From the NCBI GenBank assembly GCA_026707285.1, contig JAPOXD010000010.1, positions 1-64,000 of the forward strand: DNA of 64,000 bases, read 5' to 3'. Under the pieces are notes generated by a model. That model was given only the letters and a program-made list of their open reading frames with translations. It searched no databases and was not told the DNA's origin. Both the position numbers and the translations under genes were made by a program. This document shows, piece after piece, positions 1 to 64,000 of this stretch (positions are counted from its first letter, which is position 1; each line of letters starts with the position of its first letter). The DNA is from Chloroflexota bacterium. GTDB taxonomy: Bacteria; Chloroflexota; UBA11872.

Positions 1-1887
<1,887 letters not shown>

Positions 1888-2331
1888 ATCGTTAGACCGG
1901 CAAAACTGCAGCTTTGCGTGCTCTTCAGTTGTCAAGGTTCACCCGCGCACCGCCCATCGGCGCCCGAGGCACGGTGACGCAAGGCATAGCTTGCGCCCAG
2001 AAAGCCAAGGATACGCACGCCGCGTTTCGCCGTCAATGAGATTCTGGGGTTTCCGCGGCGCTCCCGGCGTTCGCCAAGTGGTGCGCCAGAATCTTCCAAG
2101 ACCGGGTCGGCGTGAGGGTTTTTATACACGTTCGGGCGTTTTCTTCGGCTCCGAATATTAGCCGCGCGACAAACTGAGATGCCTCCGGGGTTGACATAAT
2201 GGTTCGGGATCCGGGGGAATGCTTCTCGCAAGCCTGGCATTCGCGGAGATTCGACTGCTCGGACCCCGGCGGCCGGTCCAGCGCCACCGCGACATAGACA
2301 TCGCATTCGCGGCCTGCAACCATCGGACCCC
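1888..2331. other. Intergenic leader between 23S rRNA and the divergent gene
   Basis: No gene is convincing in these 444 bases. On the minus strand a CCTTGACAACTG-like sequence (1926-1937) lies about 40 bases before the 23S 5' end, in the place of the pre-23S processing leader of other bacteria. A minus-strand TATAAA (2126 to 2121) could be the rRNA -10 box but has no good -35 partner. A plus-strand TTGACA at 2191-2196 lacks a -10 at normal spacing. There is no 16S rRNA and no tRNA here. Confidence 0.5.
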
Positions 2332-3228
2332 GTGACCGACCAGCCAGACCCCGCCAACGACTCCCGGCGGGTCGTGTCCCATGGCGACATTGTCGACGGT
2401 CTGCGAAGGCTGGGACTGGCCGGCGTCGAGATCGTGGTGGTCCACTCGTCGCTGAGCGCCTTTGGCTGGGTGGCGGGCGGCGCCGACACCGTCGTCGCCG
2501 CGGTTCGCTCAGTGGTCCCCACGGTCATCGCGCCCGCGTTCACCTATGTGGCCCGGTTGCCGTCGCCGCCGGACAGCGATATTCCCTTCAACGCCGACAC
2601 CCCGGCCGCAACCTGGCAGGAATTCAACGAGGCCGTGCGTCATACGCCGGTTCAGCGCGCGGATAGCCCGATCAATCGCAGCATGGGCGCCATCGCGGCC
2701 GCCTTCGCCGCCGAGCCGGACGCCTCCCGCAGCCCCGCGCCGATTTGCGGATTCTCGGGCGTCGGCCCCCGCGCGGCCAAGATCCTGAGCAATGGCACGG
2801 CCGAGCAACCGCTCGCCGTCCTTGAAACGGCGGCGGCGCAAGGCGCGTGGATTCTCCTGCTCGGGGTCGGGCACGAAGCGAACACGACGATTCACGTCGC
2901 GGAGAACCTCGAGCACCGCGGCGGCTACACCCGCTTTGCGCGCGTGGGCGACGATCCGCGCGGCTGGACGGCGGTGCGCAACGTCGGCGGCACGTCGACA
3001 GGGTTTCCGGCCATCGAGCCGCACCTGCGGGACATCCAGCGGGAAACCACCATCGGCGCCGCGCGGTGCTTGGCCATGCCTGCGGTCGACACCATCCGGG
3101 TGGGGCGAGAGCTCATTCGTCGCGATCCGGCGGCTTTGCTCGCGCCCGAGGAGTGCACTCCGGGCAGCCAGGCGTCGGACGCCCTCGCGAAGCGTCAGGC
3201 ATACCTGCGGAGCCTGCCCCCGGCGTAG
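2332..3228 (+). CDS. Aminoglycoside N(3)-acetyltransferase family protein (AAC(3)-like)
   Basis: This 298-residue protein has the signature segments of the antibiotic N-acetyltransferase family: VVHSSLSAFGWVAGG near residues 35-50, followed by SPINRSMGAIA in the middle, and LLLGVGHEANTTIHVAE near 180-197, which carries the conserved His and Glu. Members transfer acetyl groups from acetyl-CoA to the 3-amino group of aminoglycosides, but many chromosomal homologues are uncharacterised and may act on other amino sugars or peptides. The start is a GTG; no strong ribosome binding site is visible. It stands alone, divergent from the rRNA gene. Family assignment is firm; a resistance role is not shown. 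Confidence 0.85.
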   Translation: MTDQPDPANDSRRVVSHGDIVDGLRRLGLAGVEIVVVHSSLSAFGWVAGGADTVVAAVRSVVPTVIAPAFTYVARLPSPPDSDIPFNADTPAATWQEFNEAVRHTPVQRADSPINRSMGAIAAAFAAEPDASRSPAPICGFSGVGPRAAKILSNGTAEQPLAVLETAAAQGAWILLLGVGHEANTTIHVAENLEHRGGYTRFARVGDDPRGWTAVRNVGGTSTGFPAIEPHLRDIQRETTIGAARCLAMPAVDTIRVGRELIRRDPAALLAPEECTPGSQASDALAKRQAYLRSLPPA

Positions 3229-3353
3229 GGCTTCGTGCCGATCGGGCTCAAGGGCGCACCGCAGCAATGGCCGGACGTAAGATTGCGCCGCGCGGTGCGC
3301 ATCAGGTGGTGGTTGCCGGGCGGTCCGAGGCCACGTGGGGAGGACGCGATTTC

Positions 3354-3785
3354 ATGGACATGGTGAAACGGCTGGTGGCGGTTGTGCTCGTGGCGGTTGC
3401 AGTCGTCGTCGGGCTGAACCTCATCCTCACGCCGGTCTACCACGACGGCGGCCCGACTTATCCGGTGTGGCAAGTCATCAACTGGTTCATGGCGGTGGCG
3501 GTGCCGATTGCGCTGGTCGTGAGCGTTCATCGCAAGCGCGGCTTGGCCGGCAGCGGCGGTGACGCGATCACGCGTGAGTATCTGTCGGCCACCGCGGTGC
3601 TGTATGGATCGATCGCCCTCGTCATCCTGTTCTACTGGGGCTGGCTGTGGACGTTCTGGCCGGAGAACGAGACGGGGCTCGCGGCGCAGTCGCATATCAA
3701 TCACTTCCCGTGGGTGGACGTGCTCTTCACGTGGGTGGTTGGAAACACGGGCTTCTACCTCTGGAGCGGCGCCGCGGATAGGTGA
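3354..3785 (+). CDS. Small integral membrane protein, unknown function
   Basis: The predicted protein has 143 residues with four hydrophobic stretches at about residues 5-25, 36-55, 75-95 and 118-138, so it should cross the membrane about four times. The ATG at 3354 follows a GGGAGG ribosome binding site (about 3338-3343), which decides the start over a longer reading frame that begins inside the previous gene. No catalytic motif was recognised. It lies 125 bases after the acetyltransferase gene and 38 bases before the glycosidase-like gene, so co-transcription is possible. I do not recognise the family. Confidence 0.7.
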   Translation: MDMVKRLVAVVLVAVAVVVGLNLILTPVYHDGGPTYPVWQVINWFMAVAVPIALVVSVHRKRGLAGSGGDAITREYLSATAVLYGSIALVILFYWGWLWTFWPENETGLAAQSHINHFPWVDVLFTWVVGNTGFYLWSGAADR

Positions 3786-3823
3786 GGCGCGGGTGGCGGA
3801 ATGGTCGGTGTTGAACGGGCGGC

Positions 3824-4759
3824 ATGTTTAGCCTCCCCGGCTTCAGCATTGGCGACTCCTGGTTCGTCGTCAGCGACGGCGTGGCCCATGGCTTTTTCTG
3901 CACCTCGCCGGAGCCGCGCCCTTCCTGGAACTGGGATATCGGCCACGCGGTCAGCCGCGACCTGGTGCACTGGGATTTCCTCGGTTTCGCCCTGGAACGC
4001 GGCGGCGGCGAATCCTGGGACAGCCAAACCCTGTCCACCGGTTCCGTTCTCGCCTGGAAGGGGCGTTTCTGGATGGCCTATAGCGCCTTGCGCCGGAACG
4101 AGAACCCGCCCACGCGCAAGGTCCATCGCGTGGGGCTGGCCGTGTCGGACGACCTGTATAGCTGGACCAAGTGCGAGAGCAATCCGGTCAATGAGCGCGA
4201 TCCCGGGCTCTACGAGCGCCTCGGCCCCGTGCACAAGGCGTTCGGCCAATGGCGCGATCCATTCCTCTTCGAGGTTGACGACCGCGTCTTTCAGCTCGTG
4301 TGCGCCCGGAGCAAGCACCCGGACCGCGGCCGCCGGGGCGCGGTTGGATTGGCCACCAGCCCGGACATGCGTGCCTGGCAGGTAAGGGCGCCGTTGGACG
4401 TGGACCCCATCGCCACCGAGATCGAGGTCCCGCAGGTGTACCGCATCGACGGGCGGTACTTCCTGTTGTTTTGCACCTCGGCCGACCGCATCGTCCCGTG
4501 GTTCAGGCGCCGATTCCCCAGCCACGCATTCCGCAATGCCGACTTTTCGATGGTCAGCGCGTCGCCGCTGGGCCCGTTTCGCATTCACGGCACGGGCGAG
4601 GTGCTGCCACCGGACGCTCCCGTGCAGCCCTACGCCAGCCGCCTCATCATGTGGCAGGGGCAGTGGGTCATGCTCGGCACGGCCACCGTCGACGGCACGC
4701 GCTGCATCTGCGACCCGATCCCGGTGGTTGCCACCGAGACTGGCATCCGGGCCGCTTGA
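3824..4759 (+). CDS. GH32/GH43-like five-bladed propeller glycoside hydrolase
   Basis: The 311-residue product has repeated blade motifs typical of the GH32/43/62/68 superfamily: WNWDIGHAVSRDLVHWDFLG near residues 37-56, GLAVSDDLYSWTKC near 104-117, WRDPFLFEV (the RDP motif that carries the transition-state-stabilising Asp in GH32) near 142-150, and EIEVPQVYRIDGRYFLLFC near 200-218, which would supply the catalytic acid Glu. The N-terminal NDPNG-type nucleophile motif is not obvious, so activity and substrate are uncertain. No signal peptide is evident, suggesting a cytoplasmic enzyme acting on imported oligosaccharides. It sits next to another carbohydrate-active candidate at 4871. Confidence 0.7.
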   Translation: MFSLPGFSIGDSWFVVSDGVAHGFFCTSPEPRPSWNWDIGHAVSRDLVHWDFLGFALERGGGESWDSQTLSTGSVLAWKGRFWMAYSALRRNENPPTRKVHRVGLAVSDDLYSWTKCESNPVNERDPGLYERLGPVHKAFGQWRDPFLFEVDDRVFQLVCARSKHPDRGRRGAVGLATSPDMRAWQVRAPLDVDPIATEIEVPQVYRIDGRYFLLFCTSADRIVPWFRRRFPSHAFRNADFSMVSASPLGPFRIHGTGEVLPPDAPVQPYASRLIMWQGQWVMLGTATVDGTRCICDPIPVVATETGIRAA

Positions 4760-4870
4760 CGGCCAGCACCCGCAATCTCGAGCTCGGACCGGATTGGCGG
4801 ATCGTTCTGTACATTGCCGGCCAAGGCGGCGAGTCCACCGACCATAGAGGTTGGAGAGGGTAAGGGTCCT

Positions 4871-6655
4871 GTGGCGCAGACAACCGTTGACTACTTTGCC
4901 GATCGTGGCTTCACCAACGAGGCGATCTATCGGACTGATATGGATCGGTGTGAGCCGGCCGAGGCGTTAGGCGAAGACCCACAGCATCGCCGGTGGCGTG
5001 CGATGGCCTTTGCCACCGACGACCTCGCCGGCACGATGCTGCTGGCCGGGCCGAACACGGCGGCGCCCACGGTGCGCTATCCGCTGGACATGCAGGGTTG
5101 GCACGCAGTGTCAATCGGCGTCTTGCCGTCGCGACCCGGCGAGAGCGACGGTCACGCGGTGCGCGTGCGGCTCAGTGACGACGCGGTCGAATCGATGCTT
5201 AACTCGGCCAGCGCCACGTCGAACCGCGTCCACGACAAGGCGATCGTGGAGATGTTCTGGAAGGTGGCGGACCTGACCGGCCAGGATCTCCACATCGGCC
5301 AGGTTGCCTGGCAGGAGGCCCCGGGAGACGGCATCGGCGCGGTGCGCTGCATGCACGCGCGGATCGCCTACGTCAAGCTCGTTCCGCTCACCGAGGCCGA
5401 GGTCGAAGCGACGCGCGCCGATCGGGCGGACGCTCGGAACCGCACGCTATTTGCGCACCAGGACGCGCACGGACCCCATTGGTTGTGGCGCATGACGACG
5501 GCGGATGAGGTGCGACGCGAGCTGGAGCCCTACCGCGACACCGACTTCTCACGCATGTATTGGGAATGCGGTCAGGGCGACCTGATGTACAACCTCACCA
5601 ACATCGGGCGGCGCTGCACGTTCGACGGGCTGGACGACTTCGACCGCGTCGGCGACCGCCTGCATGCGGAAAGCTGGCGGTCCTTTGCCGCGCAGGGCAT
5701 TGATCCACTTCGGGTCGCCCTGGACTACTGCCACGAGATCGGCATGGAGTTCCATGCCAGCTGGCGTGTGGCCGGTTTTCACTTTCCGCCGCCGCACGAC
5801 CACTTCGACCATGGCGACGGCATCTACAAGCGGCATCCCGAGTGGCGGGGCGAGGACCGTAACGGCGTGCGCACGCCGCGCATGGCCTACAGCTTCCCCG
5901 AGGTTCGCGCCTATGCCGTGGACTTGCTGCGAGAGGTGGCGCAGCACCCGATCGACGGCGTTTGCCTGCTCTACAACCGCCGACCGCCGCTGGTCGAGTA
6001 TGAGCGTCCGATCGTGGAGGGATTCACCCGGACGCATGGAGGATTCCCACGACTGCTGCCGCCGGACGATCCAACATGGTTGAAATACCGAGCGCAGACG
6101 CTGACGCAGTTCATGCGCGAGGTCCGGGAGGCGATGGATGAGGAGGCGGAGAAGCAGGGCCGGTCGAGCCGCATCCAGGTCTCGGCCATCGTCGGCGCCA
6201 CCGAGCAGGAAAACCTGCAGATCGCGATTGACCTGCGCGCCTGGGTGGACGAGGGCCTGGTCGACACGCTGATTCCGTACTCGTCGGAGCTGGGCATGGA
6301 CAGCTCGCTGGAGGCGTGGACGGATCCGGAGGCCGCCAGGTGGCTACTGGACTTGACCGAGGGCACGCCCTGCACGGTGGCGCCGAATATCATGCCGCGG
6401 CATTTGTCGCCGGCGGAGTTTCGCCGCCGCGCTGACGGTCTGTATGGAACAGGCGCGCCACACCTGTTCTTCTGGGACTGCGCGGGTCCCGCGGGCCGCG
6501 CGAACTACCAGGACATGTGGTCGTCGCTGCGGCGACTGGGGCATCGCGAGGAGATTGCCGCCTGGCGAGCGGCCGGCGAGGCGGAGCTGGTCACGCCGAC
6601 CCGCAAGCTCAATCTCTTGGGCGACTGGGATCTGAGCTACCAGACGCCCGGGTAG
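4871..6655 (+). CDS. Putative glycosyl-hydrolase-like TIM-barrel protein (GHL10/DUF187-like)
   Basis: The 594-residue protein begins with an N-terminal region of beta-sandwich character (residues 1-190) followed by a barrel-like domain. That domain contains ALDYCHEIGMEFHASWRV, FPEVRAYAVDLLREVAQHPIDGVCLLYNRR and GLVDTLIPYSSELG, which is the pattern of GHL10/DUF187 family sugar-active barrels (approach to an active-site cleft at strand ends). The GTG at 4871 follows a GGAGAGGG-TAAGGG purine-rich site and is preferred to an upstream TTG at 4814. The C-terminal tail KLNLLGDWDLSYQ resembles an extra beta strand. Substrate unknown. It follows the GH32/43-like gene by 111 bases in the same direction. 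Confidence 0.6.
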   Translation: MAQTTVDYFADRGFTNEAIYRTDMDRCEPAEALGEDPQHRRWRAMAFATDDLAGTMLLAGPNTAAPTVRYPLDMQGWHAVSIGVLPSRPGESDGHAVRVRLSDDAVESMLNSASATSNRVHDKAIVEMFWKVADLTGQDLHIGQVAWQEAPGDGIGAVRCMHARIAYVKLVPLTEAEVEATRADRADARNRTLFAHQDAHGPHWLWRMTTADEVRRELEPYRDTDFSRMYWECGQGDLMYNLTNIGRRCTFDGLDDFDRVGDRLHAESWRSFAAQGIDPLRVALDYCHEIGMEFHASWRVAGFHFPPPHDHFDHGDGIYKRHPEWRGEDRNGVRTPRMAYSFPEVRAYAVDLLREVAQHPIDGVCLLYNRRPPLVEYERPIVEGFTRTHGGFPRLLPPDDPTWLKYRAQTLTQFMREVREAMDEEAEKQGRSSRIQVSAIVGATEQENLQIAIDLRAWVDEGLVDTLIPYSSELGMDSSLEAWTDPEAARWLLDLTEGTPCTVAPNIMPRHLSPAEFRRRADGLYGTGAPHLFFWDCAGPAGRANYQDMWSSLRRLGHREEIAAWRAAGEAELVTPTRKLNLLGDWDLSYQTPG

Positions 6656-6661
6656 GCCGCG

Positions 6662-7732
6662 TTAGGTTCGGTCCTCGAGGCGCAGCCAGCGCAGGCCGAC
6701 GCAGCCCGTGGCGTCAGCCGCGGGATGCAGGACGCAGACGAGCTCGCGGCCACCGGTGGCTGCAATGTCGGGATAGCCGCAGCGCACGCCGTCGGCCTTC
6801 GGAGGCGGGCCGGAAGACGGGGCGGCCAGCCAGCCCAGGCGCCGCCAGGTCTCGCCGTCGTCCTCGCTGACGCTGCACGCCACGCCGGATCGATTGCCGC
6901 GCTCGTCGCGGTAGGCGCAGAGCACCGCGCTGGACTGGAGGCGGTGCAGCTTGATGTTGGCGCCGGCGAAGTCGGTCGGGCGCGGCTCGCTCCAGGTTCG
7001 GCCTTCGTCGGCTGAGTGGGCGAAGACACTGGGGTGACCGCCGAACACCCGCGCCACGGCGAGGAAGCGCCCATCGGCCAGCCGCACGATGTCCATATCG
7101 CCGAAGCCGAGTCGTGGGTGCTCGGCCACGATCACCGGCGGCGAAAAGGTGGCGCCGAGGTCGTCGGTGAAGGTGACGCCGGCACGCCAACCGACATCGC
7201 GTCCGGTCGTGCCGATGACGGCGAGCATGTGGCGGCCGTCGGCCAGTCGATGCGGATTGCTGGCGCCGTAGAGCTCCGTCCACCCTGGGAAAAGGCGGAT
7301 TTCCGGGCTTACGGGTGACCATGTTTCTCCACGGTCGGTCGATGTCCGTGTGGCCATATGCCAGCCGGTACACGGCTCGTCGCCGGTCAGGGTCGGATCG
7401 ATCTGGAGCCGGCCCAGCGCCAGCAGCAACCTCGTGTCGCTGAATGGCATGAGCCCGCCCATGTTGAGGCAGTCCCAGCTGGCTTTCGCGTAGATCGCTT
7501 CGGGTGTGGTCCATGTCGTCCCGTCGTCGTCGGAGCGCGCGACCATCAGCAGGCCGTTGTTGAGCCGGCGGGCGCCCGGGACGCGGCTGAAGCTGAGGAC
7601 GAGCCGTCCGCCCGGCACCCGCGTCAGACTGGCCATGTGGTGGATGTGCGGCTCGTCGGAGGCAAGGAGCTTGCGCGCGTCCTGCACGCCGATCGGCGCG
7701 TCGGCAGGAAGGACAGGATCGCCGGGAGTCAT
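6662..7732 (-). CDS. Exo-alpha-sialidase/BNR-repeat protein
   Basis: The 356-residue protein carries at least five Asp-box (BNR) motifs of the form S-x-D-x-G-x-T-W: SDDDGTTWTTPE, STDRGETWSPV, TDDLGATFSPP, SADEGRTWSEP and SEDDGETWRRL. They are spaced around a six-bladed propeller as in sialidases. Arg residues that bind the sialate carboxylate cannot be assigned by eye, so other exo-glycosidase or lectin roles are possible. No signal peptide is visible. Convergent with the preceding gene (6 bases apart) and divergent from the transporter operon at 8106. Its likely promoter region lies at 7733-7900. Confidence 0.72.
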   Translation of the reverse strand: MTPGDPVLPADAPIGVQDARKLLASDEPHIHHMASLTRVPGGRLVLSFSRVPGARRLNNGLLMVARSDDDGTTWTTPEAIYAKASWDCLNMGGLMPFSDTRLLLALGRLQIDPTLTGDEPCTGWHMATRTSTDRGETWSPVSPEIRLFPGWTELYGASNPHRLADGRHMLAVIGTTGRDVGWRAGVTFTDDLGATFSPPVIVAEHPRLGFGDMDIVRLADGRFLAVARVFGGHPSVFAHSADEGRTWSEPRPTDFAGANIKLHRLQSSAVLCAYRDERGNRSGVACSVSEDDGETWRRLGWLAAPSSGPPPKADGVRCGYPDIAATGGRELVCVLHPAADATGCVGLRWLRLEDRT

Positions 7733-8105
7733 CGAATCTGGTCCTCACGCGGCGTGCTGATCCGCTTAATCGGACTACACCTACATGGGTCTGTGGCCGA
7801 ACCATGGTATTTGGCTGCGTGGACTTCACATGCCGTCCGCGCGATTGGCGCGACTGCGCTTGTGCGGATTTGGCTCGAGTGCCGCGCCGGCGCAGCTACG
7901 CGGCGGTAGTGGGCAAGATCGGCGCCGTTGTGCAGCCTGGTGATCCAACGCCGGCGGCCATCCTTGAATCGTCGCTTGACCCGAGGGGTGGATTCCCGCC
8001 TTCGCGGGAATGACGGATACCAAGCTCTCCACGATCCAGGCGGTACGCCGGAAGCCCTCGCATGCGAAGATGGCGGGCGCTGCAGGGTTGAAGGCACTCG
8101 CCCCG
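7733..8105. other. Divergent intergenic region with a palindromic repeat
   Basis: No gene is supported in these 373 bases. It separates the minus-strand sialidase-like gene from the plus-strand transporter operon and should hold both promoters. A minus-strand TACCAT (7809 to 7804) is a -10 candidate for the sialidase-like gene. The palindrome at 7992-8011 is annotated separately. Reading frames that extend the ATPase gene back to 8010 begin inside that palindrome and are not preferred. Confidence 0.45.
7989..8014. repeat. REP-like palindrome (ATTCCCGC-CTTC-GCGGGAAT)
   Basis: Perfect 8-bp inverted arms at 7992-7999 and 8004-8011 flank a CTTC loop, followed by GACGG. The form resembles the small dispersed palindromes (CATTCC...GGAATC) that occur in many bacterial genomes. 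The pair at 44711-44793 in this window is of the same general type. It could act as a hairpin in RNA but has no T tract, so it is not a typical terminator. Confidence 0.55.
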
Positions 8106-9299
8106 ATGGCCGCGCAAGAGTCGCAAATCGTCGTCAACGACCTCTGGAAGGTCTTTGGCTCTCGACCGGAGCGAGTATTCGAGCCGGAACATGCCTCCAA
8201 GAGCCGCGCGGAGCTTCAGGATGAACTGGGCCTGGTCACCGGACTCCGCGAGGTGTCGTTCACCGTGGATAAGGGCGCGGTCTTCGTGGTCATGGGGCTA
8301 TCCGGCAGCGGCAAGTCGACCCTGGTGCGATGCCTCATCCGGCTGATCGAAGCCACCAGGGGGCAGGTCTACTTCGACGGCGAGGACGTGCTCGGCTACA
8401 CCCAAGCGCAGCTCATTGAGTTTCGCCGGCGCAAGACGGCGATGGTGTTTCAGCACTACGGGCTGCTCCCGCACCGCACCGTCATCGACAACGTGGCCGT
8501 CGGTCTCGAGATTCGCGGGATCGACAAACCGACCCGCTACCGGATGGCGGCCGAGACAATCGAAACCGTGGGGTTGAAGGGGTGGGAAAGCTATCGCCCG
8601 CACGAAATGAGCGGCGGTATGCAGCAGCGCGTGGGGCTGGCGAGGGCATTGGCGGTCGATCCCGACGTGCTGCTGATGGACGAGCCGTTCAGTGGGCTGG
8701 ATCCGCTCATCCGCCGCGAAATGCAGGACGAGCTGGTCTCGCTGCAGACTGAATTGCACAAGACCATCGTGTTCATCACGCACGACCTCGACGAAGCCCT
8801 CAAGCTCGGTGACCGCGTCGCGATCATGCGCGACGGTCAAATCGTGCAGCAGGGTTCGCCGGAGGAGATCGTCACCCTGCCCAGCGATGACTATGTGACC
8901 GACTTCGTGCAGGATGTCTCGCGGGCCAAGGTGGTGCAGGCGCGGGCGATCATGGGCGAGCCCGACGTAGTCATCTACGAGCGGCAGGGACCGCGCGCGG
9001 CGCTGCACGCCATGCAGCAGCACAAGCTCGACGCCGTGTTCCTGATCAGTCAATCCTTCACCTTGCGCGGCATCCTCACCAGGGATCGGGCGACGGCCCT
9101 GGCCGCGCAGGGCGCCAGATCGCTCCACGGGGCGCCGGTGGACCAGGCGGTCACCACGTCTCCCGACACATTCATCGCCGACGTGATTCCGATCGCCGCC
9201 CAAAGTCAACATGCCGTGGCCGTCGTCAGCGACAACGGCAGCCTGCTGGGCGAGATTCGTCGGGCCGTGCTGCTAGAGGCCGTGGCGCAGGTCGGCTAG
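8106..9299 (+). CDS. proV: Glycine betaine/proline ABC transporter ATP-binding subunit (ProV/OpuAA type)
   Basis: This is the cytoplasmic ATPase of an osmoprotectant importer. It shows Walker [10 protein letters not shown], the Q-loop in [12 protein letters not shown], signature SGGMQQR, Walker [12 protein letters not shown] and the switch His in ITHDLDEAL. The long helical N-terminus ([19 protein letters not shown]) is characteristic of ProV and OpuAA, and the C-terminal 120 residues look like a CBS pair used for ionic-strength or cyclic-nucleotide sensing. I start at the ATG at 8106, which follows GTTGAAGG (8087-8094); ATGs at 8070 and 8010 are alternatives. It is first of three genes, 10 bases before the permease. 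Confidence 0.92.
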
Positions 9300-9309
9300 A
9301 GGAACTCGC

Positions 9310-10410
9310 ATGGATCGACCAAACGCCGCGCCCCCCAACGTTGCACGCAGGTCCAGGCTCGTTCGCCTGATTGGCGACCCGGCGCGGCAACTCGCCGGCC
9401 GGATTCCGGTGCTGCCGGGCTATGCCCGCTGGGTTGTCGGAGCCTTAGTGGTCGTCATCGTCGTGCTTGTGTGCCTGGCCGTTTGGGGCTCGGAGATGGA
9501 CTTTCCAACCACCGTGTCCGAGTCCCAGGTCGAGACATCGGGCGGTGGCGTGACGACGATTGAACGCACCGTGCGGGAGGTTGCCGGGACGGCCATCGAT
9601 GACGCCGTGGACTGGCTCAATATTGAGGTGAGCTGGCTCTTCGACAGCCTCAGCTCGGCCGTCGATGTGGCCCTGGTGCGCATCGAGGATGTGTTGAGCT
9701 GGCTGCCGTGGCCCGCGGTCATTCTCGGTCTGGCCCTTGTGTCCTTCGCCGCCGGGCGCTGGCGTCTGCTGGGCTTCACCGTGCTGGCGCTGCTTTTCAT
9801 CGGCTTTATGGACCTCTGGGAGAACACCATCGATACCGTGGCGCTGATGATCGTGGCGGTGGCGGTGGCGGTGCTTATCGGCCTGCCGGTGGGCGTGCTG
9901 GCGTCGCGCAGCCGGATCGCCGACAACATCTTGCGGCCCATCCTCGACGCCATGCAGACCATGCCCAGCTTTGTTTATCTGCTGCCGGGCATCCTGTTCT
10001 TTGGCCTGGGGAAACCCGCCGGAATCTTCGCCACCATCATCTATGCGGTTCCGCCGTTGATCCGGCTCACCAATCTGGGCATCCGCCAGGTGTCGCCGGA
10101 GACCATCGAAGCCGTCCGCTCGTTTGGCGCGTCTCCGTGGCAAGTCCTGGCGAAGGTTCAGATTCCCATGGCGTTGCCCACCATCATGGCCGGCGTCAAC
10201 CAAACCACCCTCATGGCCCTGGGCATGGTCACCATCGCCAGCATGGTGGCTGCCGGCGGCCTTGGCGACGACGTGCTGCGCGCGCTGCAAAAGAACCAGC
10301 CCGGCAACGGACTCATCGCGGGTCTCGCCATCGTATTTCTGGCCATCATTTTCGACCGATTCACCCAGGCCGTGTCCCGCGGCCGACATGAAATTCGCCG
10401 CGCCGGATAG
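9310..10410 (+). CDS. proW: Glycine betaine/proline ABC transporter permease (ProW/OpuAB type)
   Basis: The 366-residue membrane protein has an N-terminal transmembrane helix near residues 37-58, a roughly 60-residue segment between membrane spans, and a standard binding-protein-dependent permease core with several further helices. The EAA loop reads ETIEAVRSFGASPWQVLAKVQIP near residues 260-282 and contacts the ATPase. It moves betaine-type solutes through the inner membrane. It starts with ATG 10 bases after the ATPase gene and is followed by the binding-protein gene after about 207 bases, so all three probably act together, with possibly a second promoter before the third gene. Confidence 0.92.
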   Translation: MDRPNAAPPNVARRSRLVRLIGDPARQLAGRIPVLPGYARWVVGALVVVIVVLVCLAVWGSEMDFPTTVSESQVETSGGGVTTIERTVREVAGTAIDDAVDWLNIEVSWLFDSLSSAVDVALVRIEDVLSWLPWPAVILGLALVSFAAGRWRLLGFTVLALLFIGFMDLWENTIDTVALMIVAVAVAVLIGLPVGVLASRSRIADNILRPILDAMQTMPSFVYLLPGILFFGLGKPAGIFATIIYAVPPLIRLTNLGIRQVSPETIEAVRSFGASPWQVLAKVQIPMALPTIMAGVNQTTLMALGMVTIASMVAAGGLGDDVLRALQKNQPGNGLIAGLAIVFLAIIFDRFTQAVSRGRHEIRRAG

Positions 10411-10617
10411 TCGTTGCGGTCCCACCGCCCGTCCCGCCCACCGGTGCTTCTTGCGTGTGCGATGCGGACCGATCCCCGGACAATTGGACCGTCATGGTGG
10501 CGCGGGCGGCGCGCTTCCTGGGCGGCCTGGTTGCCGGCGCTCGCGCATCGTTGCGCCGCGAGCTAAGGTGCTACCGCGACGGTGTTCGGTTTAACGGTTA
10601 TGGGGAGGGCGTCAATC

Positions 10618-11652
10618 ATGATGACTCGGTACTTGCGACTCGCGCTTATTCTCGCGGTGCTCGCCGTCATGGGCATCGCCGGTTGCGGGGAGTCTGAGCA
10701 GGAAGCGGAAGCTCCTGCACCGACCCTGGTTTTCAGCGATCTGAATTGGGATAGCGCCCAGCTGCAAAACCGCATCGCGCAGTACATCGTCGAAAAGGGC
10801 TATGGCTACCCCACGGACGTCGTTTTCGGCAGCACCCTCCCACTCTTCCAGGGCCTGCGGAACGGCGACAGCCACATCACGCTTGAGATTTGGCTGCCCA
10901 ATCAGCAGGAGGCCTGGGACGAGGCGATCGCCAACGGCGAGGTGGTCTCAGTCGGCAAGAGCCTCGGCAACGACTGGCAATCGGGATTTGTGATTCCCGC
11001 CTATCTCCAGGAGCAATACCCCGAGCTCGATAACGTCGAAGACCTCAAGGACGACCAGTTCAAGCAGATCTTCGCGACGGCGGCCAGCGGCGGCAAGGCG
11101 CGGCTGGTTTCGTGCGTCATCGGCTGGGCCTGTGAGGAGAACGTGGCGGCCCAGATCGAAGCCTACGGGCTCACCGATCACGTGGAGGTCATCAACCCCG
11201 GTGACGGCGCCGCGCTGAACGCCGATCTGTACGGCGCCTACGAGAAGGGCGAGCCGTGGCTTGGGTACCAGTGGGGAACCAACGAACCGGCGCTGGTGCT
11301 GGACGTGGTTCGTCTCGACGAGCCTGCGTACAGCGACGAATGCTGGTTGACCACCAAGGCGTGCGGCTTCGAGGACGCGACCATCCTGATCGCGGTGCAT
11401 CCCGACCTGCTGACTACCGCGCCTGAAGTCGTCCAGATGCTGCGGGCCTGGGATCTCAACATCGAGGTCTACAAGCCGATCGCCCAGTGGCTGCTCGACA
11501 ACCCCGACGCCAGCACGAACGACGCCGCGATCTGGTGGCTGAAGAGCAACCCCGACATCTGGGGCGCGTGGGTGACTCCGGAGGCCGCCGAGGCCATTCA
11601 GGCAGCCCTCGACGCCGACGAGATTCCGGACGGTTGGCCCACGGCTTCCTAG
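10618..11652 (+). CDS. proX: Glycine betaine/proline-binding lipoprotein (ProX/OpuAC type)
   Basis: The 344-residue protein starts with a lipoprotein signal ending in the lipobox IAGC (Cys at about residue 23), then a substrate-binding domain: FSDLNWDSAQLQNRIAQYIVE, followed by FGSTLPLFQGLRNGDSHITLEIWLPNQ and the Trp-containing loops WLGYQWGTNEPA. Aromatic boxes of Trp and Tyr bind the quaternary ammonium group in this family. The start at 10618 follows GGGGAGGG at 10602-10608. It delivers substrate to the permease and ATPase encoded just upstream. The specific substrate (glycine betaine, DMSP, choline) cannot be read from sequence alone. Confidence 0.9.
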   Translation: MMTRYLRLALILAVLAVMGIAGCGESEQEAEAPAPTLVFSDLNWDSAQLQNRIAQYIVEKGYGYPTDVVFGSTLPLFQGLRNGDSHITLEIWLPNQQEAWDEAIANGEVVSVGKSLGNDWQSGFVIPAYLQEQYPELDNVEDLKDDQFKQIFATAASGGKARLVSCVIGWACEENVAAQIEAYGLTDHVEVINPGDGAALNADLYGAYEKGEPWLGYQWGTNEPALVLDVVRLDEPAYSDECWLTTKACGFEDATILIAVHPDLLTTAPEVVQMLRAWDLNIEVYKPIAQWLLDNPDASTNDAAIWWLKSNPDIWGAWVTPEAAEAIQAALDADEIPDGWPTAS

Positions 11653-11684
11653 TCGAACATCGGGAGTCGGCGGCGGCGGTTCTT

Positions 11685-13307
11685 CTAGGCCGTCGCCGCC
11701 TGCTCGACCCGGAACGAATAGAGTTGCGCGTCGCGCAGGATGAAGCGCAGCCGCCGGTGCGGCAGGCGGTGGGTATAGACCTCTCCGCCCAATGAGGGGA
11801 TGTCGACCGGAAGGCGCGAGTCGCCGCGCCACGTCACGGTGTGCGCGATGGCGTCGCCGGTAAAGACGTCGCAGTCATCGCGGCCACAGCCGGCGAGGAC
11901 GCGGTCGTGCACGTCCAGCGCCTCGACCTTGATGTAGCCCTCGGGGCCGCAGGCGGCGTTGATCACCAGTCGTTGACCCGGCGCGACCCACGGCTGGGTG
12001 AGGATCATGCCTTCGCGCATGCGGTCGGCATCGAGCGACACGAAGCCGAACTTCCTCAGCTTCGCCAAACCCAGGCCGAAGCCCACCAGGTTCATGTCCC
12101 ACGCCTCGGGGGCGTCCAAGCCCTCTTCCTGGCCATGGATCCACCAGTCGTGATGGGACTTGGACCCGCCGTGGAACACCAGCCACTCCGGTCCGTCCAC
12201 GTCGGGAAACCGGGGCAGGCTGGTGTAGAACTGATTCCACGACCCCGGCGGTCCCAGCGGCAGCCAGGCTTGCCCGGGAAACAGCCGCTGCCACGTGCGT
12301 CCGTCGCGACTATGTACCAGCTGCACGTCGAGCGTGTTTTCGACCATGTGGAACACCTGGATGAACCCGATCCACTGGCCGCCGAGCGACATGGCGCTCA
12401 TGCTGTAGAAGGAGTCGTCAATGTTGTCGAGCAGCGGGTCGGGCGCCAGGATCAGCCGCGGTTCGCTCCAGTGCAGGTAGTCGCGGCTCTCCGAGAGGTA
12501 GATGCGGCGGCGCCCGCGGCGGTTCGGCGCACCGGCGGACGCGTCCCAGGTCGGATGGCCACCCAGTTCGGTGGCATGCAGCGGCCGCGCCCGCGGCGCC
12601 AGGCTCATCCAGGGATGACGGGTGAAGAGCAAGTAGGTGCCTGTGTCCGGATCAAATGCGGGCTGCGCCGAATCTCCGATGCGGGTGCCGGTCCGGCCGA
12701 CGGTCGGACGGTCGTCGCTTACGGTCCAGCGAATGCCGTCGGATGAATAGCCCACGCGGACGTGCGCGCCCGGCTCGTCGCTGGCCACGGCATATCCCGG
12801 CGGCACCATTACGTGGAAGCCCTTATAGCGACGGCTGGGATCGTATTCGAGCGGGTCGTCGAATACGGAAAGGCCCCACACGCTCCCGTAGGCCTCGCTG
12901 CCCAGGATGATGTTGGTGTCGTGGCCGTTTTCGTGCACCAGGCCGAGCGGGGGCTTGATCCACTCGAAGCCATCGTCGGAGTAGGCGTAGCACACGCGCA
13001 GGCGGCCGTTGGCCCAGTCGATGAAGGCGCCGCCCTTGCGCGCCAGCCGCTCGCGGTCGACGTTGAGATCGGTATAGGTGCAGTGGAGGCGCTGCGTCTC
13101 GGGATCGCGCCACAAGCTCCAATCCACGCTGCTGAAGTAGGGCACGTGTTCCCAGGGCCGGTCACGCTGGATGAAGGGGCTGCCGTCGACGCTCACCGGT
13201 CGGTGGAGGCGGCGCGTGACGTGCTGCACCTCTTCGATCAGACCGTCGTCGAAGAAATACTGCGGCGTGTCGCCGATGATCAGTTGCGTGGCGTCGAGCT
13301 GGCTCAA
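11685..13307 (-). CDS. Large beta-propeller protein, GH32/43-like
   Basis: The 540-residue product has blade motifs resembling GH32/43-type enzymes: YSDDGFEWIKPPLG, YSSDGIRWTVSD, FDPDTGTYLLFTRHPW, YLSESRDYLHWSEPRLILAP and HSRDGRTWQRLF, with a C-terminal beta-sandwich region from about residue 430. This arrangement (five-bladed propeller plus sandwich) is seen in GH32-type hydrolases. A WRDPETQRLHC segment near residue 66 contains an RDP-like motif. No signal peptide is evident. It is convergent with the transporter operon. Catalytic residues cannot be assigned with certainty, so hydrolase function is inferred. Confidence 0.62.
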   Translation of the reverse strand: MSQLDATQLIIGDTPQYFFDDGLIEEVQHVTRRLHRPVSVDGSPFIQRDRPWEHVPYFSSVDWSLWRDPETQRLHCTYTDLNVDRERLARKGGAFIDWANGRLRVCYAYSDDGFEWIKPPLGLVHENGHDTNIILGSEAYGSVWGLSVFDDPLEYDPSRRYKGFHVMVPPGYAVASDEPGAHVRVGYSSDGIRWTVSDDRPTVGRTGTRIGDSAQPAFDPDTGTYLLFTRHPWMSLAPRARPLHATELGGHPTWDASAGAPNRRGRRRIYLSESRDYLHWSEPRLILAPDPLLDNIDDSFYSMSAMSLGGQWIGFIQVFHMVENTLDVQLVHSRDGRTWQRLFPGQAWLPLGPPGSWNQFYTSLPRFPDVDGPEWLVFHGGSKSHHDWWIHGQEEGLDAPEAWDMNLVGFGLGLAKLRKFGFVSLDADRMREGMILTQPWVAPGQRLVINAACGPEGYIKVEALDVHDRVLAGCGRDDCDVFTGDAIAHTVTWRGDSRLPVDIPSLGGEVYTHRLPHRRLRFILRDAQLYSFRVEQAATA

Positions 13308-13325
13308 GGTCCCTCCAAGCTCGGT

Positions 13326-13357
13326 CCGCGCCTGCCGCGCCTGCCGCGCCTGCCGCG
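13326..13357. repeat. Tandem 9-bp repeat (CCGCGCCTG, about 3.5 copies)
   Basis: Three perfect consecutive copies of CCGCGCCTG and a partial fourth lie 19 bases upstream of the minus-strand propeller gene start. The position is in the divergent intergenic region shared with the potassium channel gene. Such short tandem repeats can vary by slippage and alter promoter spacing; nothing else here supports that. Confidence 0.6.
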
Positions 13358-13552
13358 GCTCGCGCGCCTCGGCGGCGCTTGCCGGAAACCGCTCGGGCGG
13401 GCCGATTGCCTGGCGGGATGATGCCTGTTTGCGGGGGTCTGGCGCTATTCCACTCGCCGCGGTCCACCGACGAAGCGTCTCGTCAACGGTGTGACGTTCG
13501 GCCGGCGCCGTTGCAAGATATGTAGAGCCGCTAAACGCGAGATTTCCGCCAG

Positions 13553-14671
13553 GTGAAGCACACGGAGACCCGACCGGGCGCCGGGCGACTCCTCCCGCCG
13601 CGGCCGTCCGGCAGGACCGCGAGCATTGCGCAGTTCTACTGGCGGCGCCGGCTGATTCCGGGCTTCCTCTTCTTGGTCGTGGTTTCCGCCGTTGGGGTGG
13701 TCGGATTCATCATGATCGAGGGGATGGCCCCGGTGGACGCCCTCTACATGGTCGTTATCACCCTCAGCACCGTGGGATTCGCGGAGGTGCACACGTTGTC
13801 CACGGCGGGGCGCGTATTCACCTCGGTCTTGATCGTGGCCGGCGTCGGTACACTCGCCTGGACGGCGGCGAACTATATCGAGTATCTCGCCGAAGGCCAT
13901 CTGGGGGCACACTTTGCGCGCCGCCGGCGCGCGAGGCTCCTTTCGCACATGCAGGGTCACTACATCGTCGGGTCGTATGGCCGCGTAGGCTCGCGCATTG
14001 CTCGCGAGTTGCGCAGCGACGGCCGCGACGTTGTGGTGATCGACGTCGACCCGGCGCGGGTCCAGACGGCCGCCGATGACGGCCTCGTGAGCATTGCCGA
14101 TCGCGCCTCGTCGGATGCGGCGCTCACCGAGGCGGGCATCGAGCGCGCCGCCGCCTTCATCGTCGCCACCGACGACGACGCCGAAAACGTCTACGCCGTG
14201 CTGGCGGCTCGCGTGCTGGCTCCGAACGTGCCGGTCATCGCGCGCGCCGCATCGGACGAGGCAGTCCGGCGATTGCAATCGGCCGGCGCTCTGCGCGTGT
14301 TTTCGCCGCCGATCGAGGGCGCGCTGAGCATGGTCGACTTCATCCGGCGGCCCAACGTGCGGGACGTGCTCGACCAGCTGCTCGATCCTCACGCGCCTGG
14401 CCTGGACATCCGCGAAATGACCGTTTCGGGCAGATCCGAGCTAGTTGGCGAAACCGCGAGCGCGTTGTCGCTCCAGGAGCCTGGGATATCGACTCTGGCC
14501 CTTGTCCGGCGGGGGCGTACGGAGATGGCGCCGTCGACGGACCGCGTCCTCGAGGCCGGCGATGTGTTTGTGGTCGTGGGCGTCCCTGAAGCCTTGCAGC
14601 GACTGTTCGAGCGTTATGAACTGGTCGACGCGCTGCCCGTACCCTCCAAACAGCGCACAGCCTCGAAGTAG
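13553..14671 (+). CDS. Potassium channel with RCK (TrkA-N/TrkA-C) domains
   Basis: The 372-residue protein has two transmembrane helices (about residues 36-58 and 82-102) around a pore loop with the filter TLSTVGFAEV near residues 71-80. An RCK N-domain follows (HYIVGSYGRVGSRIAREL ... VVVIDVDPARV) from about residue 137, then a TrkA-C domain (about 285-360). This is the topology of MthK-like ligand-gated K+ channels. The filter is TVGFAE instead of the usual TVGYGD. The start is GTG. It stands alone, divergent from the propeller gene and upstream of the cyclophilin array. Confidence 0.85.
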   Translation: MKHTETRPGAGRLLPPRPSGRTASIAQFYWRRRLIPGFLFLVVVSAVGVVGFIMIEGMAPVDALYMVVITLSTVGFAEVHTLSTAGRVFTSVLIVAGVGTLAWTAANYIEYLAEGHLGAHFARRRRARLLSHMQGHYIVGSYGRVGSRIARELRSDGRDVVVIDVDPARVQTAADDGLVSIADRASSDAALTEAGIERAAAFIVATDDDAENVYAVLAARVLAPNVPVIARAASDEAVRRLQSAGALRVFSPPIEGALSMVDFIRRPNVRDVLDQLLDPHAPGLDIREMTVSGRSELVGETASALSLQEPGISTLALVRRGRTEMAPSTDRVLEAGDVFVVVGVPEALQRLFERYELVDALPVPSKQRTASK

Positions 14672-14715
14672 AACTCATCAAGCGTTGGCGCGTTCGGTGG
14701 AAGCCCCGCTCGCGC

Positions 14716-14730
14716 GTGCGGCAGAATGGT
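14716..14730 (+). promoter_or_regulatory. Repeated upstream box, copy 1 (GTGCGGCAGAATGGT)
   Basis: The same box occurs 49-51 bases before the ATG of each of the four cyclophilin genes: here, and at 15543, 16372 and 17095. CAGAAT inside it could be a -10 element. The constant distance to the start codon argues for a function in transcription or the mRNA leader. Confidence 0.45.
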
Positions 14731-14765
14731 CGGCAGAACGTCATGCGGTCGGGGAGATGATCGTG

Positions 14766-15386
14766 ATGCGACAAGCGATCCTGGTCGGGCTGTCGGCCCT
14801 GTTGCTCATTGTCGTGGCGGGCTGCGGCGAAGCGGAGCCGGAAGGGCCTCCGGTCTACGACGCCTACCCGGAGATGGAGATTGATCCGCTCCGGCCCTAC
14901 AGCGTCACCTTCACCACCAGCGTCGGACGCATCAGCTTCGTCCTGAATCCCGAAGAGGCGCCGCTGGCGGTCAACAGCTTCATTTTCCTCGCCAACAGCG
15001 GCTACTACGACGGTGTGGCGTTTCATCGCATCGTCCCCGGGGTGCTGGCTGAAACCGGGGACGCCACGGGCACGGGCACCGGCAACCCGGGCTACACCTT
15101 CGAGGTCGAGCCGCCGCAGCGGCCTTACCAGCGGGGAGGCATTGCCTTGGCCAATGATGGGACGCCGAATTCAAATGGATCGCGCTTCTTCTTCATCCTC
15201 GGCGACCTTGCGGGAAGTGCCGAAGCGCCGCATGACTACACCGTCTTCGGCCACTACAAGGAAGACCACGCGCCGTCATTGGCCACGCTCGACAAGATCG
15301 AAGCCGCCCAGGAAGAAGTCACGATCTTGTCGCTGAGGGCCACGGAAGGCTGCCTGCCGAGCTGGGGCGGCTACGGCCCGTGCTAG
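14766..15386 (+). CDS. Cyclophilin-type peptidyl-prolyl isomerase lipoprotein, copy 1
   Basis: This 206-residue lipoprotein has a signal ending in the lipobox VAGC followed by a GEAEPEGPPVYDAYP linker, then a cyclophilin domain: FHRIVPGV, GNPGYTFEVEPPQRPY and NSNGSRFFFILGD. It should act outside the cytoplasmic membrane, anchored by lipid, to isomerise Xaa-Pro bonds in exported proteins. Positions that correspond to human CypA Phe60, Gln63 and Gln111 are Val, Glu and Arg here, so the active site is atypical. The ATG at 14766 follows GGGGAG with good spacing and matches the start of the other three copies; an ATG at 14757 is possible. First of a tandem array of four. Confidence 0.85.
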   Translation: MRQAILVGLSALLLIVVAGCGEAEPEGPPVYDAYPEMEIDPLRPYSVTFTTSVGRISFVLNPEEAPLAVNSFIFLANSGYYDGVAFHRIVPGVLAETGDATGTGTGNPGYTFEVEPPQRPYQRGGIALANDGTPNSNGSRFFFILGDLAGSAEAPHDYTVFGHYKEDHAPSLATLDKIEAAQEEVTILSLRATEGCLPSWGGYGPC

Positions 15387-15542
15387 GACCGATGGCGGGC
15401 ACCACCTAGCTCGATCCATGGGCGTCCACGCCGTCTTGTTGGCGCATGGCGCCGATGAGCTAAACCGATGGGTCGGGCGGCGGCGGATGACGGGTCGTCG
15501 ATCCGCATGTCGGTCGCGCTACCTTCACCATACTCCTGTCAG

Positions 15543-15557
15543 GTGCGGCAGAATGGT
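15543..15557 (+). promoter_or_regulatory. Repeated upstream box, copy 2
   Basis: GTGCGGCAGAATGGT, 51 bases before the ATG of the second cyclophilin. A TTCACC (15524-15529) lies 19 bases upstream of its CAGAAT part, as it also does in copy 3, and could be a -35 element. Confidence 0.45.
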
Positions 15558-15593
15558 TGGCGGACCCAGGGGCTGACGGGGGTGGAGCGCATG

Positions 15594-16214
15594 ATGCGGC
15601 GAGTGACACTCCTTGGGCTAGTTGCCCTCATGCTCATCGCGGTGACGGCGTGCGGCGAGGCGGAGCCGGAAGGGCCGCCGGTCTATGAGGCCTACCCACC
15701 GATGGGGATTGATCCGCTCCGGTCCTACAGCGTCGTTTTCACCACCAGCGTCGGACGCCTCACCTTCCAGCTGCTTCCGGAAGAGGTGCCGCTGGCGGTC
15801 AACAGCTTCGTTTTCTTGGCAAGGGAGGGTTACTTCGACGGCGTGACGTTTCATCGCATCGTTCCGGGAGTGCTTGCCGAAACGGGCGACGCGACGGGAA
15901 CGGGCACCGGCAACCCGGGCTACACCTTCGAGGTGGAGCCGCCGCAGCGGCCCTATGAACGCGGTGGCATCGCCCTGGCCAACGACGGGACGCCGAACTC
16001 CAACGGATCGCGCTTCTTCTTCATCCTGGGCGATCTCGCGGGCAGCGCCGAGGCGCCGCATGACTACACGGTCTTCGGCCATCTGAAACCGGATCACGCG
16101 CCGTCGGTGGCAACGCTCGACAAGATCGAGGCCGCCCAGGAAGAGGTCATCATCCGGTCGCTGCAGGTCACCGAGGGATGTCTGCCGAGCCGGGGCAATT
16201 ACGGGGCATGCTAG
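15594..16214 (+). CDS. Cyclophilin-type peptidyl-prolyl isomerase lipoprotein, copy 2
   Basis: A 206-residue paralogue of the gene at 14766. It has a signal MRRVTLLGLVALMLIAVTAC with the lipobox Cys at residue 20, the same acidic-proline linker, and the same cyclophilin motifs (FHRIVPGVLAETGD, NSNGSRFFFILGD). Substitutions at three CypA active-site positions are the same as in copy 1. Tandem ATGs occur at 15591 and 15594; the second matches the other copies and has better spacing from GGAG. The upstream intergenic sequence (about 15440-15590) is also similar to that before copy 3, showing that gene and promoter were duplicated together. Confidence 0.85.
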   Translation: MRRVTLLGLVALMLIAVTACGEAEPEGPPVYEAYPPMGIDPLRSYSVVFTTSVGRLTFQLLPEEVPLAVNSFVFLAREGYFDGVTFHRIVPGVLAETGDATGTGTGNPGYTFEVEPPQRPYERGGIALANDGTPNSNGSRFFFILGDLAGSAEAPHDYTVFGHLKPDHAPSVATLDKIEAAQEEVIIRSLQVTEGCLPSRGNYGAC

Positions 16215-16371
16215 GGCCGACTTCGGCCAACGCGCAGCTCGCTTCATGGGTGCAGGCGCCATCCGAATGGGCGCGTGGCGCCGGCGAGTCGAGCCGATGG
16301 GCCGGGCGGCTGCGGATGACGAGTCCTCGACCCGCATGGCGGATGCGGTACGTTCACCATGCCCCTGTCAG

Positions 16372-16386
16372 GTGCGGCAGAATGGT
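16372..16386 (+). promoter_or_regulatory. Repeated upstream box, copy 3
   Basis: GTGCGGCAGAATGGT, 49 bases before the ATG of the third cyclophilin, with TTCACC at 16353-16358 placed as in copy 2. Confidence 0.45.
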
Positions 16387-16420
16387 AGGCGGACCCAGGG
16401 GCTGACGGGAGAAGCGCAGG

Positions 16421-17041
16421 ATGCGGCGAGTGACACTTCTTGGGCTGGCGGCCCTAATGCTCTTCGTCGTGACGGCGTGCGGCGAGACGGAACCGGAGGG
16501 GCCGCCGGTCTTCGATGCCTACCCATCGATGGAGATCGATCTGCGCCGGTCCTACAGCGTCATCTTCACCACCAGCGTCGGACGCCTCACCTTCCAGCTG
16601 CTGCCGGAAGAGGCGCCGCTGGCGGTCAACAGCTTCATTTTCCTCGCCAACGAGGGCTACTACGACGGCGTCGCGTTTCATCGCGTCGTCCCCGGCGTGC
16701 TCGCCGAGTCGGGCGACGCCACCGGAACGGGCACCGGCGATCCGGGGTACACCTTCGAAGTGGAGCCGCCGCAGCGGCCCTACGAGCGCGGAATGATCGC
16801 GCTGGCCAACGACGGGACGCCGAACTCCAACGGCTCGCGGTTTTTCTTCATCCTGGGCGACCTCGCGGGAAGCGCCGAGGTGCCGCACGTGTACACCGTC
16901 TTCGGCCATCTGAAACCGGATCACGCGCCGTCGGTCGCCACGCTCGACAAGATCGAGGCGGCGCAGGAAGAGGTCATCATCGTGTCGGTGAAGGCGACGG
17001 AGGGCTGCCTGCCGAGCGGTGGTCCTTTCCAGTGCTCATGA
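16421..17041 (+). CDS. Cyclophilin-type peptidyl-prolyl isomerase lipoprotein, copy 3
   Basis: Third 206-residue member of the array, with the signal MRRVTLLGLAALMLFVVTAC, lipid-attachment Cys at residue 20, and a cyclophilin fold (FHRVVPGVLAESGD, then NSNGSRFFFILGD). It is closest by eye to copy 2 in both gene and upstream region, including the GACCCAGGGGCTGACGG leader. Expected location and role are as for the other copies: a membrane-anchored extracytoplasmic folding factor or a degenerate cyclophilin used for binding. The ATG at 16421 follows GGAGAAG. Confidence 0.85.
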   Translation: MRRVTLLGLAALMLFVVTACGETEPEGPPVFDAYPSMEIDLRRSYSVIFTTSVGRLTFQLLPEEAPLAVNSFIFLANEGYYDGVAFHRVVPGVLAESGDATGTGTGDPGYTFEVEPPQRPYERGMIALANDGTPNSNGSRFFFILGDLAGSAEVPHVYTVFGHLKPDHAPSVATLDKIEAAQEEVIIVSVKATEGCLPSGGPFQCS

Positions 17042-17094
17042 CGGATCTTGGACTCGCACGGGAGTCGCGCTCCGTCTAGCCAGGTTCAGGGTAG

Positions 17095-17107
17095 GTGCGG
17101 CAGAATG
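17095..17107 (+). promoter_or_regulatory. Repeated upstream box, copy 4
   Basis: GTGCGGCAGAATG, 50 bases before the ATG of the fourth cyclophilin. Sequence outside the box has diverged from the other copies more than the box has. Confidence 0.45.
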
Positions 17108-17144
17108 TCGGGTGGACCCTGGGCCTGACGGGGAGACGGGTGCC

Positions 17145-17765
17145 ATGCGGCGAGTGACAATCCTTGGGCTAGCTGCCCTAGTGCTCATCGTCGTGGCCGC
17201 GTGCGGTGAGTCCGAGCCCGAAGGGCCTCCGGTCTACGACGCCTATCCGACGATGGAGGTTGAAGATCAGCGGGGCTATAGCGTCACCTTCACCACCAGC
17301 GTCGGGCGCATCCGATTCGTGATGTTGCCGCAGGAAGCACTGCTGGCGGTCAACAGCTTCATCTTCCTGATCAACGAGGGTTACTACGACGGCCTCGCGT
17401 TTCATCGGGTGGTCCCCGGACTGTTCGCCGAATCGGGCGACGCGACGGGCACGGGCACCGGCAACGCGGGCTACACCTTTGAAATCGAGCCACCGCAGCG
17501 GCCGTACGCGCGCGGACTGATTGCCCTGGCCAACGACGGGACGCCGAACTCCAACGGATCGCGGTTCTTCTTCATCCTCGGCGACCTGGCCGGAAGCGCC
17601 GAGGCGCCGCACGAGTACACGATCTTCGGCCATGTCAGGGAAAACCATGCGGTGTCTTGGGCGACGTTGGACAAAATCGAGGCCGCGGAGGAAGAGGTCA
17701 CCATCCTGTCGACGGTCGCGACCGAAGGTTGCCTGCCAGCCTGGATGGGCTTCGGCCGGTGTTGA
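17145..17765 (+). CDS. Cyclophilin-type peptidyl-prolyl isomerase lipoprotein, copy 4
   Basis: Fourth and most divergent member, also 206 residues. Signal MRRVTILGLAALVLIVVAAC with lipobox Cys at residue 20; cyclophilin motifs FHRVVPGLFAESGD and NSNGSRFFFILGD. The CypA Phe60 position is Leu and Gln63 is Glu. GGGGAGACGGG precedes the ATG at 17145. A longer frame running back to 17019 overlaps copy 3 and is not preferred. It is the last gene before the integrated element, whose left boundary is about 100 bases downstream. Confidence 0.85.
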   Translation: MRRVTILGLAALVLIVVAACGESEPEGPPVYDAYPTMEVEDQRGYSVTFTTSVGRIRFVMLPQEALLAVNSFIFLINEGYYDGLAFHRVVPGLFAESGDATGTGTGNAGYTFEIEPPQRPYARGLIALANDGTPNSNGSRFFFILGDLAGSAEAPHEYTIFGHVRENHAVSWATLDKIEAAEEEVTILSTVATEGCLPAWMGFGRC

Positions 17766-17868
17766 TGTCGAGGTGCGCCATCCTCGGAGTCGACCGCTAG
17801 GCGCCCAGGCCGCTCGCTCGGGCAGGTCGTCACGCCAGTTGGACGCCGGCTGCCGCCAGCAATGGCGG

Positions 17869-17886
17869 GTGGAGATGAGGGGACTC
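17869..17886. repeat. Left attachment repeat (att core)
   Basis: GTGGAGATGAGGGGACTC is identical to 27578-27595, the 3' end of tRNA-Ala. After one mismatch a further AACCC also matches. This is the distal copy created by site-specific integration into the tRNA gene; the rest of the tRNA is absent here. Confidence 0.85.
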
Positions 17887-17913
17887 CAACCCTCATCATG
17901 CAACCCAAACCTG

Positions 17914-19110
17914 TTAAATGGCATCCGCGCGACCGCTTCTGCTCATATTTTGTGCATAGTTTCCGGCCAAAGCGTCCGCCAAACGGTCGGCGGCGGCGCG
18001 TTTCGTGGTGCTGTGCGGGTGCACGTAGCGGTCGGCCGTCATCGCGATCGAGCTATGCCCAAGCATCTCGGAGACCGTCACCAGGTCCACGCCAGCGGCG
18101 ATAGCGAGCGTGGCCGCCGTGTCTCGCAAGTCGTGGATTCGTAGTTTCGGCAGACCGGCCACGCGCAGCGCCTCGGCAAACCAGCGGGTGAGCGTGTTCG
18201 GCCCGATGGGTACGCCGTGCGTCCGGGCGCGGCCGTCCAGTCGCGTGAACACAAAGCCGCGGTCCTCGTAGGCCGATCCCAATTCCGCCCGCAATGCGTC
18301 CTGCTCGTCTTTGTGACGCTTCAGCACCACCATGGCTGGCTCGCCGGCGTGGACCAGGCGGTCCGTCCCGGTTTTGGTCGGCCCGAGGCCAAAGCCGCCG
18401 CCCGGCTGCCGGGTGAGTTGCTCGTGCACGTGGATCGTCCGGTGAGTGAAGTCCACCGCATCCCAGCGCAGCCCCAGCGCCTCGCCGCGCCGTAGGCCCG
18501 TATGGAGCAGCAGGTGGACGATGGGATAGAGCTGCCGAAGCCGCGCGTTGCCCATGCGGCACACGTCTAGGAGGGCTTGCGCCTCGTGGACCGCCAGCAC
18601 GCGGTACTCGCGGCGCCGCCGTGGCGGCAGTGCGATACCTACGACCGGATTCGTGGTGAGCAGGCGACGCCGGACGGCGAGCTTGCCCAGGGCGCCCAGT
18701 ACAAGCCTCAGGGTCTCCGCCGTGGCGACTTTGCCCTGGTCCACGACCAGGTCGACGCAATGTTGAACCTCCCCGTGCGTCAGCCGGTCGAGCCGGATAT
18801 GCCCCAGCGTCGGCACGACGTAGGTCTGAACAACCGTGTCGTACCGCCGCCAGGTGCCGAAGGTTCGCGTCCGCTTGATCTGCGCCAACCACTGTGCGGC
18901 GAAGGTGGCGACGGTGAGGCGGCCGTGGTCGACGTTTAGACCGACCTCCAGGTCGCCGATAAACTTGCGCCACTCACGCTGTAGCTCGCGCTTGGTGCGC
19001 GCGGTCACGGTTCGAGCTTTATATCGCCCTCCGCCGACGTGGACCCTGAGCTGATACCGATGATTGCCGCGCTCGGTGACGGAGCCGGGCAGGGAGCCGG
19101 CGCGCGTCAC
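17914..19110 (-). CDS. int: Tyrosine recombinase (phage-type integrase)
   Basis: The 398-residue protein has an N-terminal Arm-DNA-binding region (beta strands around RYQLRVHVGGG), a SAM-like core-binding domain (about 66-160) and a catalytic domain. Catalytic residues are visible: Arg in HTGLRRGEALGLRW (about residue 210), Lys in GPTKTGTDR, His-x-x-Arg in HDLRDTAATL, and His and Tyr in LGHSSIAMTADRYVH. It would recombine the tRNA-Ala attachment sites. It starts at GTG, overlapping the stop of the excisionase-like gene (GTGA). Its last codons overlap a 16-bp repeat also found near the other end of the element. It lies beside the left att repeat. Confidence 0.95.
   Translation of the reverse strand: MTRAGSLPGSVTERGNHRYQLRVHVGGGRYKARTVTARTKRELQREWRKFIGDLEVGLNVDHGRLTVATFAAQWLAQIKRTRTFGTWRRYDTVVQTYVVPTLGHIRLDRLTHGEVQHCVDLVVDQGKVATAETLRLVLGALGKLAVRRRLLTTNPVVGIALPPRRRREYRVLAVHEAQALLDVCRMGNARLRQLYPIVHLLLHTGLRRGEALGLRWDAVDFTHRTIHVHEQLTRQPGGGFGLGPTKTGTDRLVHAGEPAMVVLKRHKDEQDALRAELGSAYEDRGFVFTRLDGRARTHGVPIGPNTLTRWFAEALRVAGLPKLRIHDLRDTAATLAIAAGVDLVTVSEMLGHSSIAMTADRYVHPHSTTKRAAADRLADALAGNYAQNMSRSGRADAI
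17937..17952. repeat. Putative integrase arm-type site, left
   Basis: TTCTGCTCATATTTTG occurs here, 51 bases inside the left att core, and again in the same orientation at 27467-27482 near the right att core. It is AT-rich compared with its surroundings. Matching short repeats inside both ends of an integrated element are expected of arm-binding sites for tyrosine integrases. Confidence 0.55.
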
Positions 19111-19385
19111 GTCGGCAGCCGCACGATCTCGGCGTCGGCCTCGGGCGCGTCGGGCATGAGCGCGCCGGCTTCGAGCGCCTGCATGAACCGACGGCGCGGA
19201 ATGAGCATTCTCATGCCGGCCCTCATGCAGGGAATCGTCCCCCGGTGAATGGCCGTACGCACGAATCCCGGGCCGACACGCAGGACGGCGGCCACTTCCT
19301 CGACGGTCCAGAATTCTTGCGCGTGGAGACTCGCCAGTTCGTCGGCGGTCAGGAGTCGGCGGGGAACCTTAGGCATCGTCGCCAT
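19107..19385 (-). CDS. Excisionase/MerR-like helix-turn-helix protein
   Basis: The 92-residue protein contains EFWTVEEVAAVLRVGPGFVRTAIHRGTIPCMRAGMRMLIPRRRF, the usual winged-helix pattern of HTH_17/excisionase-family proteins (about residues 23-67). Such proteins bend DNA at att sites and set the direction of recombination. It directly precedes the integrase gene with a 4-base GTGA overlap and is itself overlapped 17 bases by the upstream gene, so the three are one operon. The ATG at 19385 follows GAGG; an ATG at 19376 is possible. Confidence 0.75.
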   Translation of the reverse strand: MATMPKVPRRLLTADELASLHAQEFWTVEEVAAVLRVGPGFVRTAIHRGTIPCMRAGMRMLIPRRRFMQALEAGALMPDAPEADAEIVRLPT

Positions 19386-19758
19386 CGTCGGCAACCTCAA
19401 GGCCAGAGGCGAAGTGAATACGCACGTGCGGCTCCCACGGTGGCCGCCAATCGGGCGCGTTGCTCCAGGTGGCGATCCGCGAGTACCCATCGGCCGGCGG
19501 CTCCGGGTCGATCCAAATCCAGTAGGTCTCGCCGTCACGCTTCCACCAACCGTTGGGTACTTGGTGATAGCCACTGGCCGCTGGGTCGAATTCTGGGTCC
19601 GGCGGGAATACCACGCGCTGTGTGCGCCAATCCGCCGCCGGCGACGTGGCCTGTATGCGGATGTACTCCTGAAGCGTCAATCCCCATTCCGCGGCAAATT
19701 TCTTCGCTACTCGAAGGTCGCCGGGGTGGAAACGAGTATTGATTTGCTGCCCCTTCAT
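19369..19758 (-). CDS. Hypothetical protein with N-terminal ribbon-helix-helix-like segment
   Basis: The 129-residue protein starts MKGQQINTRFHPGDLRVAKKFAAEWGLTLQEYIR, which has the strand-helix-helix layout of ribbon-helix-helix repressors. The remainder is rich in Trp and Pro (WKRDGETYWIWIDPEPP, then WSNAPDWRPPWEPHVR) and is unfamiliar. It is first in the leftward int operon, overlapping the excisionase-like gene. A repressor of its own operon, perhaps binding the TCAGGATACCA repeats just upstream, is a reasonable guess but is only inference. Confidence 0.6.
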   Translation of the reverse strand: MKGQQINTRFHPGDLRVAKKFAAEWGLTLQEYIRIQATSPAADWRTQRVVFPPDPEFDPAASGYHQVPNGWWKRDGETYWIWIDPEPPADGYSRIATWSNAPDWRPPWEPHVRIHFASGLEVADDGDDA

Positions 19759-19809
19759 GCCAAGCCTTTCTGTTGGCCGGGGAGTAGTGGACCGTCACTT
19801 CCCTGCCAA

Positions 19810-19841
19810 TCAGGATACCACGCTGGCCATTCAGGATACCA
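19810..19841. promoter_or_regulatory. Pair of direct repeats, candidate operator
   Basis: TCAGGATACCA occurs at 19810-19820 and 19831-19841, 21 bases apart, which is two helical turns. The pair lies between the leftward int operon and the rightward gene at 19940, the normal place for a switch operator. Confidence 0.5.
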
Positions 19842-19939
19842 GATGGTGTCAGGAGCGTAGCCCGCACCGCCGGAGGGTAGTGTCCGGTTTTGACAACTTC
19901 CGGCCGGGGGACGCCATGGGGCTACCATAGAGGAGCCGG

Positions 19940-20275
19940 TTGGCAGAAAAAGAAGTGGCCGTGCCTGAATGCGTCGTGGCCTTCCTCAAAGAGTGGGCAC
20001 CGACCCTGTGGTACATGGCGGGGTTGCTGGGGTTCTGGGTTGGCGCGGGCGTACTGACCTTTCGTTCTGCCGTGAGGGCCTGGCACTCCAGGGGTTTCCA
20101 GCGGGTGGCGGGGCAAAACGCAAAGGGCGTGCAGAGCTTTGCCGAGTATGAGCCATCCGCCGATCAAGCCGTGTGGGTGTACTCCAGCCTGTGGGTGCTG
20201 GTGGTGGCTGCCATCCTTGGGCCTGCGTCCATCGTGTTCGCGTTGATCTACTGTCGTTACCTCAGCGACACCTAA
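19940..20275 (+). CDS. Small membrane protein of the element, unknown function
   Basis: This 111-residue protein has two strong hydrophobic segments, about residues 23-45 (LWYMAGLLGFWVGAGVLTF) and 80-105 (WVYSSLWVLVVAAILGPAS), with a charged loop between. It is the only rightward gene of the element and points toward the end of the packaging operon, with which it is convergent. The TTG at 19940 is preceded by AGGAG (19931-19935); GTG at 19958 or 19964 is possible. No family is recognised. Its isolated position resembles accessory genes of prophages and satellites (exclusion, immunity or lysis-related), but nothing in the sequence decides. Confidence 0.55.
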   Translation: MAEKEVAVPECVVAFLKEWAPTLWYMAGLLGFWVGAGVLTFRSAVRAWHSRGFQRVAGQNAKGVQSFAEYEPSADQAVWVYSSLWVLVVAAILGPASIVFALIYCRYLSDT

Positions 20276-20399
20276 CGGGTGTCGTCGCCGTCGATCTCGA
20301 ACGCGACCGTGTGCTTGGCGCAGGTGTCCAGTTTCAGGCGGCGGAGCGCCGCTCCTTGTGGCAGCCGTGGCACTTGCGCAAGCGCCGACTACGTGGCAT
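20272..20399 (-). pseudogene. Possible frameshifted Cys/His-rich small gene at the end of the packaging operon
   Basis: An ATG at 20399 overlaps the end of the connector gene and encodes MPRSRRLRKCHGCHKERRSAA before a stop at 20334. In another frame the sequence continues as LKLDTCAKHTVAFEIDGDD to a stop at 20272. Together they would give a C-x2-C...C-x2-H zinc-binding layout followed by a short strand, as if one frame was broken. The length is small and no homologue is recognised, so this may be chance. Confidence 0.3.
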
Positions 20400-20892
20400 C
20401 GCCCACCGCGTAGGGCGACGCCGGCGCGAGCGCCAGCCATTGCGCCACGTAGGGCCGCACGATGGCGGCTAGGTCCAGGCCGAGCGTGCGCTCCAGCGGG
20501 TCCGGCAAGTGCCGGAAGTATTCGGCCTCTTTCGGCCCGATCTGCTCGCGTTTCACGTCCATGGCATCGCCCGTCAGCTCGCGCGGATGCCGCACCAGGT
20601 CAGCCGCGATCAGGATCGCCGCCGCCTCGATGCCCGCCGGTACGCCGGTGGTGCCGATGCCCGCGCGCGGCCATGCGGTCGCTTGGCTGGCTTGCGCCTT
20701 GGTCCCGCGCCACGGCAGCCGGTCCAACGCGCGCGTCGCCGTCACCAGGGCGCGGCGCTTGGCGTCCGTTTCGGCGGCGTTCCATGTGGTCCGCTGCGGC
20801 CCCGCCTCGGCCAGCATGTAGGCGTTGGCTTCGGCGACGCTGGCATAGGTCGGTATCGACGTGCTGCCCAGCGTCACGCTCGACAGGCTCAC
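20389..20892 (-). CDS. Head-tail connector-like protein (DnaT-like/gp6-like)
   Basis: The 167-residue protein contains YASVAEANAYMLAEAG, then NAAETDAKRRALVTATRALDRLPWRGTKA and WPRAGI, the pattern of small phage proteins annotated as DnaT-like or head-tail connector proteins that follow portal or capsid genes. The helical DPLERTLGLDLAAIVRPYV tail fits connector folds. It starts with GTG overlapping the stop of the portal gene. In a capsid-forming satellite this protein would make the interface to a tail supplied by a helper phage. The family link is by pattern and gene position. Confidence 0.6.
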   Translation of the reverse strand: MSLSSVTLGSTSIPTYASVAEANAYMLAEAGPQRTTWNAAETDAKRRALVTATRALDRLPWRGTKAQASQATAWPRAGIGTTGVPAGIEAAAILIAADLVRHPRELTGDAMDVKREQIGPKEAEYFRHLPDPLERTLGLDLAAIVRPYVAQWLALAPASPYAVGDAT

Positions 20893-21911
20893 GCGGCATC
20901 CTCCAGGCCCATCAACCGCAGCGCCTGGTCGGCGTCCACGTCGCCGCGCATGAGCGCCGCCGCCCCGCGTGCGAGGCCCTGGAGGTCGCGGTCGAATGCC
21001 GGCAGCGTGAGCCGTACGCTCGCGTCCAACTGTTCGGACAATTCCGCCGCCATCAGCGCGAGCCGCGGCGCTACCCAAAGCTGGCGGAACGCGCGCACGG
21101 CGTCCACGTCGCCACGCGAGTACTCGCGCGAGAGGCCGCACGCCGCCAGCATGGTCGCCTCTACGTCGGTGCGCAGCTGCACGGCGTCCTCGTCCGGTTC
21201 CGCCCGCGTTGCCGCCATCTCGTAGTAGTCCGACGGCCGGCGCTGCGACGCGCGCGCGTCCACGTTGGGCGCGCCCGGCACGCCGCCCGTGCTGACGATG
21301 ATCGGCGAGCCGCGCGAGTGCGCGTTCTTGGTCGCACTGCGCAGACTGTCGGCGACGGCCTGGAGCGCGGAGTCGGGGTCGCCTTGGGCGGCCAATTGCT
21401 GATAGCTCAGATTCCAGTCGGCCGGCAGCGCGCGAAAACTCACGATGCGCGACTCCGCCAACAGGCTCAATTGGAGCGCCAGCGCCGTCGCAGCGTCCGC
21501 CGTGCCGTGCCACGGTCCCAGGCCGCCGTCGGCCCAGTCGTGCACGACTAAGGCGTCGCGCGCTATCGGCGCGTCTCGGTCTGCGCCCGTGCGCCGGATG
21601 CGCCACGGGTCGCGCTTGGTCACGGTCACGGGATCCAGCGTGGCGGATCCATCCACGATGCGGATCTCATGGGTGGCGCTGCCGTCGCGGATCAGCCGCT
21701 CGCCGACGTTGGCGAGATAGCGCGCGCTCACGGCCGGCGGCGCGCCGGCCACGTCGGCGCTCGCCAGCACGGCGGCCCACGCGCTAGACGCGGTGCGCCG
21801 CGCTTGCGTCGTCTGTGGCCCAACGCTGCCAGCGGCGGCGGCGGCCAGCGCTTCGGCCAGTGTGTCGGTATAGCTGGCGCGGTGCTCGGCTCGCCAGAAT
21901 CGGAGCCTCAC
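20889..21911 (-). CDS. Phage portal protein
   Basis: The 340-residue protein has the order of elements expected of an HK97-type portal, though shorter than the usual 380-450 residues: VRLRFWRAEHRASYTD at the start, a helical stem-like region ATALALQLSLLAESRIVSFRALPADW in the middle, a loop PIIVSTGGVPGAPN, and a long C-terminal helix segment (YSRGDVDAVRAFRQLWVAPRLALMAAELSEQL). Portals form the dodecameric DNA channel at one capsid vertex. The GTG at 21911 overlaps the protease stop codon. The assignment rests on these patterns and on its neighbours, and a remote-homology search would be needed to make it firm. Confidence 0.65.
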   Translation of the reverse strand: MRLRFWRAEHRASYTDTLAEALAAAAAGSVGPQTTQARRTASSAWAAVLASADVAGAPPAVSARYLANVGERLIRDGSATHEIRIVDGSATLDPVTVTKRDPWRIRRTGADRDAPIARDALVVHDWADGGLGPWHGTADAATALALQLSLLAESRIVSFRALPADWNLSYQQLAAQGDPDSALQAVADSLRSATKNAHSRGSPIIVSTGGVPGAPNVDARASQRRPSDYYEMAATRAEPDEDAVQLRTDVEATMLAACGLSREYSRGDVDAVRAFRQLWVAPRLALMAAELSEQLDASVRLTLPAFDRDLQGLARGAAALMRGDVDADQALRLMGLEDAA

Positions 21912-22849
21912 AGCCACAGCCGCCGACTCTCGCCAGCCGCGACCGGCTGACGCGTGGCGTCCTCTGGCAGCAGCCAGCGCTCGCGCGTCGCCAGCGTGAT
22001 CGCCGTGAGTATCGGGTCGCGGACGACGCCGACGGTGATCGCGTCGCCGGCGCTTAGGCCCGTGCCGGCCTCCTGGATGTCTTCGACCACGCCGGTAAAC
22101 GTCGGGTCGGGATAGACACGGTTGCCAGCGGCCAGCCACGCGCGGATGTCCTCCGCGCCGCTCGTCTCCGGCAGCTCGGGCACGTCGAACGTAAAGCCGC
22201 CGTTGCGCTCCTTGGCGAGCCGTAGCGTGCCGCCACTGTGCGACGCCAGCGGCGAGCGGTCGAAGTAGAGCGCTACGTCGCGCGTGCCGGGCGCGAAGTC
22301 CTCCGGCAGATGCACCAATCCTTGCGGGCGCGTTTTGCGACGTCCACGGCCGCCGGCGCGCTCGATGCGCTCGCGGCCCATGTCCCAGCGTCCCGACAGT
22401 CCGCCGCCGCGTCCCAGCGTCGCGGCCTGCCGCACTTCGACGCTTGCGCCGGCGTAGGCCGGCTGCCGGCCCTCAAGTAGCGCAATGCCGAGTAGCGCGG
22501 CGCTGCCGATCACGCGCTCGCCGCCCATCCGCCGCTCCTTGAGCGCCTCGAATTCCACGCTTGCGCCCGTCGCCGTCACGGGCCGCGATAGACGCGCCTC
22601 GAAGCGCAGCGCGTCCGGCCCGTCCACCATGCGCAGCGTGCCGTCGTTCAGCGCCGCCAGTGTGTCGCCGGCGTCGTGGTTGCGATTCGCCACCAGGCCG
22701 GGCGCGTACAGCACCGCACCTGGTTCCCAGCGTTCAATCACGCGCTCGCCGCTCGGCAGTAGCACGTCGGCGCGCTCGCCGTAGGGCATGGCGACGCCTC
22801 GAGCGGTCCGCCCGTCCAGCTCCAGGTCGCGCGCGCGCCGTTCGATCAC
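21908..22849 (-). CDS. HK97-family prohead protease with a second protease-like domain
   Basis: Residues 1-150 follow the prohead protease plan: ARGVAMPYGERADV, ERWEPGAV, then VANRNHDAGDTLA with the catalytic-type NHD, LRFEARLSRPVTATGASVEFEALKERR with the Ser region, and ALLGIALLEGRQPAYAGASVEVRQ. Residues about 168-300 repeat the plan in weaker form: LPEDFAPG, DRSPLASHSGGTLRLAKE, GGFTFDVPELP. The family is normally one domain of 150-200 residues, so 313 residues with two copies is unusual. It would cleave the capsid N-terminal region during maturation. It starts with GTG 4 bases after the capsid stop, and it overlaps the portal start. Confidence 0.75.
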   Translation of the reverse strand: MIERRARDLELDGRTARGVAMPYGERADVLLPSGERVIERWEPGAVLYAPGLVANRNHDAGDTLAALNDGTLRMVDGPDALRFEARLSRPVTATGASVEFEALKERRMGGERVIGSAALLGIALLEGRQPAYAGASVEVRQAATLGRGGGLSGRWDMGRERIERAGGRGRRKTRPQGLVHLPEDFAPGTRDVALYFDRSPLASHSGGTLRLAKERNGGFTFDVPELPETSGAEDIRAWLAAGNRVYPDPTFTGVVEDIQEAGTGLSAGDAITVGVVRDPILTAITLATRERWLLPEDATRQPVAAGESRRLWL

Positions 22850-22853
22850 GGCG

Positions 22854-24089
22854 CTAGGTGACGTACTTGACGCGCTTGAAGCTGGCCGGGCGCGGTAGCG
22901 CGAAGTTCCACAAGTACTCCAGCGTCAACGCGACTTCGCCACTCTTGGCGGCCGTGTACGGGTCGCGAATCAGCCGGCCCGAATTCCATACGGGCGCGAC
23001 GCCGGCGTTGGCGATGCCGCGCCCCAGGCCGATGAACGCGCCGAAGTCGCCGTTGGCGGTCGCCGTTTCGATCTCGCCTCGCGTGCGCCACGTGACGCCG
23101 TTCTCCCGCAGGAATGCGGCTAGTGTTTGGTTTGAAGTGTCCGGCGCCGCGATGGTCGCCAACCACAACGTGTTGGAGCCAACGGTCGCGACCAAGCGCA
23201 CGTCGCCAAGGCTGCCGGCGTGGATGCCATCGACGAAGCCGGCCAGCACTTCCAGCACCTTGTCGGGCTTGATCTTGTTAGCTTGCGTAAGCGTGCTTTC
23301 GGCAATGGCCGCCGTGGTGAGGCCGGTGATGTCGGCGCTGTTTTCGTTCGCGCCCGCGTCGCCGACGAAAATCGTCCGGTCGATCTTCTCCACCATCGCG
23401 GCTCGTAGGTCAGCCCGGATGGCGTCGGCCAGGCCCGGCAGCCGCGCGTCGTCTTCGACGCTGTAGACGGCTCGCACGCTATTGCGCGTCGGCTTGACCT
23501 CCGTGACGGTCGCCGTGATGGTCGCGTCGACCGCGGCCTCGGTGCGCCCGCGCTGCGCCGGCGCCGCGTTGCTGCCGATGACCGGATAGGCGCGCACACC
23601 GGCCGGCACGCTCGGCATGGTGATGCCCAACGCGCCCGCCGCCGCGTCGGCGAACAGGCGATCTAACCAGGTCCCTTGCGTGGTGCCGGCGTCGCCGTCC
23701 ACGGCGGCCCGGTGCTCCGCGCCATCGTCCAGAAGGTCCAGGGGGAAGCGATCCGCCGGCACGTCTAGCGCCTGGTTGTACTCGGCAGCCGCGCCGCCGG
23801 TCACGCCATGACCGGCCAGTGCGCCGCGGATGTAGTCGCCGAAGTCCACGCGCGAGCGCAACTCCGTCAGCTGGTGATCCTCGCCGCCGCCGCCATCGCC
23901 GTCACCATCGCCGCCGTCGCCTTCGACGGTGATCGCCGCGCGTAGCTCGACTTCGCCGGCCTGGTAGTCGGCCGTCAGGGTCGCGAGTGCGGAGCGCTCC
24001 TCATCGGTGCGCTCCTCTTGCGCCAGGAGCGCGTTGATTCGCTCGCGGCGCTCCGACTGCTTGACTTCGATTTTCTGCCGGGTGGTCAT
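22854..24089 (-). CDS. HK97-fold major capsid protein
   Basis: The 411-residue protein begins with a charged helical delta-like domain (residues 1-55: EVKQSERRERINALLAQEER), a Gly/Asp linker (about 56-70), and a capsid body with typical HK97 features: VRAYPVIGSNAAPAQRGRTEA, ATVTEVKPTRNSVRAVYSVEDDARLPGL and AIRADLRAAMVEKIDRTIFVGDAG (the spine helix), and a C-terminal AKSGEVALTLEYLWNFALPRPASFKRVKYV. It assembles the procapsid. The ATG at 24089 follows AGAGGA and is preferred to longer frames that enter the HNH gene. It is followed at once by the protease gene, an order reversed from most phages. Confidence 0.88.
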   Translation of the reverse strand: MTTRQKIEVKQSERRERINALLAQEERTDEERSALATLTADYQAGEVELRAAITVEGDGGDGDGDGGGGEDHQLTELRSRVDFGDYIRGALAGHGVTGGAAAEYNQALDVPADRFPLDLLDDGAEHRAAVDGDAGTTQGTWLDRLFADAAAGALGITMPSVPAGVRAYPVIGSNAAPAQRGRTEAAVDATITATVTEVKPTRNSVRAVYSVEDDARLPGLADAIRADLRAAMVEKIDRTIFVGDAGANENSADITGLTTAAIAESTLTQANKIKPDKVLEVLAGFVDGIHAGSLGDVRLVATVGSNTLWLATIAAPDTSNQTLAAFLRENGVTWRTRGEIETATANGDFGAFIGLGRGIANAGVAPVWNSGRLIRDPYTAAKSGEVALTLEYLWNFALPRPASFKRVKYVT

Positions 24090-24106
24090 GGGTCCTCTTT
24101 CTGGCG

Positions 24107-24430
24107 CTAGTAAAAGCCGCCGATGATGGCCGGTTCCGGTTCCGCTGGGATCGCGTCGGCGACGTGCCGCCGCCACTCGCGGCGCGACGTGCTCACGCGG
24201 CCATGGCGCAAGCCGTGGCAGTGGGCGCACAACGCGATCAACTGGCGCACGTGGGGGAACGGGTCGCCGCCGTCGCCGATGGCGTCCACGTGGTGGACTT
24301 CAAGCCGCCGCGCCGGCTCGCCGCACTGTTCGCAGGCACCCCGCGCCCGCCGCCGCACACGACCGCTGAGCCGACGCCAAAGGGACGAAGCGTAGACCTT
24401 GCTGACCTTGCGACGGGCGCGGGTGTGCAT
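24107..24430 (-). CDS. HNH endonuclease
   Basis: This 107-residue protein has a zinc-stabilised HNH core: CEQCG (about residue 33), EVHHVDAIGDGGDP (HH...D) and LCAHCHGLRHG. HNH proteins next to the large terminase are required for cos-type packaging in many HK97-like phages and in capsid-forming satellites, where they stimulate terminase cleavage. It lies between the terminase (76 bases upstream) and the capsid gene (17 bases downstream). The gap before it contains a pair of TGTAAAC repeats that may regulate the downstream genes. Confidence 0.9.
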   Translation of the reverse strand: MHTRARRKVSKVYASSLWRRLSGRVRRRARGACEQCGEPARRLEVHHVDAIGDGGDPFPHVRQLIALCAHCHGLRHGRVSTSRREWRRHVADAIPAEPEPAIIGGFY

Positions 24431-24437
24431 ACAGATA

Positions 24438-24466
24438 GTTTACACAATGCACACAAAACGTTTACA
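24438..24466 (-). promoter_or_regulatory. Pair of TGTAAAC repeats before the HNH-capsid genes
   Basis: On the minus strand TGTAAAC occurs at 24466-24460 and 24444-24438, 22 bases apart, in an AT-rich island within a GC-rich operon. The spacing of about two helical turns suits an operator, and TAAACT (24442-24437) could be a -10 box. It suggests separate control of the HNH, capsid, protease, portal and connector genes. Confidence 0.4.
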
Positions 24467-24506
24467 TCCGCTGCAAACCACGACAAAGCGCCGATCCCCG
24501 CGGCGT

Positions 24507-26018
24507 CTACCAGGGCGTCACCATCACGGCCGGCGCCGGCATTGGCGCGGCGGCGGCGCGCGATCCCTCGGCGATGGCCTGCACGGCGGCCGTAAGCGCG
24601 TCGATGCGGCCATGCGCTCGCGCCCGGTCCAACTTCGGATTTCCCGCCGCGTCGTACAGCACGGCCGACTCGGCGATGGCGGCCTCTAGCGCCAGGCTGC
24701 GGCCCAGCCGCACGCGCCGCTCGATGATCGCCGTTTGGGCGGCTCGCACGTCTTCGGAGCCGTCGCGCCAGCCCAAGCCGCGAAACTCGCGCGGCCAGTG
24801 GATGCCGGCGGCGTCTAGCGCGTCGTGCGCTTCGGCCTCGCGGTAGCGGTCGCCCACCACGGCGGCGACGGGCTGGCCGGCCAGGTCGTCCACCAAGTCC
24901 GCCAGGAAGTGCCGCACGGGCGTCACTCGGCCGGCATAGGTCCGCAGCTCGCCGCGCCGCGCCAGGTCCACGTAGAGGCCGCCGCAGCCATCGGCGCGCC
25001 CGCGCTCCCATAGGTCCGGTTCCGTGCCGCACGCGACCCACGCCTCAAGGCGGCCCGACGCCGGCCAGTAGGCGGCCGCGGCCGTGAGGCTCGCACTGCC
25101 GCCCAAGTCGAGGCCCACGACGCACAGGCCCTCGCGCGCCGGCGGCGTCGGCATGACGCACGCCTGCCAGTCGGCCAGCGCGACGAACGGGTCGGAGACT
25201 ACTTCGCTTGCTCCGAGATTCAGCCGCAGCGCGCGAAACCGTGCGGCGGCGGAGGCATCCACCTTGGCGCGCTTCGCCTCGGTTCGGTAGGCGGCCAGCA
25301 ACGGCGCGAACGCGGGCGCGCGTAGGCTCGGGTTGGCTTTCTCCCACGTGCGCCGGCGGAACGGCTCGCCAGTGCCGACGTGCGCTTGCGCGAAGTCCGC
25401 GCCGCCGTCCAACAGGCGCCCGAACCAGTGCCGATCATCCGCCGGTCGCGTGCCGATGGCCAGCAGCCGCGCGTCGGCCTGTTTGCCGAGCGCCGTTTCG
25501 AGCGCCGCGAACATGGCATCGGCTTGCCCTCGCGGCCATTGCGCCGGCTCGTCGGCCAGAATCAGAGCCGGTGCCGGCCCGTGTAGGCGGTTGGGATCGC
25601 TGCCGACGCAGCGCAGCCGCTGGCCGGTGGCGCGGTGCGTCACCCGCGCGGCGTTCGCCGAATCCTCGACCCGCCAGCCCCTAGGCTCGGATTCAAGCGC
25701 GGGTCGGAGAAAGGCAAGCGCGTGCTCGAAGGCGATTTTTCCTTGGGCAAAACTGCTCGCGATAATCAGCGTTTCGCCGCGCGGTCGCGCCAGCGGTCCA
25801 TTGGGCATCAAGGCGGCAAGCGCGAGCGCCGCCGTCGTAGTCGTCTTCGCGCCGCCGCGCGCCATCGTGAGCGCCGCCGTTTGCACGCCGGGCCGCAACG
25901 CGCCGTGAATCCATCGGCGCTGCCATGGCATCAGCACCAGGCGCTCACCCGCTGCGGCGCCTTGGGTAATGCGCAGCCGTTCGAGGCCCGCGATTACGTC
26001 GCGAGCGGTGCTGCCCAC
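24507..26018 (-). CDS. terL: Phage terminase large subunit
   Basis: The 503-residue protein has the ATPase domain motifs of HK97-like TerL: LMPWQRRWIHGAL (adenine motif), MARGGAKTTTTAALAL (Walker A variant) near residues 52-67, and PALILADEPAQW (Walker B with catalytic Glu) near 148-160. The C-terminal nuclease domain shows VVGLDLGGSASLTAAAAYWP with the first metal-binding Asp and AHGRIDALTAAVQAI with a late Asp. It translocates DNA into the capsid through the portal. It starts with GTG inside the end of the SLOG-like gene (25-base overlap). No separate small subunit is recognised. Confidence 0.9.
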   Translation of the reverse strand: MGSTARDVIAGLERLRITQGAAAGERLVLMPWQRRWIHGALRPGVQTAALTMARGGAKTTTTAALALAALMPNGPLARPRGETLIIASSFAQGKIAFEHALAFLRPALESEPRGWRVEDSANAARVTHRATGQRLRCVGSDPNRLHGPAPALILADEPAQWPRGQADAMFAALETALGKQADARLLAIGTRPADDRHWFGRLLDGGADFAQAHVGTGEPFRRRTWEKANPSLRAPAFAPLLAAYRTEAKRAKVDASAAARFRALRLNLGASEVVSDPFVALADWQACVMPTPPAREGLCVVGLDLGGSASLTAAAAYWPASGRLEAWVACGTEPDLWERGRADGCGGLYVDLARRGELRTYAGRVTPVRHFLADLVDDLAGQPVAAVVGDRYREAEAHDALDAAGIHWPREFRGLGWRDGSEDVRAAQTAIIERRVRLGRSLALEAAIAESAVLYDAAGNPKLDRARAHGRIDALTAAVQAIAEGSRAAAAPMPAPAVMVTPW

Positions 26019-26416
26019 GCGCCTAGCTCGCGCTCAACGTCGCCGTCGCCGTCGCGCTGCATGGTGACGTAGTTATGCGGCACTTCCAGCGCTAGGCATT
26101 GCTCAAGTTCGTTTGCGGTGCCGTCGCTGACTCCATCGTGAATCAGCAGCACCCGATCGGCGTCTTTGACGATGGCGATGGCGCGATGATGGTATGCGCC
26201 GGTCCGTCGCTTGCGATGGTCGGCAAAGTGCAACGTGAGAGGCAGTGCTAAATCGCGGGCAACGTCGCGCGCAACTTGTGAGACACCTTCAGGCTCACCC
26301 GCCGTCACGATGCCGCGTACGGCATGGCGCGAGATTTCGGCCAGCAACGCGCGGCGCACGGCCGGCCCGCTCAGGCTGCGGCTGCCGAAAACCGCTAGGC
26401 GCTCGCGAATCTGCAT
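25994..26416 (-). CDS. SLOG/DUF2493-like Rossmann protein
   Basis: The 140-residue protein runs RLAVFGSRSLSGPAVRRALLAEI, then GIVTAGEPEGVSQVARDVARDLALPLTLHFAD, then GAYHHRAIAIVKDADRVLLIHDGVSDGTANELEQC. This is the Rossmann-like pattern of the SLOG superfamily (DprA, YspA and LOG-related), which bind nucleotides or nucleotide-derived ligands. In this family GSR, TAGE and SDGTANE form the ligand pocket. It is the third gene of the packaging operon and overlaps terminase translation. Its role in a mobile element is unknown; ligand sensing in induction or defence is speculation. Confidence 0.65.
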   Translation of the reverse strand: MQIRERLAVFGSRSLSGPAVRRALLAEISRHAVRGIVTAGEPEGVSQVARDVARDLALPLTLHFADHRKRRTGAYHHRAIAIVKDADRVLLIHDGVSDGTANELEQCLALEVPHNYVTMQRDGDGDVERELGAWAAPLAT

Positions 26417-26540
26417 GGCTCAAGGCTGGCAGCGGAGCGCCGCGTGTGTGGCGTCCGAAGTCCCGAAACGCTTCGGACGGCCCCAGGGTGGACGCGGGGG
26501 GACCCCAGCATCGCGCACCACGCCTTGCCACCACATGCGC

Positions 26541-26819
26541 TCAGCCACGGTTGCGCCGGGCTGCAGCCGCGAGGCACTTCTGGCAGCGGCTCCGCCCGTC
26601 ACTCGCCTGGCGACCGCACTGGATGCAGCGGCCCGCCGCTCGCCATCGGGCTCGACGGGCGCGCATGTAGTCGCGTTTGCGGATGACCTGGTGCGGATTG
26701 CGGCGCAGGTAGTCGCGCACGGCGGCCGTGTTCGCCGCCGTGCACGCCTCGCAGCGGCAGCGATGGTTGCCGTATCCGCCGCGCGTGCCGCTGGCCGGGC
26801 CGGCGATGCACTCAATCAT
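26541..26819 (-). CDS. Small zinc-finger-like protein of the element
   Basis: The 92-residue basic protein contains GYGNHRCRCEACTAANTAAVRDYLRR at the N-terminus and GRCIQCGRQASDGRSRCQKC at the C-terminus, giving paired CxC-x2-C and CxxC...CxxC sets likely to bind zinc. Similar short Cys-rich proteins occur in actinobacterial and other phages without assigned function. Its ATG overlaps the stop of the HTH gene (ATGA). A gap of 124 bases with no supported gene separates it from the SLOG-like gene. DNA or RNA binding is likely from the Arg content. Confidence 0.6.
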   Translation of the reverse strand: MIECIAGPASGTRGGYGNHRCRCEACTAANTAAVRDYLRRNPHQVIRKRDYMRARRARWRAAGRCIQCGRQASDGRSRCQKCLAAAARRNRG

Positions 26820-27445
26820 CGGCGGTTCGCGCCGTGGCTAGCAGATGGGAGGGCCGTCGGCGGCTCGCCCGTGAGCTTCGCTTTCAGGTCGGCTATCCCC
26901 TCGCCGAACAGCTTCTGCGCTATCCCCTCGGCCTCGGCGAACAACATCTGCGGCCCTCCGGTCCGGTTCCGGTCCAGCGTGTCAACGCGTCTTTGCGATT
27001 CTTCGGAATCCGGAATCCGGGCCGACGCGCGCGTACGTGCGGGATTGTCCACACTTCGCGCCCATCCCTTGATGCGCTCCCAGTGCGCGGCGGCCTTGCC
27101 GCGCGTACGGGCAACGGCACGCGAGCGCCGTACGCGATCGACCACGCCGACGAAGTGAACGACCACGTAGACGACGCGGCGACCGCGCCGGCGCGTCTTC
27201 AGTAGGCCAGCGTCCACCAGTCGCCGCAACGCGCGTTCCACCGTGGTCTTGCCCAACTGGCACGCCGTGGCGATCGCGCGAATCGTCGGCCAGCACCGCG
27301 CGTCTTCGCCGATCCACCCGCCCAAGGCGCGCAGCACCTTGGCCTCATTCTCTCGCGCCCGAGTCGTGCGCCCGGGGAGCGCTGGCGGCCCAAGTCTCTC
27401 CCAGTCGGCGAAGTAGAGCCGCGCCGCGGAGTTGAAGGCGCTCAT
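26816..27445 (-). CDS. Helix-turn-helix protein of the element (regulator, replication or small-terminase candidate)
   Basis: The 209-residue protein has a winged-helix core at about residues 30-95: ARENEAKVLRALGGWIGEDARCWPTIRAIATACQLGKTTVERALRRLVDAGLLKTRRRGRRVVYVV. This resembles the HTH_36 domains of phage replication and regulatory proteins. The rest is basic and ends in a short helical segment (EAEGIAQKLFGEGIADLKAKL). It is the first gene of the long leftward operon and the closest gene to the right att site. A DNA-binding role is well supported; which process it serves is not. It could also provide the missing small-terminase function. Confidence 0.6.
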   Translation of the reverse strand: MSAFNSAARLYFADWERLGPPALPGRTTRARENEAKVLRALGGWIGEDARCWPTIRAIATACQLGKTTVERALRRLVDAGLLKTRRRGRRVVYVVVHFVGVVDRVRRSRAVARTRGKAAAHWERIKGWARSVDNPARTRASARIPDSEESQRRVDTLDRNRTGGPQMLFAEAEGIAQKLFGEGIADLKAKLTGEPPTALPSASHGANRR

Positions 27446-27456
27446 TCGCCGCCGGC

Positions 27457-27482
27457 CTGCTCATATTTCTGCTCATATTTTG
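27457..27482. repeat. Putative integrase arm-type sites, right (two copies)
   Basis: CTGCTCATATTT occurs twice in tandem at 27457-27468 and 27469-27480. The second belongs to TTCTGCTCATATTTTG (27467-27482), identical to 17937-17952 at the other end. The sites lie about 95-120 bases inside the right att core and just upstream of the first gene of the packaging operon, so they might also affect its promoter. Confidence 0.55.
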
Positions 27483-27577
27483 AGCGAAAACATGGCAAAC
27501 GGAGACAAACGGACGGCAGCCCAAAGGCGCTGCTAACAGAAGTAGCAGGCGTCATGGGCGACGCAGGGAAACCCCTC

Positions 27578-27595
27578 GTGGAGATGAGGGGACTC
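27578..27595. repeat. Right attachment repeat (att core in tRNA-Ala)
   Basis: GTGGAGATGAGGGGACTC, identical to 17869-17886. It covers the discriminator base, the 3' acceptor strand and part of the T arm of tRNA-Ala, so integration restores an intact tRNA. Confidence 0.85.
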
Positions 27596-27651
27596 GAACC
27601 CCTAACCCCTGCCTTGCAAAGGCAGTGCTCTACCAATTGAGCTACATCCCC
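27579..27651 (-). tRNA. tRNA-Ala (TGC anticodon)
   Basis: The minus strand folds as a 73-base tRNA: acceptor GGGGATG with CATCTCC and discriminator A, D arm GCTC...GAGC, anticodon stem CTGCC with GGCAG around loop TTTGCAA (anticodon TGC), and T arm GGGGTTCGAGTCCCC. CCA is not encoded; CGA follows. Its 3' end is the integration site of the element at 17869-27595. Confidence 0.95.
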
Positions 27652-27692
27652 ATGGCCAGATTCTAGGGTAGCGCCGGACCGGTGTGGGGCTC

Positions 27693-27701
27693 TGATACCA
27701 T
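27693..27701 (+). promoter_or_regulatory. -10-like element of tRNA-Ile (TGATACCAT)
   Basis: TACCAT at 27696-27701 ends 12 bases before the mature tRNA 5' end, fitting a -10 box with a start site near 27708. No clear TTGACA -35 was found. Confidence 0.35.
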
Positions 27702-27713
27702 CCCCAGGGCTCC

Positions 27714-27790
27714 GGGCTCTTAGCTCAGTCGGTTAGAGCGCGCCTCTGATAAGGGCGAGGTCCGTGGTTCGAATCCACGAGGGCCCACCA
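27714..27790 (+). tRNA. tRNA-Ile (GAT anticodon)
   Basis: The 77-base sequence folds as acceptor GGGCTCT with AGGGCCC, D arm GCTC...GAGC, anticodon stem GCCT-side around CTGATAA (anticodon GAT), and T arm CGTGGTTCGAATCCACG, with discriminator A and an encoded CCA (27788-27790). It is divergent from tRNA-Ala, 62 bases apart. These two tRNAs usually sit together inside rRNA spacers, but here they are free-standing. Confidence 0.95.
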
Positions 27791-27813
27791 TTCACCAGCC
27801 AGAAGGAGCCCCG

Positions 27814-28257
27814 ATGTCCGGCGTGAAGCCCATCCCCGACGGCTACACCGCGATTACGCCCTACCTGATCGTTGAGAATGCGGCTGAGCTGATCGATTTC
27901 CTCACGCGGGCGTTCGGCGGCGTCGAGCGAATGCGTCTCGCGATGCCCGGGGGCGGCATCGGCCATGCTGAGGTGGAGATTGATGGCGCGGTGCTGATGC
28001 TGTCGGACGCCATGCCGCCGGATTTCCCGGCTGGCTCGTCGAAGCTTCACCTCTATGTCGAGGATGTGGACAGCGCCTATGCCCAGGCCATGAGCGCCGG
28101 AGCGACCTCCGTGGCCGAGCCCGCCGACCAGTTCTACGGCGACCGCGCCGCCCGAATCGTGGATCCCTGGGACAACCATTGGACCATTGCGAGCCACGTC
28201 GAGGATGTCGACATGGATGAAGTCACGCGCCGCATCGCGGCCATGGAGCAACCGTAG
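27814..28257 (+). CDS. VOC family protein (glyoxalase/PhnB-like)
   Basis: The 147-residue protein matches the PhnB-like branch of the vicinal oxygen chelate superfamily: AITPYLIVENAAELIDFLTRAFG at the start, HAEVEIDGAVLMLSDA in the middle, KLHLYVEDVDSAYAQAMSAGA and FYGDRAARIVDPWDNHWTIASHVEDV at the end. These paired beta-alpha-beta-beta-beta units bind a metal or a small ligand. The reaction cannot be assigned. The ATG follows an AGAAGGAG site. It is 23 bases after tRNA-Ile. Confidence 0.85.
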   Translation: MSGVKPIPDGYTAITPYLIVENAAELIDFLTRAFGGVERMRLAMPGGGIGHAEVEIDGAVLMLSDAMPPDFPAGSSKLHLYVEDVDSAYAQAMSAGATSVAEPADQFYGDRAARIVDPWDNHWTIASHVEDVDMDEVTRRIAAMEQP

Positions 28258-28307
28258 TCGGTTCCCGGCGCCCGTGTGATGACCCTCCAAACGGATGTAT
28301 GAAGTGC

Positions 28308-28313
28308 TACCAT
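28308..28313 (+). promoter_or_regulatory. -10-like TACCAT before the signalling cluster
   Basis: TACCAT lies in the 297-base gap between the VOC gene and the STAS gene and is the best -10 candidate there. No consensus -35 was found, so the call is weak. Confidence 0.25.
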
Positions 28314-28554
28314 CCGCGCAGGCTGGCGGAGAGGCGTCGTTGTGGATGATTGAGCATCGCAGGCCGTTATCCGTTGGCGGACTCAAGCTGACCGGTCAGG
28401 CATTTCGTTGGGTCGGAGGGCGGTCGACATACCGAACGCGGCGAGTGCTGGACGGAAGCTTGAGGCAAAGGGGACTACCTCGATGGACGTGGACACCCAG
28501 TGGAAAGGGTCGCGGCGAACGCTCTTCCAGGCCCCCCGGATAGGATCAGAGGGA

Positions 28555-28893
28555 ATGAACACGAATTGGGAATCGCACGACGGCGCAATTGTTGCCACGG
28601 TCGACGGCCGCGTCGACGGTGCAAATGCCCATGAGTTTCAGGAAGCGCTGGAAGCCGTGATCAAGGCGAGTGAAAGCGCCGTGATCCTCGACTTCGAGCA
28701 GCTGTCCTATATCAGCAGCGCCGGTCTTCGGGTCGTCCTGCTGGCAGCCAAGGAGCTCCGCAAGCAAGGCAAGCAGTTCGCCGTCTGCTCGCTGGCGGGT
28801 TCAATCCTCGAAGTGTTCAAGATCAGCGGGTTCGATCAGATCATCCCCGTTCATTCGACGCAGGCCGAGGCAATCGCCGCCGTCACCGCCTGA
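28555..28893 (+). CDS. STAS-domain anti-sigma factor antagonist
   Basis: The 112-residue protein has the antagonist fold: AIVATVDGRVDGANAHEFQEAL, then AVILDFEQLSYISSAGLRVVLLAAKELRKQGKQFAVCSLAG. The segment YISSAGL holds the Ser that is phosphorylated by the cognate kinase in the SpoIIAA/RsbV family. The ATG at 28555 is preferred; an ATG at 28483 with AAGGGG upstream would add 24 residues with no family match. It precedes a PP2C phosphatase and an RsbW-like kinase, completing a partner-switching module in the same direction. Confidence 0.85.
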   Translation: MNTNWESHDGAIVATVDGRVDGANAHEFQEALEAVIKASESAVILDFEQLSYISSAGLRVVLLAAKELRKQGKQFAVCSLAGSILEVFKISGFDQIIPVHSTQAEAIAAVTA

Positions 28894-28970
28894 TTGATCG
28901 TCGCGCTTCGCCGGGCGCGTTCATCCGAAACCGCATTGGTAGTGCAAGGTAGTCAGATCGGGAATTGGGC

Positions 28971-30140
28971 ATGACGGATCGCCCATGCAAAATCCTCGTC
29001 GTCGACGACGAGCCGGACCTCGAGCCGCTCGTGCTGCAGCGCATGCGTCGCAGTATCCGGCGTGGCAAATACGAGTTTGTCTTTGCCCACAACGGCGTGG
29101 AGGCGCTCGAGCGTCTGAACGAGGACGACGAAATCGACATGGTCCTCTCGGACATCAACATGCCGCAGATGGACGGGCTGACGCTGCTTGACCAGATTCC
29201 CAAGGTCAATCCCAACATCCGTTCGGTGATCATTTCCGCCTACGGCGACATGAAGAACATCCGCACGGCGATGAATCGCGGGGCGTTCGACTTTGTGACC
29301 AAGCCGGTCGACTTCAACGACTTGCAGGTGACGATTGATCGGACGCTGCAGCACATGAACGAATGGCGCGCCGCGTTGGCGGCCCGTGACAAATTGGTCT
29401 CGCTGCAAAACGAGCTGGACGTCGCGAGCAAGATGCAGCAGTCAATCCTCCCCAGGAAATTCCCCGTGCGCGACGACTACGAAGTCTTCGCCAACATGGC
29501 CCCGGCGCGAAACGTTGGCGGGGACTTCTATGACCTGCTGCAGCTGGATGACGGTCGAATCGGTCTGGCCGTGGCCGACGTATCGGACAAGGGCGTGCCG
29601 GCCGCGCTGTTCATGATGTCGACGCGGACGCTGCTGAAGGGCGCGGCCATTGGCCACGAAGGCCCGGGCGACGTGCTGCGCGAGGTCAATGACTTGCTGA
29701 ACGAGAGCAACGAGTCCGCGATGTTCGTCACGGTCCTCTACGGCGTGTATGACCCGGCGACTCGAGAATTCATCTATGCGAATGGCGGTCACAACACTCC
29801 GCTCGTGGTGCACGCCGATGGCACCTCCACGGAGCTTCCCCTGACCGGGGGCGTTGCCCTGGGCGTGATGCCGGAGTTGCCGTACGACCAGGGGGCCGTG
29901 ACCCTGGACCTCGATGACACCGTGGTGCTCTATACCGACGGCGTGACCGAGGCCATGAACGCGGACGGCGAGGAGTTTGGGGTCGAACGGCTTCAGGAGA
30001 CCTTTGCCGCAAGCCCCCCTCAAGACTCTCAGCAGGCCAATCGGACCGTGTTCGAAGCCGTTCAGGCGTTCGCCGGCGATACGCCGCAGTCCGACGACGT
30101 CACCTGCCTGGTATTCCGACCTCGTGAGGCTGCGTCATGA
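28971..30140 (+). CDS. Response-regulator receiver fused to PP2C/SpoIIE phosphatase (RsbU-like)
   Basis: Residues 1-125 form a receiver domain with acidic pocket VVDDEPD, phosphoacceptor Asp in VLSDINMPQMDG (about residue 61), the Ser of VIISAYGD and Lys of VTKPVDF. A coiled linker (LVSLQNELDVASKMQQSILP) leads to a SpoIIE-type phosphatase at about 160-385 with GGDFYDLLQL, VADVSDKGVPAALFM, YANGGHNTPL and LYTDGVTEAMN, which hold the metal-binding Asp residues. It probably dephosphorylates the STAS protein when its receiver is phosphorylated. ATG at 28971; its stop overlaps the next start (ATGA). Confidence 0.92.
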   Translation: MTDRPCKILVVDDEPDLEPLVLQRMRRSIRRGKYEFVFAHNGVEALERLNEDDEIDMVLSDINMPQMDGLTLLDQIPKVNPNIRSVIISAYGDMKNIRTAMNRGAFDFVTKPVDFNDLQVTIDRTLQHMNEWRAALAARDKLVSLQNELDVASKMQQSILPRKFPVRDDYEVFANMAPARNVGGDFYDLLQLDDGRIGLAVADVSDKGVPAALFMMSTRTLLKGAAIGHEGPGDVLREVNDLLNESNESAMFVTVLYGVYDPATREFIYANGGHNTPLVVHADGTSTELPLTGGVALGVMPELPYDQGAVTLDLDDTVVLYTDGVTEAMNADGEEFGVERLQETFAASPPQDSQQANRTVFEAVQAFAGDTPQSDDVTCLVFRPREAAS

Positions 30141-30550
30141 GCGCCCGGTTGTCGCTCACGGTTAAAACGCAGGCCGAGGAGCTGGCGCGAATCACCGCCG
30201 CCGTGGAGGACTTCGGCGAGCGGGAGGAATGGCCGCCGGACCTCGTCTTTCGCGTGAACTTGGCGCTTGAGGAACTGGGCATGAACATCATGAATCACGG
30301 CTATGACGCGGGGCTTCACGAATTCGATATCACGCTCATCTCCGAGGACGATACGCTGACGATCGAGATCATCGACGATGGCCGGCCATTCGATCCGCTG
30401 CATGACGCCAAGCAGCCCGATGTGGGTGCGGCGATCGAAGATCGACCGATCGGCGGGCTCGGCATCTACTTTGTGCGCGAGATGATGGATGAGATGCACT
30501 ATCGGCGCGAGGATGGCAAGAATCACCTCACCCTCGTGTCGCGCAGATGA
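30137..30550 (+). CDS. Anti-sigma-factor-type serine kinase (RsbW-like HATPase)
   Basis: This 137-residue GHKL ATPase has the N box VNLALEELGMNIMNHGY, G1-like IEIIDDGRPFDP and G2-like IGGLGIYFVREMMDE. RsbW/SpoIIAB relatives bind a sigma factor or another target, and phosphorylate the STAS antagonist. It overlaps the phosphatase gene by 4 bases (ATGA). No sigma factor gene is near, so the target may be elsewhere or may not be a sigma factor. Confidence 0.88.
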   Translation: MSARLSLTVKTQAEELARITAAVEDFGEREEWPPDLVFRVNLALEELGMNIMNHGYDAGLHEFDITLISEDDTLTIEIIDDGRPFDPLHDAKQPDVGAAIEDRPIGGLGIYFVREMMDEMHYRREDGKNHLTLVSRR

Positions 30551-30639
30551 TCGACGTTGATTGGAGCAGCGATACTCGGCCGGTCTGACGCGAACGACGC
30601 ACGCGGGCGGGGCACTGTCGACTCACCGCCGGATTGACG

Positions 30640-32040
30640 ATGTCGGACTCCTCGACCAGCAAGCCAACCTCGCGCCGGGCCGACCGGGACGCTGATCGGA
30701 ATTGCCGCCACGCCGGCGCCTTGGTTTGGCCGCGCGTAACCCGCGTGACGGGCCGACCGGCAACGCGTACGCGAGCGGCACGCGCGACCCTCACCGGAAT
30801 TCTGGGCGTCGCCGTTGTCTTGCTTGGGGTGGTGCTTGCCGGCTGCGACCCCACAACGTCCGAGGGCGACGTTCAGCGTCCGACGAGCGAGGCGACGCCT
30901 GAAACCGGACCGGTAACCGCGGCCGTACCGGCCGGGGAGCCCGGCGTCTCCGACGACCGCATTCTCTTTGGCCAATCGGCGGCGTTCCGCGGGCCCGCCC
31001 AGGAGCTGGGTCTCAACATGCGGCTCGGCATATTGGCCGCGTTTCACGAAGCGAACCAGCAGGGCGGCGTTCATGGGCGCCAGATCGACCTGACCTGGCT
31101 CGACGACTCATACGAACCTGAAGCTGCCGCCACGAACACGCTCGAGCTCATCAACGAGCAAAACGTCTTTGCGCTCATCGGCGCCGTGGGCACGCCGACG
31201 TCCCGCTCGGCAACTCCGGTGGCAAAGGCCGCGGGGGTGCCCTATATCGGACCCTTCACCGGCGCTGAATTCCTGCGCGACGCCGCAACGTTGGACAACG
31301 TGATCAACATGCGGGCGTCGTACTACCAGGAAACCGAGGAGATGGTGAATCGCCTCACCACCGACCTGGGGGTGACGCGCATCGCCGTGCTCTACCAGGA
31401 CGACTCCTACGGCCTGGCCGGATTCAATGGGGTGCGGCTAGCGCTGGAACGCCGCAGCATGGAGATGGCCGCGCTCGGCATCTACACGCGCAACACCACC
31501 GCCGTAAAGCGGGCGCTGCTCGACCTGCGCCAAGGCAACCCTGAAGCGGTGATCATTATCGGGGCCTATCAGCCCGTTGCCGCCATGATCGCGTGGGGCC
31601 GGCAGACCGGCTTCGATCCCATATTCATGACCGTGTCATTCGTCGGCAGCAACGCGCTGGCCGAGGAGCTGGGCGCAGGCGGGGCCGGCGTCTTCGTGAC
31701 TCAGGTCGTCCCCTTCCCAACGGATGATTCCCTGCCGGTTGTCCGGGCCTATCACCGCGCGCTCGCGGACTACGATCCCGACGCCATTCCCGGCTTCGTG
31801 TCCTTCGAAGGCTATCTGGCGGGACGGCTGGCGGTTGCGGGGCTCGAACGCTGCGGCCGCAACGTGAGCCGCGCGTGCCTGTTTGAGAGCTTCCGCAGCT
31901 CCGAGCCCTACGACATCGAGGGCTTTCCCCTGAGCTACGGCGCCGGCGACAACCAAGGGGCGGACCGGGTGTTTCTCACCGTCCTCGGCCCCGACGCCAA
32001 CTATCACCCGGCCGAGACGCTGCGGGACGTGCCCCGATGA
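30640..32040 (+). CDS. Periplasmic-binding-protein-like lipoprotein (branched-chain amino acid/receptor type)
   Basis: The 466-residue protein has a long basic N-terminus, a hydrophobic segment and lipobox VLAGC near residue 70, then a type 1 periplasmic binding fold: ILFGQSAAFRGPAQELGLNMRLGILAAFHEANQQGG, VFALIGAVGTPTSRSATPVA, and IAVLYQDDSYGLAGFNGV. No ABC transporter subunits are nearby; its stop overlaps the start of a histidine kinase (ATGA), so it more likely serves as the ligand-sensing partner of that kinase, as in TorT/TorS-like systems. An ATG at 30640 is used; the N-terminal 45 residues are unusual for a signal peptide and the true start could be further in. Confidence 0.82.
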   Translation: MSDSSTSKPTSRRADRDADRNCRHAGALVWPRVTRVTGRPATRTRAARATLTGILGVAVVLLGVVLAGCDPTTSEGDVQRPTSEATPETGPVTAAVPAGEPGVSDDRILFGQSAAFRGPAQELGLNMRLGILAAFHEANQQGGVHGRQIDLTWLDDSYEPEAAATNTLELINEQNVFALIGAVGTPTSRSATPVAKAAGVPYIGPFTGAEFLRDAATLDNVINMRASYYQETEEMVNRLTTDLGVTRIAVLYQDDSYGLAGFNGVRLALERRSMEMAALGIYTRNTTAVKRALLDLRQGNPEAVIIIGAYQPVAAMIAWGRQTGFDPIFMTVSFVGSNALAEELGAGGAGVFVTQVVPFPTDDSLPVVRAYHRALADYDPDAIPGFVSFEGYLAGRLAVAGLERCGRNVSRACLFESFRSSEPYDIEGFPLSYGAGDNQGADRVFLTVLGPDANYHPAETLRDVPR

Positions 32041-34232
32041 ACGCGTGGATCCAGCGCCGCCTGGCAAGCCGCTATCGGATCTCCACCCAATTGCTCCTGG
32101 GCATCTGGGGCGCCGTCGCCCTGACGGTCGCCGCGGGATTGGTCGGCTGGTTTTCCTTCAACCGCGTCGGTGACGAGCAGAGCCGCGTCAACGAGGGCAG
32201 CGTGCCCGAGCTGGCTGCCGCCTTCGGCGTGGCCGACTACAGCAGCACGCTCGTTGCGGCCGCCCCGCGGCTCACCACGTCCCCCACGCTCGACGACGTG
32301 GCGCGCGTCGCCGTCAGCATCGACGAGGCCTATGGCGCACTTGAGGCGCAGCTGGCCGTGCTCGAGCGCGGCGCCGCCGAAGATGAGCGCGTCCAGCGGA
32401 TTCGCGCCCACGCCGACTCATTGATCGCCAACATCGAGTCCATCGAGGCGGATATGGCCTACTACTTCGACCTCACCCAGCGCAGCGCCGCCCTGCGGCT
32501 CGAACTTGCCGACCTGCGCTTCCGTCTCGATAGCGTCGTCATTCCGGCCATCGACGACCAGTTCTTCTACGCCATGACGGGCTATCGCAACCTGGGCGAG
32601 CCGCCGGCGCCGCGAAATGAGCACTTCTCGGAAACCGAATTTAGTAGCTATCGGCGCTTGGCTGAGATGCAAGCCGATGCCAGCATCGCCGAGCAGCTGC
32701 TGGCCTCCGCCTCGATTCTGTCCGAACCTGCCTTGCTGGAAGCGTTGCGCGAGCGGTTCGAGGCTGCCGCCCGCCGCATTCAGCGCAACCTGGCGGCGCT
32801 TGAATCGGACGCGCTGCGCGCCGAGGTTGCGCCGGTCTTCGACCAGCTGCTCGAGCTTGGCATCGGCGAGGAGACCGGCTTCGATCTCCTTGCCGCCGAG
32901 CTGGAGCTGGTTGCTCGACAGCGCGACCTTCTGGCAAGCAACCAGGAGATCACGGTTGACCTGATCGCGGAGGTCAATGGACTGGTGAGCGCCGCCCAGG
33001 CCAGTGTCGAGGAGGCCACCGGCGCGTCAACGCAGGCAATCTTCACCGGCCGCGTCCTCCTGTTGGCCATTAGCGCGGTCAGCGTCACCGGCGCCGTTCT
33101 GATTGCCTGGCTCTTCGTCGGTCGCTTCATTTCGAGCCGGCTGCAGCGTCTCTCCGACTGGATGCGGCGCCTCGCCGGCGGCGACCTGGAGACGACCGTG
33201 GAACTCAGCGGTCGCGATGAGATTGCGGAAATGGCGGCCGCCCTCGAGGTATTCCGGCAGCACGCGCTGGAGATTCAGCGCCTGAACCTGGTCGAAAAGC
33301 TGGCCAACGAGCTCCAGAGCAAGAACGATCAGCTCGAAACGGCGCTCGGCGACCTGCAACGCGCCCAAGACCAAATCGTCTCGCAGCAGAAGCTGGCGGC
33401 CCTGGGTGAGCTGACCGCCGGCGTGGCCCACGAGATCAAGAACCCGCTGAACTTCGTCAAGAACTTCTCGGAAGTGTCCGAGGAGCTCATCGTGGAGTTG
33501 AAAGAGGTGCTCGACGAAGAAGCCGAGAGCATCAGCGAGGACCAGCGCGAATACATCGATGAAATCGCCGGCGACCTCACCGACAACCTTGGGCGCATCC
33601 GCTCCCACGGCGACCGCGCCAACCACATCGTCCACGACATGCTGATGATGGGCCGGGGCTCAGGCGATCGCCAGGCCACGGACATCAATCGGCTGCTCGA
33701 CGAGCACGCGCGGCTTGCCTATCACAGCGCGCGCGCGACGGATACGGAATTCCAGCTCGACCTGAAGCAAGACCTGGACCCGGAGGTCGGTGAACTCGAG
33801 GTCGTGCCGCAGGATCTCGGCCGGGTCTTCCTCAACATGGTGGGCAACGCCTGCTACGCCACCGACGAAAAACGCCGCACCGGCGCCGACTCCGACGGCG
33901 AGCGCTACTTCCCCACGCTGTGGCTCGTGACCCGGCGCGGCCCCGAGAGCATCGAGGTCCGGATCAAGGACAACGGTATGGGGATGCCCGAAGAAATCAT
34001 CGATAAGATCTTCAACCCGTTCTTCACGACCAAACCGACCGACCAGGGCACCGGACTCGGTCTTGCCATATCCAGCGATATCGTGCGTCAGCACGGCGGC
34101 AATATCCGGGTCGAATCCGAGCCGGGCGAAGGCACCGAGATGATCGTGGAACTGCCCCTGGAGCCGCCGGCGGCGGCGCTGGCCGGAGCCGCCGATGGAG
34201 ACGGCGCCGCGACCGAGGCGACATCCGTATAG
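32037..34232 (+). CDS. Membrane sensor histidine kinase with HAMP domain
   Basis: The 731-residue protein has a first transmembrane helix at about 18-40, a large extracytoplasmic helical region (about 42-335), a second helix near 340-362, a HAMP domain ([19 protein letters not shown]), a coiled coil (about 415-455), a dimerisation domain with [13 protein letters not shown] (phospho-His about 465), and an ATPase domain with [25 protein letters not shown] and GTGLGLAI. The long helical sensor resembles TorS-type kinases that read a periplasmic binding protein, which fits the preceding gene. The receiver-phosphatase encoded upstream is its likely target. Confidence 0.92.
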
Positions 34233-34341
34233 GCTCGCCGACTCGCGCCAGTCGGTGTTTGTCGGTTGATTGCGCGGGTCGATCGCAACCGTCGGGCCAA
34301 GGACACGACGCACGAGGACCGTGATGGGAGGCAAGCCCTCG

Positions 34342-35028
34342 ATGACACACGCGCACTTCAGCGACGGGCTGTTCGAGTTCTTGTACGAGCTGCGGTTGAA
34401 CAACAATCGGGATTGGTTTCAGGCGCAGAAGGCGAGATACCAGTCCGTCGTGCTGCGGCCGATGGCGGACTTCGTGGCCGATTTCGGCGCCTACCTGCCG
34501 GATATCAGCCCGCACTTCGTGGCGGATCCGCGCACACATGGCGGCTCGATCTTTCGCATCTATCGCGACGTTCGGTTCTCAAAGGACAAGAGCCCCTACA
34601 AGACCCACGCCGCGCTGCACTTCCGCCACGAGACGGGCCGCGAAGTTCACGGTCCGGGCTTCTATCTGCACTTGGCGCCGGGGGAGGTGTACGCGGGCGT
34701 GGGGATTTGGCGCCCGGCCTCGGAGACGCTGACCAAGATTCGAGACGCCATCGTGGCCCACCCGACGAAGTGGACGCAGGCCATCTCCGACAAGGACTTC
34801 GCCGAGGCGTTTGCGCTGGAAGGTGAGTCGCTCAAGCGGCCGCCGCGAGGCTACGACGCCGACCATACCCAAATCGACGACCTGAAGCGCAAGGACTTCG
34901 TGGCGTCGACGGACTTCACGCAGGAGGACGCCACGTCGCCCGACTTCATCGAACGCTATGCGAACGCATGCCGCACGGCGACGCCCTTCATGGAGTTCCT
35001 AACCACCGCCGTCGGGTTGGCCTGGTAG
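34342..35028 (+). CDS. DUF2461 family protein
   Basis: The 228-residue protein has the family landmarks LFEFLYELRLNNNRDWFQAQKARYQ near the start, then IFRIYRDVRFSKDKSPYKTHAALHFRH and GPGFYLHLAPGEVYAGVGIWRP. The function of DUF2461 proteins is unknown; they are common single-domain bacterial proteins. ATG at 34342 follows GGGAGG (34326-34331), preferred to ATGs at 34270 and 34324. It is followed by an ATP-grasp gene 110 bases away. Confidence 0.85.
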   Translation: MTHAHFSDGLFEFLYELRLNNNRDWFQAQKARYQSVVLRPMADFVADFGAYLPDISPHFVADPRTHGGSIFRIYRDVRFSKDKSPYKTHAALHFRHETGREVHGPGFYLHLAPGEVYAGVGIWRPASETLTKIRDAIVAHPTKWTQAISDKDFAEAFALEGESLKRPPRGYDADHTQIDDLKRKDFVASTDFTQEDATSPDFIERYANACRTATPFMEFLTTAVGLAW

Positions 35029-35138
35029 GCGCGACCGGACCCAGCGTCGCACCCCGACGGAGTGGCAAGATTGGGGCGCGGCCTTGGACCCGCACCGACC
35101 GAGGCCCATCGGGCCCGCGTCACGGATGGGGCGTCATC

Positions 35139-36581
35139 GTGGATTTCGACACCTACGAACTCGATCCGTCCGTCTACGACGAGATGCTTCTGCCCGACGG
35201 CGCTCCCCGAGACCACTGCCGGCCGCTCTACGACGCCCTGCGCCGAATGTCCTCCGAGGAGCTCAGCGGCGTCCAGGAACGCGCGACCCGCTCCTTTTCG
35301 CACGAGGGCATTTCGTTCACGGTCTATGGCGAGGCCGAAGCCCAGGAGCGAATCATTCCCATCGATTGCCTGCCACGACTGCTTTCCGGCGCCGATTGGC
35401 GGCTGATCGAGTCGGGCCTCACGCAGCGACTCATCGCCCTCAATCGATTCCTGGAAGACGTCTACAACGAGGCCCGAATCGTCGCCGACGGGGTGATCCC
35501 CGCGGACATGGTCCGCGGCTGCCCGCAATACCGCATCGAAATGCGCGGCTTCTCACCGCCGCACGGCGTTTGGGTGGCGATTTGCGGCACTGACATCGTG
35601 CGCACCAACGACGGGTTTCACGTGCTCGAAGACAACCTGCGCGTCCCGTCCGGCGTGTCGTACATGATTGCCAATCGGAAGGTGATCAAGTCCGGCTTGC
35701 GGCGGACCTACCGCAGCGCCCGGGTGCGCGAGGTGGAGCACTACGGGCGCTTGCTGCAGGCGACCCTGCGTGAACTGGCGCCTTCCGGTCGCTCCGATCC
35801 CTGCATCGCCCTGCTGACGCCCGGGGTTTACAACGCGGCTTTTTATGAGCACATGTTTCTGGCCGGGGAAATCGGCGCGGAGTTGGTGGAGGGTCGTGAC
35901 CTGGTCGTCAACGACGGCACCGTCTATATGCGCACGACCTCGGGGCTGCGTCGGGTCGACGTGATCTACCGGCGCATCGACGACGACTTCCTCGATCCGC
36001 TGGTCTTCCGGCCGGACTCGCTGCTCGGGGTGCCCGGGCTGCTGCACGCCTGCAAGCGCGGCAGCGTTTCCCTGGTGAATGCGCCGGGAACCGGCGTTGC
36101 GGACGACAAGAGCGTCTATGCCTACGTGCCCGACATGATTCGCTACTACCTGGGGGATGAGCCGATCCTGGCGAACGTTGAGACGCACCTCTGCCGCCGG
36201 CCTGAAAGCCTCGAATACACGCTCGACAACCTGGAGAACCTGGTCGTCAAGCGCGTGGGTGAGTCTGGGGGCTACGGCATGCTCGTGGGTCCTCACGCGA
36301 CACCCGCGGAGCGCGCGGCCTATGCCGAAGAGGTGCGGGCCAACCCGGCGGACTTCATCGCGCAGCCGGTGCTCGCGCTGTCCCGCGCGCCGTGTCTCAT
36401 CGACGGCCGCTTCGAACCGCGGCACGTTGACCTGCGGCCCTTCGTGCTCAACGGTCGCCAGACGCGCATCGTTCCCGGGGCGTTCTGCCGCGTGGCCCTG
36501 CGCCGCGGAAGCCTGGTAGTGAACTCCAGCCAGGGCGGCGGCGGAAAAGATCTTTGGGTCCTCAACGACCAGGCAAACTGA
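35139..36581 (+). CDS. Circularly permuted ATP-grasp protein (DUF404/407)
   Basis: This 480-residue protein shows the circularly permuted ATP-grasp arrangement: RIIPIDCLPRLLSGADWRLIESGLTQRLIALNRFLEDVYNE, GVWVAICGTDIVRTNDGFHVLEDNLRVPSGVSYMIANR (with the nucleotide-binding Glu and Asn), VYNAAFYEHMFLAGEIGAELVEG, and VVKRVGESGGYGMLVG. Family members usually sit next to alpha-E and transglutaminase genes and are thought to form peptide-like bonds by ATP use. The partner genes are here at 38132 and 39105, but an ammonium transporter lies between. GTG at 35139 is the chosen start. Confidence 0.88.
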   Translation: MDFDTYELDPSVYDEMLLPDGAPRDHCRPLYDALRRMSSEELSGVQERATRSFSHEGISFTVYGEAEAQERIIPIDCLPRLLSGADWRLIESGLTQRLIALNRFLEDVYNEARIVADGVIPADMVRGCPQYRIEMRGFSPPHGVWVAICGTDIVRTNDGFHVLEDNLRVPSGVSYMIANRKVIKSGLRRTYRSARVREVEHYGRLLQATLRELAPSGRSDPCIALLTPGVYNAAFYEHMFLAGEIGAELVEGRDLVVNDGTVYMRTTSGLRRVDVIYRRIDDDFLDPLVFRPDSLLGVPGLLHACKRGSVSLVNAPGTGVADDKSVYAYVPDMIRYYLGDEPILANVETHLCRRPESLEYTLDNLENLVVKRVGESGGYGMLVGPHATPAERAAYAEEVRANPADFIAQPVLALSRAPCLIDGRFEPRHVDLRPFVLNGRQTRIVPGAFCRVALRRGSLVVNSSQGGGGKDLWVLNDQAN

Positions 36582-36602
36582 GGTCCCGGCCGAACGGTGC
36601 GG

Positions 36603-36632
36603 TTAGCAATATTCTGTATCAATAACTACACT
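36603..36632 (+). promoter_or_regulatory. Candidate promoter of the ammonium transporter
   Basis: TTAGCA (36603-36608) and TACACT (36627-36632) are separated by 18 bases in an AT-rich island, 34 bases before the ATG at 36667. The island stands out in a GC-rich background. Confidence 0.4.
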
Positions 36633-36666
36633 CGCCGCGCCAGCCGTCCCTAGCCGAAAGACCGCC

Positions 36667-38049
36667 ATGCGAGTTCTCGTGAGTTCCCTGGCCAGACCGT
36701 TTCCGAGACGCCTCGTCCTCATCCTGCTATTGGCGCTTGCCATTCCGCTGTTGATACCCAACGTGGCACGCGCCGCGGTGTCGGAAGAGGCGACCTTTGT
36801 CTTCAACACGTTTGCGTTCCTGATTTGGGGAGCCCTGGTGATGTTCATGTGCGCCGGCTTCACCATGCTGGAGTCCGGGTCGGTGCGCACCAAGAACGCC
36901 TCCATGATCTGCCTCAAGAACATCGGCATCTACTCCATCGCCGGCCTCGCGTACTTCATCGTCGGCTACAACCTCATGTACGTGGACGTCGGTTCGGTGA
37001 TCGGCTCGTTCAACTTCCTCTACGGACCGTCGAGCGCCGAGCTCGATCTCCTCGATGGTGACGAGGGTGCGCTCTCCAGCGTCGTCGCCAACGGCTACTC
37101 CTCGATGTCCGACTGGTTCTTCCAGATGGTCTTCGTGGCGACCGCCGCGTCAATCGTGTCGGGCGCGCTGGCCGAACGCGTCAAGATGTGGTCGTTCTTC
37201 CTGTTTACCCTTCTGCTCACGGCGTTCATCTACCCCATCGTCGGGGCATGGACCTGGGGCGGGGGCTGGCTGTCCGAGATGGGATTCCAGGACTTCGCCG
37301 GCTCGACCATCGTCCACAGCGTGGGCGGCTGGGCGGCTCTGGCCGGCATCCTGGTCGTGGGGCCGCGGCTGGGCAAGTTTCGCAAGGATGGCACTGCCCG
37401 AGCCACCCCGCCGTCGAACATCCTGGTGGTCACGCTCGGCGTGTTCATCCTTTGGCTCGGATGGTTCGGATTCAATGGCGGCTCGCAGCTGGCGCTTGGC
37501 AGCGCCTTCGACGCGGTCTCCATGAGCCACGTGCTCGTCAACACCAACCTGGGGGCGGCGGCGGGCGTCGTGGCCGCCCTGGCGATCTCACGCACGGTCA
37601 TGGGGCGGACGGACCTCTTCGTGGGCCTCAACGGCGCGATCGCGGGCCTGGTTTCAATTACCGCGGGCCCTGATATCGTGGATCACTACTGGGCCATCAT
37701 CATCGGCGCCGTTGGCGCGGTTCTGTGCACCCTCGGGCTCAAGCTGCTAGAGAAGCTCAAGCTGGACGATGTGGTCGGGGCCGTTCCCGCCCACCTCTTC
37801 GCCGGAATCTGGGGAACTTTGGCCGCGGCAATTGCCGGCGGCGCCAGCTTCGGCGTTCAAGTCGTCGGCGTGTTGGCGGTCGGCGCCTTCGTGTTCGTGG
37901 TCTCTTACCTCGTGTGGCGCCTCATAGACCTGACGATCAAAGTCCGCGTGTCGCGCCAAGTCGAGCAGCTGGGCCAGGACGCCGGCGAGTTGGGCATCGA
38001 GGCCTACCCCGAATTCGTCCTCATGCCGGAGGAGTTCGACGAGGACTAG
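36667..38049 (+). CDS. amt: Ammonium transporter (Amt family)
   Basis: The 460-residue protein has a signal-like N-terminus (residues 1-37, ending ARAA) and about eleven transmembrane helices. Amt landmarks are present: MCAGFTMLESGSVRTKNAS, DWFFQMVFVATAASIVSGALAERVK, the first pore His in STIVHSVGGWAAL (about 217), and the second in PAHLFAGIWG (about 374). It imports ammonium through a trimeric membrane channel. No glnK/glnB gene adjoins it. It lies between the ATP-grasp gene and the alpha-E gene, which normally are adjacent, and it seems to have its own promoter. Confidence 0.93.
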   Translation: MRVLVSSLARPFPRRLVLILLLALAIPLLIPNVARAAVSEEATFVFNTFAFLIWGALVMFMCAGFTMLESGSVRTKNASMICLKNIGIYSIAGLAYFIVGYNLMYVDVGSVIGSFNFLYGPSSAELDLLDGDEGALSSVVANGYSSMSDWFFQMVFVATAASIVSGALAERVKMWSFFLFTLLLTAFIYPIVGAWTWGGGWLSEMGFQDFAGSTIVHSVGGWAALAGILVVGPRLGKFRKDGTARATPPSNILVVTLGVFILWLGWFGFNGGSQLALGSAFDAVSMSHVLVNTNLGAAAGVVAALAISRTVMGRTDLFVGLNGAIAGLVSITAGPDIVDHYWAIIIGAVGAVLCTLGLKLLEKLKLDDVVGAVPAHLFAGIWGTLAAAIAGGASFGVQVVGVLAVGAFVFVVSYLVWRLIDLTIKVRVSRQVEQLGQDAGELGIEAYPEFVLMPEEFDED

Positions 38050-38131
38050 TCCGGTTGGGCGCCCGTCGTACGAAGCGGCGGGCGCCGGCCGGCCGCGGTG
38101 ACGTCACCGCGGCGATTGGGGCCTGAATCGC

Positions 38132-39100
38132 ATGCTGGTGCGCAGCGCTCAGGGGCTCTACTGGATGAGCCGCTACTTGGAGCGCGCCCGGCGGCTCTGC
38201 CGGTTGCTGCAGCTGCAGACGGAGTCGTTGGTCGACCGACCCATTCGCGAGATTCACTTCGGCTGGAGCCGAATCTATGCCAGCGTCAACCGCGATCCGC
38301 CGGCGGGGCGCATCGAGCTGCTCGGCAGCGACGACTACACCCTGGCCGACTCCTACACCCTGGCCGGCGACCTGACCTTCGAGCGCTCCAATCCCGACTC
38401 GGTGTGGAGCTGTTTCGACCAGGGCCGGGAAAACGCCCGCCAGATTCGTCAATCCATCAGCACGCCGATGTGGACCCAGCTGAACTTGGCCTACCTGCGC
38501 CTGCAGGAGTTGGAGATGCCGGACATTTGGGCGGTCTCGCCCGAGAGCTTCTACGCCGACACGGTGGCGCAGATCGACACCTTCGTGGGCGTGGCCGCGG
38601 CCACGATGTACCGCGGCGAAGGCTGGCGCTTCATGGAGCTCGGTCGATTTGTGGAACGGGCCCAACTCCTTGCCGCACTGCTCCTGGCGCAGCTCGATGC
38701 CGAGCAGCATGTCGAAGAGGCTTCCGACGCGGACTGGACCGGATTGCTGCGCCTCTGCCACGCGTTCGAGGTCTACAACCGCCGCTACAGCGTCGCCGTG
38801 CAGCCGCGCCAAGTGCTGGACCTGCTCGTCACGGACCCGCGTCTGCCGGACTCGCTGGGTCGATCGATCGACCGTGCCGCGGAGGAAATCGATGCGATTG
38901 GCCCGGGTCCCGACCCGGACTCCAGTGGCGCGCTGCAGCGCCTGGCCGGTCGAATCGGCGGCGTGATCCACTACCAGTGGCCCGACCATGACGACTGCCA
39001 GGCGCTCCTGGAGCAGGTGCGCACGCACTGCTACGAGCTTCACGATCGGGTGACGGCCGCGTATTTCGACTACGCGATCGAAGACGCTCCCGCGAGCTAG
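38132..39100 (+). CDS. Alpha-E domain-containing protein (DUF403)
   Basis: The 322-residue protein starts MLVRSAQGLYWMSRYLERARRLCRLLQL, the hallmark of alpha-E domain proteins, and continues with helices typical of the family (FDQGRENARQIRQSISTPMWTQLN and GEGWRFMELGRFVERAQLLAALL). Function unknown; linked in many genomes to circularly permuted ATP-grasp and transglutaminase genes, perhaps as a peptide-modification system. It is 4 bases before the transglutaminase gene. Confidence 0.9.
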   Translation: MLVRSAQGLYWMSRYLERARRLCRLLQLQTESLVDRPIREIHFGWSRIYASVNRDPPAGRIELLGSDDYTLADSYTLAGDLTFERSNPDSVWSCFDQGRENARQIRQSISTPMWTQLNLAYLRLQELEMPDIWAVSPESFYADTVAQIDTFVGVAAATMYRGEGWRFMELGRFVERAQLLAALLLAQLDAEQHVEEASDADWTGLLRLCHAFEVYNRRYSVAVQPRQVLDLLVTDPRLPDSLGRSIDRAAEEIDAIGPGPDPDSSGALQRLAGRIGGVIHYQWPDHDDCQALLEQVRTHCYELHDRVTAAYFDYAIEDAPAS

Positions 39101-39104
39101 TCCG

Positions 39105-39983
39105 ATGGCTGGACCGGCCACCTACGACATCGAGCACGTCACTCGCTACCGCTACTCCTCGCCCGTCAGCGGATGCGTGATGTCGCTGTGCCTGGAGCCA
39201 CGGCAGGACGCCGGTCAGCGGCTGCTGCGCTTCGACATCGAAACCGGGCCCCCGGCCCCCATGAACGCCGAGGCGGACAGCTTCGGCAACACCAAGCATG
39301 TGCTCAACATTCACCGGGAGCACCACGCCCTTGTGATCACTGCCCGCGCCACCGTCGCACGAACGCCGGCGCCGCGGCTGCCGGATTCGCTTCGTGCGGG
39401 CGCCTGGGAGGAGATTGGTGGGTGGCAGGACTCCTTCACGCTTTGGGACTTCATCCAGCCGAGCGCGCTCACCCAGCCCTCGCCGGCGCTCTCGGCCTTC
39501 ACGGATCGACTCGGCATCGAGCCGGCGGACGATCCGCTGCATTCCGTGCAACGGCTGTCGAATCTGCTCTACCGAAACCTTGACTACGTGCCGGGAAGCA
39601 CCACGGCGATATCGCCGGTCGATCACATCCTGGAGTCGGGCTGCGGCGTTTGCCAGGACTACGCCCATGCCGTGATCGCCATCGCGCGTTCCTGGGGGGT
39701 GCCGACGCGGTACGTGTCCGGCTACTTTTACGACTCCGATTCCGAGGGGTTCGACGCGCCGGCGCCGCCGTCAGCGAGTCATGCATGGGCCGAGTGCCTG
39801 CTGCCCGAGCTTGGATGGGTGGGCTTTGACGCCACCAACGACCGCCTGGCCGGCCTGGGGCACATCCGGCTGGCGGTCGGACGCGACTATCGCGACGTGG
39901 CTCCGACGAGCGGCATCTTTCGCGGCGGCGGCGAGAGCCACATCGAGGTCGAGGTGCAGGTCCGGCCCCGCCGAGCCGGATGA
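39105..39983 (+). CDS. Transglutaminase-like cysteine peptidase family protein
   Basis: The 292-residue protein has an N-terminal beta domain (TYDIEHVTRYRYSSPVSGCVMSLCLEPR) and a papain-like core with catalytic Cys in SGCGVCQDYAHAVIAIAR (about 183), His in SASHAWAECLLPELGWVGFD (about 226) and Asp in DATNDR (about 242). It is the third partner of the ATP-grasp/alpha-E set and could hydrolyse or transfer an amide bond. No signal peptide is seen, so it acts in the cytoplasm. Confidence 0.92.
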   Translation: MAGPATYDIEHVTRYRYSSPVSGCVMSLCLEPRQDAGQRLLRFDIETGPPAPMNAEADSFGNTKHVLNIHREHHALVITARATVARTPAPRLPDSLRAGAWEEIGGWQDSFTLWDFIQPSALTQPSPALSAFTDRLGIEPADDPLHSVQRLSNLLYRNLDYVPGSTTAISPVDHILESGCGVCQDYAHAVIAIARSWGVPTRYVSGYFYDSDSEGFDAPAPPSASHAWAECLLPELGWVGFDATNDRLAGLGHIRLAVGRDYRDVAPTSGIFRGGGESHIEVEVQVRPRRAG

Positions 39984-40037
39984 CGAGCGCCGCGCGCTCA
40001 TCCACGGGCGAACAGCCCTCGGTTCGTAGAATTGGAC

Positions 40038-42263
40038 ATGCAGCGGCCGCCGCAATCCGACGAGCGTTCAGACCCCAACGAGCCGTCGACTGACGGGCTG
40101 AATCCGCAGCAGCGGACGGCGGTGGAGCACCTGATCGGTCCGCTGCTCGTCTTTGCCGGCGCCGGCACCGGCAAGACGCGCGTCATCACGCATCGCGTGG
40201 CCAAGCTCATCGCGCACGGCGTGGCCCCGTGGCACATCCTGGCGGTCACCTTCACCAACAAGGCGGCCAACGAGATGCGTGAACGCATCATTGACCTGGT
40301 TGGCGTCTCGGCGGGCGGCGTCAACGTGGGGACCTTTCACGGCCAGTGCCTGCGGATTCTGCGCCGCGACTTTCACCGCATCGGGTGGGAGTCGGATTTC
40401 TCGATCTACGACGCGACCGATCAGCTTCGGGCCGTCAAGCAGGCCATGACGGACCTGGGCATGCCGCTGAATACCATCAGCCCGCAGGCCGTGCGGAACG
40501 AAATCTCCCGAGCCAAGGACGAGCTGGCAACGCCGCACGAATACGCGGAGCGCGCCGACGGGTTCTTTCAGGAAACGACCGCCAGAATCTATCACCGCTA
40601 CCAGCGCATCCTGCGGAACGCGCAGGCGGTCGACTTCGGCGACATGATTGCCTACGCGGTCCGGATACTGCGCGAGTCGCCGGAAGCGCGAACGGCCTAC
40701 CACGACCGCTTCCGCTTCATCCTGGTTGACGAATACCAGGACACGAACCGCGCCCAGTACTACTTCGTTCGTGAGCTGGCCGCCGGTCACGGCAATGTGT
40801 GCGTGGTCGGCGACGACGACCAGAGCATCTACTCGTGGCGGGGCGCCGACATTCGCAACATCCTGGAATTCGAGCAGCAGTTTCCGGCGGCGTCGGTGGT
40901 TCGGCTGGAGCGCAACTATCGCTCGACCAAGCGGATTCTCGCGGCGGCGAACCAGGTGATCTCGAAGCTCGCCACGCGCGCGCCAAAGACGCTGTGGACC
41001 GATCGGGACGACGGCGACGCGTTGGGCGTCATCGAGGCCTTTGACGAGGACGACGAGGCGCAGCAGGTCCTGGAGGTCGTGCGCAAGCTGAGTGCGACTC
41101 ACCGAGTGGCCAGGCGCGATATCGCCATCATGTACCGCACGAACGCACAGTCTCGGGCCTTCGAGGAGCTGTTCGTGCGCCTGGGCGTGCCCTACCAGCT
41201 TGTCGGCGCCACCGAGTTCTACAACCGCAAGGAGGTTCGCGACGTGTTGGCGTACCTGCGCGCGGTGGCCAATCCGCGCGACCTGCTGAGCTTCGAGCGC
41301 ATCGCCAACGTGCCCCGTCGCGGGATCGGCGCCACCACGCTGAAGAGCCTTCGCGCGTGGGCCGAGCAGACGGGTCTGGCGCCCGGCGAGCTGGTGCGCT
41401 GGCTGGCGCAGCAGGCCGACGCGCCCGACGCCGTGGAGGCCGACGTGCCGATGCGCGGCCGGGCTCTGCGCGCGCTGACGGAGCTGGGCCGGGTGATGCG
41501 CAAGCTCGACACGCTCGCGTCCGAGCTCCCGGTGGGCAGCCTCATCAACGCGGTGGTGCAGGAAACCGGCTACGACGACGTGCTGGACAACGACCCGGAC
41601 CGTCCGGAAGAGCGCTGGGAGAACGTGGTCGAGCTGGCGGCGGCCGCCGGCAAATACGACGAGTTCGCACCCCGCGAAGGCTTGCAGCGCTTCCTCTACG
41701 AAGCGGCGCTCGTGTCCGAGGTCGACAACCTGGCGGAGCAATCTGAGGCCATCACCATGCTCACCTACCACGCCGCGAAGGGGTTGGAGTTCGGCGTGGT
41801 GTTTATGACGGGTATGGAGGAGGAGCTGTTTCCTCACATCAGGTCCCAGGACGACCCGGACCAGATGGAAGAGGAGCGGCGTCTCGCCTATGTCGGCATT
41901 ACCCGGGCGCAGGACCGCCTCTTCATGTCCTATGCGCGGTTTCGGTCGGGATGGGGGACGCCGGTGCGCTTTCCGTCGCGCTTTCTCAACGACATTCCGC
42001 AGGAGCATTTGGTCTACGAGCGCCGCCTGAACGAGCAGCCGGGCATTCCCTCCGTCGGACCGGTGACCTCGCAAGCCGAGCCACAGGTGCCGACGGAGCG
42101 AACGTTTCGGGACGGCCAGAAAGTGCGGCACCGGGTGTTCGGCGATGGCCTGGTCGTGGCCGGCAAGGTCACGCGCTTCGACGAAGAGGTGACGGTCATG
42201 TTCGAAACAGAAGGCCTCAAGCACCTGGCCGTGAACCTCGCCAACCTGGAGGCCCTCAACTGA
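40038..42263 (+). CDS. pcrA: ATP-dependent DNA helicase, UvrD/PcrA type
   Basis: The 741-residue superfamily 1A helicase has all motifs: LNPQQRTAVEH (Q motif), FAGAGTGKTRVI (I), VTFTNKAANEM (Ia), ILVDEYQDTNRAQ (II), VVGDDDQSIYSWRGA (III), LERNYRS (IV), and MLTYHAAKGLEF and VGITRAQDRL (V and VI). The C-terminal SH3-like tail VRHRVFGDGLVV...LNLEAL-type is that of PcrA. It unwinds DNA in repair and replication. The ATG at 40038 lies 5 bases after TAGAAT, so the mRNA may be nearly leaderless. The stop overlaps the start region of the HAD gene. Confidence 0.95.
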   Translation: MQRPPQSDERSDPNEPSTDGLNPQQRTAVEHLIGPLLVFAGAGTGKTRVITHRVAKLIAHGVAPWHILAVTFTNKAANEMRERIIDLVGVSAGGVNVGTFHGQCLRILRRDFHRIGWESDFSIYDATDQLRAVKQAMTDLGMPLNTISPQAVRNEISRAKDELATPHEYAERADGFFQETTARIYHRYQRILRNAQAVDFGDMIAYAVRILRESPEARTAYHDRFRFILVDEYQDTNRAQYYFVRELAAGHGNVCVVGDDDQSIYSWRGADIRNILEFEQQFPAASVVRLERNYRSTKRILAAANQVISKLATRAPKTLWTDRDDGDALGVIEAFDEDDEAQQVLEVVRKLSATHRVARRDIAIMYRTNAQSRAFEELFVRLGVPYQLVGATEFYNRKEVRDVLAYLRAVANPRDLLSFERIANVPRRGIGATTLKSLRAWAEQTGLAPGELVRWLAQQADAPDAVEADVPMRGRALRALTELGRVMRKLDTLASELPVGSLINAVVQETGYDDVLDNDPDRPEERWENVVELAAAAGKYDEFAPREGLQRFLYEAALVSEVDNLAEQSEAITMLTYHAAKGLEFGVVFMTGMEEELFPHIRSQDDPDQMEEERRLAYVGITRAQDRLFMSYARFRSGWGTPVRFPSRFLNDIPQEHLVYERRLNEQPGIPSVGPVTSQAEPQVPTERTFRDGQKVRHRVFGDGLVVAGKVTRFDEEVTVMFETEGLKHLAVNLANLEALN

Positions 42264-42934
42264 GCGGCGCATTCGCCGGGTGGAGCTTCATCTTCGACTT
42301 CGACGGCACGGTGAGCCCGGCGGATATGGGACACGTCCTGTTCGATGCGCTGGCAACCCCGGAATGGCGCGTCATCGACGACCGTTGGATCCGGCGCGAG
42401 ATCCCCACCAGCGTGCGGGCCCGCGCCCAATTCGACCTGGTGAAGCCCGACCGTCGCGCCTTCGACCGGCTGATCGGCGAGCATGCGGTCGATCCGGCGT
42501 TTCCGGCACTGGCGCGTGGTCTTCAGGAAGCCGGCGCCGAAGTGCAGATCGCGAGCGACGGCTTTGGCTACTACATCAGCCGAATGCTCGCGGCGGCCGA
42601 TCTTGCCGATCTGCCGGTGGACTCGAACCGTCTCGTCCTGCAAGAGGGCGCCATCGTGCTCGAGTTTCCCCAGGAAAGCGCCGGCTGTGGGCACTGCGGC
42701 ATGTGTAAGGCCCTGCCGGTGCGCCGGGCAAAGGCGCGCGGGCGTCGCGCGGTGTATGTGGGCGACGGCTACTCGGACCGCTGCGCGGTCACCGAGGCCG
42801 ACGTGGTCTTCGCGAAGGACAGCCTCGCGGCGCATTGTCAGGCCGAGGGCATTCCTTACCATGCCTTCGCCGGTCTTTCCGACGTACAGGCCTGGGTGTC
42901 ACACCGAACGCAGGCCGGCGAAAGCTGCCGCTGA
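42260..42934 (+). CDS. HAD-family phosphatase (MtnX/phosphoserine-phosphatase-like)
   Basis: This 224-residue protein has HAD motif I FIFDFDGTVSP near residues 10-20, motif II in VQIASDGFGYYIS, and motif III/IV in AVYVGDGYSDRCAVTEADVVFAK. The insert CGHCGMCK could bind a metal. No ATG, GTG or TTG precedes motif I in frame after the helicase stop; the only plausible start is a CTG at 42260 that overlaps the helicase stop (CTGA), similar to ATGA coupling seen elsewhere. The next gene begins 1 base after its stop. Substrate unknown. Confidence 0.75.
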   Translation: MSGAFAGWSFIFDFDGTVSPADMGHVLFDALATPEWRVIDDRWIRREIPTSVRARAQFDLVKPDRRAFDRLIGEHAVDPAFPALARGLQEAGAEVQIASDGFGYYISRMLAAADLADLPVDSNRLVLQEGAIVLEFPQESAGCGHCGMCKALPVRRAKARGRRAVYVGDGYSDRCAVTEADVVFAKDSLAAHCQAEGIPYHAFAGLSDVQAWVSHRTQAGESCR

Positions 42935-42935
42935 C

Positions 42936-44666
42936 ATGACCTTCCGCGAGCTTGCCGTCATCTTCGAGCGCCTGGACGAGATCAGCGCGCGCAACGCCAT
43001 GATCGACATCCTGGCGGAGGTCTACGGCGCGGTCGGTCCGGACGAAGCGGCGCAGGTGACCTATCTGATTCAGGGTCGGCTGGTTCCAAAGTTCGTCGAC
43101 CTGGAGTTCGGCGTCGCGGGGCGGCTCATGATCGAGGCGCTGGCGCTGGCGTTCGACCGCGAACGCGCGGAAGTCGAGGCGGTCTCGCGAGAGACGGGCG
43201 ACCTGGGCACGGCGGCGGAGCGGCTGACGAGCCACGAGGGCGGCGACCTGTCGGTGGGCGAGGTGTTCGAACGGTTGCGCGAAGTGGCCGAGGCCGAGGG
43301 ACCGGGCTCCCAGGAACGCAAGGTGCAGGGAATCGCCGCCATCCTCCAGGAGCTGGATGCGCGCTCGAATCGCTACTTGCCGCGGATCCCGCTGGGCCGT
43401 CTGCGACTTGGGGTGGGCGATCCCACGGTGATGGACGCGCTCTCGGTGGCGAAGGTGGGCGACAAATCCGAGCGCAAGGTAATCGAGCGCGCCTACAACC
43501 TGACCAGCGATCTGGGACTGGTCGCCCACGACTACGTGGCCGAGGGCCGCGCCGCCATGGAAGCGGTTGACGTGCGCGTGGGCTATCCCGTGCGCATGGC
43601 CCAGGCCGAGCGGCTCTCCAGCGGCGCCGAGATCGTCGACAAGATCGGGCGCGCGGCGGTGGAGGCCAAATTCGACGGCTTTCGGGTGCAGATTCACCGC
43701 AACGGGACGACGGTCAGCATTTACAGCCGCAACCTGGAGGATATGACGGGAATGTTTCCCGAGGTCACGGAATCCGTGCTGGCCCAGGTGCGCGCCGAGC
43801 AGGCGATTTTCGAGGGCGAAGCGATGGGCGTGGACCCGGACAGCGGAGAGTTCCTGCCGTTCCAGGTCACCGTGTCGCGCAAGCGCAAACACGGCATCGA
43901 GGAAGCGGCGGCCACCATGCCCCTCACTGTGCAGGCGTTCGACGTGCTCTACGACGGCGAAGACGTGACCACGCTCCCATTCAGCCAGCGGCGCGAGCGG
44001 CTGCACGCGCTGATCGGACCCGGCGACGGCGTGGTGGTGTCAGAGGTGCTCGAAACCGAAGATCCCCAAGAAATCGATCGGTTTTTCGGCGCGCAGGTCG
44101 ACGCGGGCCTGGAAGGCGTGCTGGCCAAGCGGCTGGATGCCCCCTATGAGGCGGGGAAACGCAACTTCAACTGGATCAAGCTCAAACGCAGCTACTCGGC
44201 GGCGCTCAACGACACGCTCGACTGCGTGCTGATCGGCTACTGGCGCGGTCGAGGCAAGCGGGCCGCCTGGGGTATCGGGGCGCTGCTGAGCGCGGTGTGG
44301 GACCCCGAAAGCGAGACCTTCAAGACCATCGCGCGCATCGGCACCGGCTATTCGGACGAGGAATGGGTTCGCATTCGGGAGATGCTGGACGCCCACGCGG
44401 TGCCCGAGCAACCGGCGTCCGTGGATTCGCACGTGACGCCGGACGTGTGGAGCACGCCCACCCATGTGGTCGAGGTGCTGGCCGACGAAATCACCCTGAG
44501 CCCCACCCACACCGCCGGTCGCAGCGAGACCCAGCAGGGCATGGCGCTGCGCTTCCCGCGCGTGCTGAACTTCGTGCGCGAGGACAAGGACCCCACCGAC
44601 GCCACCACGGTCGCCGAAGCCAGGGCCATGTTCGAGCAGCAGACGGGGAAGGCCGGCGGGGGCTGA
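42936..44666 (+). CDS. lig: ATP-dependent DNA ligase (archaeal/eukaryal LigI-like)
   Basis: The 576-residue protein has an N-terminal helical DNA-binding domain (residues 1-190: MTFRELAVIFERLDEISARNAMIDILAEVY) and a nucleotidyltransferase domain with motif I VEAKFDGFRVQIH (adenylated Lys about 245), then IFEGEAMGVDP and LEGVLAKRL. The oligonucleotide-binding domain follows. Length and domain order are those of archaeal replicative ligases, more than short bacterial LigD proteins. It probably joins repair nicks beside the standard NAD-dependent enzyme. It is transcribed directly after the helicase and phosphatase genes. Confidence 0.92.
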   Translation: MTFRELAVIFERLDEISARNAMIDILAEVYGAVGPDEAAQVTYLIQGRLVPKFVDLEFGVAGRLMIEALALAFDRERAEVEAVSRETGDLGTAAERLTSHEGGDLSVGEVFERLREVAEAEGPGSQERKVQGIAAILQELDARSNRYLPRIPLGRLRLGVGDPTVMDALSVAKVGDKSERKVIERAYNLTSDLGLVAHDYVAEGRAAMEAVDVRVGYPVRMAQAERLSSGAEIVDKIGRAAVEAKFDGFRVQIHRNGTTVSIYSRNLEDMTGMFPEVTESVLAQVRAEQAIFEGEAMGVDPDSGEFLPFQVTVSRKRKHGIEEAAATMPLTVQAFDVLYDGEDVTTLPFSQRRERLHALIGPGDGVVVSEVLETEDPQEIDRFFGAQVDAGLEGVLAKRLDAPYEAGKRNFNWIKLKRSYSAALNDTLDCVLIGYWRGRGKRAAWGIGALLSAVWDPESETFKTIARIGTGYSDEEWVRIREMLDAHAVPEQPASVDSHVTPDVWSTPTHVVEVLADEITLSPTHTAGRSETQQGMALRFPRVLNFVREDKDPTDATTVAEARAMFEQQTGKAGGG

Positions 44667-44710
44667 GGTCGTTTCGCCGCGCTAGTCCGAACGCCGTGAG
44701 GCACTGGAAA

Positions 44711-44793
44711 TGTCATTCCAAACGCAGTGAGGAATCCAAGAACGCTGCGCCTTCTCCCGGCCCCTTAGATTTCTCGCTCCGCTCGAAATGACA
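44711..44793. repeat. MITE-like inverted repeat pair
   Basis: Two 27-base arms, 44711-44737 (TGTCATTCC...GGAATCC) and the reverse complement of 44767-44793 (TGTCATTTC...GAAATCT), agree at 20 of 27 positions. They enclose about 29 bases. Each arm also has its own short dyad. The layout fits a non-autonomous miniature transposon or a paired dispersed palindrome. No target duplication was seen clearly. Confidence 0.5.
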
Positions 44794-44818
44794 GGAAAGG
44801 GGCGCGTATGCTCGACGC

Positions 44819-44895
44819 CCGGTGGCCCGCGCTGCGTGCAGCGTGGGACCGGCCGAAGGCGAATCTCCCAGGCTGCGCGCAGCCTGGGCCACCGG
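44819..44895. repeat. REP-pair-like nested palindrome
   Basis: Outer arms CCGGTGGCCC (44819-44828) and GGGCCACCGG (44886-44895) are perfect inverted repeats. Inside, 44867-44888 is a perfect 22-base palindrome around CGCG, and a weaker palindrome centres near 44837 (GCGCTGCGTGCAGCGT). The module ends 12 bases before the minus-strand VOC gene stop, so it could also stop transcription from either side. Confidence 0.5.
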
Positions 44896-44906
44896 ACCCT
44901 CACCCG

Positions 44907-45269
44907 CTAGGCGGGACTGGCCGGCTCGATCACGAGTGGATGCTTGGGCTGGTAGATGCCGATCCAGGCGTCTCCCGGCACCTCGATCCGAGTCGCAATG
45001 CCCCACTCTTCCTCGTGGATCGGCTCGATCAGCTTGACGCCCTTGGCCTGCAACCGCGCCACCGTGGCGTGAAGGTCGTCGCAGAGCAGGTGCAGCTCAT
45101 GGTCGCGGTCGCCTTCCTCCGGATGCAGGCCGACCTCCGTGGGCGGGAGCGCAAAGACTAGCCAGCCGTCGCCGGCGTTGACCCAGGGGAACTCGAGCAC
45201 GTCGCGAAAGAAGGCCCGCGCGGCCTCGGCGTCCTTGGTGAAGATCAGGGAGTGGACTCCGATGAACAT
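44907..45269 (-). CDS. VOC family protein (glyoxalase-like)
   Basis: The 120-residue protein is a single pair of VOC modules: MFIGVHSLIFTKDAEAARAFFRDVLEFP, FALPPTEVGLHPEEGDRDHELHLLCDDLHATVARLQAKGV and IATRIEVPGDAWIGIYQPKHP. The conserved His and Glu positions could bind metal. No specific activity can be assigned. It is convergent with the ligase gene and divergent from the broken gene at 45438. Confidence 0.82.
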   Translation of the reverse strand: MFIGVHSLIFTKDAEAARAFFRDVLEFPWVNAGDGWLVFALPPTEVGLHPEEGDRDHELHLLCDDLHATVARLQAKGVKLIEPIHEEEWGIATRIEVPGDAWIGIYQPKHPLVIEPASPA

Positions 45270-45437
45270 TGGTAGCGCTCCGATGCGTCGGACGGCGGTG
45301 CCATCTTGCCCGACGCGGCGAGTGGCCCCGCGGCGTGCCTGTATGTTTTGGCGGCGCGTCGCAACGGAGCGATAGAGTGCGAGATAAAGAATTGGATGCC
45401 GGGTCGATCCAGCGCCGAGGAAGATTGCGGTCGTGCC

Positions 45438-46214
45438 ATGAATCGAGCGGACCTCCGCGAGGCGGTGGCCGAAGCCTGGCGCGCCTTCGACCGAGCCGGG
45501 TCCTTAGCGTGCCGAGTCAGACCATCGGCACCGGTGTTGTTCTTCGGTGATTTCGATGCCTACAGCCACTCACCGCTGCGCGTGCTGACAGTCGGATTGA
45601 ATCCGTCGAGACGAGAGTTTCCTGGATTCGATCTGTTCCTTCGGTTTCCACTTGCCGCAGGCGATCCGGGTCGCAGACTTGACCGCTATCTCGATGCGCT
45701 GTGCGGCTACTTCCGCACGTGCCCATACTGGGCCTGGTTTAGCACCATCGAACCTCTATTGAATGGCATGGGCGCTAGCTACCACTTGGAGGACACATCT
45801 GCCGCGCTCCATACGGACATCTGCTCGCCCGTCGCAACCGATCCGACATGGAGCCGACTGGATGGTAGGGATCGGCGAATCCTTGAGGCTGATGGTGTCA
45901 CGCTGTGGCACTCGCTTCTGAATGTGTTGCGTCCACAGGTTGTATTGCTCTCCATCGCTCAGCGTCACCTGTCGCGCATTGGATTTGGGCCACCAGATTG
46001 CGAGTGGAGAATCATCCATACATTTGATCGAACCAGTAGCGGCGCCCGCCGATCGCCGCCGTATACGGTCCGGGCACGATAGTTCGACGTTGCGGGCGCG
46101 CCGACGTTGTTCGTCTTCGGCCGCGCGGCACAGAAGCCATTTGGCCTGCTGGCCGACACGCAGAAACGGGAGACAGGCGCAACGGCCTTGGAGATGCACC
46201 AAGGTGGCCGGTAA
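45438..46214 (+). pseudogene. Uracil-DNA-glycosylase-like/hypothetical gene interrupted by an in-frame TAG
   Basis: From the ATG at 45438 an open frame runs 214 codons (VLTVGLNPSRREFPGFDLFLRFP, CPYWAWFSTIEPLLNGMGASY, VVLLSIAQRHLSRIGF) to a TAG at 46080. In the same frame it continues for 43 more sense codons, reading AGAPTLFVFGRAAQKPFGLLAD, to TAA at 46212. The continuation looks like the natural end of the protein, so a single CAG-to-TAG change probably truncated it. The LTVGLNPSR segment is reminiscent of uracil-DNA glycosylase-like folds, but I do not firmly recognise the family. Stop suppression or a sequencing error is possible. Confidence 0.55.
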
Positions 46215-46306
46215 CCGCTGCTTTATCCAGTGCCTGCACCATGGATGCGAGTATGAGCCTAAGCCTCGGGACTGTGCGACAGGCTATTGAATGAGGTCCA
46301 AGGCAC

Positions 46307-47065
46307 GTGATTGACGGCTTCCGCCTCGACGGCCGTCGCGCGCTGGTCACCGGCGCCAGCCGTGGCATTGGTCGATCCATCGCCGAGGCCTTCGCGGAGG
46401 CTGGCGCGGACGTGGCGCTGGCCGCGCGCACCGTGCCCGACCTCGAGATGGTTGCCGAGGCGGTCGAAGCGCACGGCTGCCGCGCGGTCGTGCTGCCGCT
46501 CGACGTGCGCGACGTGGCGTCCGTCGAAAAAGCCGTCGCCAAAGCCACCGAAGCTTTGGGCGGCCTGGACATCCTGGTGAACAACGCGGGGGTCTACTTT
46601 CACGCGACCGTCGCTGAGCTCACGCCCGAGGAGTTTCAACTCGTGATCGACGTCAACCTGCGCGCCGCCGTGTTCGCCATGCAGGCGGCGCGACCGCTGA
46701 TGCGTGACAGCGGCGGCGGCGTGGTCATCAACATCAGCTCGGTCGCCGCGGAGAAGGGTACGCCCAACGTCTACGGCGCCAGCAAGGCGGCGCTGGAGAG
46801 CTTCACGCGCGGCGCCGATCGCGACTGGGCGCTGGACAACATCCGCTGTGTGGCGATCGCGCCGGGGATGATCGACACGGACATGGAGGCGGAGGTGATG
46901 GCCGACCCAGCGCGCATCGACCCGGTGATCGCGAGCACCGCGCGTCGCCGCGTGGCGCAACCAGGCGAAGTCGCCGCCGCGGCGGTCTACCTCGCCTCAC
47001 AGTCGGCCGATTTTGTCAGCGGCGCCGTTCTCAACGTCGACGGTGGCCGCAGCGCGAACTACTAG
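46307..47065 (+). CDS. Short-chain dehydrogenase/reductase (SDR)
   Basis: The 252-residue classical SDR has cofactor motif TGASRGIGRSIAEAF, DVRDVASV, NNAGVYF, the Ser in VINISSVAAEKG and active site YGASKAALESF. Length is standard. The start is a GTG. It is followed after 2 bases by a second SDR with closely similar layout, so the pair probably arose by duplication and is co-transcribed. The substrate is unknown; sugar alcohols or 3-oxoacyl compounds are common for this branch. Confidence 0.9.
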   Translation: MIDGFRLDGRRALVTGASRGIGRSIAEAFAEAGADVALAARTVPDLEMVAEAVEAHGCRAVVLPLDVRDVASVEKAVAKATEALGGLDILVNNAGVYFHATVAELTPEEFQLVIDVNLRAAVFAMQAARPLMRDSGGGVVINISSVAAEKGTPNVYGASKAALESFTRGADRDWALDNIRCVAIAPGMIDTDMEAEVMADPARIDPVIASTARRRVAQPGEVAAAAVYLASQSADFVSGAVLNVDGGRSANY

Positions 47066-47067
47066 CC

Positions 47068-47823
47068 ATGCAGGAGGCCTTCTCGCTTTCGGGTCGCCGG
47101 GCGCTGATCACCGGCGCGAGCCGTGGCATCGGTCGCGGCATTGCCCTGGCGTTCGCCGAGGCGGGCGCCGACGTGGCGATTGCGGCGACCGATTCCCGGA
47201 AGCTGGACGATGTCGCCGTCGAGGCGCGACGGTGTGGAGGGTCCGCGCACCCGATCACCGTCGACCTCGCGGACGTGGACGCCGTGCTGGACATGGTCGA
47301 CCGGGCACATTCCGCCCTGGGCGGGCTGGACGTGCTGGTCAACAACGCGGCGATTCACGGCGGCGATGCAAGCACCGACACCTCCGCCGAGGAGTTCGAG
47401 CGCATGGTCAACGTAAACCTTCGGGCGCCGGTGTTCGCCGCGCAGCGGGCGGGCGCGTACATGCGGGCCGTGGGCCGGGGCGTGATCATCAACATCAGCT
47501 CGACGGCCGCGGCGCGCGGGCTGGGGGTATACGGCGCGGTCAAGTCCGGGCTCGAGTCATTCACGGAGGGCCTGGCCCGGGAATGGGGCCCCGCCGGCAT
47601 CCGCGTGGTCGCCATCCAGCCGGGACTCATCAGCACCGACGCGACGGCGTCCCTGGAGCGCGACTCCGAACGGCTCGAACGCTTCCTGAGCCAAACGCAC
47701 CTAGGGCGCATCGGCCAGCCGCGCGACGTGGCCGGCGCGGCTGTGTTTCTGGCCTCCGACGCGGCCAGCTTCATCACGGGCGTCGTGCTTCCCGTGTCCG
47801 GCGGTCGCGTCTACAAGCTCTAG
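47068..47823 (+). CDS. Short-chain dehydrogenase/reductase (SDR)
   Basis: The 251-residue classical SDR has TGASRGIGRGIALAF, NNAAIHGGD, the Ser in IINISSTAAARG and active site YGAVKSGLESF, where Tyr and Lys are kept. It starts 2 bases after the previous SDR with a GCAGGAG-type context (ATGCAGGAGGCC). The last 50 residues hold the variable substrate loop. The pair could carry out successive oxidation and reduction steps on one sugar-like substrate, but this is only inferred from adjacency. Confidence 0.9.
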   Translation: MQEAFSLSGRRALITGASRGIGRGIALAFAEAGADVAIAATDSRKLDDVAVEARRCGGSAHPITVDLADVDAVLDMVDRAHSALGGLDVLVNNAAIHGGDASTDTSAEEFERMVNVNLRAPVFAAQRAGAYMRAVGRGVIINISSTAAARGLGVYGAVKSGLESFTEGLAREWGPAGIRVVAIQPGLISTDATASLERDSERLERFLSQTHLGRIGQPRDVAGAAVFLASDAASFITGVVLPVSGGRVYKL

Positions 47824-47836
47824 GCAGCCCAACGCC

Positions 47837-47842
47837 TATAAT
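47837..47842 (+). promoter_or_regulatory. Candidate -10 box of the gatCAB operon (TATAAT)
   Basis: A perfect TATAAT lies 30 bases before the gatC ATG, just after the SDR stop codon. No matching TTGACA was found 17 bases upstream. Confidence 0.5.
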
Positions 47843-47872
47843 TCGGCTCGCTTCGCCCCACCCGAATCCCCC

Positions 47873-48163
47873 ATGATCGACCGCGAGCAAGTGGTGCACG
47901 TCGCGGCCCTGGCGCGTCTGGCGCTCTCGGAGGCCGAGATCGACCGCATGCAGGCCGACCTGCAGCAGATCCTGCAGGCGTTCGAGGCGCTCAATGCGCT
48001 TGACGTTTCGGATGTGTCGCCCACGGCGCAGGTGATTCCGCTGGCGACCGTCGAGCGACTGGACGAAACCGAGGCGCCACTCTCGCGCGACGACGTGATG
48101 CGCAACGCCCCGCGCGTCGAGCGGGACCAGATTCGCGTTCCCGCCGTGCTGCCGGAGGAGTAG
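47873..48163 (+). CDS. gatC: Glutamyl/aspartyl-tRNA amidotransferase subunit C
   Basis: The 96-residue protein has the GatC pattern MIDREQVVHVAALARLALSEAEIDRMQADLQQILQAFEALNALDVSDVSPTAQV, ending in LRDD-like SRDDVMRNAPRVERDQIRVPAVL. GatC wraps around GatA and GatB and stabilises the enzyme that amidates Glu-tRNA-Gln or Asp-tRNA-Asn. It starts with ATG and is first of three genes in the order C, A, B. Confidence 0.94.
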   Translation: MIDREQVVHVAALARLALSEAEIDRMQADLQQILQAFEALNALDVSDVSPTAQVIPLATVERLDETEAPLSRDDVMRNAPRVERDQIRVPAVLPEE

Positions 48164-48202
48164 CGGGCGTGCCTGACTGTCGGGCCGGCAGGGAGTCGTC
48201 GC

Positions 48203-49672
48203 ATGACTGACGATCTCTTCCGGCTCACCGTCGCCGAAGCCGGGGACGCGCTGGCGGCCGGCGACATTTCCTCGGTCGATCTCACTCGCAGCGTGCTGGA
48301 CCGCATCGACGCCGTCGACGCGCGCACCGGCGCTTATTTGCTGGTGACCGCCGACGCTGCGCTGGCCCAGGCCGAGGCTGCCGATGATCGACGGGCGGGC
48401 GGAGACGCTGGTCCGCTGCTGGGCATCCCGCTGGCGATCAAGGACGTGCTCTGCACCGACGGGGTCGCCACGACCTGCGCCTCGCGCATCCTCGAAGGCT
48501 TCGTGCCTCCTTTCGATGCCACTGTCGTCGCACGGCTCAAGGACGCCGGCGCCGTGCTGGTGGGCAAGACCAACATGGACGAGTTCGCCATGGGCTCGTC
48601 GAATGAAAACTCGGGGTACCACCCGGTGCGCAATCCGTGGGACCTGTCCAAGGTCCCGGGGGGATCGAGCGGCGGATCGGCGGCGGCGGTGGCGGCGGAC
48701 GAGTGCCTGGCCGCGCTTGGCTCGGACACGGGCGGGAGCGTGCGGCAGCCCGCGGCGCTGTGCGGGTGCGTAGGCCTCAAGCCGACCTACGGGCGCGTGT
48801 CGCGCTATGGGCTGGTGGCGTTCGCGTCCTCGCTCGATCAGGTCGGACCGCTCACAAAGTCGGTTCATGACGCCGCCGTGCTCCTCGCGGCCACTGCCGG
48901 ACATGACCCGCGCGATGCCACCTCACTGCCGGAGCCGGTGCCCAACTTCGCGGCGGAGCTCGACGGCAATGTCGAGGGACTGCGCGTGGGCGTGGCGCCC
49001 GAGTATTTCGGTGAGGGCATTGACGCGGGCGTGGCCTCGGCGGTCGAGGATGCGATTGGCGCCTTGGAAGCCAACGGCACGGAGATTCGCGCGATCACGC
49101 TGCCGCACACCGAATACGCGCTGCCGGTCTACTACGTCATCGCCCCCTCCGAGGCCAGCGCGAACCTGGCCCGCTACAACGGCGTGAAGTATGGGCTGTC
49201 GGACCCGCAGGCCGTCGACGTGGACGAGATGATGGCCACGGTGCGCGCGCAAGGCTTCGGCGCCGAGGTCAAGCGGCGCATCATGCTCGGAACGTTTGCG
49301 CTTTCTTCCGGCTACTACGACGCCTACTACCTGCGCGCCCAGAAGGTGCGCACGCTCATCAAGCAGGACTTCGACACGGCATTCGAGTCGGTGGACGTGA
49401 TCGCCGCACCCACCTCGCCGACCACCGCGTTCGATCTCGGTGGGCGGACTGCCGATCCGTTGGCGATGTATCGCGCCGACGTGCTCACGCTGCCCGCGTC
49501 GCTCGCGGGCCTTCCGGCCATCAGCGTGCCGTGCGGCTTCGTGGACGGATTGCCGGTGGGCCTGCAGCTCATCGCGCCGCCGCTGCACGAGGCGCGCCTG
49601 CTGCGCGTAGCGGACGCTTATGAACGACTCCGCCCGGAGACACCGGCGCTGCGGCAGGCGGTGGAGGCATGA
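48203..49672 (+). CDS. gatA: Glutamyl/aspartyl-tRNA amidotransferase subunit A
   Basis: The 489-residue amidase has the Ser-cisSer-Lys triad elements: Lys in AIKDVLC (about 78), the SSGGS loop in [34 protein letters not shown] (about 150-182). This subunit frees ammonia from glutamine and passes it through a channel to GatB. It begins 39 bases after gatC, and its stop overlaps the gatB start (ATGA). Confidence 0.95.
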
Positions 49673-51135
49673 CGGTGGAAGCCGGCTACCGCGTGGTCAT
49701 CGGACTCGAGACCCACGTGCAGCTCAATACGGCCAGCAAGATGTTTTGCCGCACGAGCGCGGCGTATGCGTCGGCGCCGCCAAACACCTTGGTGTGCCCG
49801 GTATGCCTTGGCATGCCGGGAGTCCTGCCGGTAATCAATGCGGCCGCCGTCGACTTCACGATCATGACGGGCCTCGCCCTGCACAGCGAAATTCCGCCGC
49901 ACGCCAAGTTCGACCGGAAGAACTACGCCTATCCGGATCTGATGAAGTGGTATCAGATTTCGCAATACGACCTGCCGCTGTGCGTCGGCGGCTGGCTGGA
50001 AATTGCGGCCAACGGCGAGACTCGGCGAATCCGCATCACCCGCGTTCATCTGGAAGAGGACACCGCCAAGCTGACGCACGTGGTCGGCGACGACGGCCAG
50101 CCGGCCAGCCTGATCGACGTGAATCGCTCGGGCGTGCCACTGATGGAGATCGTCACCGAGCCGGACATCACCAACGCGGAAGAGGCGATGGCTTACGGCC
50201 TCAAGCTGCGCAACATCCTGCGCTGGCTGGGTGTGTCCACGGCCAACATGCAGGACGGTGCGCTGCGGATCGACGCCAACGTGTCCGTGTGGCCGATCGG
50301 CGCCGAGGTCGGCAATACGAAGGTCGAGGTCAAGAACATGAACTCGTTCCGGGCGCTGGGCCAGGCGCTGGATTACGAGATCGAACGCCAGATAGGCCTT
50401 TTGGAGCGCGGCGAGCGGCTGGAGCAGGAAACGCGCGGGTGGGACGAGAGCGACGCCCGAACCGTGTCCCAGCGCACCAAGGAATATGCCCACGACTACC
50501 GCTACTTTCCGGAGCCCGACCTGCCGCCGCTCGAGATCACGCGCGAGCGCGTGCAGCGACTGACGAAGCGAATGCCGGAGCTGCCCGATGCCGTTCGGCA
50601 GCGGCTGGTGGAGGAGCTTGGCGTCGCTTCAGCGGATGCCGACGAGCTGATCGAGGACCGTGATCTCGCCGCCTACACCCTCGACGTCATCGAGCGCCAT
50701 GCGGGACCGGCGGCGGAGGTCGTGACATGGGTGCTCCAGGACGTGCGGCGGTTGCTCAATGCCCGGGAGCTGAAGTCCGCGGACATCCCCATATCCGCGG
50801 CATCGATGGCCGAGCTGTTGGCGCTGAGAGCCAAGGGCGATCTGAGCAGCACGATGGCCGGCACGGTGCTCGAGGAGATGTTCGCCACCAGGAAGCCACT
50901 GGAAGAGATCGTGGCCGCCCGCGGCCGGCAAATCAGCGATAGCGACGCGTTGGCGGAAATCGCCCGCGAGGTCATGGCCGCCAACCCGCAAGCGGTCGCG
51001 GACTACCATGCAGGGAAGGATCGCGCAGTTCAATTCCTGATGGGCCAGGTCATGCGTCGCACGCGAGGCCAGGCCAATCCGGGAAAGGTGACCGAGTTGC
51101 TGCGCGCGGAGCTAAGCCGTGATCGCGGCGCGTGA
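49669..51135 (+). CDS. gatB: Glutamyl/aspartyl-tRNA amidotransferase subunit B
   Basis: The 488-residue protein starts [21 protein letters not shown] and contains [50 protein letters not shown], and the GatB/YqeY tail domain (about 340-485). It kinases and amidates the misacylated tRNA. It overlaps gatA by 4 bases and is followed within 20 bases by the dehydrogenase gene, so these genes may form one operon linking glutamine and glutamate use. Confidence 0.95.
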
Positions 51136-51150
51136 GGTGGGATGGGCGCC

Positions 51151-52419
<1,269 letters not shown>

Positions 52420-52443
52420 GGGCGCCTGGCCCGGCTGCCCGAT

Positions 52444-52974
52444 CTAGTTGGTTGCACCGTCGCGCACGGCCTGCCACGAGAATGGGCGACGATCGTCAAA
52501 GCAGGCGCTAACGTTCGCGAAGGGGTTACGCCCTTCGTCGTCAGGGTTGTAGAGCCGCGTCGGCGAGTTGAGCAGGACGGCGGGCTTGTCGCCGACCACC
52601 ATGAAGCCGTGGTGGACGAGCCGCGGGATCAGGACGCAGTGCTGCGCGTCGTCGCCGGAGATTTCGCCGAGCGGCAGCAGATCGAGCGTGCCCTGCGTCG
52701 GCGATTCGGGCCGCCCGTCCCACAGGGCAAGCACGATCGAGCCCGCCGCGACGATGAAGCGGTCCTCCTGGTGGCGGTGCACGTGCCATTCGTCCTCGTC
52801 GCGGGCCAGTCCGGCCGGAGTGACCGAGTAGTACGTCTGCGCGAAGGCCCGGGTGTTCGGGTCATAGATGTCGGGCCAATCGGTTCGAAGAATCTCGACG
52901 AGTGTTCCCGACTCGTCCCGATTGACACGCAGCGGCCGCGCGACCGCATCATGGATCCGGAGGTGAAACCGCAC
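52444..52974 (-). CDS. dTDP-4-dehydrorhamnose 3,5-epimerase-like cupin protein
   Basis: The 176-residue protein has a cupin layout: GTLVEILRTDWPDIYD at the start, then AGLARDEDEWHVHRHQEDRFIVAAGSIVLALWDGRPESP and LIPRLVHHGFMVVGDKPAVLLNSPTRLYNPDDEGR at the end. That order of strands is that of RmlC-type sugar epimerases, with His in HVHRHQEDRF placed as the catalytic or metal ligand. A GTG at 52974 follows AAGGAG and is preferred to a longer frame. No other nucleotide-sugar genes are nearby, so the substrate is uncertain. It is convergent with gdhA. Confidence 0.75.
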   Translation of the reverse strand: MRFHLRIHDAVARPLRVNRDESGTLVEILRTDWPDIYDPNTRAFAQTYYSVTPAGLARDEDEWHVHRHQEDRFIVAAGSIVLALWDGRPESPTQGTLDLLPLGEISGDDAQHCVLIPRLVHHGFMVVGDKPAVLLNSPTRLYNPDDEGRNPFANVSACFDDRRPFSWQAVRDGATN

Positions 52975-53049
52975 CGGTCTCCTTGCTCCCCACGCCTGCC
53001 GATGCAGTGTAGGCGAACGCCACCTGCCTACGGGCGGCGTGGAGTTATT

Positions 53050-53081
53050 TTGACATTCGCTGAGCGGCGGAGTGATAGCAT
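53050..53081 (+). promoter_or_regulatory. Candidate promoter (TTGACA with GATAGC/TAGCAT)
   Basis: A perfect TTGACA at 53050-53055 is followed by GATAGC after 18 bases (53074-53079) or TAGCAT after 20. It lies in the 140-base divergent gap before the hypothetical gene at 53115. Confidence 0.45.
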
Positions 53082-53114
53082 GCACAGGCGACTTTGACGA
53101 CGGGTCAGGCACTG

Positions 53115-53462
53115 ATGCCTCGCACGAGTCCCACCCCCGCGACGCGGATGTCGTACCAACGCCGGCAGCGCGTCCGGGACACCGCCATGAGCATGGCGAA
53201 CACCATTGGCGCCAAGTATTCGGATTTGCGCGTCACCATCGATATGGAGAGCGTCGACGGCGAGGACGCGTTCGTCTGGATCGAGGTGCTGCGGGGGCTG
53301 CGTCCGGCGGAGCTTCCCACGTTCATTGACCGTCTGGCGCGGCAGTGTGCCCGCCGCACCGGCTTCTGGATCGTGCCGCGAATCGTCAGCGCGAGTGTCG
53401 AGTCACAGCCGGAATTACGCTTGCGGCCGCGTGTCGGCTCCGCTCGACCTTCTGCGACCTAG
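53115..53462 (+). CDS. Hypothetical protein
   Basis: The 115-residue protein has a basic N-terminus (SYQRRQRVRDTAMSMANTIGAKYSDLRVTIDM) followed by DAFVWIEVLRGLRPAELPTFIDRLARQCARRTGFWIVPRIV and a basic tail. The middle has an alpha-beta pattern with alternating hydrophobic residues. The family is not recognised. The ATG at 53115 is used; an ATG at 53148 or a TTG at 53094 is possible. It has a good promoter candidate upstream and is convergent with the oxidoreductase gene 3 bases away. Confidence 0.55.
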   Translation: MPRTSPTPATRMSYQRRQRVRDTAMSMANTIGAKYSDLRVTIDMESVDGEDAFVWIEVLRGLRPAELPTFIDRLARQCARRTGFWIVPRIVSASVESQPELRLRPRVGSARPSAT

Positions 53463-53465
53463 CGA

Positions 53466-54635
53466 CTACCCGTTCAGCTCGTCGATTGCGATCCGTCGAC
53501 CGGCGGCGTGCGACTCGTAGGCGGCATGCACGATCTCAACCGCGCGGCGTCCGACATCCCCCGGCGATGAATTGGAGTCCGTGAGCCCCAGCGTCAGCTC
53601 CACCAGTTCGTGGGGTGGCCCGTCACAGCGATAGGCCCCATCGTCCACACCGACGTCAAATTCCTGATTGGGCCCATCGTCCCGAAATACGGCTAGCCGC
53701 GCCCGGTCAATGTCGTAGAGCAGCGCGCCCTCGCTGCCGAAAATGCGCAGGTCGAGCTGGAAGCGCGCGCCCACCGGAACCGTGGCCGTGCCGGAAACCG
53801 ACGCCAGGGCGCCGCCGCGAAAGTGCACCGTCAGGGCGTTGTGCAAGTCGATTCGCGCGCCGCCGTCCGCCATGGCCGCGTACACGGCCTCGGGTTCGAG
53901 ATCCGTGAGCCAGGTCAGCAGACCGAGCGCGTGGCTGAGCTGCGCCTGGCCGTAGCCCCCGTGGGAAAGCTCGGGGTCCGTGTAGTTGTCGAACTCCGGC
54001 GCCACGAGCGGCGGCTCGCCGAAGCGGAAGGCGGTGCCCATGAAGAATTCCTTCGACGGCGACCCCATGTGACAAGCCACGTGCTGGACTTCACCCACCG
54101 CACCGCTGTCCATCAGTTGCTTGGCGCGCACGGTGAGCGGCCGGTGGTGCCAGCCGTACGACACCAGAAGATGCCGTCCGGCGTCGCGCGCCAGCGCGAC
54201 CAGGCGACGCGCGTCCCCGGCGCGAGTGCACATGGGCTTCTCGACGAGGACGTGGCAGCCTGCCTTCAGGGCCGCGGCGGCATGAGCGAAGTGGTGGCGA
54301 TGCGGCGAGGCCACGACGACCGCGTCGAGGTTGCGGCTGAGAAGGTCGCTCACGTCCGGCGTTGCGTGCTCGAATCCGAAGTGCCGCTGCACCCGCGCCA
54401 GCACCGCGGCGTCAAGGCCGCACACGGCCACCATCTCGACGTCGTTGCGCGCGGCCAGGAGCGGCATGTGGTTGGTGGTGGCCCACCAGCCGGCTCCGAT
54501 GAAGCCGAGACGAGCCTTGCGACTTGGATGCTGAGGCCGGCGCGCCGCCTCCGCGATCATCTCGTCCGAGAGAATCCCGACGTCCGTGTAGTCGGAATCG
54601 GCGGCTGACGTATCCGGGCCGGACTCACCGGTCAT
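53466..54635 (-). CDS. Gfo/Idh/MocA family oxidoreductase
   Basis: The 389-residue protein has an N-terminal Rossmann fold (KARLGFIGAGWWATTNHMPLLAARNDVEMVAVCGLD near residue 40), the EKP motif in LVEKPMCTRAGDARRL (about 132) that positions the substrate, and a C-terminal beta-sheet domain with SHGGYGQAQLSHALGLLTWL. It would oxidise or reduce a sugar or inositol-like ketone with NAD(P). It starts 55 residues before the Rossmann core with a poorly conserved tail, so the true start may be later. It is upstream or downstream of genes with similar catabolic roles. Confidence 0.9.
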   Translation of the reverse strand: MTGESGPDTSAADSDYTDVGILSDEMIAEAARRPQHPSRKARLGFIGAGWWATTNHMPLLAARNDVEMVAVCGLDAAVLARVQRHFGFEHATPDVSDLLSRNLDAVVVASPHRHHFAHAAAALKAGCHVLVEKPMCTRAGDARRLVALARDAGRHLLVSYGWHHRPLTVRAKQLMDSGAVGEVQHVACHMGSPSKEFFMGTAFRFGEPPLVAPEFDNYTDPELSHGGYGQAQLSHALGLLTWLTDLEPEAVYAAMADGGARIDLHNALTVHFRGGALASVSGTATVPVGARFQLDLRIFGSEGALLYDIDRARLAVFRDDGPNQEFDVGVDDGAYRCDGPPHELVELTLGLTDSNSSPGDVGRRAVEIVHAAYESHAAGRRIAIDELNG

Positions 54636-54693
54636 GCCGCGCCAATTTCCTTGGTGTCAGACCAGATGTTGCTGGCGTGTGCGTGGGACTGGT

Positions 54694-55503
54694 TCATGGA
54701 CGAATGCCGTCCAGCGCATGCCGTTGCTCGGCGGTGAACGACCAGCCCACGGCGCCGCACAGCTCGTCCACCCGATGGGGCCGCTCGGTCTTGGGGATGG
54801 CCATTACCCGGTCGTGGTCCAGCAGCCAGCGGATCGCGACTTGCGCCGGGGTCTTGCCGGCCTCGTCAGCGACCTGCCGGACGACCGTGGACTCGGGTCC
54901 GGAAACGACCCGCCCCAGCGCCAGCGGTGCAAAGGCGATGACGGTGATGTCGCTGGCCTGGCAGTACGGCAATACTTCGGCCTCGATCCGCCGATCGAGG
55001 ACGCTGTAGGGCACTTGGTTCGCGACGAGCGGGGAGTTCTCCAGGGCATCCTGGGCGTCCGCCATCTGTTGAACGTTGAAGTTGCTCACGCCGATATAGC
55101 GAATCACGCCGTCGGCGACGAGCTGTTCCATGGCGGCCATGGTTTCGGCGATCGGAATAGTCGCGCTGGGCGAGTGAATCTGGTAGAGATCGATGACGTC
55201 GATGCCGAGGCGCTCGCGGCTGGCGAGCGCGTGCGATATCACGCTGTCATGGCGCAGGTTTTGCGCGCTGATCTTGGTGGCCACGAAGGCGGACGCGCCG
55301 GCCTCCCGCAGCTCGCGGCAGACGATGCGCTCGGCGGCGCCCGGCTCGTCGCCAACGGCGTTGTACGACTCGGCCGTGTCGATGAGGTTCGCGCCGAGCT
55401 CAATCGCGCGACCCAGGACCCCCGGCTCGCCGTGGTAGCGGGCCGTGCCGAACCCGATGCTCGGAATCAATTCGTCGGTGGGCCCGAGGGGGACGTATTC
55501 CAT
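54694..55503 (-). CDS. Aldo/keto reductase
   Basis: The 269-residue TIM barrel has the AKR tetrad: Asp in NLIDTAESYNAVG, Tyr in the same segment, Lys in AFVATKISAQNL and His in IDLYQIHSPSATI. NADPH-binding signatures are at the end (VIAFAPLALGRVV, then AIRWLLDHDRVMAIPKTERPHRVDEL). It reduces carbonyls to alcohols or the reverse. It begins with ATG and points the same way as the oxidoreductase gene 58 bases downstream, so the two may be one transcript. Confidence 0.92.
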   Translation of the reverse strand: MEYVPLGPTDELIPSIGFGTARYHGEPGVLGRAIELGANLIDTAESYNAVGDEPGAAERIVCRELREAGASAFVATKISAQNLRHDSVISHALASRERLGIDVIDLYQIHSPSATIPIAETMAAMEQLVADGVIRYIGVSNFNVQQMADAQDALENSPLVANQVPYSVLDRRIEAEVLPYCQASDITVIAFAPLALGRVVSGPESTVVRQVADEAGKTPAQVAIRWLLDHDRVMAIPKTERPHRVDELCGAVGWSFTAEQRHALDGIRP

Positions 55504-55610
55504 GAGAATCTCACTCGTCCATTTGGCCGCAGGCTCCCAGTGTAAGTCGGGGAGTTCGCCAGGGTCGCAGTCCTTGGCGTCGTCGAATAGGTGACGCGCC
55601 CGAAAGAGCG

Positions 55611-57353
55611 CTATGGCTCGACCGAATACACCTCGGAATCGGGGAAGAAGTTGAACCAGCCGAACCAGTAGGCGAGGTGGCCCGGCAGGCGTTCCAGGCG
55701 CTCGCCGCCGGGTCCAAGCAGCGCGTCCTCGGTGACCTGCCAGACGGCCCCGCTCTCGTCGCGCACTGTTTGCGGGTCATCGCCCGCGCTGAACTCGAGG
55801 CTTCCGCCGTCGTAGGCGCGAACTTCGGCGCCCGCCGGCCAGATGGCAGGCGCCCCGAGGGTGCGGTCGCGGCCCTGACCCTTCAAATTGCCGCGCGGCG
55901 CCACGATCACCACGCGTTGACCCGCGAGCTCATCGTTCACGACGACCTGCTCCGTCAGCAGCGTGGTCGGGTAGGCGCGCCGGATGCCGTTGATGGAGAG
56001 GCCAAACACACGATCCTTGGTGCGGAGCTCGGGGCTCTCGTACGGCACCGGGAATCGCGTCTCGGGGCTGGCAAAATATGCGCCGTACGCGGCGCCGGGC
56101 GTATAGGCACGCGCGTATCCGGTTTTCCAATCAAGTGCCACCGTGTCGGGATGTTGCGCCGTCCAATCGGCCCACGTCGATACCACGACCGGCAGGATGT
56201 TGAGCTGAATGTCGCTCGTCGCGAGCGGCCCGAGCACCGGCTCGCCGCTCAGCTGATTCCACAACGATCTGGTGTTGCGGTCGTACATCAGCTTGTTGCT
56301 GCGCATGAGGAGGCCGGAGGTGCCAAACGTGAACACGGTGTCGGCGACCCGCCCGTCAAACAGCACCCCGGCGCCGCAAAGCGTGCAGTAGGCGAGCGAG
56401 ACGGGGACGCCGCCCACGACGTCGTTGGCCATCTCGTGCCAGTCCAAGATTCGCAAGGGATACGCCCGATGGTCGCCATTGATGGACACGCCGAACAGCA
56501 GGTCATCGGGCTCGAGATAGTCAATGTCCGCCGCGGGGAGGAACGCCGGATTCTCCAGCGGCGGGATCCCGTCCACCCGTACGCCGCCCCAGATGATTTC
56601 TTCGGAGCGAATCTTGCCGGGATCCGGACCTTGGAAAAACTCGGTCATGACAGGGTCGATGGCTCCCAGCAGCCAGCCCTTCCACTGCGAAAAGCCGGGG
56701 GGCGCCTGCAGGTCGGACTTCGCGTACCACTCCGCCCATCCCGAGACATAGATGAACACCTGGCCGGTGAGCGTCTTGAGCGCGCCCAAGACACCGGGGA
56801 CCCCGGGTCCCTGGATGATGGCCAACTCGTTGAATCGAATGAGCTCGACGAGCACGGCGACAAACCGCTGGTCGCCGGACGCCACAATCGCGTCGACGAT
56901 TGCCCGGGTGCGGTCCCTATTCCGACGCTCCAACAGCCCGTAGAGCAGCACTTCTACGTCGGCGTCGTCGAACGGAGGCTCGGGGATTGGCGCGTCGGTG
57001 ATCGGTGTCGGCGCCACCGTGGCGGTCGGTTGCGGCGTCGGTTCGGGGGCGGCCGTCGCCGCGGCTGGCGGAGTAGCGCGCGTGACCTCAGGCGACGGGG
57101 AGTCCGTGGGCTGAGCATCGGCCGTGCGCGCCGGCGGCAGGCGGCTTTCGGTTGCGGCGGAATCGTCGTCGCACGCCGCGAGCGCCAGCGCCGCGGAAGC
57201 GCCCGCGACGCCCAGCAGGAGGTAGCGCCGGTTGATCGTACGGCGCCTGCCACGGGGCAGGGGACGAGCCGGTGAAATCTGGGAATCCCTTGTCGTCAAT
57301 CCAACGTCATTGAAGCTCACTACGTTGGGAGAGTCTGGACGGTTTCTTGGCAT
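55611..57353 (-). CDS. DUF3179 domain-containing lipoprotein with twin-arginine-like signal
   Basis: The 580-residue protein begins with a basic region RGRRRTINRRYLLLG, a hydrophobic stretch and lipobox LAAC near residue 63, which looks like a Tat-type lipoprotein signal. A Pro/Thr-rich linker (about 70-130) follows, then a helical HEAT-like segment, and the DUF3179 core with NGDHRAYPLRILDWHEMANDVVGGVPVSLAYCTLCGAGVLF, LMYDRNTRSLWNQLSGEPVLG and FGLSINGIRRAYP. The conserved Cys pair in YCTLCG and the His are typical; the function of DUF3179 is unknown. ATG at 57353 is used, others upstream possible. Divergent from the amidohydrolase gene. Confidence 0.85.
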   Translation of the reverse strand: MPRNRPDSPNVVSFNDVGLTTRDSQISPARPLPRGRRRTINRRYLLLGVAGASAALALAACDDDSAATESRLPPARTADAQPTDSPSPEVTRATPPAAATAAPEPTPQPTATVAPTPITDAPIPEPPFDDADVEVLLYGLLERRNRDRTRAIVDAIVASGDQRFVAVLVELIRFNELAIIQGPGVPGVLGALKTLTGQVFIYVSGWAEWYAKSDLQAPPGFSQWKGWLLGAIDPVMTEFFQGPDPGKIRSEEIIWGGVRVDGIPPLENPAFLPAADIDYLEPDDLLFGVSINGDHRAYPLRILDWHEMANDVVGGVPVSLAYCTLCGAGVLFDGRVADTVFTFGTSGLLMRSNKLMYDRNTRSLWNQLSGEPVLGPLATSDIQLNILPVVVSTWADWTAQHPDTVALDWKTGYARAYTPGAAYGAYFASPETRFPVPYESPELRTKDRVFGLSINGIRRAYPTTLLTEQVVVNDELAGQRVVIVAPRGNLKGQGRDRTLGAPAIWPAGAEVRAYDGGSLEFSAGDDPQTVRDESGAVWQVTEDALLGPGGERLERLPGHLAYWFGWFNFFPDSEVYSVEP

Positions 57354-57421
57354 GTGGCGAATTTGCGGCATTTCCTGCCATGCTGGTCGGCAGACTCGCG
57401 CCCAACGCTCCACGGATACCC

Positions 57422-58294
57422 ATGCCTGACCCCAACATCATCGACGCGCATGTGCACGTCTGGAGCGCCGACACGGAGCGGTTCCCGTTTGCGCCGGGCT
57501 TTGGTCCCGACGACCTGTGGTTTCCCAGCTTCGACGGCGCGGAGCTCGCGGCCCGTGGAAAGCCCGCCGGCGTGGGCCGGTTCAACCTGGTGCAGATGAC
57601 GTGGTACGGCCTCGACCACTCGTACATTGTGGACCTCATCCAGCGCGATCCGCGGCGTTTCGTTGGCACGGGGATCGTGCCGGCCATCGTGGACGTCGGG
57701 CTGCCGGAGCCTGACCGCGCGATGCAAGCGCTGGCCGAGCAGGGCATCCGGGCGTTCCGGGTTCGTGGGCAATCGACGCGCCCGGACGTGCCCGTCGGCG
57801 AGCTATGGCTCGACCATCCGGCATTCGAGGCGATGTTTCGCATGTCGGCGGCGGACGACTTGCCGCTCAGCTTTCTGTGCGGGGCCGCCGACTTGCCCGA
57901 GATCGATCGGATGTGCGCCAGGCACGGCGATTCGCCGGTGATCCTGGACCACCTGGCCCGCCTGGGACCGGCTACGGAGGCCACGGCCGAGGACGTGGAT
58001 GCGCTATGCGCCGTGGCCCGCCACCCGCGGACGATGGTGAAGGTGAGCGCGTTTGGCGCGCTGAGCCGGGACGGACCGCCGTATCTCGATATGCTGCCCA
58101 TCGTTCGCCAGGTGCTCGACGCTTACGGGCCGGAGCGGTGCATGTGGGCCAGCGACAGCCCCCTGCAGACGGTGTCTCCGCACAGCTACGAGACTTCCAT
58201 AGGCCTGCTGGCCGAGCACGCCGATTTCCTCAGCGAAAACGACCTTGCCCAGGTGTTGCACGGCACGGCCGCGCGCGTGTTTTGGCCCGATTGA
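57422..58294 (+). CDS. Amidohydrolase family protein (amidohydrolase_2, TIM-barrel metal-dependent)
   Basis: The 290-residue protein has the metal-binding HxH in NIIDAHVHVWS near residue 9, VKVSAFGALSRDG in the middle, and the late Asp motif in CMWASDSPLQTVSPHSYE. The family includes decarboxylases and hydrolases of lactone or imide rings and is common in aromatic and sugar-acid degradation. ATG at 57422 is chosen from the family start (PDPNIIDAHVH). It is followed 43 bases later by an SDR and then a DapA-like gene, which suggests a small catabolic operon. Confidence 0.88.
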   Translation: MPDPNIIDAHVHVWSADTERFPFAPGFGPDDLWFPSFDGAELAARGKPAGVGRFNLVQMTWYGLDHSYIVDLIQRDPRRFVGTGIVPAIVDVGLPEPDRAMQALAEQGIRAFRVRGQSTRPDVPVGELWLDHPAFEAMFRMSAADDLPLSFLCGAADLPEIDRMCARHGDSPVILDHLARLGPATEATAEDVDALCAVARHPRTMVKVSAFGALSRDGPPYLDMLPIVRQVLDAYGPERCMWASDSPLQTVSPHSYETSIGLLAEHADFLSENDLAQVLHGTAARVFWPD

Positions 58295-58337
58295 TGGCTT
58301 TCGGCGCCACGGCCATGAGGCACAATCGCCCGAGGTG

Positions 58338-59102
58338 ATGGATTGGAGGCCAACGGTGGCAGGTGATTTTGACGGTCGCGTGGCCCTTGTCACGGGAGCG
58401 GCCCGGGGCATGGGACGGGCGATAGCGGAACTCTTGACGGCGCGCGGTGCGCGGGTAGCCGTGAACGACCTGAACCCAGAAGCGACGGCCGCGACGGCCG
58501 AGGCCTGCGGAGCCGAGTCGCTGGCGGTGCCCGGCGACGTCTCCGATCGAGACCGCGTGCGCGCCATTGTGGCCGAGGTGGCCGACCACTATGGGCGGCT
58601 GGACGTGCTCGTCAACAACGCGGGCGTGGCGTTCCACCGAAAGATCGACGAGATCACCGATGACGAGTGGTCGTTGGTGTTCGCGGTCAACGTGCAGGCG
58701 GTGTTCACGTTCATTCAAGCCGCGATGGGGCCCATGGCCGCCAATGGCTACGGACGAATCGTCAACTTCTCGTCGACGGCGGGCAAGAACGTCAGCACAG
58801 TGGCGGGCGCCCACTACACGGCATCCAAGGCGGCGGTGCTGGGCATCACGCGCGCGTCGGCCCTGGAGCTTGCGGTGCACGGGATCACTGTCAACTCCGT
58901 GTGCCCGGGCATGATCGACACGCAGATGATTAAGGACGCCTGGCCCCAGGAACGCATCGACGCCTATATTCCCTCCATTCCCCTGCAGCGTCTTGGTCAG
59001 CCGTCGGAGGTTGCGGAGCTTGTGGCGTTTCTGGCATCCGAGCGCGCCGGCTACATCACCGGCGCAGCGGTTGACATAACCGGCGGGGAGTTGATGGTAT
59101 GA
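58338..59102 (+). CDS. Short-chain dehydrogenase/reductase (SDR)
   Basis: The 254-residue classical SDR has TGAARGMGRAIAELL, NNAGVAFHRK, the Ser in VNFSSTAGKN and active site Tyr-x3-Lys in HYTASKAAVLGITR. Length is standard. ATG at 58338 follows GAGGTG. It lies between an amidohydrolase and a DapA-like lyase gene, all in one direction with short gaps, so it probably oxidises or reduces an intermediate of the same pathway. Confidence 0.9.
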   Translation: MDWRPTVAGDFDGRVALVTGAARGMGRAIAELLTARGARVAVNDLNPEATAATAEACGAESLAVPGDVSDRDRVRAIVAEVADHYGRLDVLVNNAGVAFHRKIDEITDDEWSLVFAVNVQAVFTFIQAAMGPMAANGYGRIVNFSSTAGKNVSTVAGAHYTASKAAVLGITRASALELAVHGITVNSVCPGMIDTQMIKDAWPQERIDAYIPSIPLQRLGQPSEVAELVAFLASERAGYITGAAVDITGGELMV

Positions 59103-59121
59103 GGGCCGACGGCGCCCGAGC

Positions 59122-60015
59122 GTGAGTCACTGGCGCGACGTGGACGAAATCCAGGCCCGGCTGCGCGGGCCGGTGAATCCATTGCCGACCAAGTTCACTC
59201 CCGAAGGCGAGATCGATCCGGACGGCATGCGCGCCACCATCGACGTGTCGCTCGACGCCGGCGTCGAGGTCATCATGCTCACCTGGGGCGAGGGGCTGGT
59301 GTCGCTGCTCACCGACGACGAGGTTGCCGAGATTCACCGCATCGTGATCGACCACGTCGGGCGGCGCGCGGTCACCATCGCCTGCGATGCCATGTGGGGG
59401 CTCAACAAGGCGCGCGAATTCGCGGCATACGTGGACGGACTGGGCTTCGACCTGTACATGGCGCGTCCGGCCGAGTGGGCGCGAGGCACGCCCGAGTCGC
59501 TGGCGGATTGGTATCGCGGCGTGGCCCGGCAGACGCGTGTGATGTTCGTGGGCGACGTGCCGCTGCGCACCTGCGAGCTGGTCGAGGACGAGCCGAACCT
59601 GCTGGCATTCAAGGAGGACATCGACCTCGCCTACGCCCATGAGGTTCTGATGCGCTGGGGCGACCGCTGGCCAATGACGGGTGGCGGGGGCATGAAGCGC
59701 CACCATTTGCTGTGGCCTCACGGATGCCGCTCATGGCTGGATGTGTTCGTGCGCTCCTATCCCGAGCCGGCGATGACCTATTGGAACGCGTTGCAGCGGG
59801 GCGACGGCGCCACGGCGTGGGCGACCATCGAGCGCTCGGAGTTGGCCATCGGGCCACTGGTGGCGGCCTGTCGAGTCGGCGGCAACGGCTTCTTCGCGTC
59901 CATGGGCGAGGCTCACGGCGTGTCGCCGCGCTGGCGGCGTTCACCCGCGCCGAACCTCACCGACGAGGAGATCGCCGACCTGCGCGATGCGCTGCGGGCG
60001 CTGAACCTGGCCTGA
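59122..60015 (+). CDS. Dihydrodipicolinate synthase/N-acetylneuraminate lyase family protein
   Basis: The 297-residue TIM barrel has PLPTKFTPEGEIDPDGMRATIDVSLDAGVEVIMLTWGEGLVSLLTDDE at the start, typical of DapA-like lyases, and the Schiff-base Lys in LLAFKEDIDLAYAHEVL (about 177). The usual GTTGE phosphate-binding loop is changed to MLTWGEGL, so the substrate likely differs from DapA. It would make or break a carbon-carbon bond to pyruvate. The start is GTG. It follows an SDR by 19 bases. Confidence 0.85.
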   Translation: MSHWRDVDEIQARLRGPVNPLPTKFTPEGEIDPDGMRATIDVSLDAGVEVIMLTWGEGLVSLLTDDEVAEIHRIVIDHVGRRAVTIACDAMWGLNKAREFAAYVDGLGFDLYMARPAEWARGTPESLADWYRGVARQTRVMFVGDVPLRTCELVEDEPNLLAFKEDIDLAYAHEVLMRWGDRWPMTGGGGMKRHHLLWPHGCRSWLDVFVRSYPEPAMTYWNALQRGDGATAWATIERSELAIGPLVAACRVGGNGFFASMGEAHGVSPRWRRSPAPNLTDEEIADLRDALRALNLA

Positions 60016-60049
60016 TGTCCGGGGTCGCCGGCTTGCATCCAACGCGCTC

Positions 60050-62332
60050 TTGACAGCGCTGGGACGACTGCTGCGAGTGCCGCGGCCGAGTTGGGTCGTC
60101 ACTGGCCTGCTGTGCCTCCCCTGGCTCGCCTTGCTGGGCTGGTTGGCGAGCGTGAGCTGGTTCATCACCGACGACGCCTTCATCAGCTTTCGCTACGTGC
60201 GCAATCTGCTCGACGGGCATGGCCTGGTCTTCAATCCCGGCGAGTATGTGGAGGGCTACACCAACTTTCTGTGGGTGCTCGAACTTGCGGCGATCTGGCG
60301 CCTGTTTGGGATCCGGCCGGAGCACGTGGCCCAATGGCTGTCGGTCGGCTACACCGTGGGCACGATTGCGGTGCTGCTGTGGTGGGTGGCGCGGATGCCG
60401 TTCCTGCGCCACCGCGGGCTGATCGCGTGGCTGGCGTTGGGGTTGATCTGCGGCAGCGCCACCTTCGCCGTGTGGACCTCGGGCGGCGGGTTGGAGACGC
60501 GGCAGTTCACGTTTTTCACGCTGGTGGCGGTGGCCGCCCTGAGCGTGTACGGCGCCGATCGACGGGGGCTGCTGGTGGCCTCGGTGAGTCTCGCGGCCGC
60601 GGCGTTGACGCGGCCCGAGGGCCTGCTGGTAGCGGCGTGCTGCGTGGGCTGGTTCGTGGCGCACCGGTGGTTCACGGCGCGGAAGCTGGATTGGCGCGGC
60701 ACGCTGGCGCTGGCGGGACCCTTTGTGGTGCTGATCGGCGGGCACTTCCTGGCGCGGTATCGCTACTACGGCGAATGGCTGCCCAACACGTACTACGCCA
60801 AGCACGTGGGGCCGTGGTACGAGTCGGGGTTTCGGTACTTGTGGGCCGCGGCGATGGAGACGGGGCTGTATCTGCTGATCCCGCTCGCGTTGGTGGCGCT
60901 GCGCGGCCGTTGGCGGGAGCGTCGGGACGGGATCTATGCCCTGGTGCTGCTCCTGGTTGGGACGCACATGGCCTACCTCTTCGAAATCGGCGGCGACCAC
61001 TTCGAGTATCGGCCGATGGATCACTACTGGCCGTTGCTGGCGGTCCCGGCGGCTGAGGGCCTCGTCCGTTTGGGCGGCGGGCTGTCCGGATGGCTCGCGC
61101 GCTGGTCCCGCCACCTCCAGTGGGTCGGACCGCGGACCCTGGCGGTTGCGCTATTCGTGCCCGTCCTCTTCTACGCCAACGCGATTCAAGGCGTGTTGCT
61201 CTTTGAGAACATTCCGCTTTCCGGTCTTCAGGGTGGTGAGCCTAAACCGATCGAGCTTGATCATGAGAATCCAGCGTGGTTGCTGGCTGCGCCGGGCATG
61301 CCGGCCCTTGTCGGCATTCACTACTACGTGCGCCACGATTCGATTTGGCACGCCGTAGGGTTGAGGTACCGGGGACATGGAGGTTTCGCAGATCTGCACA
61401 TACGGAGATATCAGCCGTACGAATCCGTGGCACACGAGGTGATCCCCGGCGACGCCGTGGCGGCCTATTCCGCACTTGGGGCTGTTTCGTATTTCGTGCC
61501 CAATCTGACGGTGATTGATAGGAATGGCTTAACCGACTCGGTGGTAGCGCGCAATCCGGACGTTCCCGAGGTCCGCAAACGCAAGCTGGCCCATGACCGC
61601 GAGCCGCCGCCGGGATACCTTCGGCGACGAGGCCAGAACTTCTTTCTGCTACCTGTTCAGCCAAGCGAGGCGGAAGCACTTGCCGCCGGAAACTACGCCG
61701 TGAACATCGGCGACGGAGTATGGATGTCATTCGACGTTGTCGATCACGTCTGGGCCAATCAACGGTTTGCCAGCCTGGACTTGCGGGCGAAGAACCGCTT
61801 CTCGGAGACCGATCCCGGCGGGAATCGCTTCTCGGTCGATGGCAATGGCACGTTCGCATACGTCGGCGAGGAGTTCTTGGGTCGGTTCGACAATGGAGGG
61901 ATGGACGGCTGGCAAGTAGAGGGCAAGGCGGTGTCGAATCACGCCCAGAATCCCTTCTTTGACACAGTCGATCATCCAGTTGCCGGTCACGTCGGACCCG
62001 GCTATCTGACCACATACTTCCTCGGCAAATGGCAACGCACGGGCCGGGCACTCTCCCCGCCGTTCACGGCCAGGGAGAATCAATACCTCGCGTTCCTCAT
62101 CGCGGGGGAAACGCACGACTACGTTGGCCTTCGGTTGCTCGCCGACGGGCAAGAGGTCGCCGTTTGGCGTGGCGACGATCCGACGCACTTCGAGCTGGTG
62201 ATCTACTCATTGCACGAGGTCGCGGGCAAGGAACTGCAGCTGGAGATCTTCAACCATGAGATCGGGGACCGGCCGCGCCTGATGCTCGATCATGTGATGC
62301 TGGTCCGACAAGAATCGCCGGACGGTCAATAG
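60050..62332 (+). CDS. Polytopic membrane glycosyltransferase-like protein (PMT/GT39-like)
   Basis: The 760-residue protein has about ten transmembrane segments in residues 15-385. After the first comes the loop ITDDAFISFRYVRNLLDGHGLVFNPGEYVEGYTNFLW, a hallmark of lipid-linked sugar transferases of the PMT and arabinofuranosyltransferase type, where Asp residues bind the sugar donor. The C-terminal part (about 400-760) is soluble and includes a jelly-roll-like region near residue 600 on. It would glycosylate an envelope molecule outside the membrane. Start is TTG at 60050 with weak ribosome binding site; a later GTG is possible. Confidence 0.8.
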   Translation: MTALGRLLRVPRPSWVVTGLLCLPWLALLGWLASVSWFITDDAFISFRYVRNLLDGHGLVFNPGEYVEGYTNFLWVLELAAIWRLFGIRPEHVAQWLSVGYTVGTIAVLLWWVARMPFLRHRGLIAWLALGLICGSATFAVWTSGGGLETRQFTFFTLVAVAALSVYGADRRGLLVASVSLAAAALTRPEGLLVAACCVGWFVAHRWFTARKLDWRGTLALAGPFVVLIGGHFLARYRYYGEWLPNTYYAKHVGPWYESGFRYLWAAAMETGLYLLIPLALVALRGRWRERRDGIYALVLLLVGTHMAYLFEIGGDHFEYRPMDHYWPLLAVPAAEGLVRLGGGLSGWLARWSRHLQWVGPRTLAVALFVPVLFYANAIQGVLLFENIPLSGLQGGEPKPIELDHENPAWLLAAPGMPALVGIHYYVRHDSIWHAVGLRYRGHGGFADLHIRRYQPYESVAHEVIPGDAVAAYSALGAVSYFVPNLTVIDRNGLTDSVVARNPDVPEVRKRKLAHDREPPPGYLRRRGQNFFLLPVQPSEAEALAAGNYAVNIGDGVWMSFDVVDHVWANQRFASLDLRAKNRFSETDPGGNRFSVDGNGTFAYVGEEFLGRFDNGGMDGWQVEGKAVSNHAQNPFFDTVDHPVAGHVGPGYLTTYFLGKWQRTGRALSPPFTARENQYLAFLIAGETHDYVGLRLLADGQEVAVWRGDDPTHFELVIYSLHEVAGKELQLEIFNHEIGDRPRLMLDHVMLVRQESPDGQ

Positions 62333-62353
62333 CCGCCCGGACGGAGCACGACC

Positions 62354-63568
62354 ATGCGCATAACCGACATTCGCTCGCTGCTGCACCATCCCGCGCGATT
62401 GACGCTGATCGAGGTGCACACGGACGCGGGAATCGTGGGGCTCGGGTCCACGGGGTCGCCGCCGGGAATGATTGAGCCCATCATCGACGATCCCAGCGAC
62501 GGCCTGCGTCAGCTTGTGGTGGGCGAGGATCCCAGCGACTCTGAGGCGCTTTGGCGGCGAATGGCTGAGCGATGGCCTGCCCAGCGCGGGCGTGCCGATC
62601 GCGGCGGTCTCCAGGCGAATGCGATGGGGGCCATCGACATGGCGCTGTGGGACATCGCCGGCAAGGCCGCCGGCAAGCCGGTGCACGAGCTGCTGGGCGG
62701 CGCTCGCCGGGACCGCGTGCTGGCCTATGGCTCCGCGTCCACAATGTTCTACGCCGCGAGCAAGAAGAGCGACGAGACGGAGCGGGAGCGCGAGCTGCGG
62801 CACAAGCCGCCGGAGGAGATTGCCCGCGAGTGCACGACGCTCCGCGAGCAGGGCTTCAAGGCCGTCAAGTTCGGCTGGGGCAACGACTTTGGCGACGACG
62901 GAATGGCAAAGCTCGCCGCGGCCCGCGAGGCGCTGGGGCCCGATACCCGCCTGAGCGTCGATTTCGGCTGTCCCGCCTATTTCGATTCCACTTGGACTGC
63001 CGCCGATGCCATCGCCGCCGCCCGCAAGCTCGAGGCGTACGACGTGTACTTCTTCGAGGAGGCCTTGCACCCATTGGACGTGGACGGCTTCGCCGAGGTG
63101 ACCGCGGCCACGTCTGTCCACATCGCCACCGGCGAGAGCCTGACCACGACCGAGGAGTTCGAGCCGTTCATCCGGCGCCGCGCGCTCGATATCGTCCAGC
63201 CGGACGCCGCGCAAATGGGTATCACGCAGACGCTCCAGGTGGCGCGCGACGCCGAGGCGGCGGGCATGATGTGCGTGCCGCACGGCCCGTGGACGGTCTT
63301 CACCGTCACCTGCCACACGCAGATCCTGAGCGTGGCAGGCCTGGAACCGATGATCGAGTACCCGGCGCTGGTGAGCTACCGCGGTGAGGGCCTCATCACG
63401 CAGCGGGCCACGGCGCTGGCCAACTACGAGCTCGTGGAGACGCCGCCGGAGCTGGAGGACGGGCACGTGGTGCTGCCACAGGGTCCGGGCCTGGGCCTCG
63501 GCAACCTCGTGCCGGAAGCCGTGGAGCGCTACCAGGCGCTGATGGAGGAGGCGGCGGCGCTGGATTGA
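62354..63568 (+). CDS. Mandelate racemase/muconate lactonizing enzyme family protein
   Basis: The 404-residue enolase-superfamily enzyme has an N-terminal capping domain with RITDIRSLLHHPARLTLIEVHTDAG, then MGAIDMALWDIAGKAAGKPVHELLGG, and a barrel with metal ligands Asp in LSVDFGCPAYF, Glu in YFFEEALHPLD and Glu in IATGESLTTTEEF. An acid/base Lys lies in GFKAVKFGWG and a His in CVPHGPW. It likely dehydrates or racemises a sugar acid; the exact substrate cannot be assigned. ATG at 62354. Confidence 0.92.
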   Translation: MRITDIRSLLHHPARLTLIEVHTDAGIVGLGSTGSPPGMIEPIIDDPSDGLRQLVVGEDPSDSEALWRRMAERWPAQRGRADRGGLQANAMGAIDMALWDIAGKAAGKPVHELLGGARRDRVLAYGSASTMFYAASKKSDETERERELRHKPPEEIARECTTLREQGFKAVKFGWGNDFGDDGMAKLAAAREALGPDTRLSVDFGCPAYFDSTWTAADAIAAARKLEAYDVYFFEEALHPLDVDGFAEVTAATSVHIATGESLTTTEEFEPFIRRRALDIVQPDAAQMGITQTLQVARDAEAAGMMCVPHGPWTVFTVTCHTQILSVAGLEPMIEYPALVSYRGEGLITQRATALANYELVETPPELEDGHVVLPQGPGLGLGNLVPEAVERYQALMEEAAALD

Positions 63569-63629
63569 GCATCCGCGCGGCCGAAGTCTCGGCGTTGCCG
63601 GCCATGCGGCCTGTCCCTGTCTACTCGCG

Positions 63630-63635
63630 TACCAT
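63630..63635 (+). promoter_or_regulatory. -10-like TACCAT before the M81 peptidase gene
   Basis: TACCAT ends 31 bases before the ATG at 63667; no clear -35 partner. Same hexamer as at 27696-27701. Confidence 0.2.
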
Positions 63636-63666
63636 CGCATCCGACCGCCTGCCCACCTGAGGCGCC

Positions 63667-64000
63667 ATGCGCATCGCCACCGGCACCATTGCCCACGAAT
63701 CCAGCACCTTCACGCCGATTCCCACGCCCTACGAAGCGTTCTCCGAAGGTTCGGCCCTCGGCATCGTGCGCGGCCAGGAAATCCTGGAGGCGCACCGTGA
63801 CACCAACCGCGAGCCGGCCGGCTATCTGGACAGCGCGGAGGAGCATGGATTCGAGCTCGTGGGGCTGCTGTGGACCGCGACGCAGCCGTCGGGCCCGATC
63901 GAAGCCTCGGCGTGGAGTCGCCTGAAGGGCGAGTTCGTCGAGCGCTTGCAGACCGCGATGCCGGTCGACGGCGGGCTTTTCGACTTGCACGGCGCGATGG
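63667..64000 (+). CDS. M81 family metallopeptidase (MlrC-like), truncated by the window edge
   Basis: The first 111 residues are visible: MRIATGTIAHESSTFTPIPTPYEAF, followed by GQEILEAHRDTNREPAGYLDSAEEHGFELVGLLWTATQPSGPIEASAW and MPVDGGLFDLHGAM. This matches the N-terminal DUF1485 domain of microcystin-degradation protein C and its many environmental relatives, whose usual length is about 480-500 residues. The remaining residues lie beyond the window. ATG at 63667 is preceded by GAGGCGCC. It follows the mandelate-racemase-like gene by 98 bases. Confidence 0.92.
   Translation, partial: MRIATGTIAHESSTFTPIPTPYEAFSEGSALGIVRGQEILEAHRDTNREPAGYLDSAEEHGFELVGLLWTATQPSGPIEASAWSRLKGEFVERLQTAMPVDGGLFDLHGAM

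Follow-up and report, generated by a model that had tools for sequence, protein, structure and literature searches.

Among the best sequence and fold matches of the proteins described here are the streptococcal cyclophilins SlrA/PpiA (PDB IDs 7l6z and 7l6y), which are extracytoplasmic, lipid-anchored, single-domain proteins. Their PPIase activity has been shown, and the listed active-site residues are largely kept except for W121 (PMC11853100). The domain of human CWC27/SDCCAG-10 (PDB IDs 4r3e and 2hq6) is likewise among the top sequence and fold matches; it belongs to a nuclear spliceosome protein and carries Glu at W121, with F60 and Q63 kept in our alignment. The AquaCyps of marine Alphaproteobacteria provide an example of lineage-specific bacterial cyclophilins; they keep R55, F60, and Q63 and have large extensions. 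R55, F60, and Q63 were named the residues most important for cyclophilin catalysis, and AquaCyp300, which has an altered active site, shows a lower and more selective activity (PMC4898713). In addition, Q111 is one of the gatekeeper residues of the S2 pocket (PMC2911226).

The locus analyzed here departs from each of these systems. SlrA/PpiA are only about 30% identical to its products and are not described as an array, and our search of the open-access literature for tandem bacterial cyclophilin arrays returned nothing relevant. Large extensions like those of the AquaCyps are absent from the array proteins, in which both F60 and Q63 are changed.

An array of lipoprotein cyclophilins in one genus

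In the window (the whole 64,000-nucleotide stretch of DNA that was analyzed), four lipoprotein cyclophilin genes lie head to tail on the + strand, spanning positions 14766 to 17765. We named them after their orthologs in congeneric genomes as copies A (14766 to 15386), B (15594 to 16214), C (16421 to 17041), and E (17145 to 17765); the source genome is referred to as G000. As the first-pass annotation had reported, they are consecutive 206-residue genes with a lipobox, an acidic-proline linker, and a cyclophilin domain, a description borne out by their open reading frames, their PF00160 matches, and a shared start. The length of 206 aa corresponds to a start at a conserved M-R codon pair, a choice backed by the orthologs; with in-frame starts farther upstream, copy A would be 207 or 209 aa long and copy B 207 aa. 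Pairwise protein identity between the four copies is 78 to 86%, and the repeat unit takes in about 40 nt 5' of each start, with unit spacings of 828, 827, and 724 nt. Duplication during assembly can be ruled out, in line with the earlier judgment that such an error was unlikely: the four genes show differences along their whole length, and five congeneric genomes that were assembled independently carry the array as well.

PF00160 matches all four copies over 137 residues (E values of 9.6e-27 to 1.3e-24). An AlphaFold2 model of copy C (mean pLDDT of 83) matched cyclophilin structures, with a best E value of 6e-13, the streptococcal lipoprotein cyclophilins and human CWC27 being among the matches. 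The proteins thus belong to the cyclophilin fold by both domain match and model. They are distant from the E. coli-type enzymes, scoring 45 to 51 and 26 to 29 bits against the NCBIfam equivalogs for PpiA and PpiB, whose cutoffs are 308 and 297 bits. At the N terminus, copies A, B, C, and E have a lipobox Cys at residue 20 and the linker CGE(A/S/T)EPEGPP. Across the genus, all 28 intact array copies start with M(R/Q)(R/Q) and then present AAC, AGC, TAC, or VAC with Cys20. A basic n-region, a hydrophobic stretch, and a lipobox Cys near residue 20 are all present, as in bacterial lipoproteins, and from these sequence features we infer that the array proteins are exported by a type II signal peptide and lipidated at Cys20. 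Cys196 and Cys205/206 are invariant in intact copies and flank a type-specific loop; a disulfide bridge between these two C-terminal cysteines is plausible.

The five remaining species of the genus (G001 to G005) all have this array, and every intact copy is 206 aa long. Copy number is four in G005, five in G002, G003, and G004, and six in G001, giving 29 copies in the six genomes, 28 of them intact. In four species the copies run A-B-C-(D)-E, and in G003 and G004 they run A-C-B-D-E; G000 and G005 have no type D, which in G001 to G004 sits between C and E. The extra copy of G001 (G001:C14:12024-12699; L039, about 7525 to 8200) has a disrupted C terminus and is preceded by a degenerate form of the upstream element (TGCCGCAGAATG); it resembles a type E duplicate in decay.

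The claim that such arrays are rare stands for the phylum. Genomes of this genus contain 10 to 12 PF00160 genes (ten in the 3.2-Mb source genome) versus at most 4 in the 245 other Chloroflexota genomes of our 251-genome sample, and sister-genus genomes have one each. Outside the genus, the best identity to copy A among 400 Chloroflexota genomes does not exceed 54%. Elsewhere in Chloroflexota, a 2.2-kb stretch in one genome of another family encodes three cyclophilin domains, of which two fall in open frames of 699 aa (G203:C185:12013-14165). The nearest named records are the Chloroflexota MAGs RHO3_bin_74 and jk18xAbins.3. MAGs with jk18 names were published as symbionts of Ircinia sponges (PMC9531527), and the genus is therefore sponge associated at least in part.

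Active site and upstream element of the array clade

Residues are numbered according to CypA, from an alignment to human CypA and E. coli PpiB. In all 29 array copies, as well as in two dispersed families of the genus (G000:C24:5050 and G000:C56:47199), F60 is replaced by V or L, M61 by L or F, Q63 by E, and Q111 by R. The E63/R111 pair is found in 41 of 41 members of this noncanonical clade, all of which also keep R55, and F113 is kept in all array copies. Measured against a canonical PPIase, the array copies therefore have the catalytic R55 and lack F60, M61, and Q63 (and Q111). Position H126 is a Tyr in nearly all copies of the clade; this change is not special, because E. coli PpiB also has Tyr there.

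The 25 canonical paralogs of the genus and the sister-genus gene keep Q63/Q111 and F60, and M61 is kept but for one I. Among the 57 distinct genus sequences fetched, 40 have E63/R111, 17 have Q63/Q111, and mixed pairs are absent. Beyond the genus, each of 100 genuine cyclophilin domains has Q63/Q111 (one further regex match is not a cyclophilin), in a set collected for similarity to the array from Chloroflexota genomes and from a genome scan restricted to two peptide patterns; rarer E63/R111 proteins may exist outside it. The noncanonical clade is monophyletic and nested among the canonical paralogs (support 100/98), and the active-site change thus most likely happened once.

The canonical cyclophilins of the genus (e.g., G000:C56:72798, C38:142912, and C11:33072) share the lipobox, a related linker, and the fold with the array proteins, at 54 to 61% identity. 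They differ not only in keeping F60, M61, Q63, and Q111 but also in lacking the upstream element TGCGGCAGAATG. A genome motif search located this element on the + strand at positions 14717 to 14728, 37 nt before the start of copy A; 15544 to 15555, 38 nt before copy B; 16373 to 16384, 36 nt before copy C; and 17096 to 17107, 37 nt before copy E. These four are its only exact occurrences in the 3.2-Mb genome. Across the six genomes, it precedes 29 of 29 array copies, 27 times exactly and twice with one mismatch. Both dispersed noncanonical families have the CGCGGCARAATR form, CGCGGCA(G/A)AAT(A/G), upstream at a similar distance, and neither form was found before the canonical paralogs.

Control of other genes by the same element was rejected: of ten genomic matches to GCGGCARAATR, six are the upstream sites of noncanonical members, and the four others fall within probable coding sequence. 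A search of the array for sigma-70 consensus promoters and intrinsic terminators found none, and a sigma-54 reading of the element, made by eye, was dropped for misfit in spacing. Candidate functions of the element are those of a -10-like promoter element and of an operator; it could also be a plain promoter conserved by descent.

Age and turnover of the array

In the protein tree, types group across the six species, with strong support for A (100/92), B (100/100), and E (100/99) and weaker support for C (71/94); type D is not resolved as one group. A DNA tree of residues 46 to 195 broadly agrees with this grouping. Type-diagnostic fixed residues number 20 for E, 9 for B, 5 for A, and 1 for C. 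Between paralogs of the source genome, dS is 0.38 to 0.67 and dN is 0.09 to 0.20, versus an ortholog pS of about 0.1 to 0.3. Because types group across species and paralog dS is large, the array is older than the diversification of the genus. The recent expansion suggested by the first-pass annotation is contradicted by copy number in close relatives, which is 4 to 6 in all five other species, and by divergence between copies. Between orthologs, mature-domain pN lies far below pS in every type, and this purifying selection on all types implies that all of them are maintained.

The gene conversion proposed as an alternative to that expansion is not borne out as the source of the constant blocks. 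At synonymous sites of the mature domain, paralogs from the same genome are no closer than paralogs from different genomes, the sole hint of within-genome similarity being C-D at residues 96 to 165. In the promoter/leader block, types B and C intermingle, and the monophyly of each is rejected by the AU test (P values of 0.0025 and 0.0005). In the domain, 27 of 28 copies have a nearest neighbor of their own type, versus 21 of 28 in the upstream/leader block. Some upstream blocks match the block of the gene after B in another species (G002_C, G003_D, and G004_D follow B). Unequal exchange at the near-identical 5' block would be the simplest cause of this mixing. Recombination is visible solely in the promoter/signal-peptide block, and the constant length and conserved blocks reflect selection on an old family rather than recent expansion or domain-wide gene conversion.

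A second tandem pair, of canonical lipoprotein cyclophilins, is present in all six genomes (G000:C56:72798-74191; L046). Unlike the array domains, this pair may undergo gene conversion, since its two positions are not cleanly split by type in the tree.

Possible roles of the array and its genomic surroundings

On balance, we favor the view that the array encodes envelope-tethered proteins of the cyclophilin fold, a co-regulated family specific to this genus, whose members would bind prolyl peptides with a weakened or altered isomerase activity. It is probably a specialized branch of the cyclophilin family rather than a recent multiplication for higher output. Under this scheme, tandem duplications that preceded the split of the six known species would have built up the array, which would change through gain and loss of copies and through unequal exchange at the near-identical promoter/leader block, with purifying selection keeping the mature domain types distinct. 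The copies would be co-regulated through the shared upstream element. Tethered to the surface, their products would act on prolyl-containing segments of exported proteins as prolyl-peptide binders or as foldases/holdases whose specificity is altered, and general isomerase activity would be weak or absent, ordinary PPIase activity being supplied by the 4 to 5 canonical cyclophilins of the same genomes. Such a role has precedents: SDCCAG-10 binds a prolyl peptide although no isomerase activity could be detected (PMC2911226), and pneumococcal PrsA, a lipoprotein that belongs to a different PPIase family, shows binding without catalysis (PMC11853100). Against a weakened isomerase, R55 and F113 are retained, the Q63E and Q111R changes are perhaps compensated in a still active enzyme, and the active streptococcal SlrA and PpiA lack W121, indicating that bacterial cyclophilins tolerate active-site changes. 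More tentatively, the array may consist of tandem pseudo-isomerases: in this sponge-associated genus, Q63 and Q111 would have been exchanged once for the coupled, charged E63/R111, with isomerase activity lost or redirected, before a radiation into conserved, non-redundant, envelope-tethered peptide-binding types. We regard this fuller scenario as possible.

The same retention of R55 and F113 could mean that the copies are active general isomerases, multiplied for envelope foldase dosage, with E63/R111 neutral or compensated. Copy numbers of 4 to 6 across species fit this idea, as does the presence of the shared upstream element before every copy at a like distance, which would sum expression. 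Although this is the main competing reading, we consider it rather unlikely, since positions 60, 61, 63, and 111 changed together and once, Q63 or E63 never occurring without the matching Q111 or R111, and since canonical paralogs are retained in the same genomes. Moreover, the types are old and distinct and have type-specific fixed residues, none of which pure dosage needs. With active-cyclophilin residues replaced in every copy and type-specific residues conserved, the expansion for dosage put forward in the first-pass annotation is not favored.

The proteins might also face the host, as surface lipoproteins of a sponge associate that diversified by binding host or community proteins or peptides, their role not being folding. 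The confinement of the family to one genus, the type-dependent loop between the two C-terminal cysteines, and the nearest relatives, Chloroflexota MAGs of which one comes from the published Ircinia set, are consistent with this proposal. It appears improbable given the strong purifying selection within types and a domain that shows no sign of diversifying selection. Least credible is a recent amplification kept uniform by gene conversion. Identical length, the 78 to 86% identity, and leader/promoter blocks exchanged between copies would all suit it, but the grouping of domain trees by type across species, the paralog dS values, and synonymous sites of the domain without within-genome homogenization leave it very little room.

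Cyclophilin active sites are strongly conserved, and the version multiplied in this genus is substituted at four positions, of which two are invariant in 41 sequences. The family therefore offers a natural experiment on which residues catalysis requires and on whether cyclophilins can be maintained as binders alone, and its private upstream element offers a handle on the timing of its expression. The neighborhood was also considered as a source of functional hints. The K+ channel gene upstream of the array does not adjoin it in G003 and G004, and no functional link was therefore drawn.

On the other side, a 9.7-kb phage-like element (positions 17869 to 27595) lies between the array and a tRNA-Ala gene. 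It is bounded by an 18-bp direct repeat, GTGGAGATGAGGGGACTC, at 17869 to 17886 and at 27578 to 27595, the latter being the 3' end of the tRNA-Ala gene. Its genes encode an integrase, an HTH/excisionase-like protein, a head-tail adaptor, a probable capsid protein, and the large subunit of a terminase, and none in these 9.7 kb was recognized as a tail gene. The element could be either a reduced prophage or a satellite that encodes a capsid. It is present in G003 at 91 to 92% identity, and the site is without the element in G001, G002, G004, and G005. Next to it, at 27578 to 27790, the tRNA-Ala(TGC) and tRNA-Ile(GAT) genes adjoin on opposite strands, unlike in the usual rRNA operon order.

Follow-up and report, generated by a model that had tools for sequence, protein, structure and literature searches.

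A 9.7-kb element of a Chloroflexota bacterium, probably a phage satellite with its own capsid, and its relatives in at least eight bacterial phyla

Capsid-forming phage-inducible chromosomal islands (cf-PICIs) are integrase-bearing islands that encode their own head genes, a large and a small terminase subunit and an HNH protein, carry no tail genes, take their tails from a helper phage and depend on that helper for induction (PMC10690885). They are widespread in bacteria (PMC10690885, PMC11389934). The Streptomyces phage satellites MulchRoom (OQ784832) and MiniFlayer (OQ357865) likewise encode TerL, portal, capsid and adaptor and no primase; MulchRoom has retained its integrase, and its tails match those of its helper in length, and MiniFlayer is an integrase-less satellite with short fibres (PMC10690885). 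The Chloroflexota element described here resembles cf-PICIs in being integrative and in having capsid, protease, portal, connector, TerL and HNH genes without tail genes. It differs from them in that no small terminase (TerS) is recognised, capsid and protease precede the portal, and its length is about 10 kb. Moreover, neither capsid nor portal has a relative in 50,697 phage records, although no direct comparison with cf-PICI sequences was made. MulchRoom and MiniFlayer differ in their length (14.8 and 17.4 kb), the presence of TerS and scaffold genes and the order TerL-portal-scaffold-capsid; our family HMMs found nothing at E<=10 in their TerL, portal and capsid, and none of their core genes showed similarity at the profile level.

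The window, a stretch of 64,000 nucleotides of contig JAPOXD010000010.1, contains an element with a perfect direct repeat of 18 bp at either end; no longer repeat is shared between the flanks. One copy of the 18-bp repeat is the 3' end of a tRNA-Ala(TGC) gene (Table 1). The element length between the repeats, and thus of the predicted excised circle, is 9,709 bp, which bears out the 9.7-kb element at tRNA-Ala proposed in a sequence-only reading, whose guess at the Chloroflexota lineage was also correct. In a second species of the genus the element occupies the identical site, and two others (G002 and G005) have a clean empty site with one repeat copy each. The element thereby meets the cf-PICI definition of a chromosomal island with an integrase at a defined attachment site. 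Between the two carrier species, the core seven integration and packaging genes have a median dS of 0.18 versus 0.37 in the flanking genes (Mann-Whitney p=6e-6), and because of this lower divergence we conclude that the element moves between species. In the same comparison, TerL, capsid, protease, portal and integrase had dN/dS values of 0.16-0.25 (integrase 0.16); the HNH gene had 0.71 and the adaptor 0.58, both on few substitutions. Most packaging and integration genes are under purifying selection. The named open reading frames are free of stops, the same genes are intact and without frameshifts in the second species, and neighbouring genes mostly overlap by 4 bp or are closely spaced, so that the earlier view of an intact gene set and not a random or fixed remnant is upheld.

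Table 1. Features of the Chloroflexota element, in window coordinates
Feature	Position	Strand	Evidence or remark
Attachment repeat, distal to tRNA	17869..17886		18 bp, GTGGAGATGAGGGGACTC
Tyrosine integrase, 398 aa	17914..19110	-	PF00589 2.3e-26; phrog_1 1.5e-71
Excisionase-like HTH_17 protein	19107..19376	-	HTH_17 6.5e-9; 4-bp overlap with integrase; start inferred, open frame spans 19107-19574
129-aa protein, fast evolving	19369..19758	-	Faint NikA-like match, PF21983 E=0.04, below cut-off
111-aa putative membrane protein, variable region	19940..20275	+	Hydrophobic segments judged by eye
Head-tail adaptor (Ad1 / gp6-like), 167 aa	20389..20892	-	phrog_477 4e-22; PF20557; 4-bp overlap with portal
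Portal, 340 aa	20889..21911	-	Family profile; 4-bp overlap with protease
Prohead protease, S78-like, 313 aa	21908..22849	-	PF04586 E=0.064 (weak)
Major capsid protein, predicted HK97 fold, 411 aa	22854..24089	-	PF05065 5e-4; N-terminal delta-like helical region
HNH endonuclease, 107 aa	24107..24430	-	PF01844 2e-6; phrog_144 4e-13
Terminase large subunit, 503 aa	24507..26018	-	phrog_9 7e-53; alignment
140-aa SLOG-like protein	25994..26416	-	PF12694 E=0.07, below cut-off; overlaps TerL start
92-aa cysteine-rich, zinc-ribbon-like protein	26541..26819	-	E=0.03, below Pfam cut-off
Winged-helix protein, 209 aa	26816..27445	-	HTH_36 1e-8; phrog_270 3e-9
Attachment repeat within tRNA-Ala 3' end	27578..27595		Repeat comparison of flanks
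tRNA-Ala(TGC), integration target	27578..27651	-	3' end holds one repeat copy

The proposed set of integrase, excisionase-like protein, TerL, HNH, HK97 capsid, protease, portal and connector is supported by profiles, family comparison and modelling, and it satisfies the cf-PICI requirement for an own capsid, maturation protease, portal and head-tail connector. The protease rests on its weak profile match and on its position between capsid and portal, which is kept across the family. Queried singly, portal and protease gave no convincing profile match; however, 20 of the 22 portal homologues match PF04860 (Phage_portal, best 1.9e-15), and the family portal profile matches solved PDB portals at 1e-8. 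An AF2 model of the capsid protein built on a 25-sequence alignment (pLDDT 76) found its best Foldseek matches in HK97-fold shells, and this predicted structure shows an HK97 fold; an earlier model from three sequences (pLDDT 35) was unusable. By eye, TerL has Walker A (RGGAKT), Walker B (ADEP) and the nuclease acidic residues. TerL and HNH are thus present as in cf-PICIs, but Pfam and PHROGs recognised no TerS, and no primase was found in the element.

The remaining genes are less conserved or less readily assigned. The 129-aa protein is 35% identical in G001. The 111-aa protein had no match in a Pfam search and is the sole plus-strand gene proposed; the stretch around it cannot be aligned to G001. 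The zinc-finger and SLOG genes noted earlier exist as open reading frames, but their family matches remain below the Pfam cut-offs; a dS of 0.03 to G001 suggests that the SLOG-like gene was exchanged recently. The winged-helix protein resembles, on its profile matches, phage replication-initiation proteins. The initial statement that tail, lysis and replication genes are not recognisable holds for the tail module and is too strong for replication. Profile scans of the element and of 93 accessory proteins of the family found no tail module, in agreement with the cf-PICI definition and with no sign in relatives of a tail module deleted here. The few tail-like genes stood alone: L142 has a tape-measure-like ORF, L135 an ambiguous 162-aa ORF that resembles a fibre or endolysin, and L152 an adaptor whose extension is fibre-like. 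Unknown ORFs could conceal divergent tail proteins. The element does not qualify as a complete temperate phage, since tail, lysis and replication modules were not found beyond the replication-initiator-like protein. A search of the two carrier genomes with PF04860 and PF10145 gave no portal or tape-measure gene, and thus no resident helper prophage.

A search for relatives extended the finding well beyond the initial observation. Three criteria delimit the family here: one TerL clade, a size near 10 kb and the gene module TerL-(HNH)-capsid-protease-adaptor/portal. Genes for TerL, capsid, protease and portal are common to 40 loci (24 and 16 further ones). The family has 19 genome loci in metagenome-assembled genomes (MAGs) of 8 named phyla, with further loci from IMG/VR, and the MAG hosts cover at least eight bacterial phyla. 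In the tree, the TerL clade has a support of 100/100, a long branch (2.7) and interleaved host phyla. TerL is at best about 27-30% identical to HK97-type phages. Single-sequence queries of IMG/VR and INPHARED with TerL, portal and capsid of the Chloroflexota element returned nothing or only generic HK97-type terminases, and the family became visible only with an alignment that included L129 and L130; a general alignment of TerL proteins brought up 80 generic terminases and was abandoned. Two TerL carriers were excluded as non-members: G349 (L034), a TerS-TerL-primase island with no capsid gene seen, and G084, an ordinary tailed prophage. Several family MAGs bear sponge-derived bin names. We found no earlier description in sponges in the literature, with incomplete coverage (no preprints, many journals missing), and the Charybdis elements are different, being 4.6 kb long and without hallmark genes (PMC12324425). 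The family of ~10-kb elements is previously unrecognised, with a prior description not excluded.

Family length is tightly constrained. The 11 members bounded by attachment repeats measure 9,980 +/- 403 bp (range 9.5-10.7 kb), and their integration sites are tRNA genes of seven types (Ala, Arg, Ser, SeC, Glu, Lys and Asn). Seven circular genomes from IMG/VR measure 9,496 +/- 328 bp (9.0-10.1 kb); for all 18 complete members taken together, length is about 9.8 kb. A head of fixed volume would be expected to hold length constant in this way even as accessory genes vary. These lengths fall within the range that published scaling gives for a T=3 head (11.8 kbp, 95% interval 8.1-17.1, about 43 nm), a tailed-phage head type that has been predicted and not seen in structures (PMC7762592). 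The genomes in that study were whole phages or undefined contigs, the smallest capsid-encoding one being a single 7.4-kbp contig, and, unlike the present elements, that contig represents no family with known integration sites.

We propose that the integrase inserts the element at the tRNA 3' end and that the element can excise as a circle. Upon activation, capsid, protease and portal would assemble a small head of HK97 type with room for about 10 kb, TerL, with HNH, would load it with the element's own DNA, and the adaptor would offer a docking face to a tail. Members with an integrase lack a tail module of their own, so an infecting helper phage is the most likely source of tails and lysis; cf-PICIs and MulchRoom are working analogues (PMC10690885). 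The adaptor of the Chloroflexota element has no detectable similarity to those of other members, and head completion may therefore differ. Circular excision, self-packaging, small head size and helper-supplied tail and lysis are inferred, without induction, particle or helper data. In our view the element is likely to be a 9.7-kb phage satellite that integrates, can excise and encodes its own capsid. It belongs to a distinct family, whose members probably live as satellites and equip themselves with tails made by other viruses. By analogy it would behave most like a capsid-forming satellite, as first suggested; tail theft from a helper has not been shown, and a PICI lifestyle is unproven.

Alternatively, family members might be minimal autonomous viruses, tail-less or podovirus-like, in which the portal-adaptor complex, in some cases fused to a fibre-like domain, suffices for adsorption and makes a tail from a helper unnecessary. 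In two circular genomes without integrase (L129, L156), as also in contigs L170 and L172, the adaptor of ~100 aa runs on into a stretch of about 650-790 aa that shows fibre-like repeats and a coiled coil, and the L152 extension weakly matches a tail-fibre family. Plasmid-like persistence of the circular forms is possible, with ParA in L171 and a primase-helicase in L183. Short fibres also occur in MiniFlayer, an integrase-less satellite that some circular relatives may resemble. Some relatives with this fusion may carry their own adsorption device, yet fibre identity rests on composition without a profile match. Integrase-bearing members, the Chloroflexota element included, have a plain adaptor of 81-167 aa, lysis genes were not recognised save the ambiguous L135 ORF, and the association between integrase absence and fibre fusion is not significant (p=0.09). 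We regard autonomy as unlikely. About as unlikely is the idea that some members of this phylum-crossing family are the smallest HK97-capsid viruses able to live on their own, with circular dsDNA of 9-10 kb, T=3-like heads, a neck adaptor fused to a receptor-binding fibre and no need of a tail or helper particle, and that integrated members, the Chloroflexota element among them, are their lysogenic or helper-dependent sisters.

Packaging itself is without direct evidence, and a mobile island could use its capsid for something other than transduction, such as helper interference, and move by another route, to which the NikA-like trace would lend some support; this match is below cut-off, however, and a complete packaging set under selection and a narrow length distribution make such a use improbable. 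A degraded prophage that retained head genes by chance would explain why tail, lysis and most replication genes are missing and why SLOG-like and cysteine-rich proteins of unknown use are present. The phiRv1 and phiRv2 elements of Mycobacterium tuberculosis, prophage-like and about 10 kb long with integrase, excisionase, capsid and protease, are usually called remnants; their sequence relation to our family is untested. We reject this reading as very improbable, since the genes are all intact in two species and mostly under purifying selection, elements with this reduced gene complement and this length turn up in many phyla and at different tRNAs, and circular genomes of 9-10 kb exist. No more credible, and likewise rejected, is a gene-transfer-agent-like locus, or a domesticated capsid locus, with host DNA as its cargo. 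The family portal profile matches the RcGTA portal (3e-5) and the capsid matches a GTA among many HK97 shells, but GTAs are fixed loci that carry tails and lack an integrase and an attachment site, whereas this element has an integrase, an excisionase-like protein, attachment repeats, empty sites and movement between species.

If the satellite reading is correct, head-building satellites are not confined to well-studied hosts, and one family of very uniform length is spread over at least eight phyla while remaining invisible at the capsid and portal level in isolate phage databases. Because family lengths lie in the predicted T=3 range, the existence of T=3 tailed-phage heads becomes testable, and the fibre-fused relatives bear on how little a tailed-phage-type virus needs.

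The element adjoins a tRNA-Ala gene, and the last 18 bp of the 3' end of this tRNA recur exactly at its far boundary (17869-17886); no repeat longer than 18 bp linking both flanks was found. All element genes except one lie on the minus strand and point away from the tRNA, in the order winged-helix, Cys-rich, SLOG-like, TerL, HNH, capsid, protease, portal, adaptor (head-tail adaptor), 129-aa protein, excisionase and integrase. The sequence-only reading had described the packaging genes as translationally coupled, and this is borne out by 4-bp overlaps (winged-helix/Cys-rich, protease/portal, portal/adaptor and excisionase/integrase) and by the close spacing of the remaining head-module genes. 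Immediately next to the element lies a tandem array of cyclophilin-type peptidyl-prolyl isomerase lipoprotein paralogues, several copies of which are also present in the sister species. The adjoining tRNA-Ile is a second integration hotspot (L030, L031), with a serine-recombinase island in one species (G003) and a type I restriction-modification island in another (G004).

Features of the element, its surroundings and related loci
Feature	Location	Strand	Remarks
tRNA-Ala(TGC)	27651-27578	minus	ARAGORN
111-aa membrane-type ORF	19940-20275		sole gene not on minus strand; in stretch variable between species
Isomerase lipoprotein array	14445-17765		three or four paralogues
tRNA-Ile	27714-27790		
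Adaptor-fibre-like fusion	L129:3263-5563		
Adaptor-fibre-like fusion	L156:3484-5778		
Adaptor-fibre-like fusion	L170:5092-7764		
Adaptor-fibre-like fusion	L172:3685-5934		
~404-aa PF05065 protein	G000:C15:40890-41168 (L186)		likewise in G001-G005

Profile scans gave significant matches for integrase, excisionase domain, HNH, TerL and adaptor. The window's capsid alone was a marginal match (PF05065, 5e-4), and its portal and protease were not recognised in single-sequence profile scans. Homologues firm up the predicted portal and capsid identities: 20/22 portal homologues matched Phage_portal, the portal family profile matched solved portals, and the capsid family matched PHROG major head proteins and solved capsids. 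An AlphaFold2 model of the capsid (25-sequence alignment, pLDDT 76) matched HK97-fold shells best, both in the PDB and among viral entries. The putative protease is assigned from position, weak S78 similarity and co-conservation. A separate Phage_capsid-matching protein is conserved in 6/6 genomes of the genus, and we read it as a putative domesticated capsid or encapsulin-like protein.

Searches with the window's own sequences found almost no relatives. Two IMG/VR loci (L129, L130) emerged from a capsid alignment to which a distant copy in a different genus contributed, and a TerL alignment including both retrieved 19 loci among 84,980 genomes and 16 in IMG/VR. With iterated profiles, TerL, capsid, protease and portal were all present in 24 of these 19 + 16 loci, the window counted; a portal search added 16 further loci. 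Record titles of the members name Chloroflexi, Alphaproteobacteria/Rhodospirillales, Gammaproteobacteria, Truepera, Gemmatimonadetes/Palauibacter, Latescibacterota, Binatia, Nitrospinota and Actinomycetes. The family forms a long branch of its own (support 100/100), separate from generic terminases, in a maximum-likelihood TerL tree. Host phyla are interleaved in it: one Gemmatimonadota copy is nested among those of Alphaproteobacteria, and copies from Nitrospinota, Latescibacterota and Gemmatimonadota cluster. Mis-binning could account for single interleaved cases, although several copies reside on contigs of 100-490 kb. Three bin prefixes (RHO, COS, APA) and the name Palauibacter rhopaloidicola correspond to sponges of a published study (PMC8163846), and we infer that the window's genome and the jk18 bins are likely of sponge origin. 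Two members (L146, L147) share the same tRNA-Glu and host flank genes, and in L147 TerL is inverted relative to capsid-protease-portal.

Among five other species of the genus, G001 shares the element and its site at tRNA-Ala with the window; G002 and G005 retain one intact attachment sequence, flanked by the same genes, and G003 and G004 also lack the element. Between the window and G001, median dS was 0.37 across 39 flanking genes and 0.18 for TerL, HNH, capsid, protease, portal, adaptor and integrase (Mann-Whitney p=6e-6), so that the element likely came to this tRNA-Ala after the two species had diverged. The deviating dS of the SLOG-like (0.03) and winged-helix (0.44) genes indicates mosaic exchange. 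For TerL, capsid, protease, portal and integrase, dN/dS was 0.16-0.25. Taken together, these comparisons describe an element that is both mobile and maintained.

Eleven integrated members, the window counted, could be delimited by exact repeats of tRNA 3' ends, and average 9,980 bp (SD 403): 9,709 (Ala, window), 9,471 (Ala), 10,148 (Arg), 10,594 (Ser), 9,863 (Arg), 10,658 (SeC), 10,217 (Glu), 9,740 (Lys), 9,494 (Glu), 10,114 (Glu, 15-bp repeat) and 9,776 bp (Asn). Seven IMG/VR contigs with 55-99 bp terminal repeats close to circles of 9,018-10,095 bp (mean 9,496, SD 328); an eighth, L184 (IMGVR_UViG_2617270816_000001), is the family's size outlier at 13,577 bp. L184 carries a serine resolvase and a 971-aa ORF. 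Accessory content varies (topoisomerase-like gene in L137, primase-helicase in L133 and L183, helicase/primase in L140, ParA in L171), whereas member length does not, and the simplest reason for this constancy is a fixed head volume. Published scaling for T=3 heads predicts 11.8 kbp (95% interval 8.1-17.1) at ~43 nm (PMC7762592).

A PHROGs scan of 93 accessory proteins from the relatives and the window matched integrases, excisionases, HNH, adaptors, neck or head-closure proteins and replication proteins. Tail-type matches were isolated: a 539-aa tape-measure-like ORF (L142), a 162-aa fibre/endolysin-like protein (L135) and a weak fibre match (L152). Since batch scans list only the most frequent families, weak single matches may have escaped. 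In four contigs, in which no integrase was recognised, the adaptor runs on into 650-790 residues of fibre-like composition; these regions had no family match, so their fibre nature is a reading of composition that remains untested. No similarity links the window's adaptor with those of other members, and one untested reading is that this adaptor was swapped to suit a different tail.

A complete phage and a GTA were ruled out, as was a relative of MulchRoom/MiniFlayer (no family-profile match). Compared with cf-PICIs, the element is alike in functions and meets the tested content features except a recognised TerS; we refrain from classing it among them, since neither its reliance on a helper nor its sequence relation to cf-PICIs could be put to the test. 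Two further loci may be satellite-like. In another genus of the same family, L013 (G016:C67:1-12000) holds a TerL fragment (54%), HNH, a capsid homologue (30%) and protease. Adjoining these is a tailed prophage that looks complete and encodes TerS, TerL, portal, capsid, tail tube and a 1,096-aa tape-measure-like ORF. This pair (L013/L040) is possibly a satellite beside its putative helper, though masked N runs prevent a judgement of intactness. Elsewhere in the phylum, a compact island (L034, G349:C20, about 8100-18300) combines TerS, TerL, HNH, a DNA-modification-like gene, primase and integrase, with no capsid gene seen, and is read as another satellite-like type.

The best-supported mechanism begins with the integrase, which would integrate and excise the element; this is the step for which the sequence offers direct evidence. 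Because the gene set is conserved and selected and size is constrained, the element would make its own small head and package its own DNA. No second portal or tape-measure gene was detected in either carrier genome by the models tried, so the helper would be an infecting phage. Its role, inferred from the missing genes and from cf-PICIs and MulchRoom as analogues for helper-dependent tails (PMC10690885), would be to supply tail and lysis.
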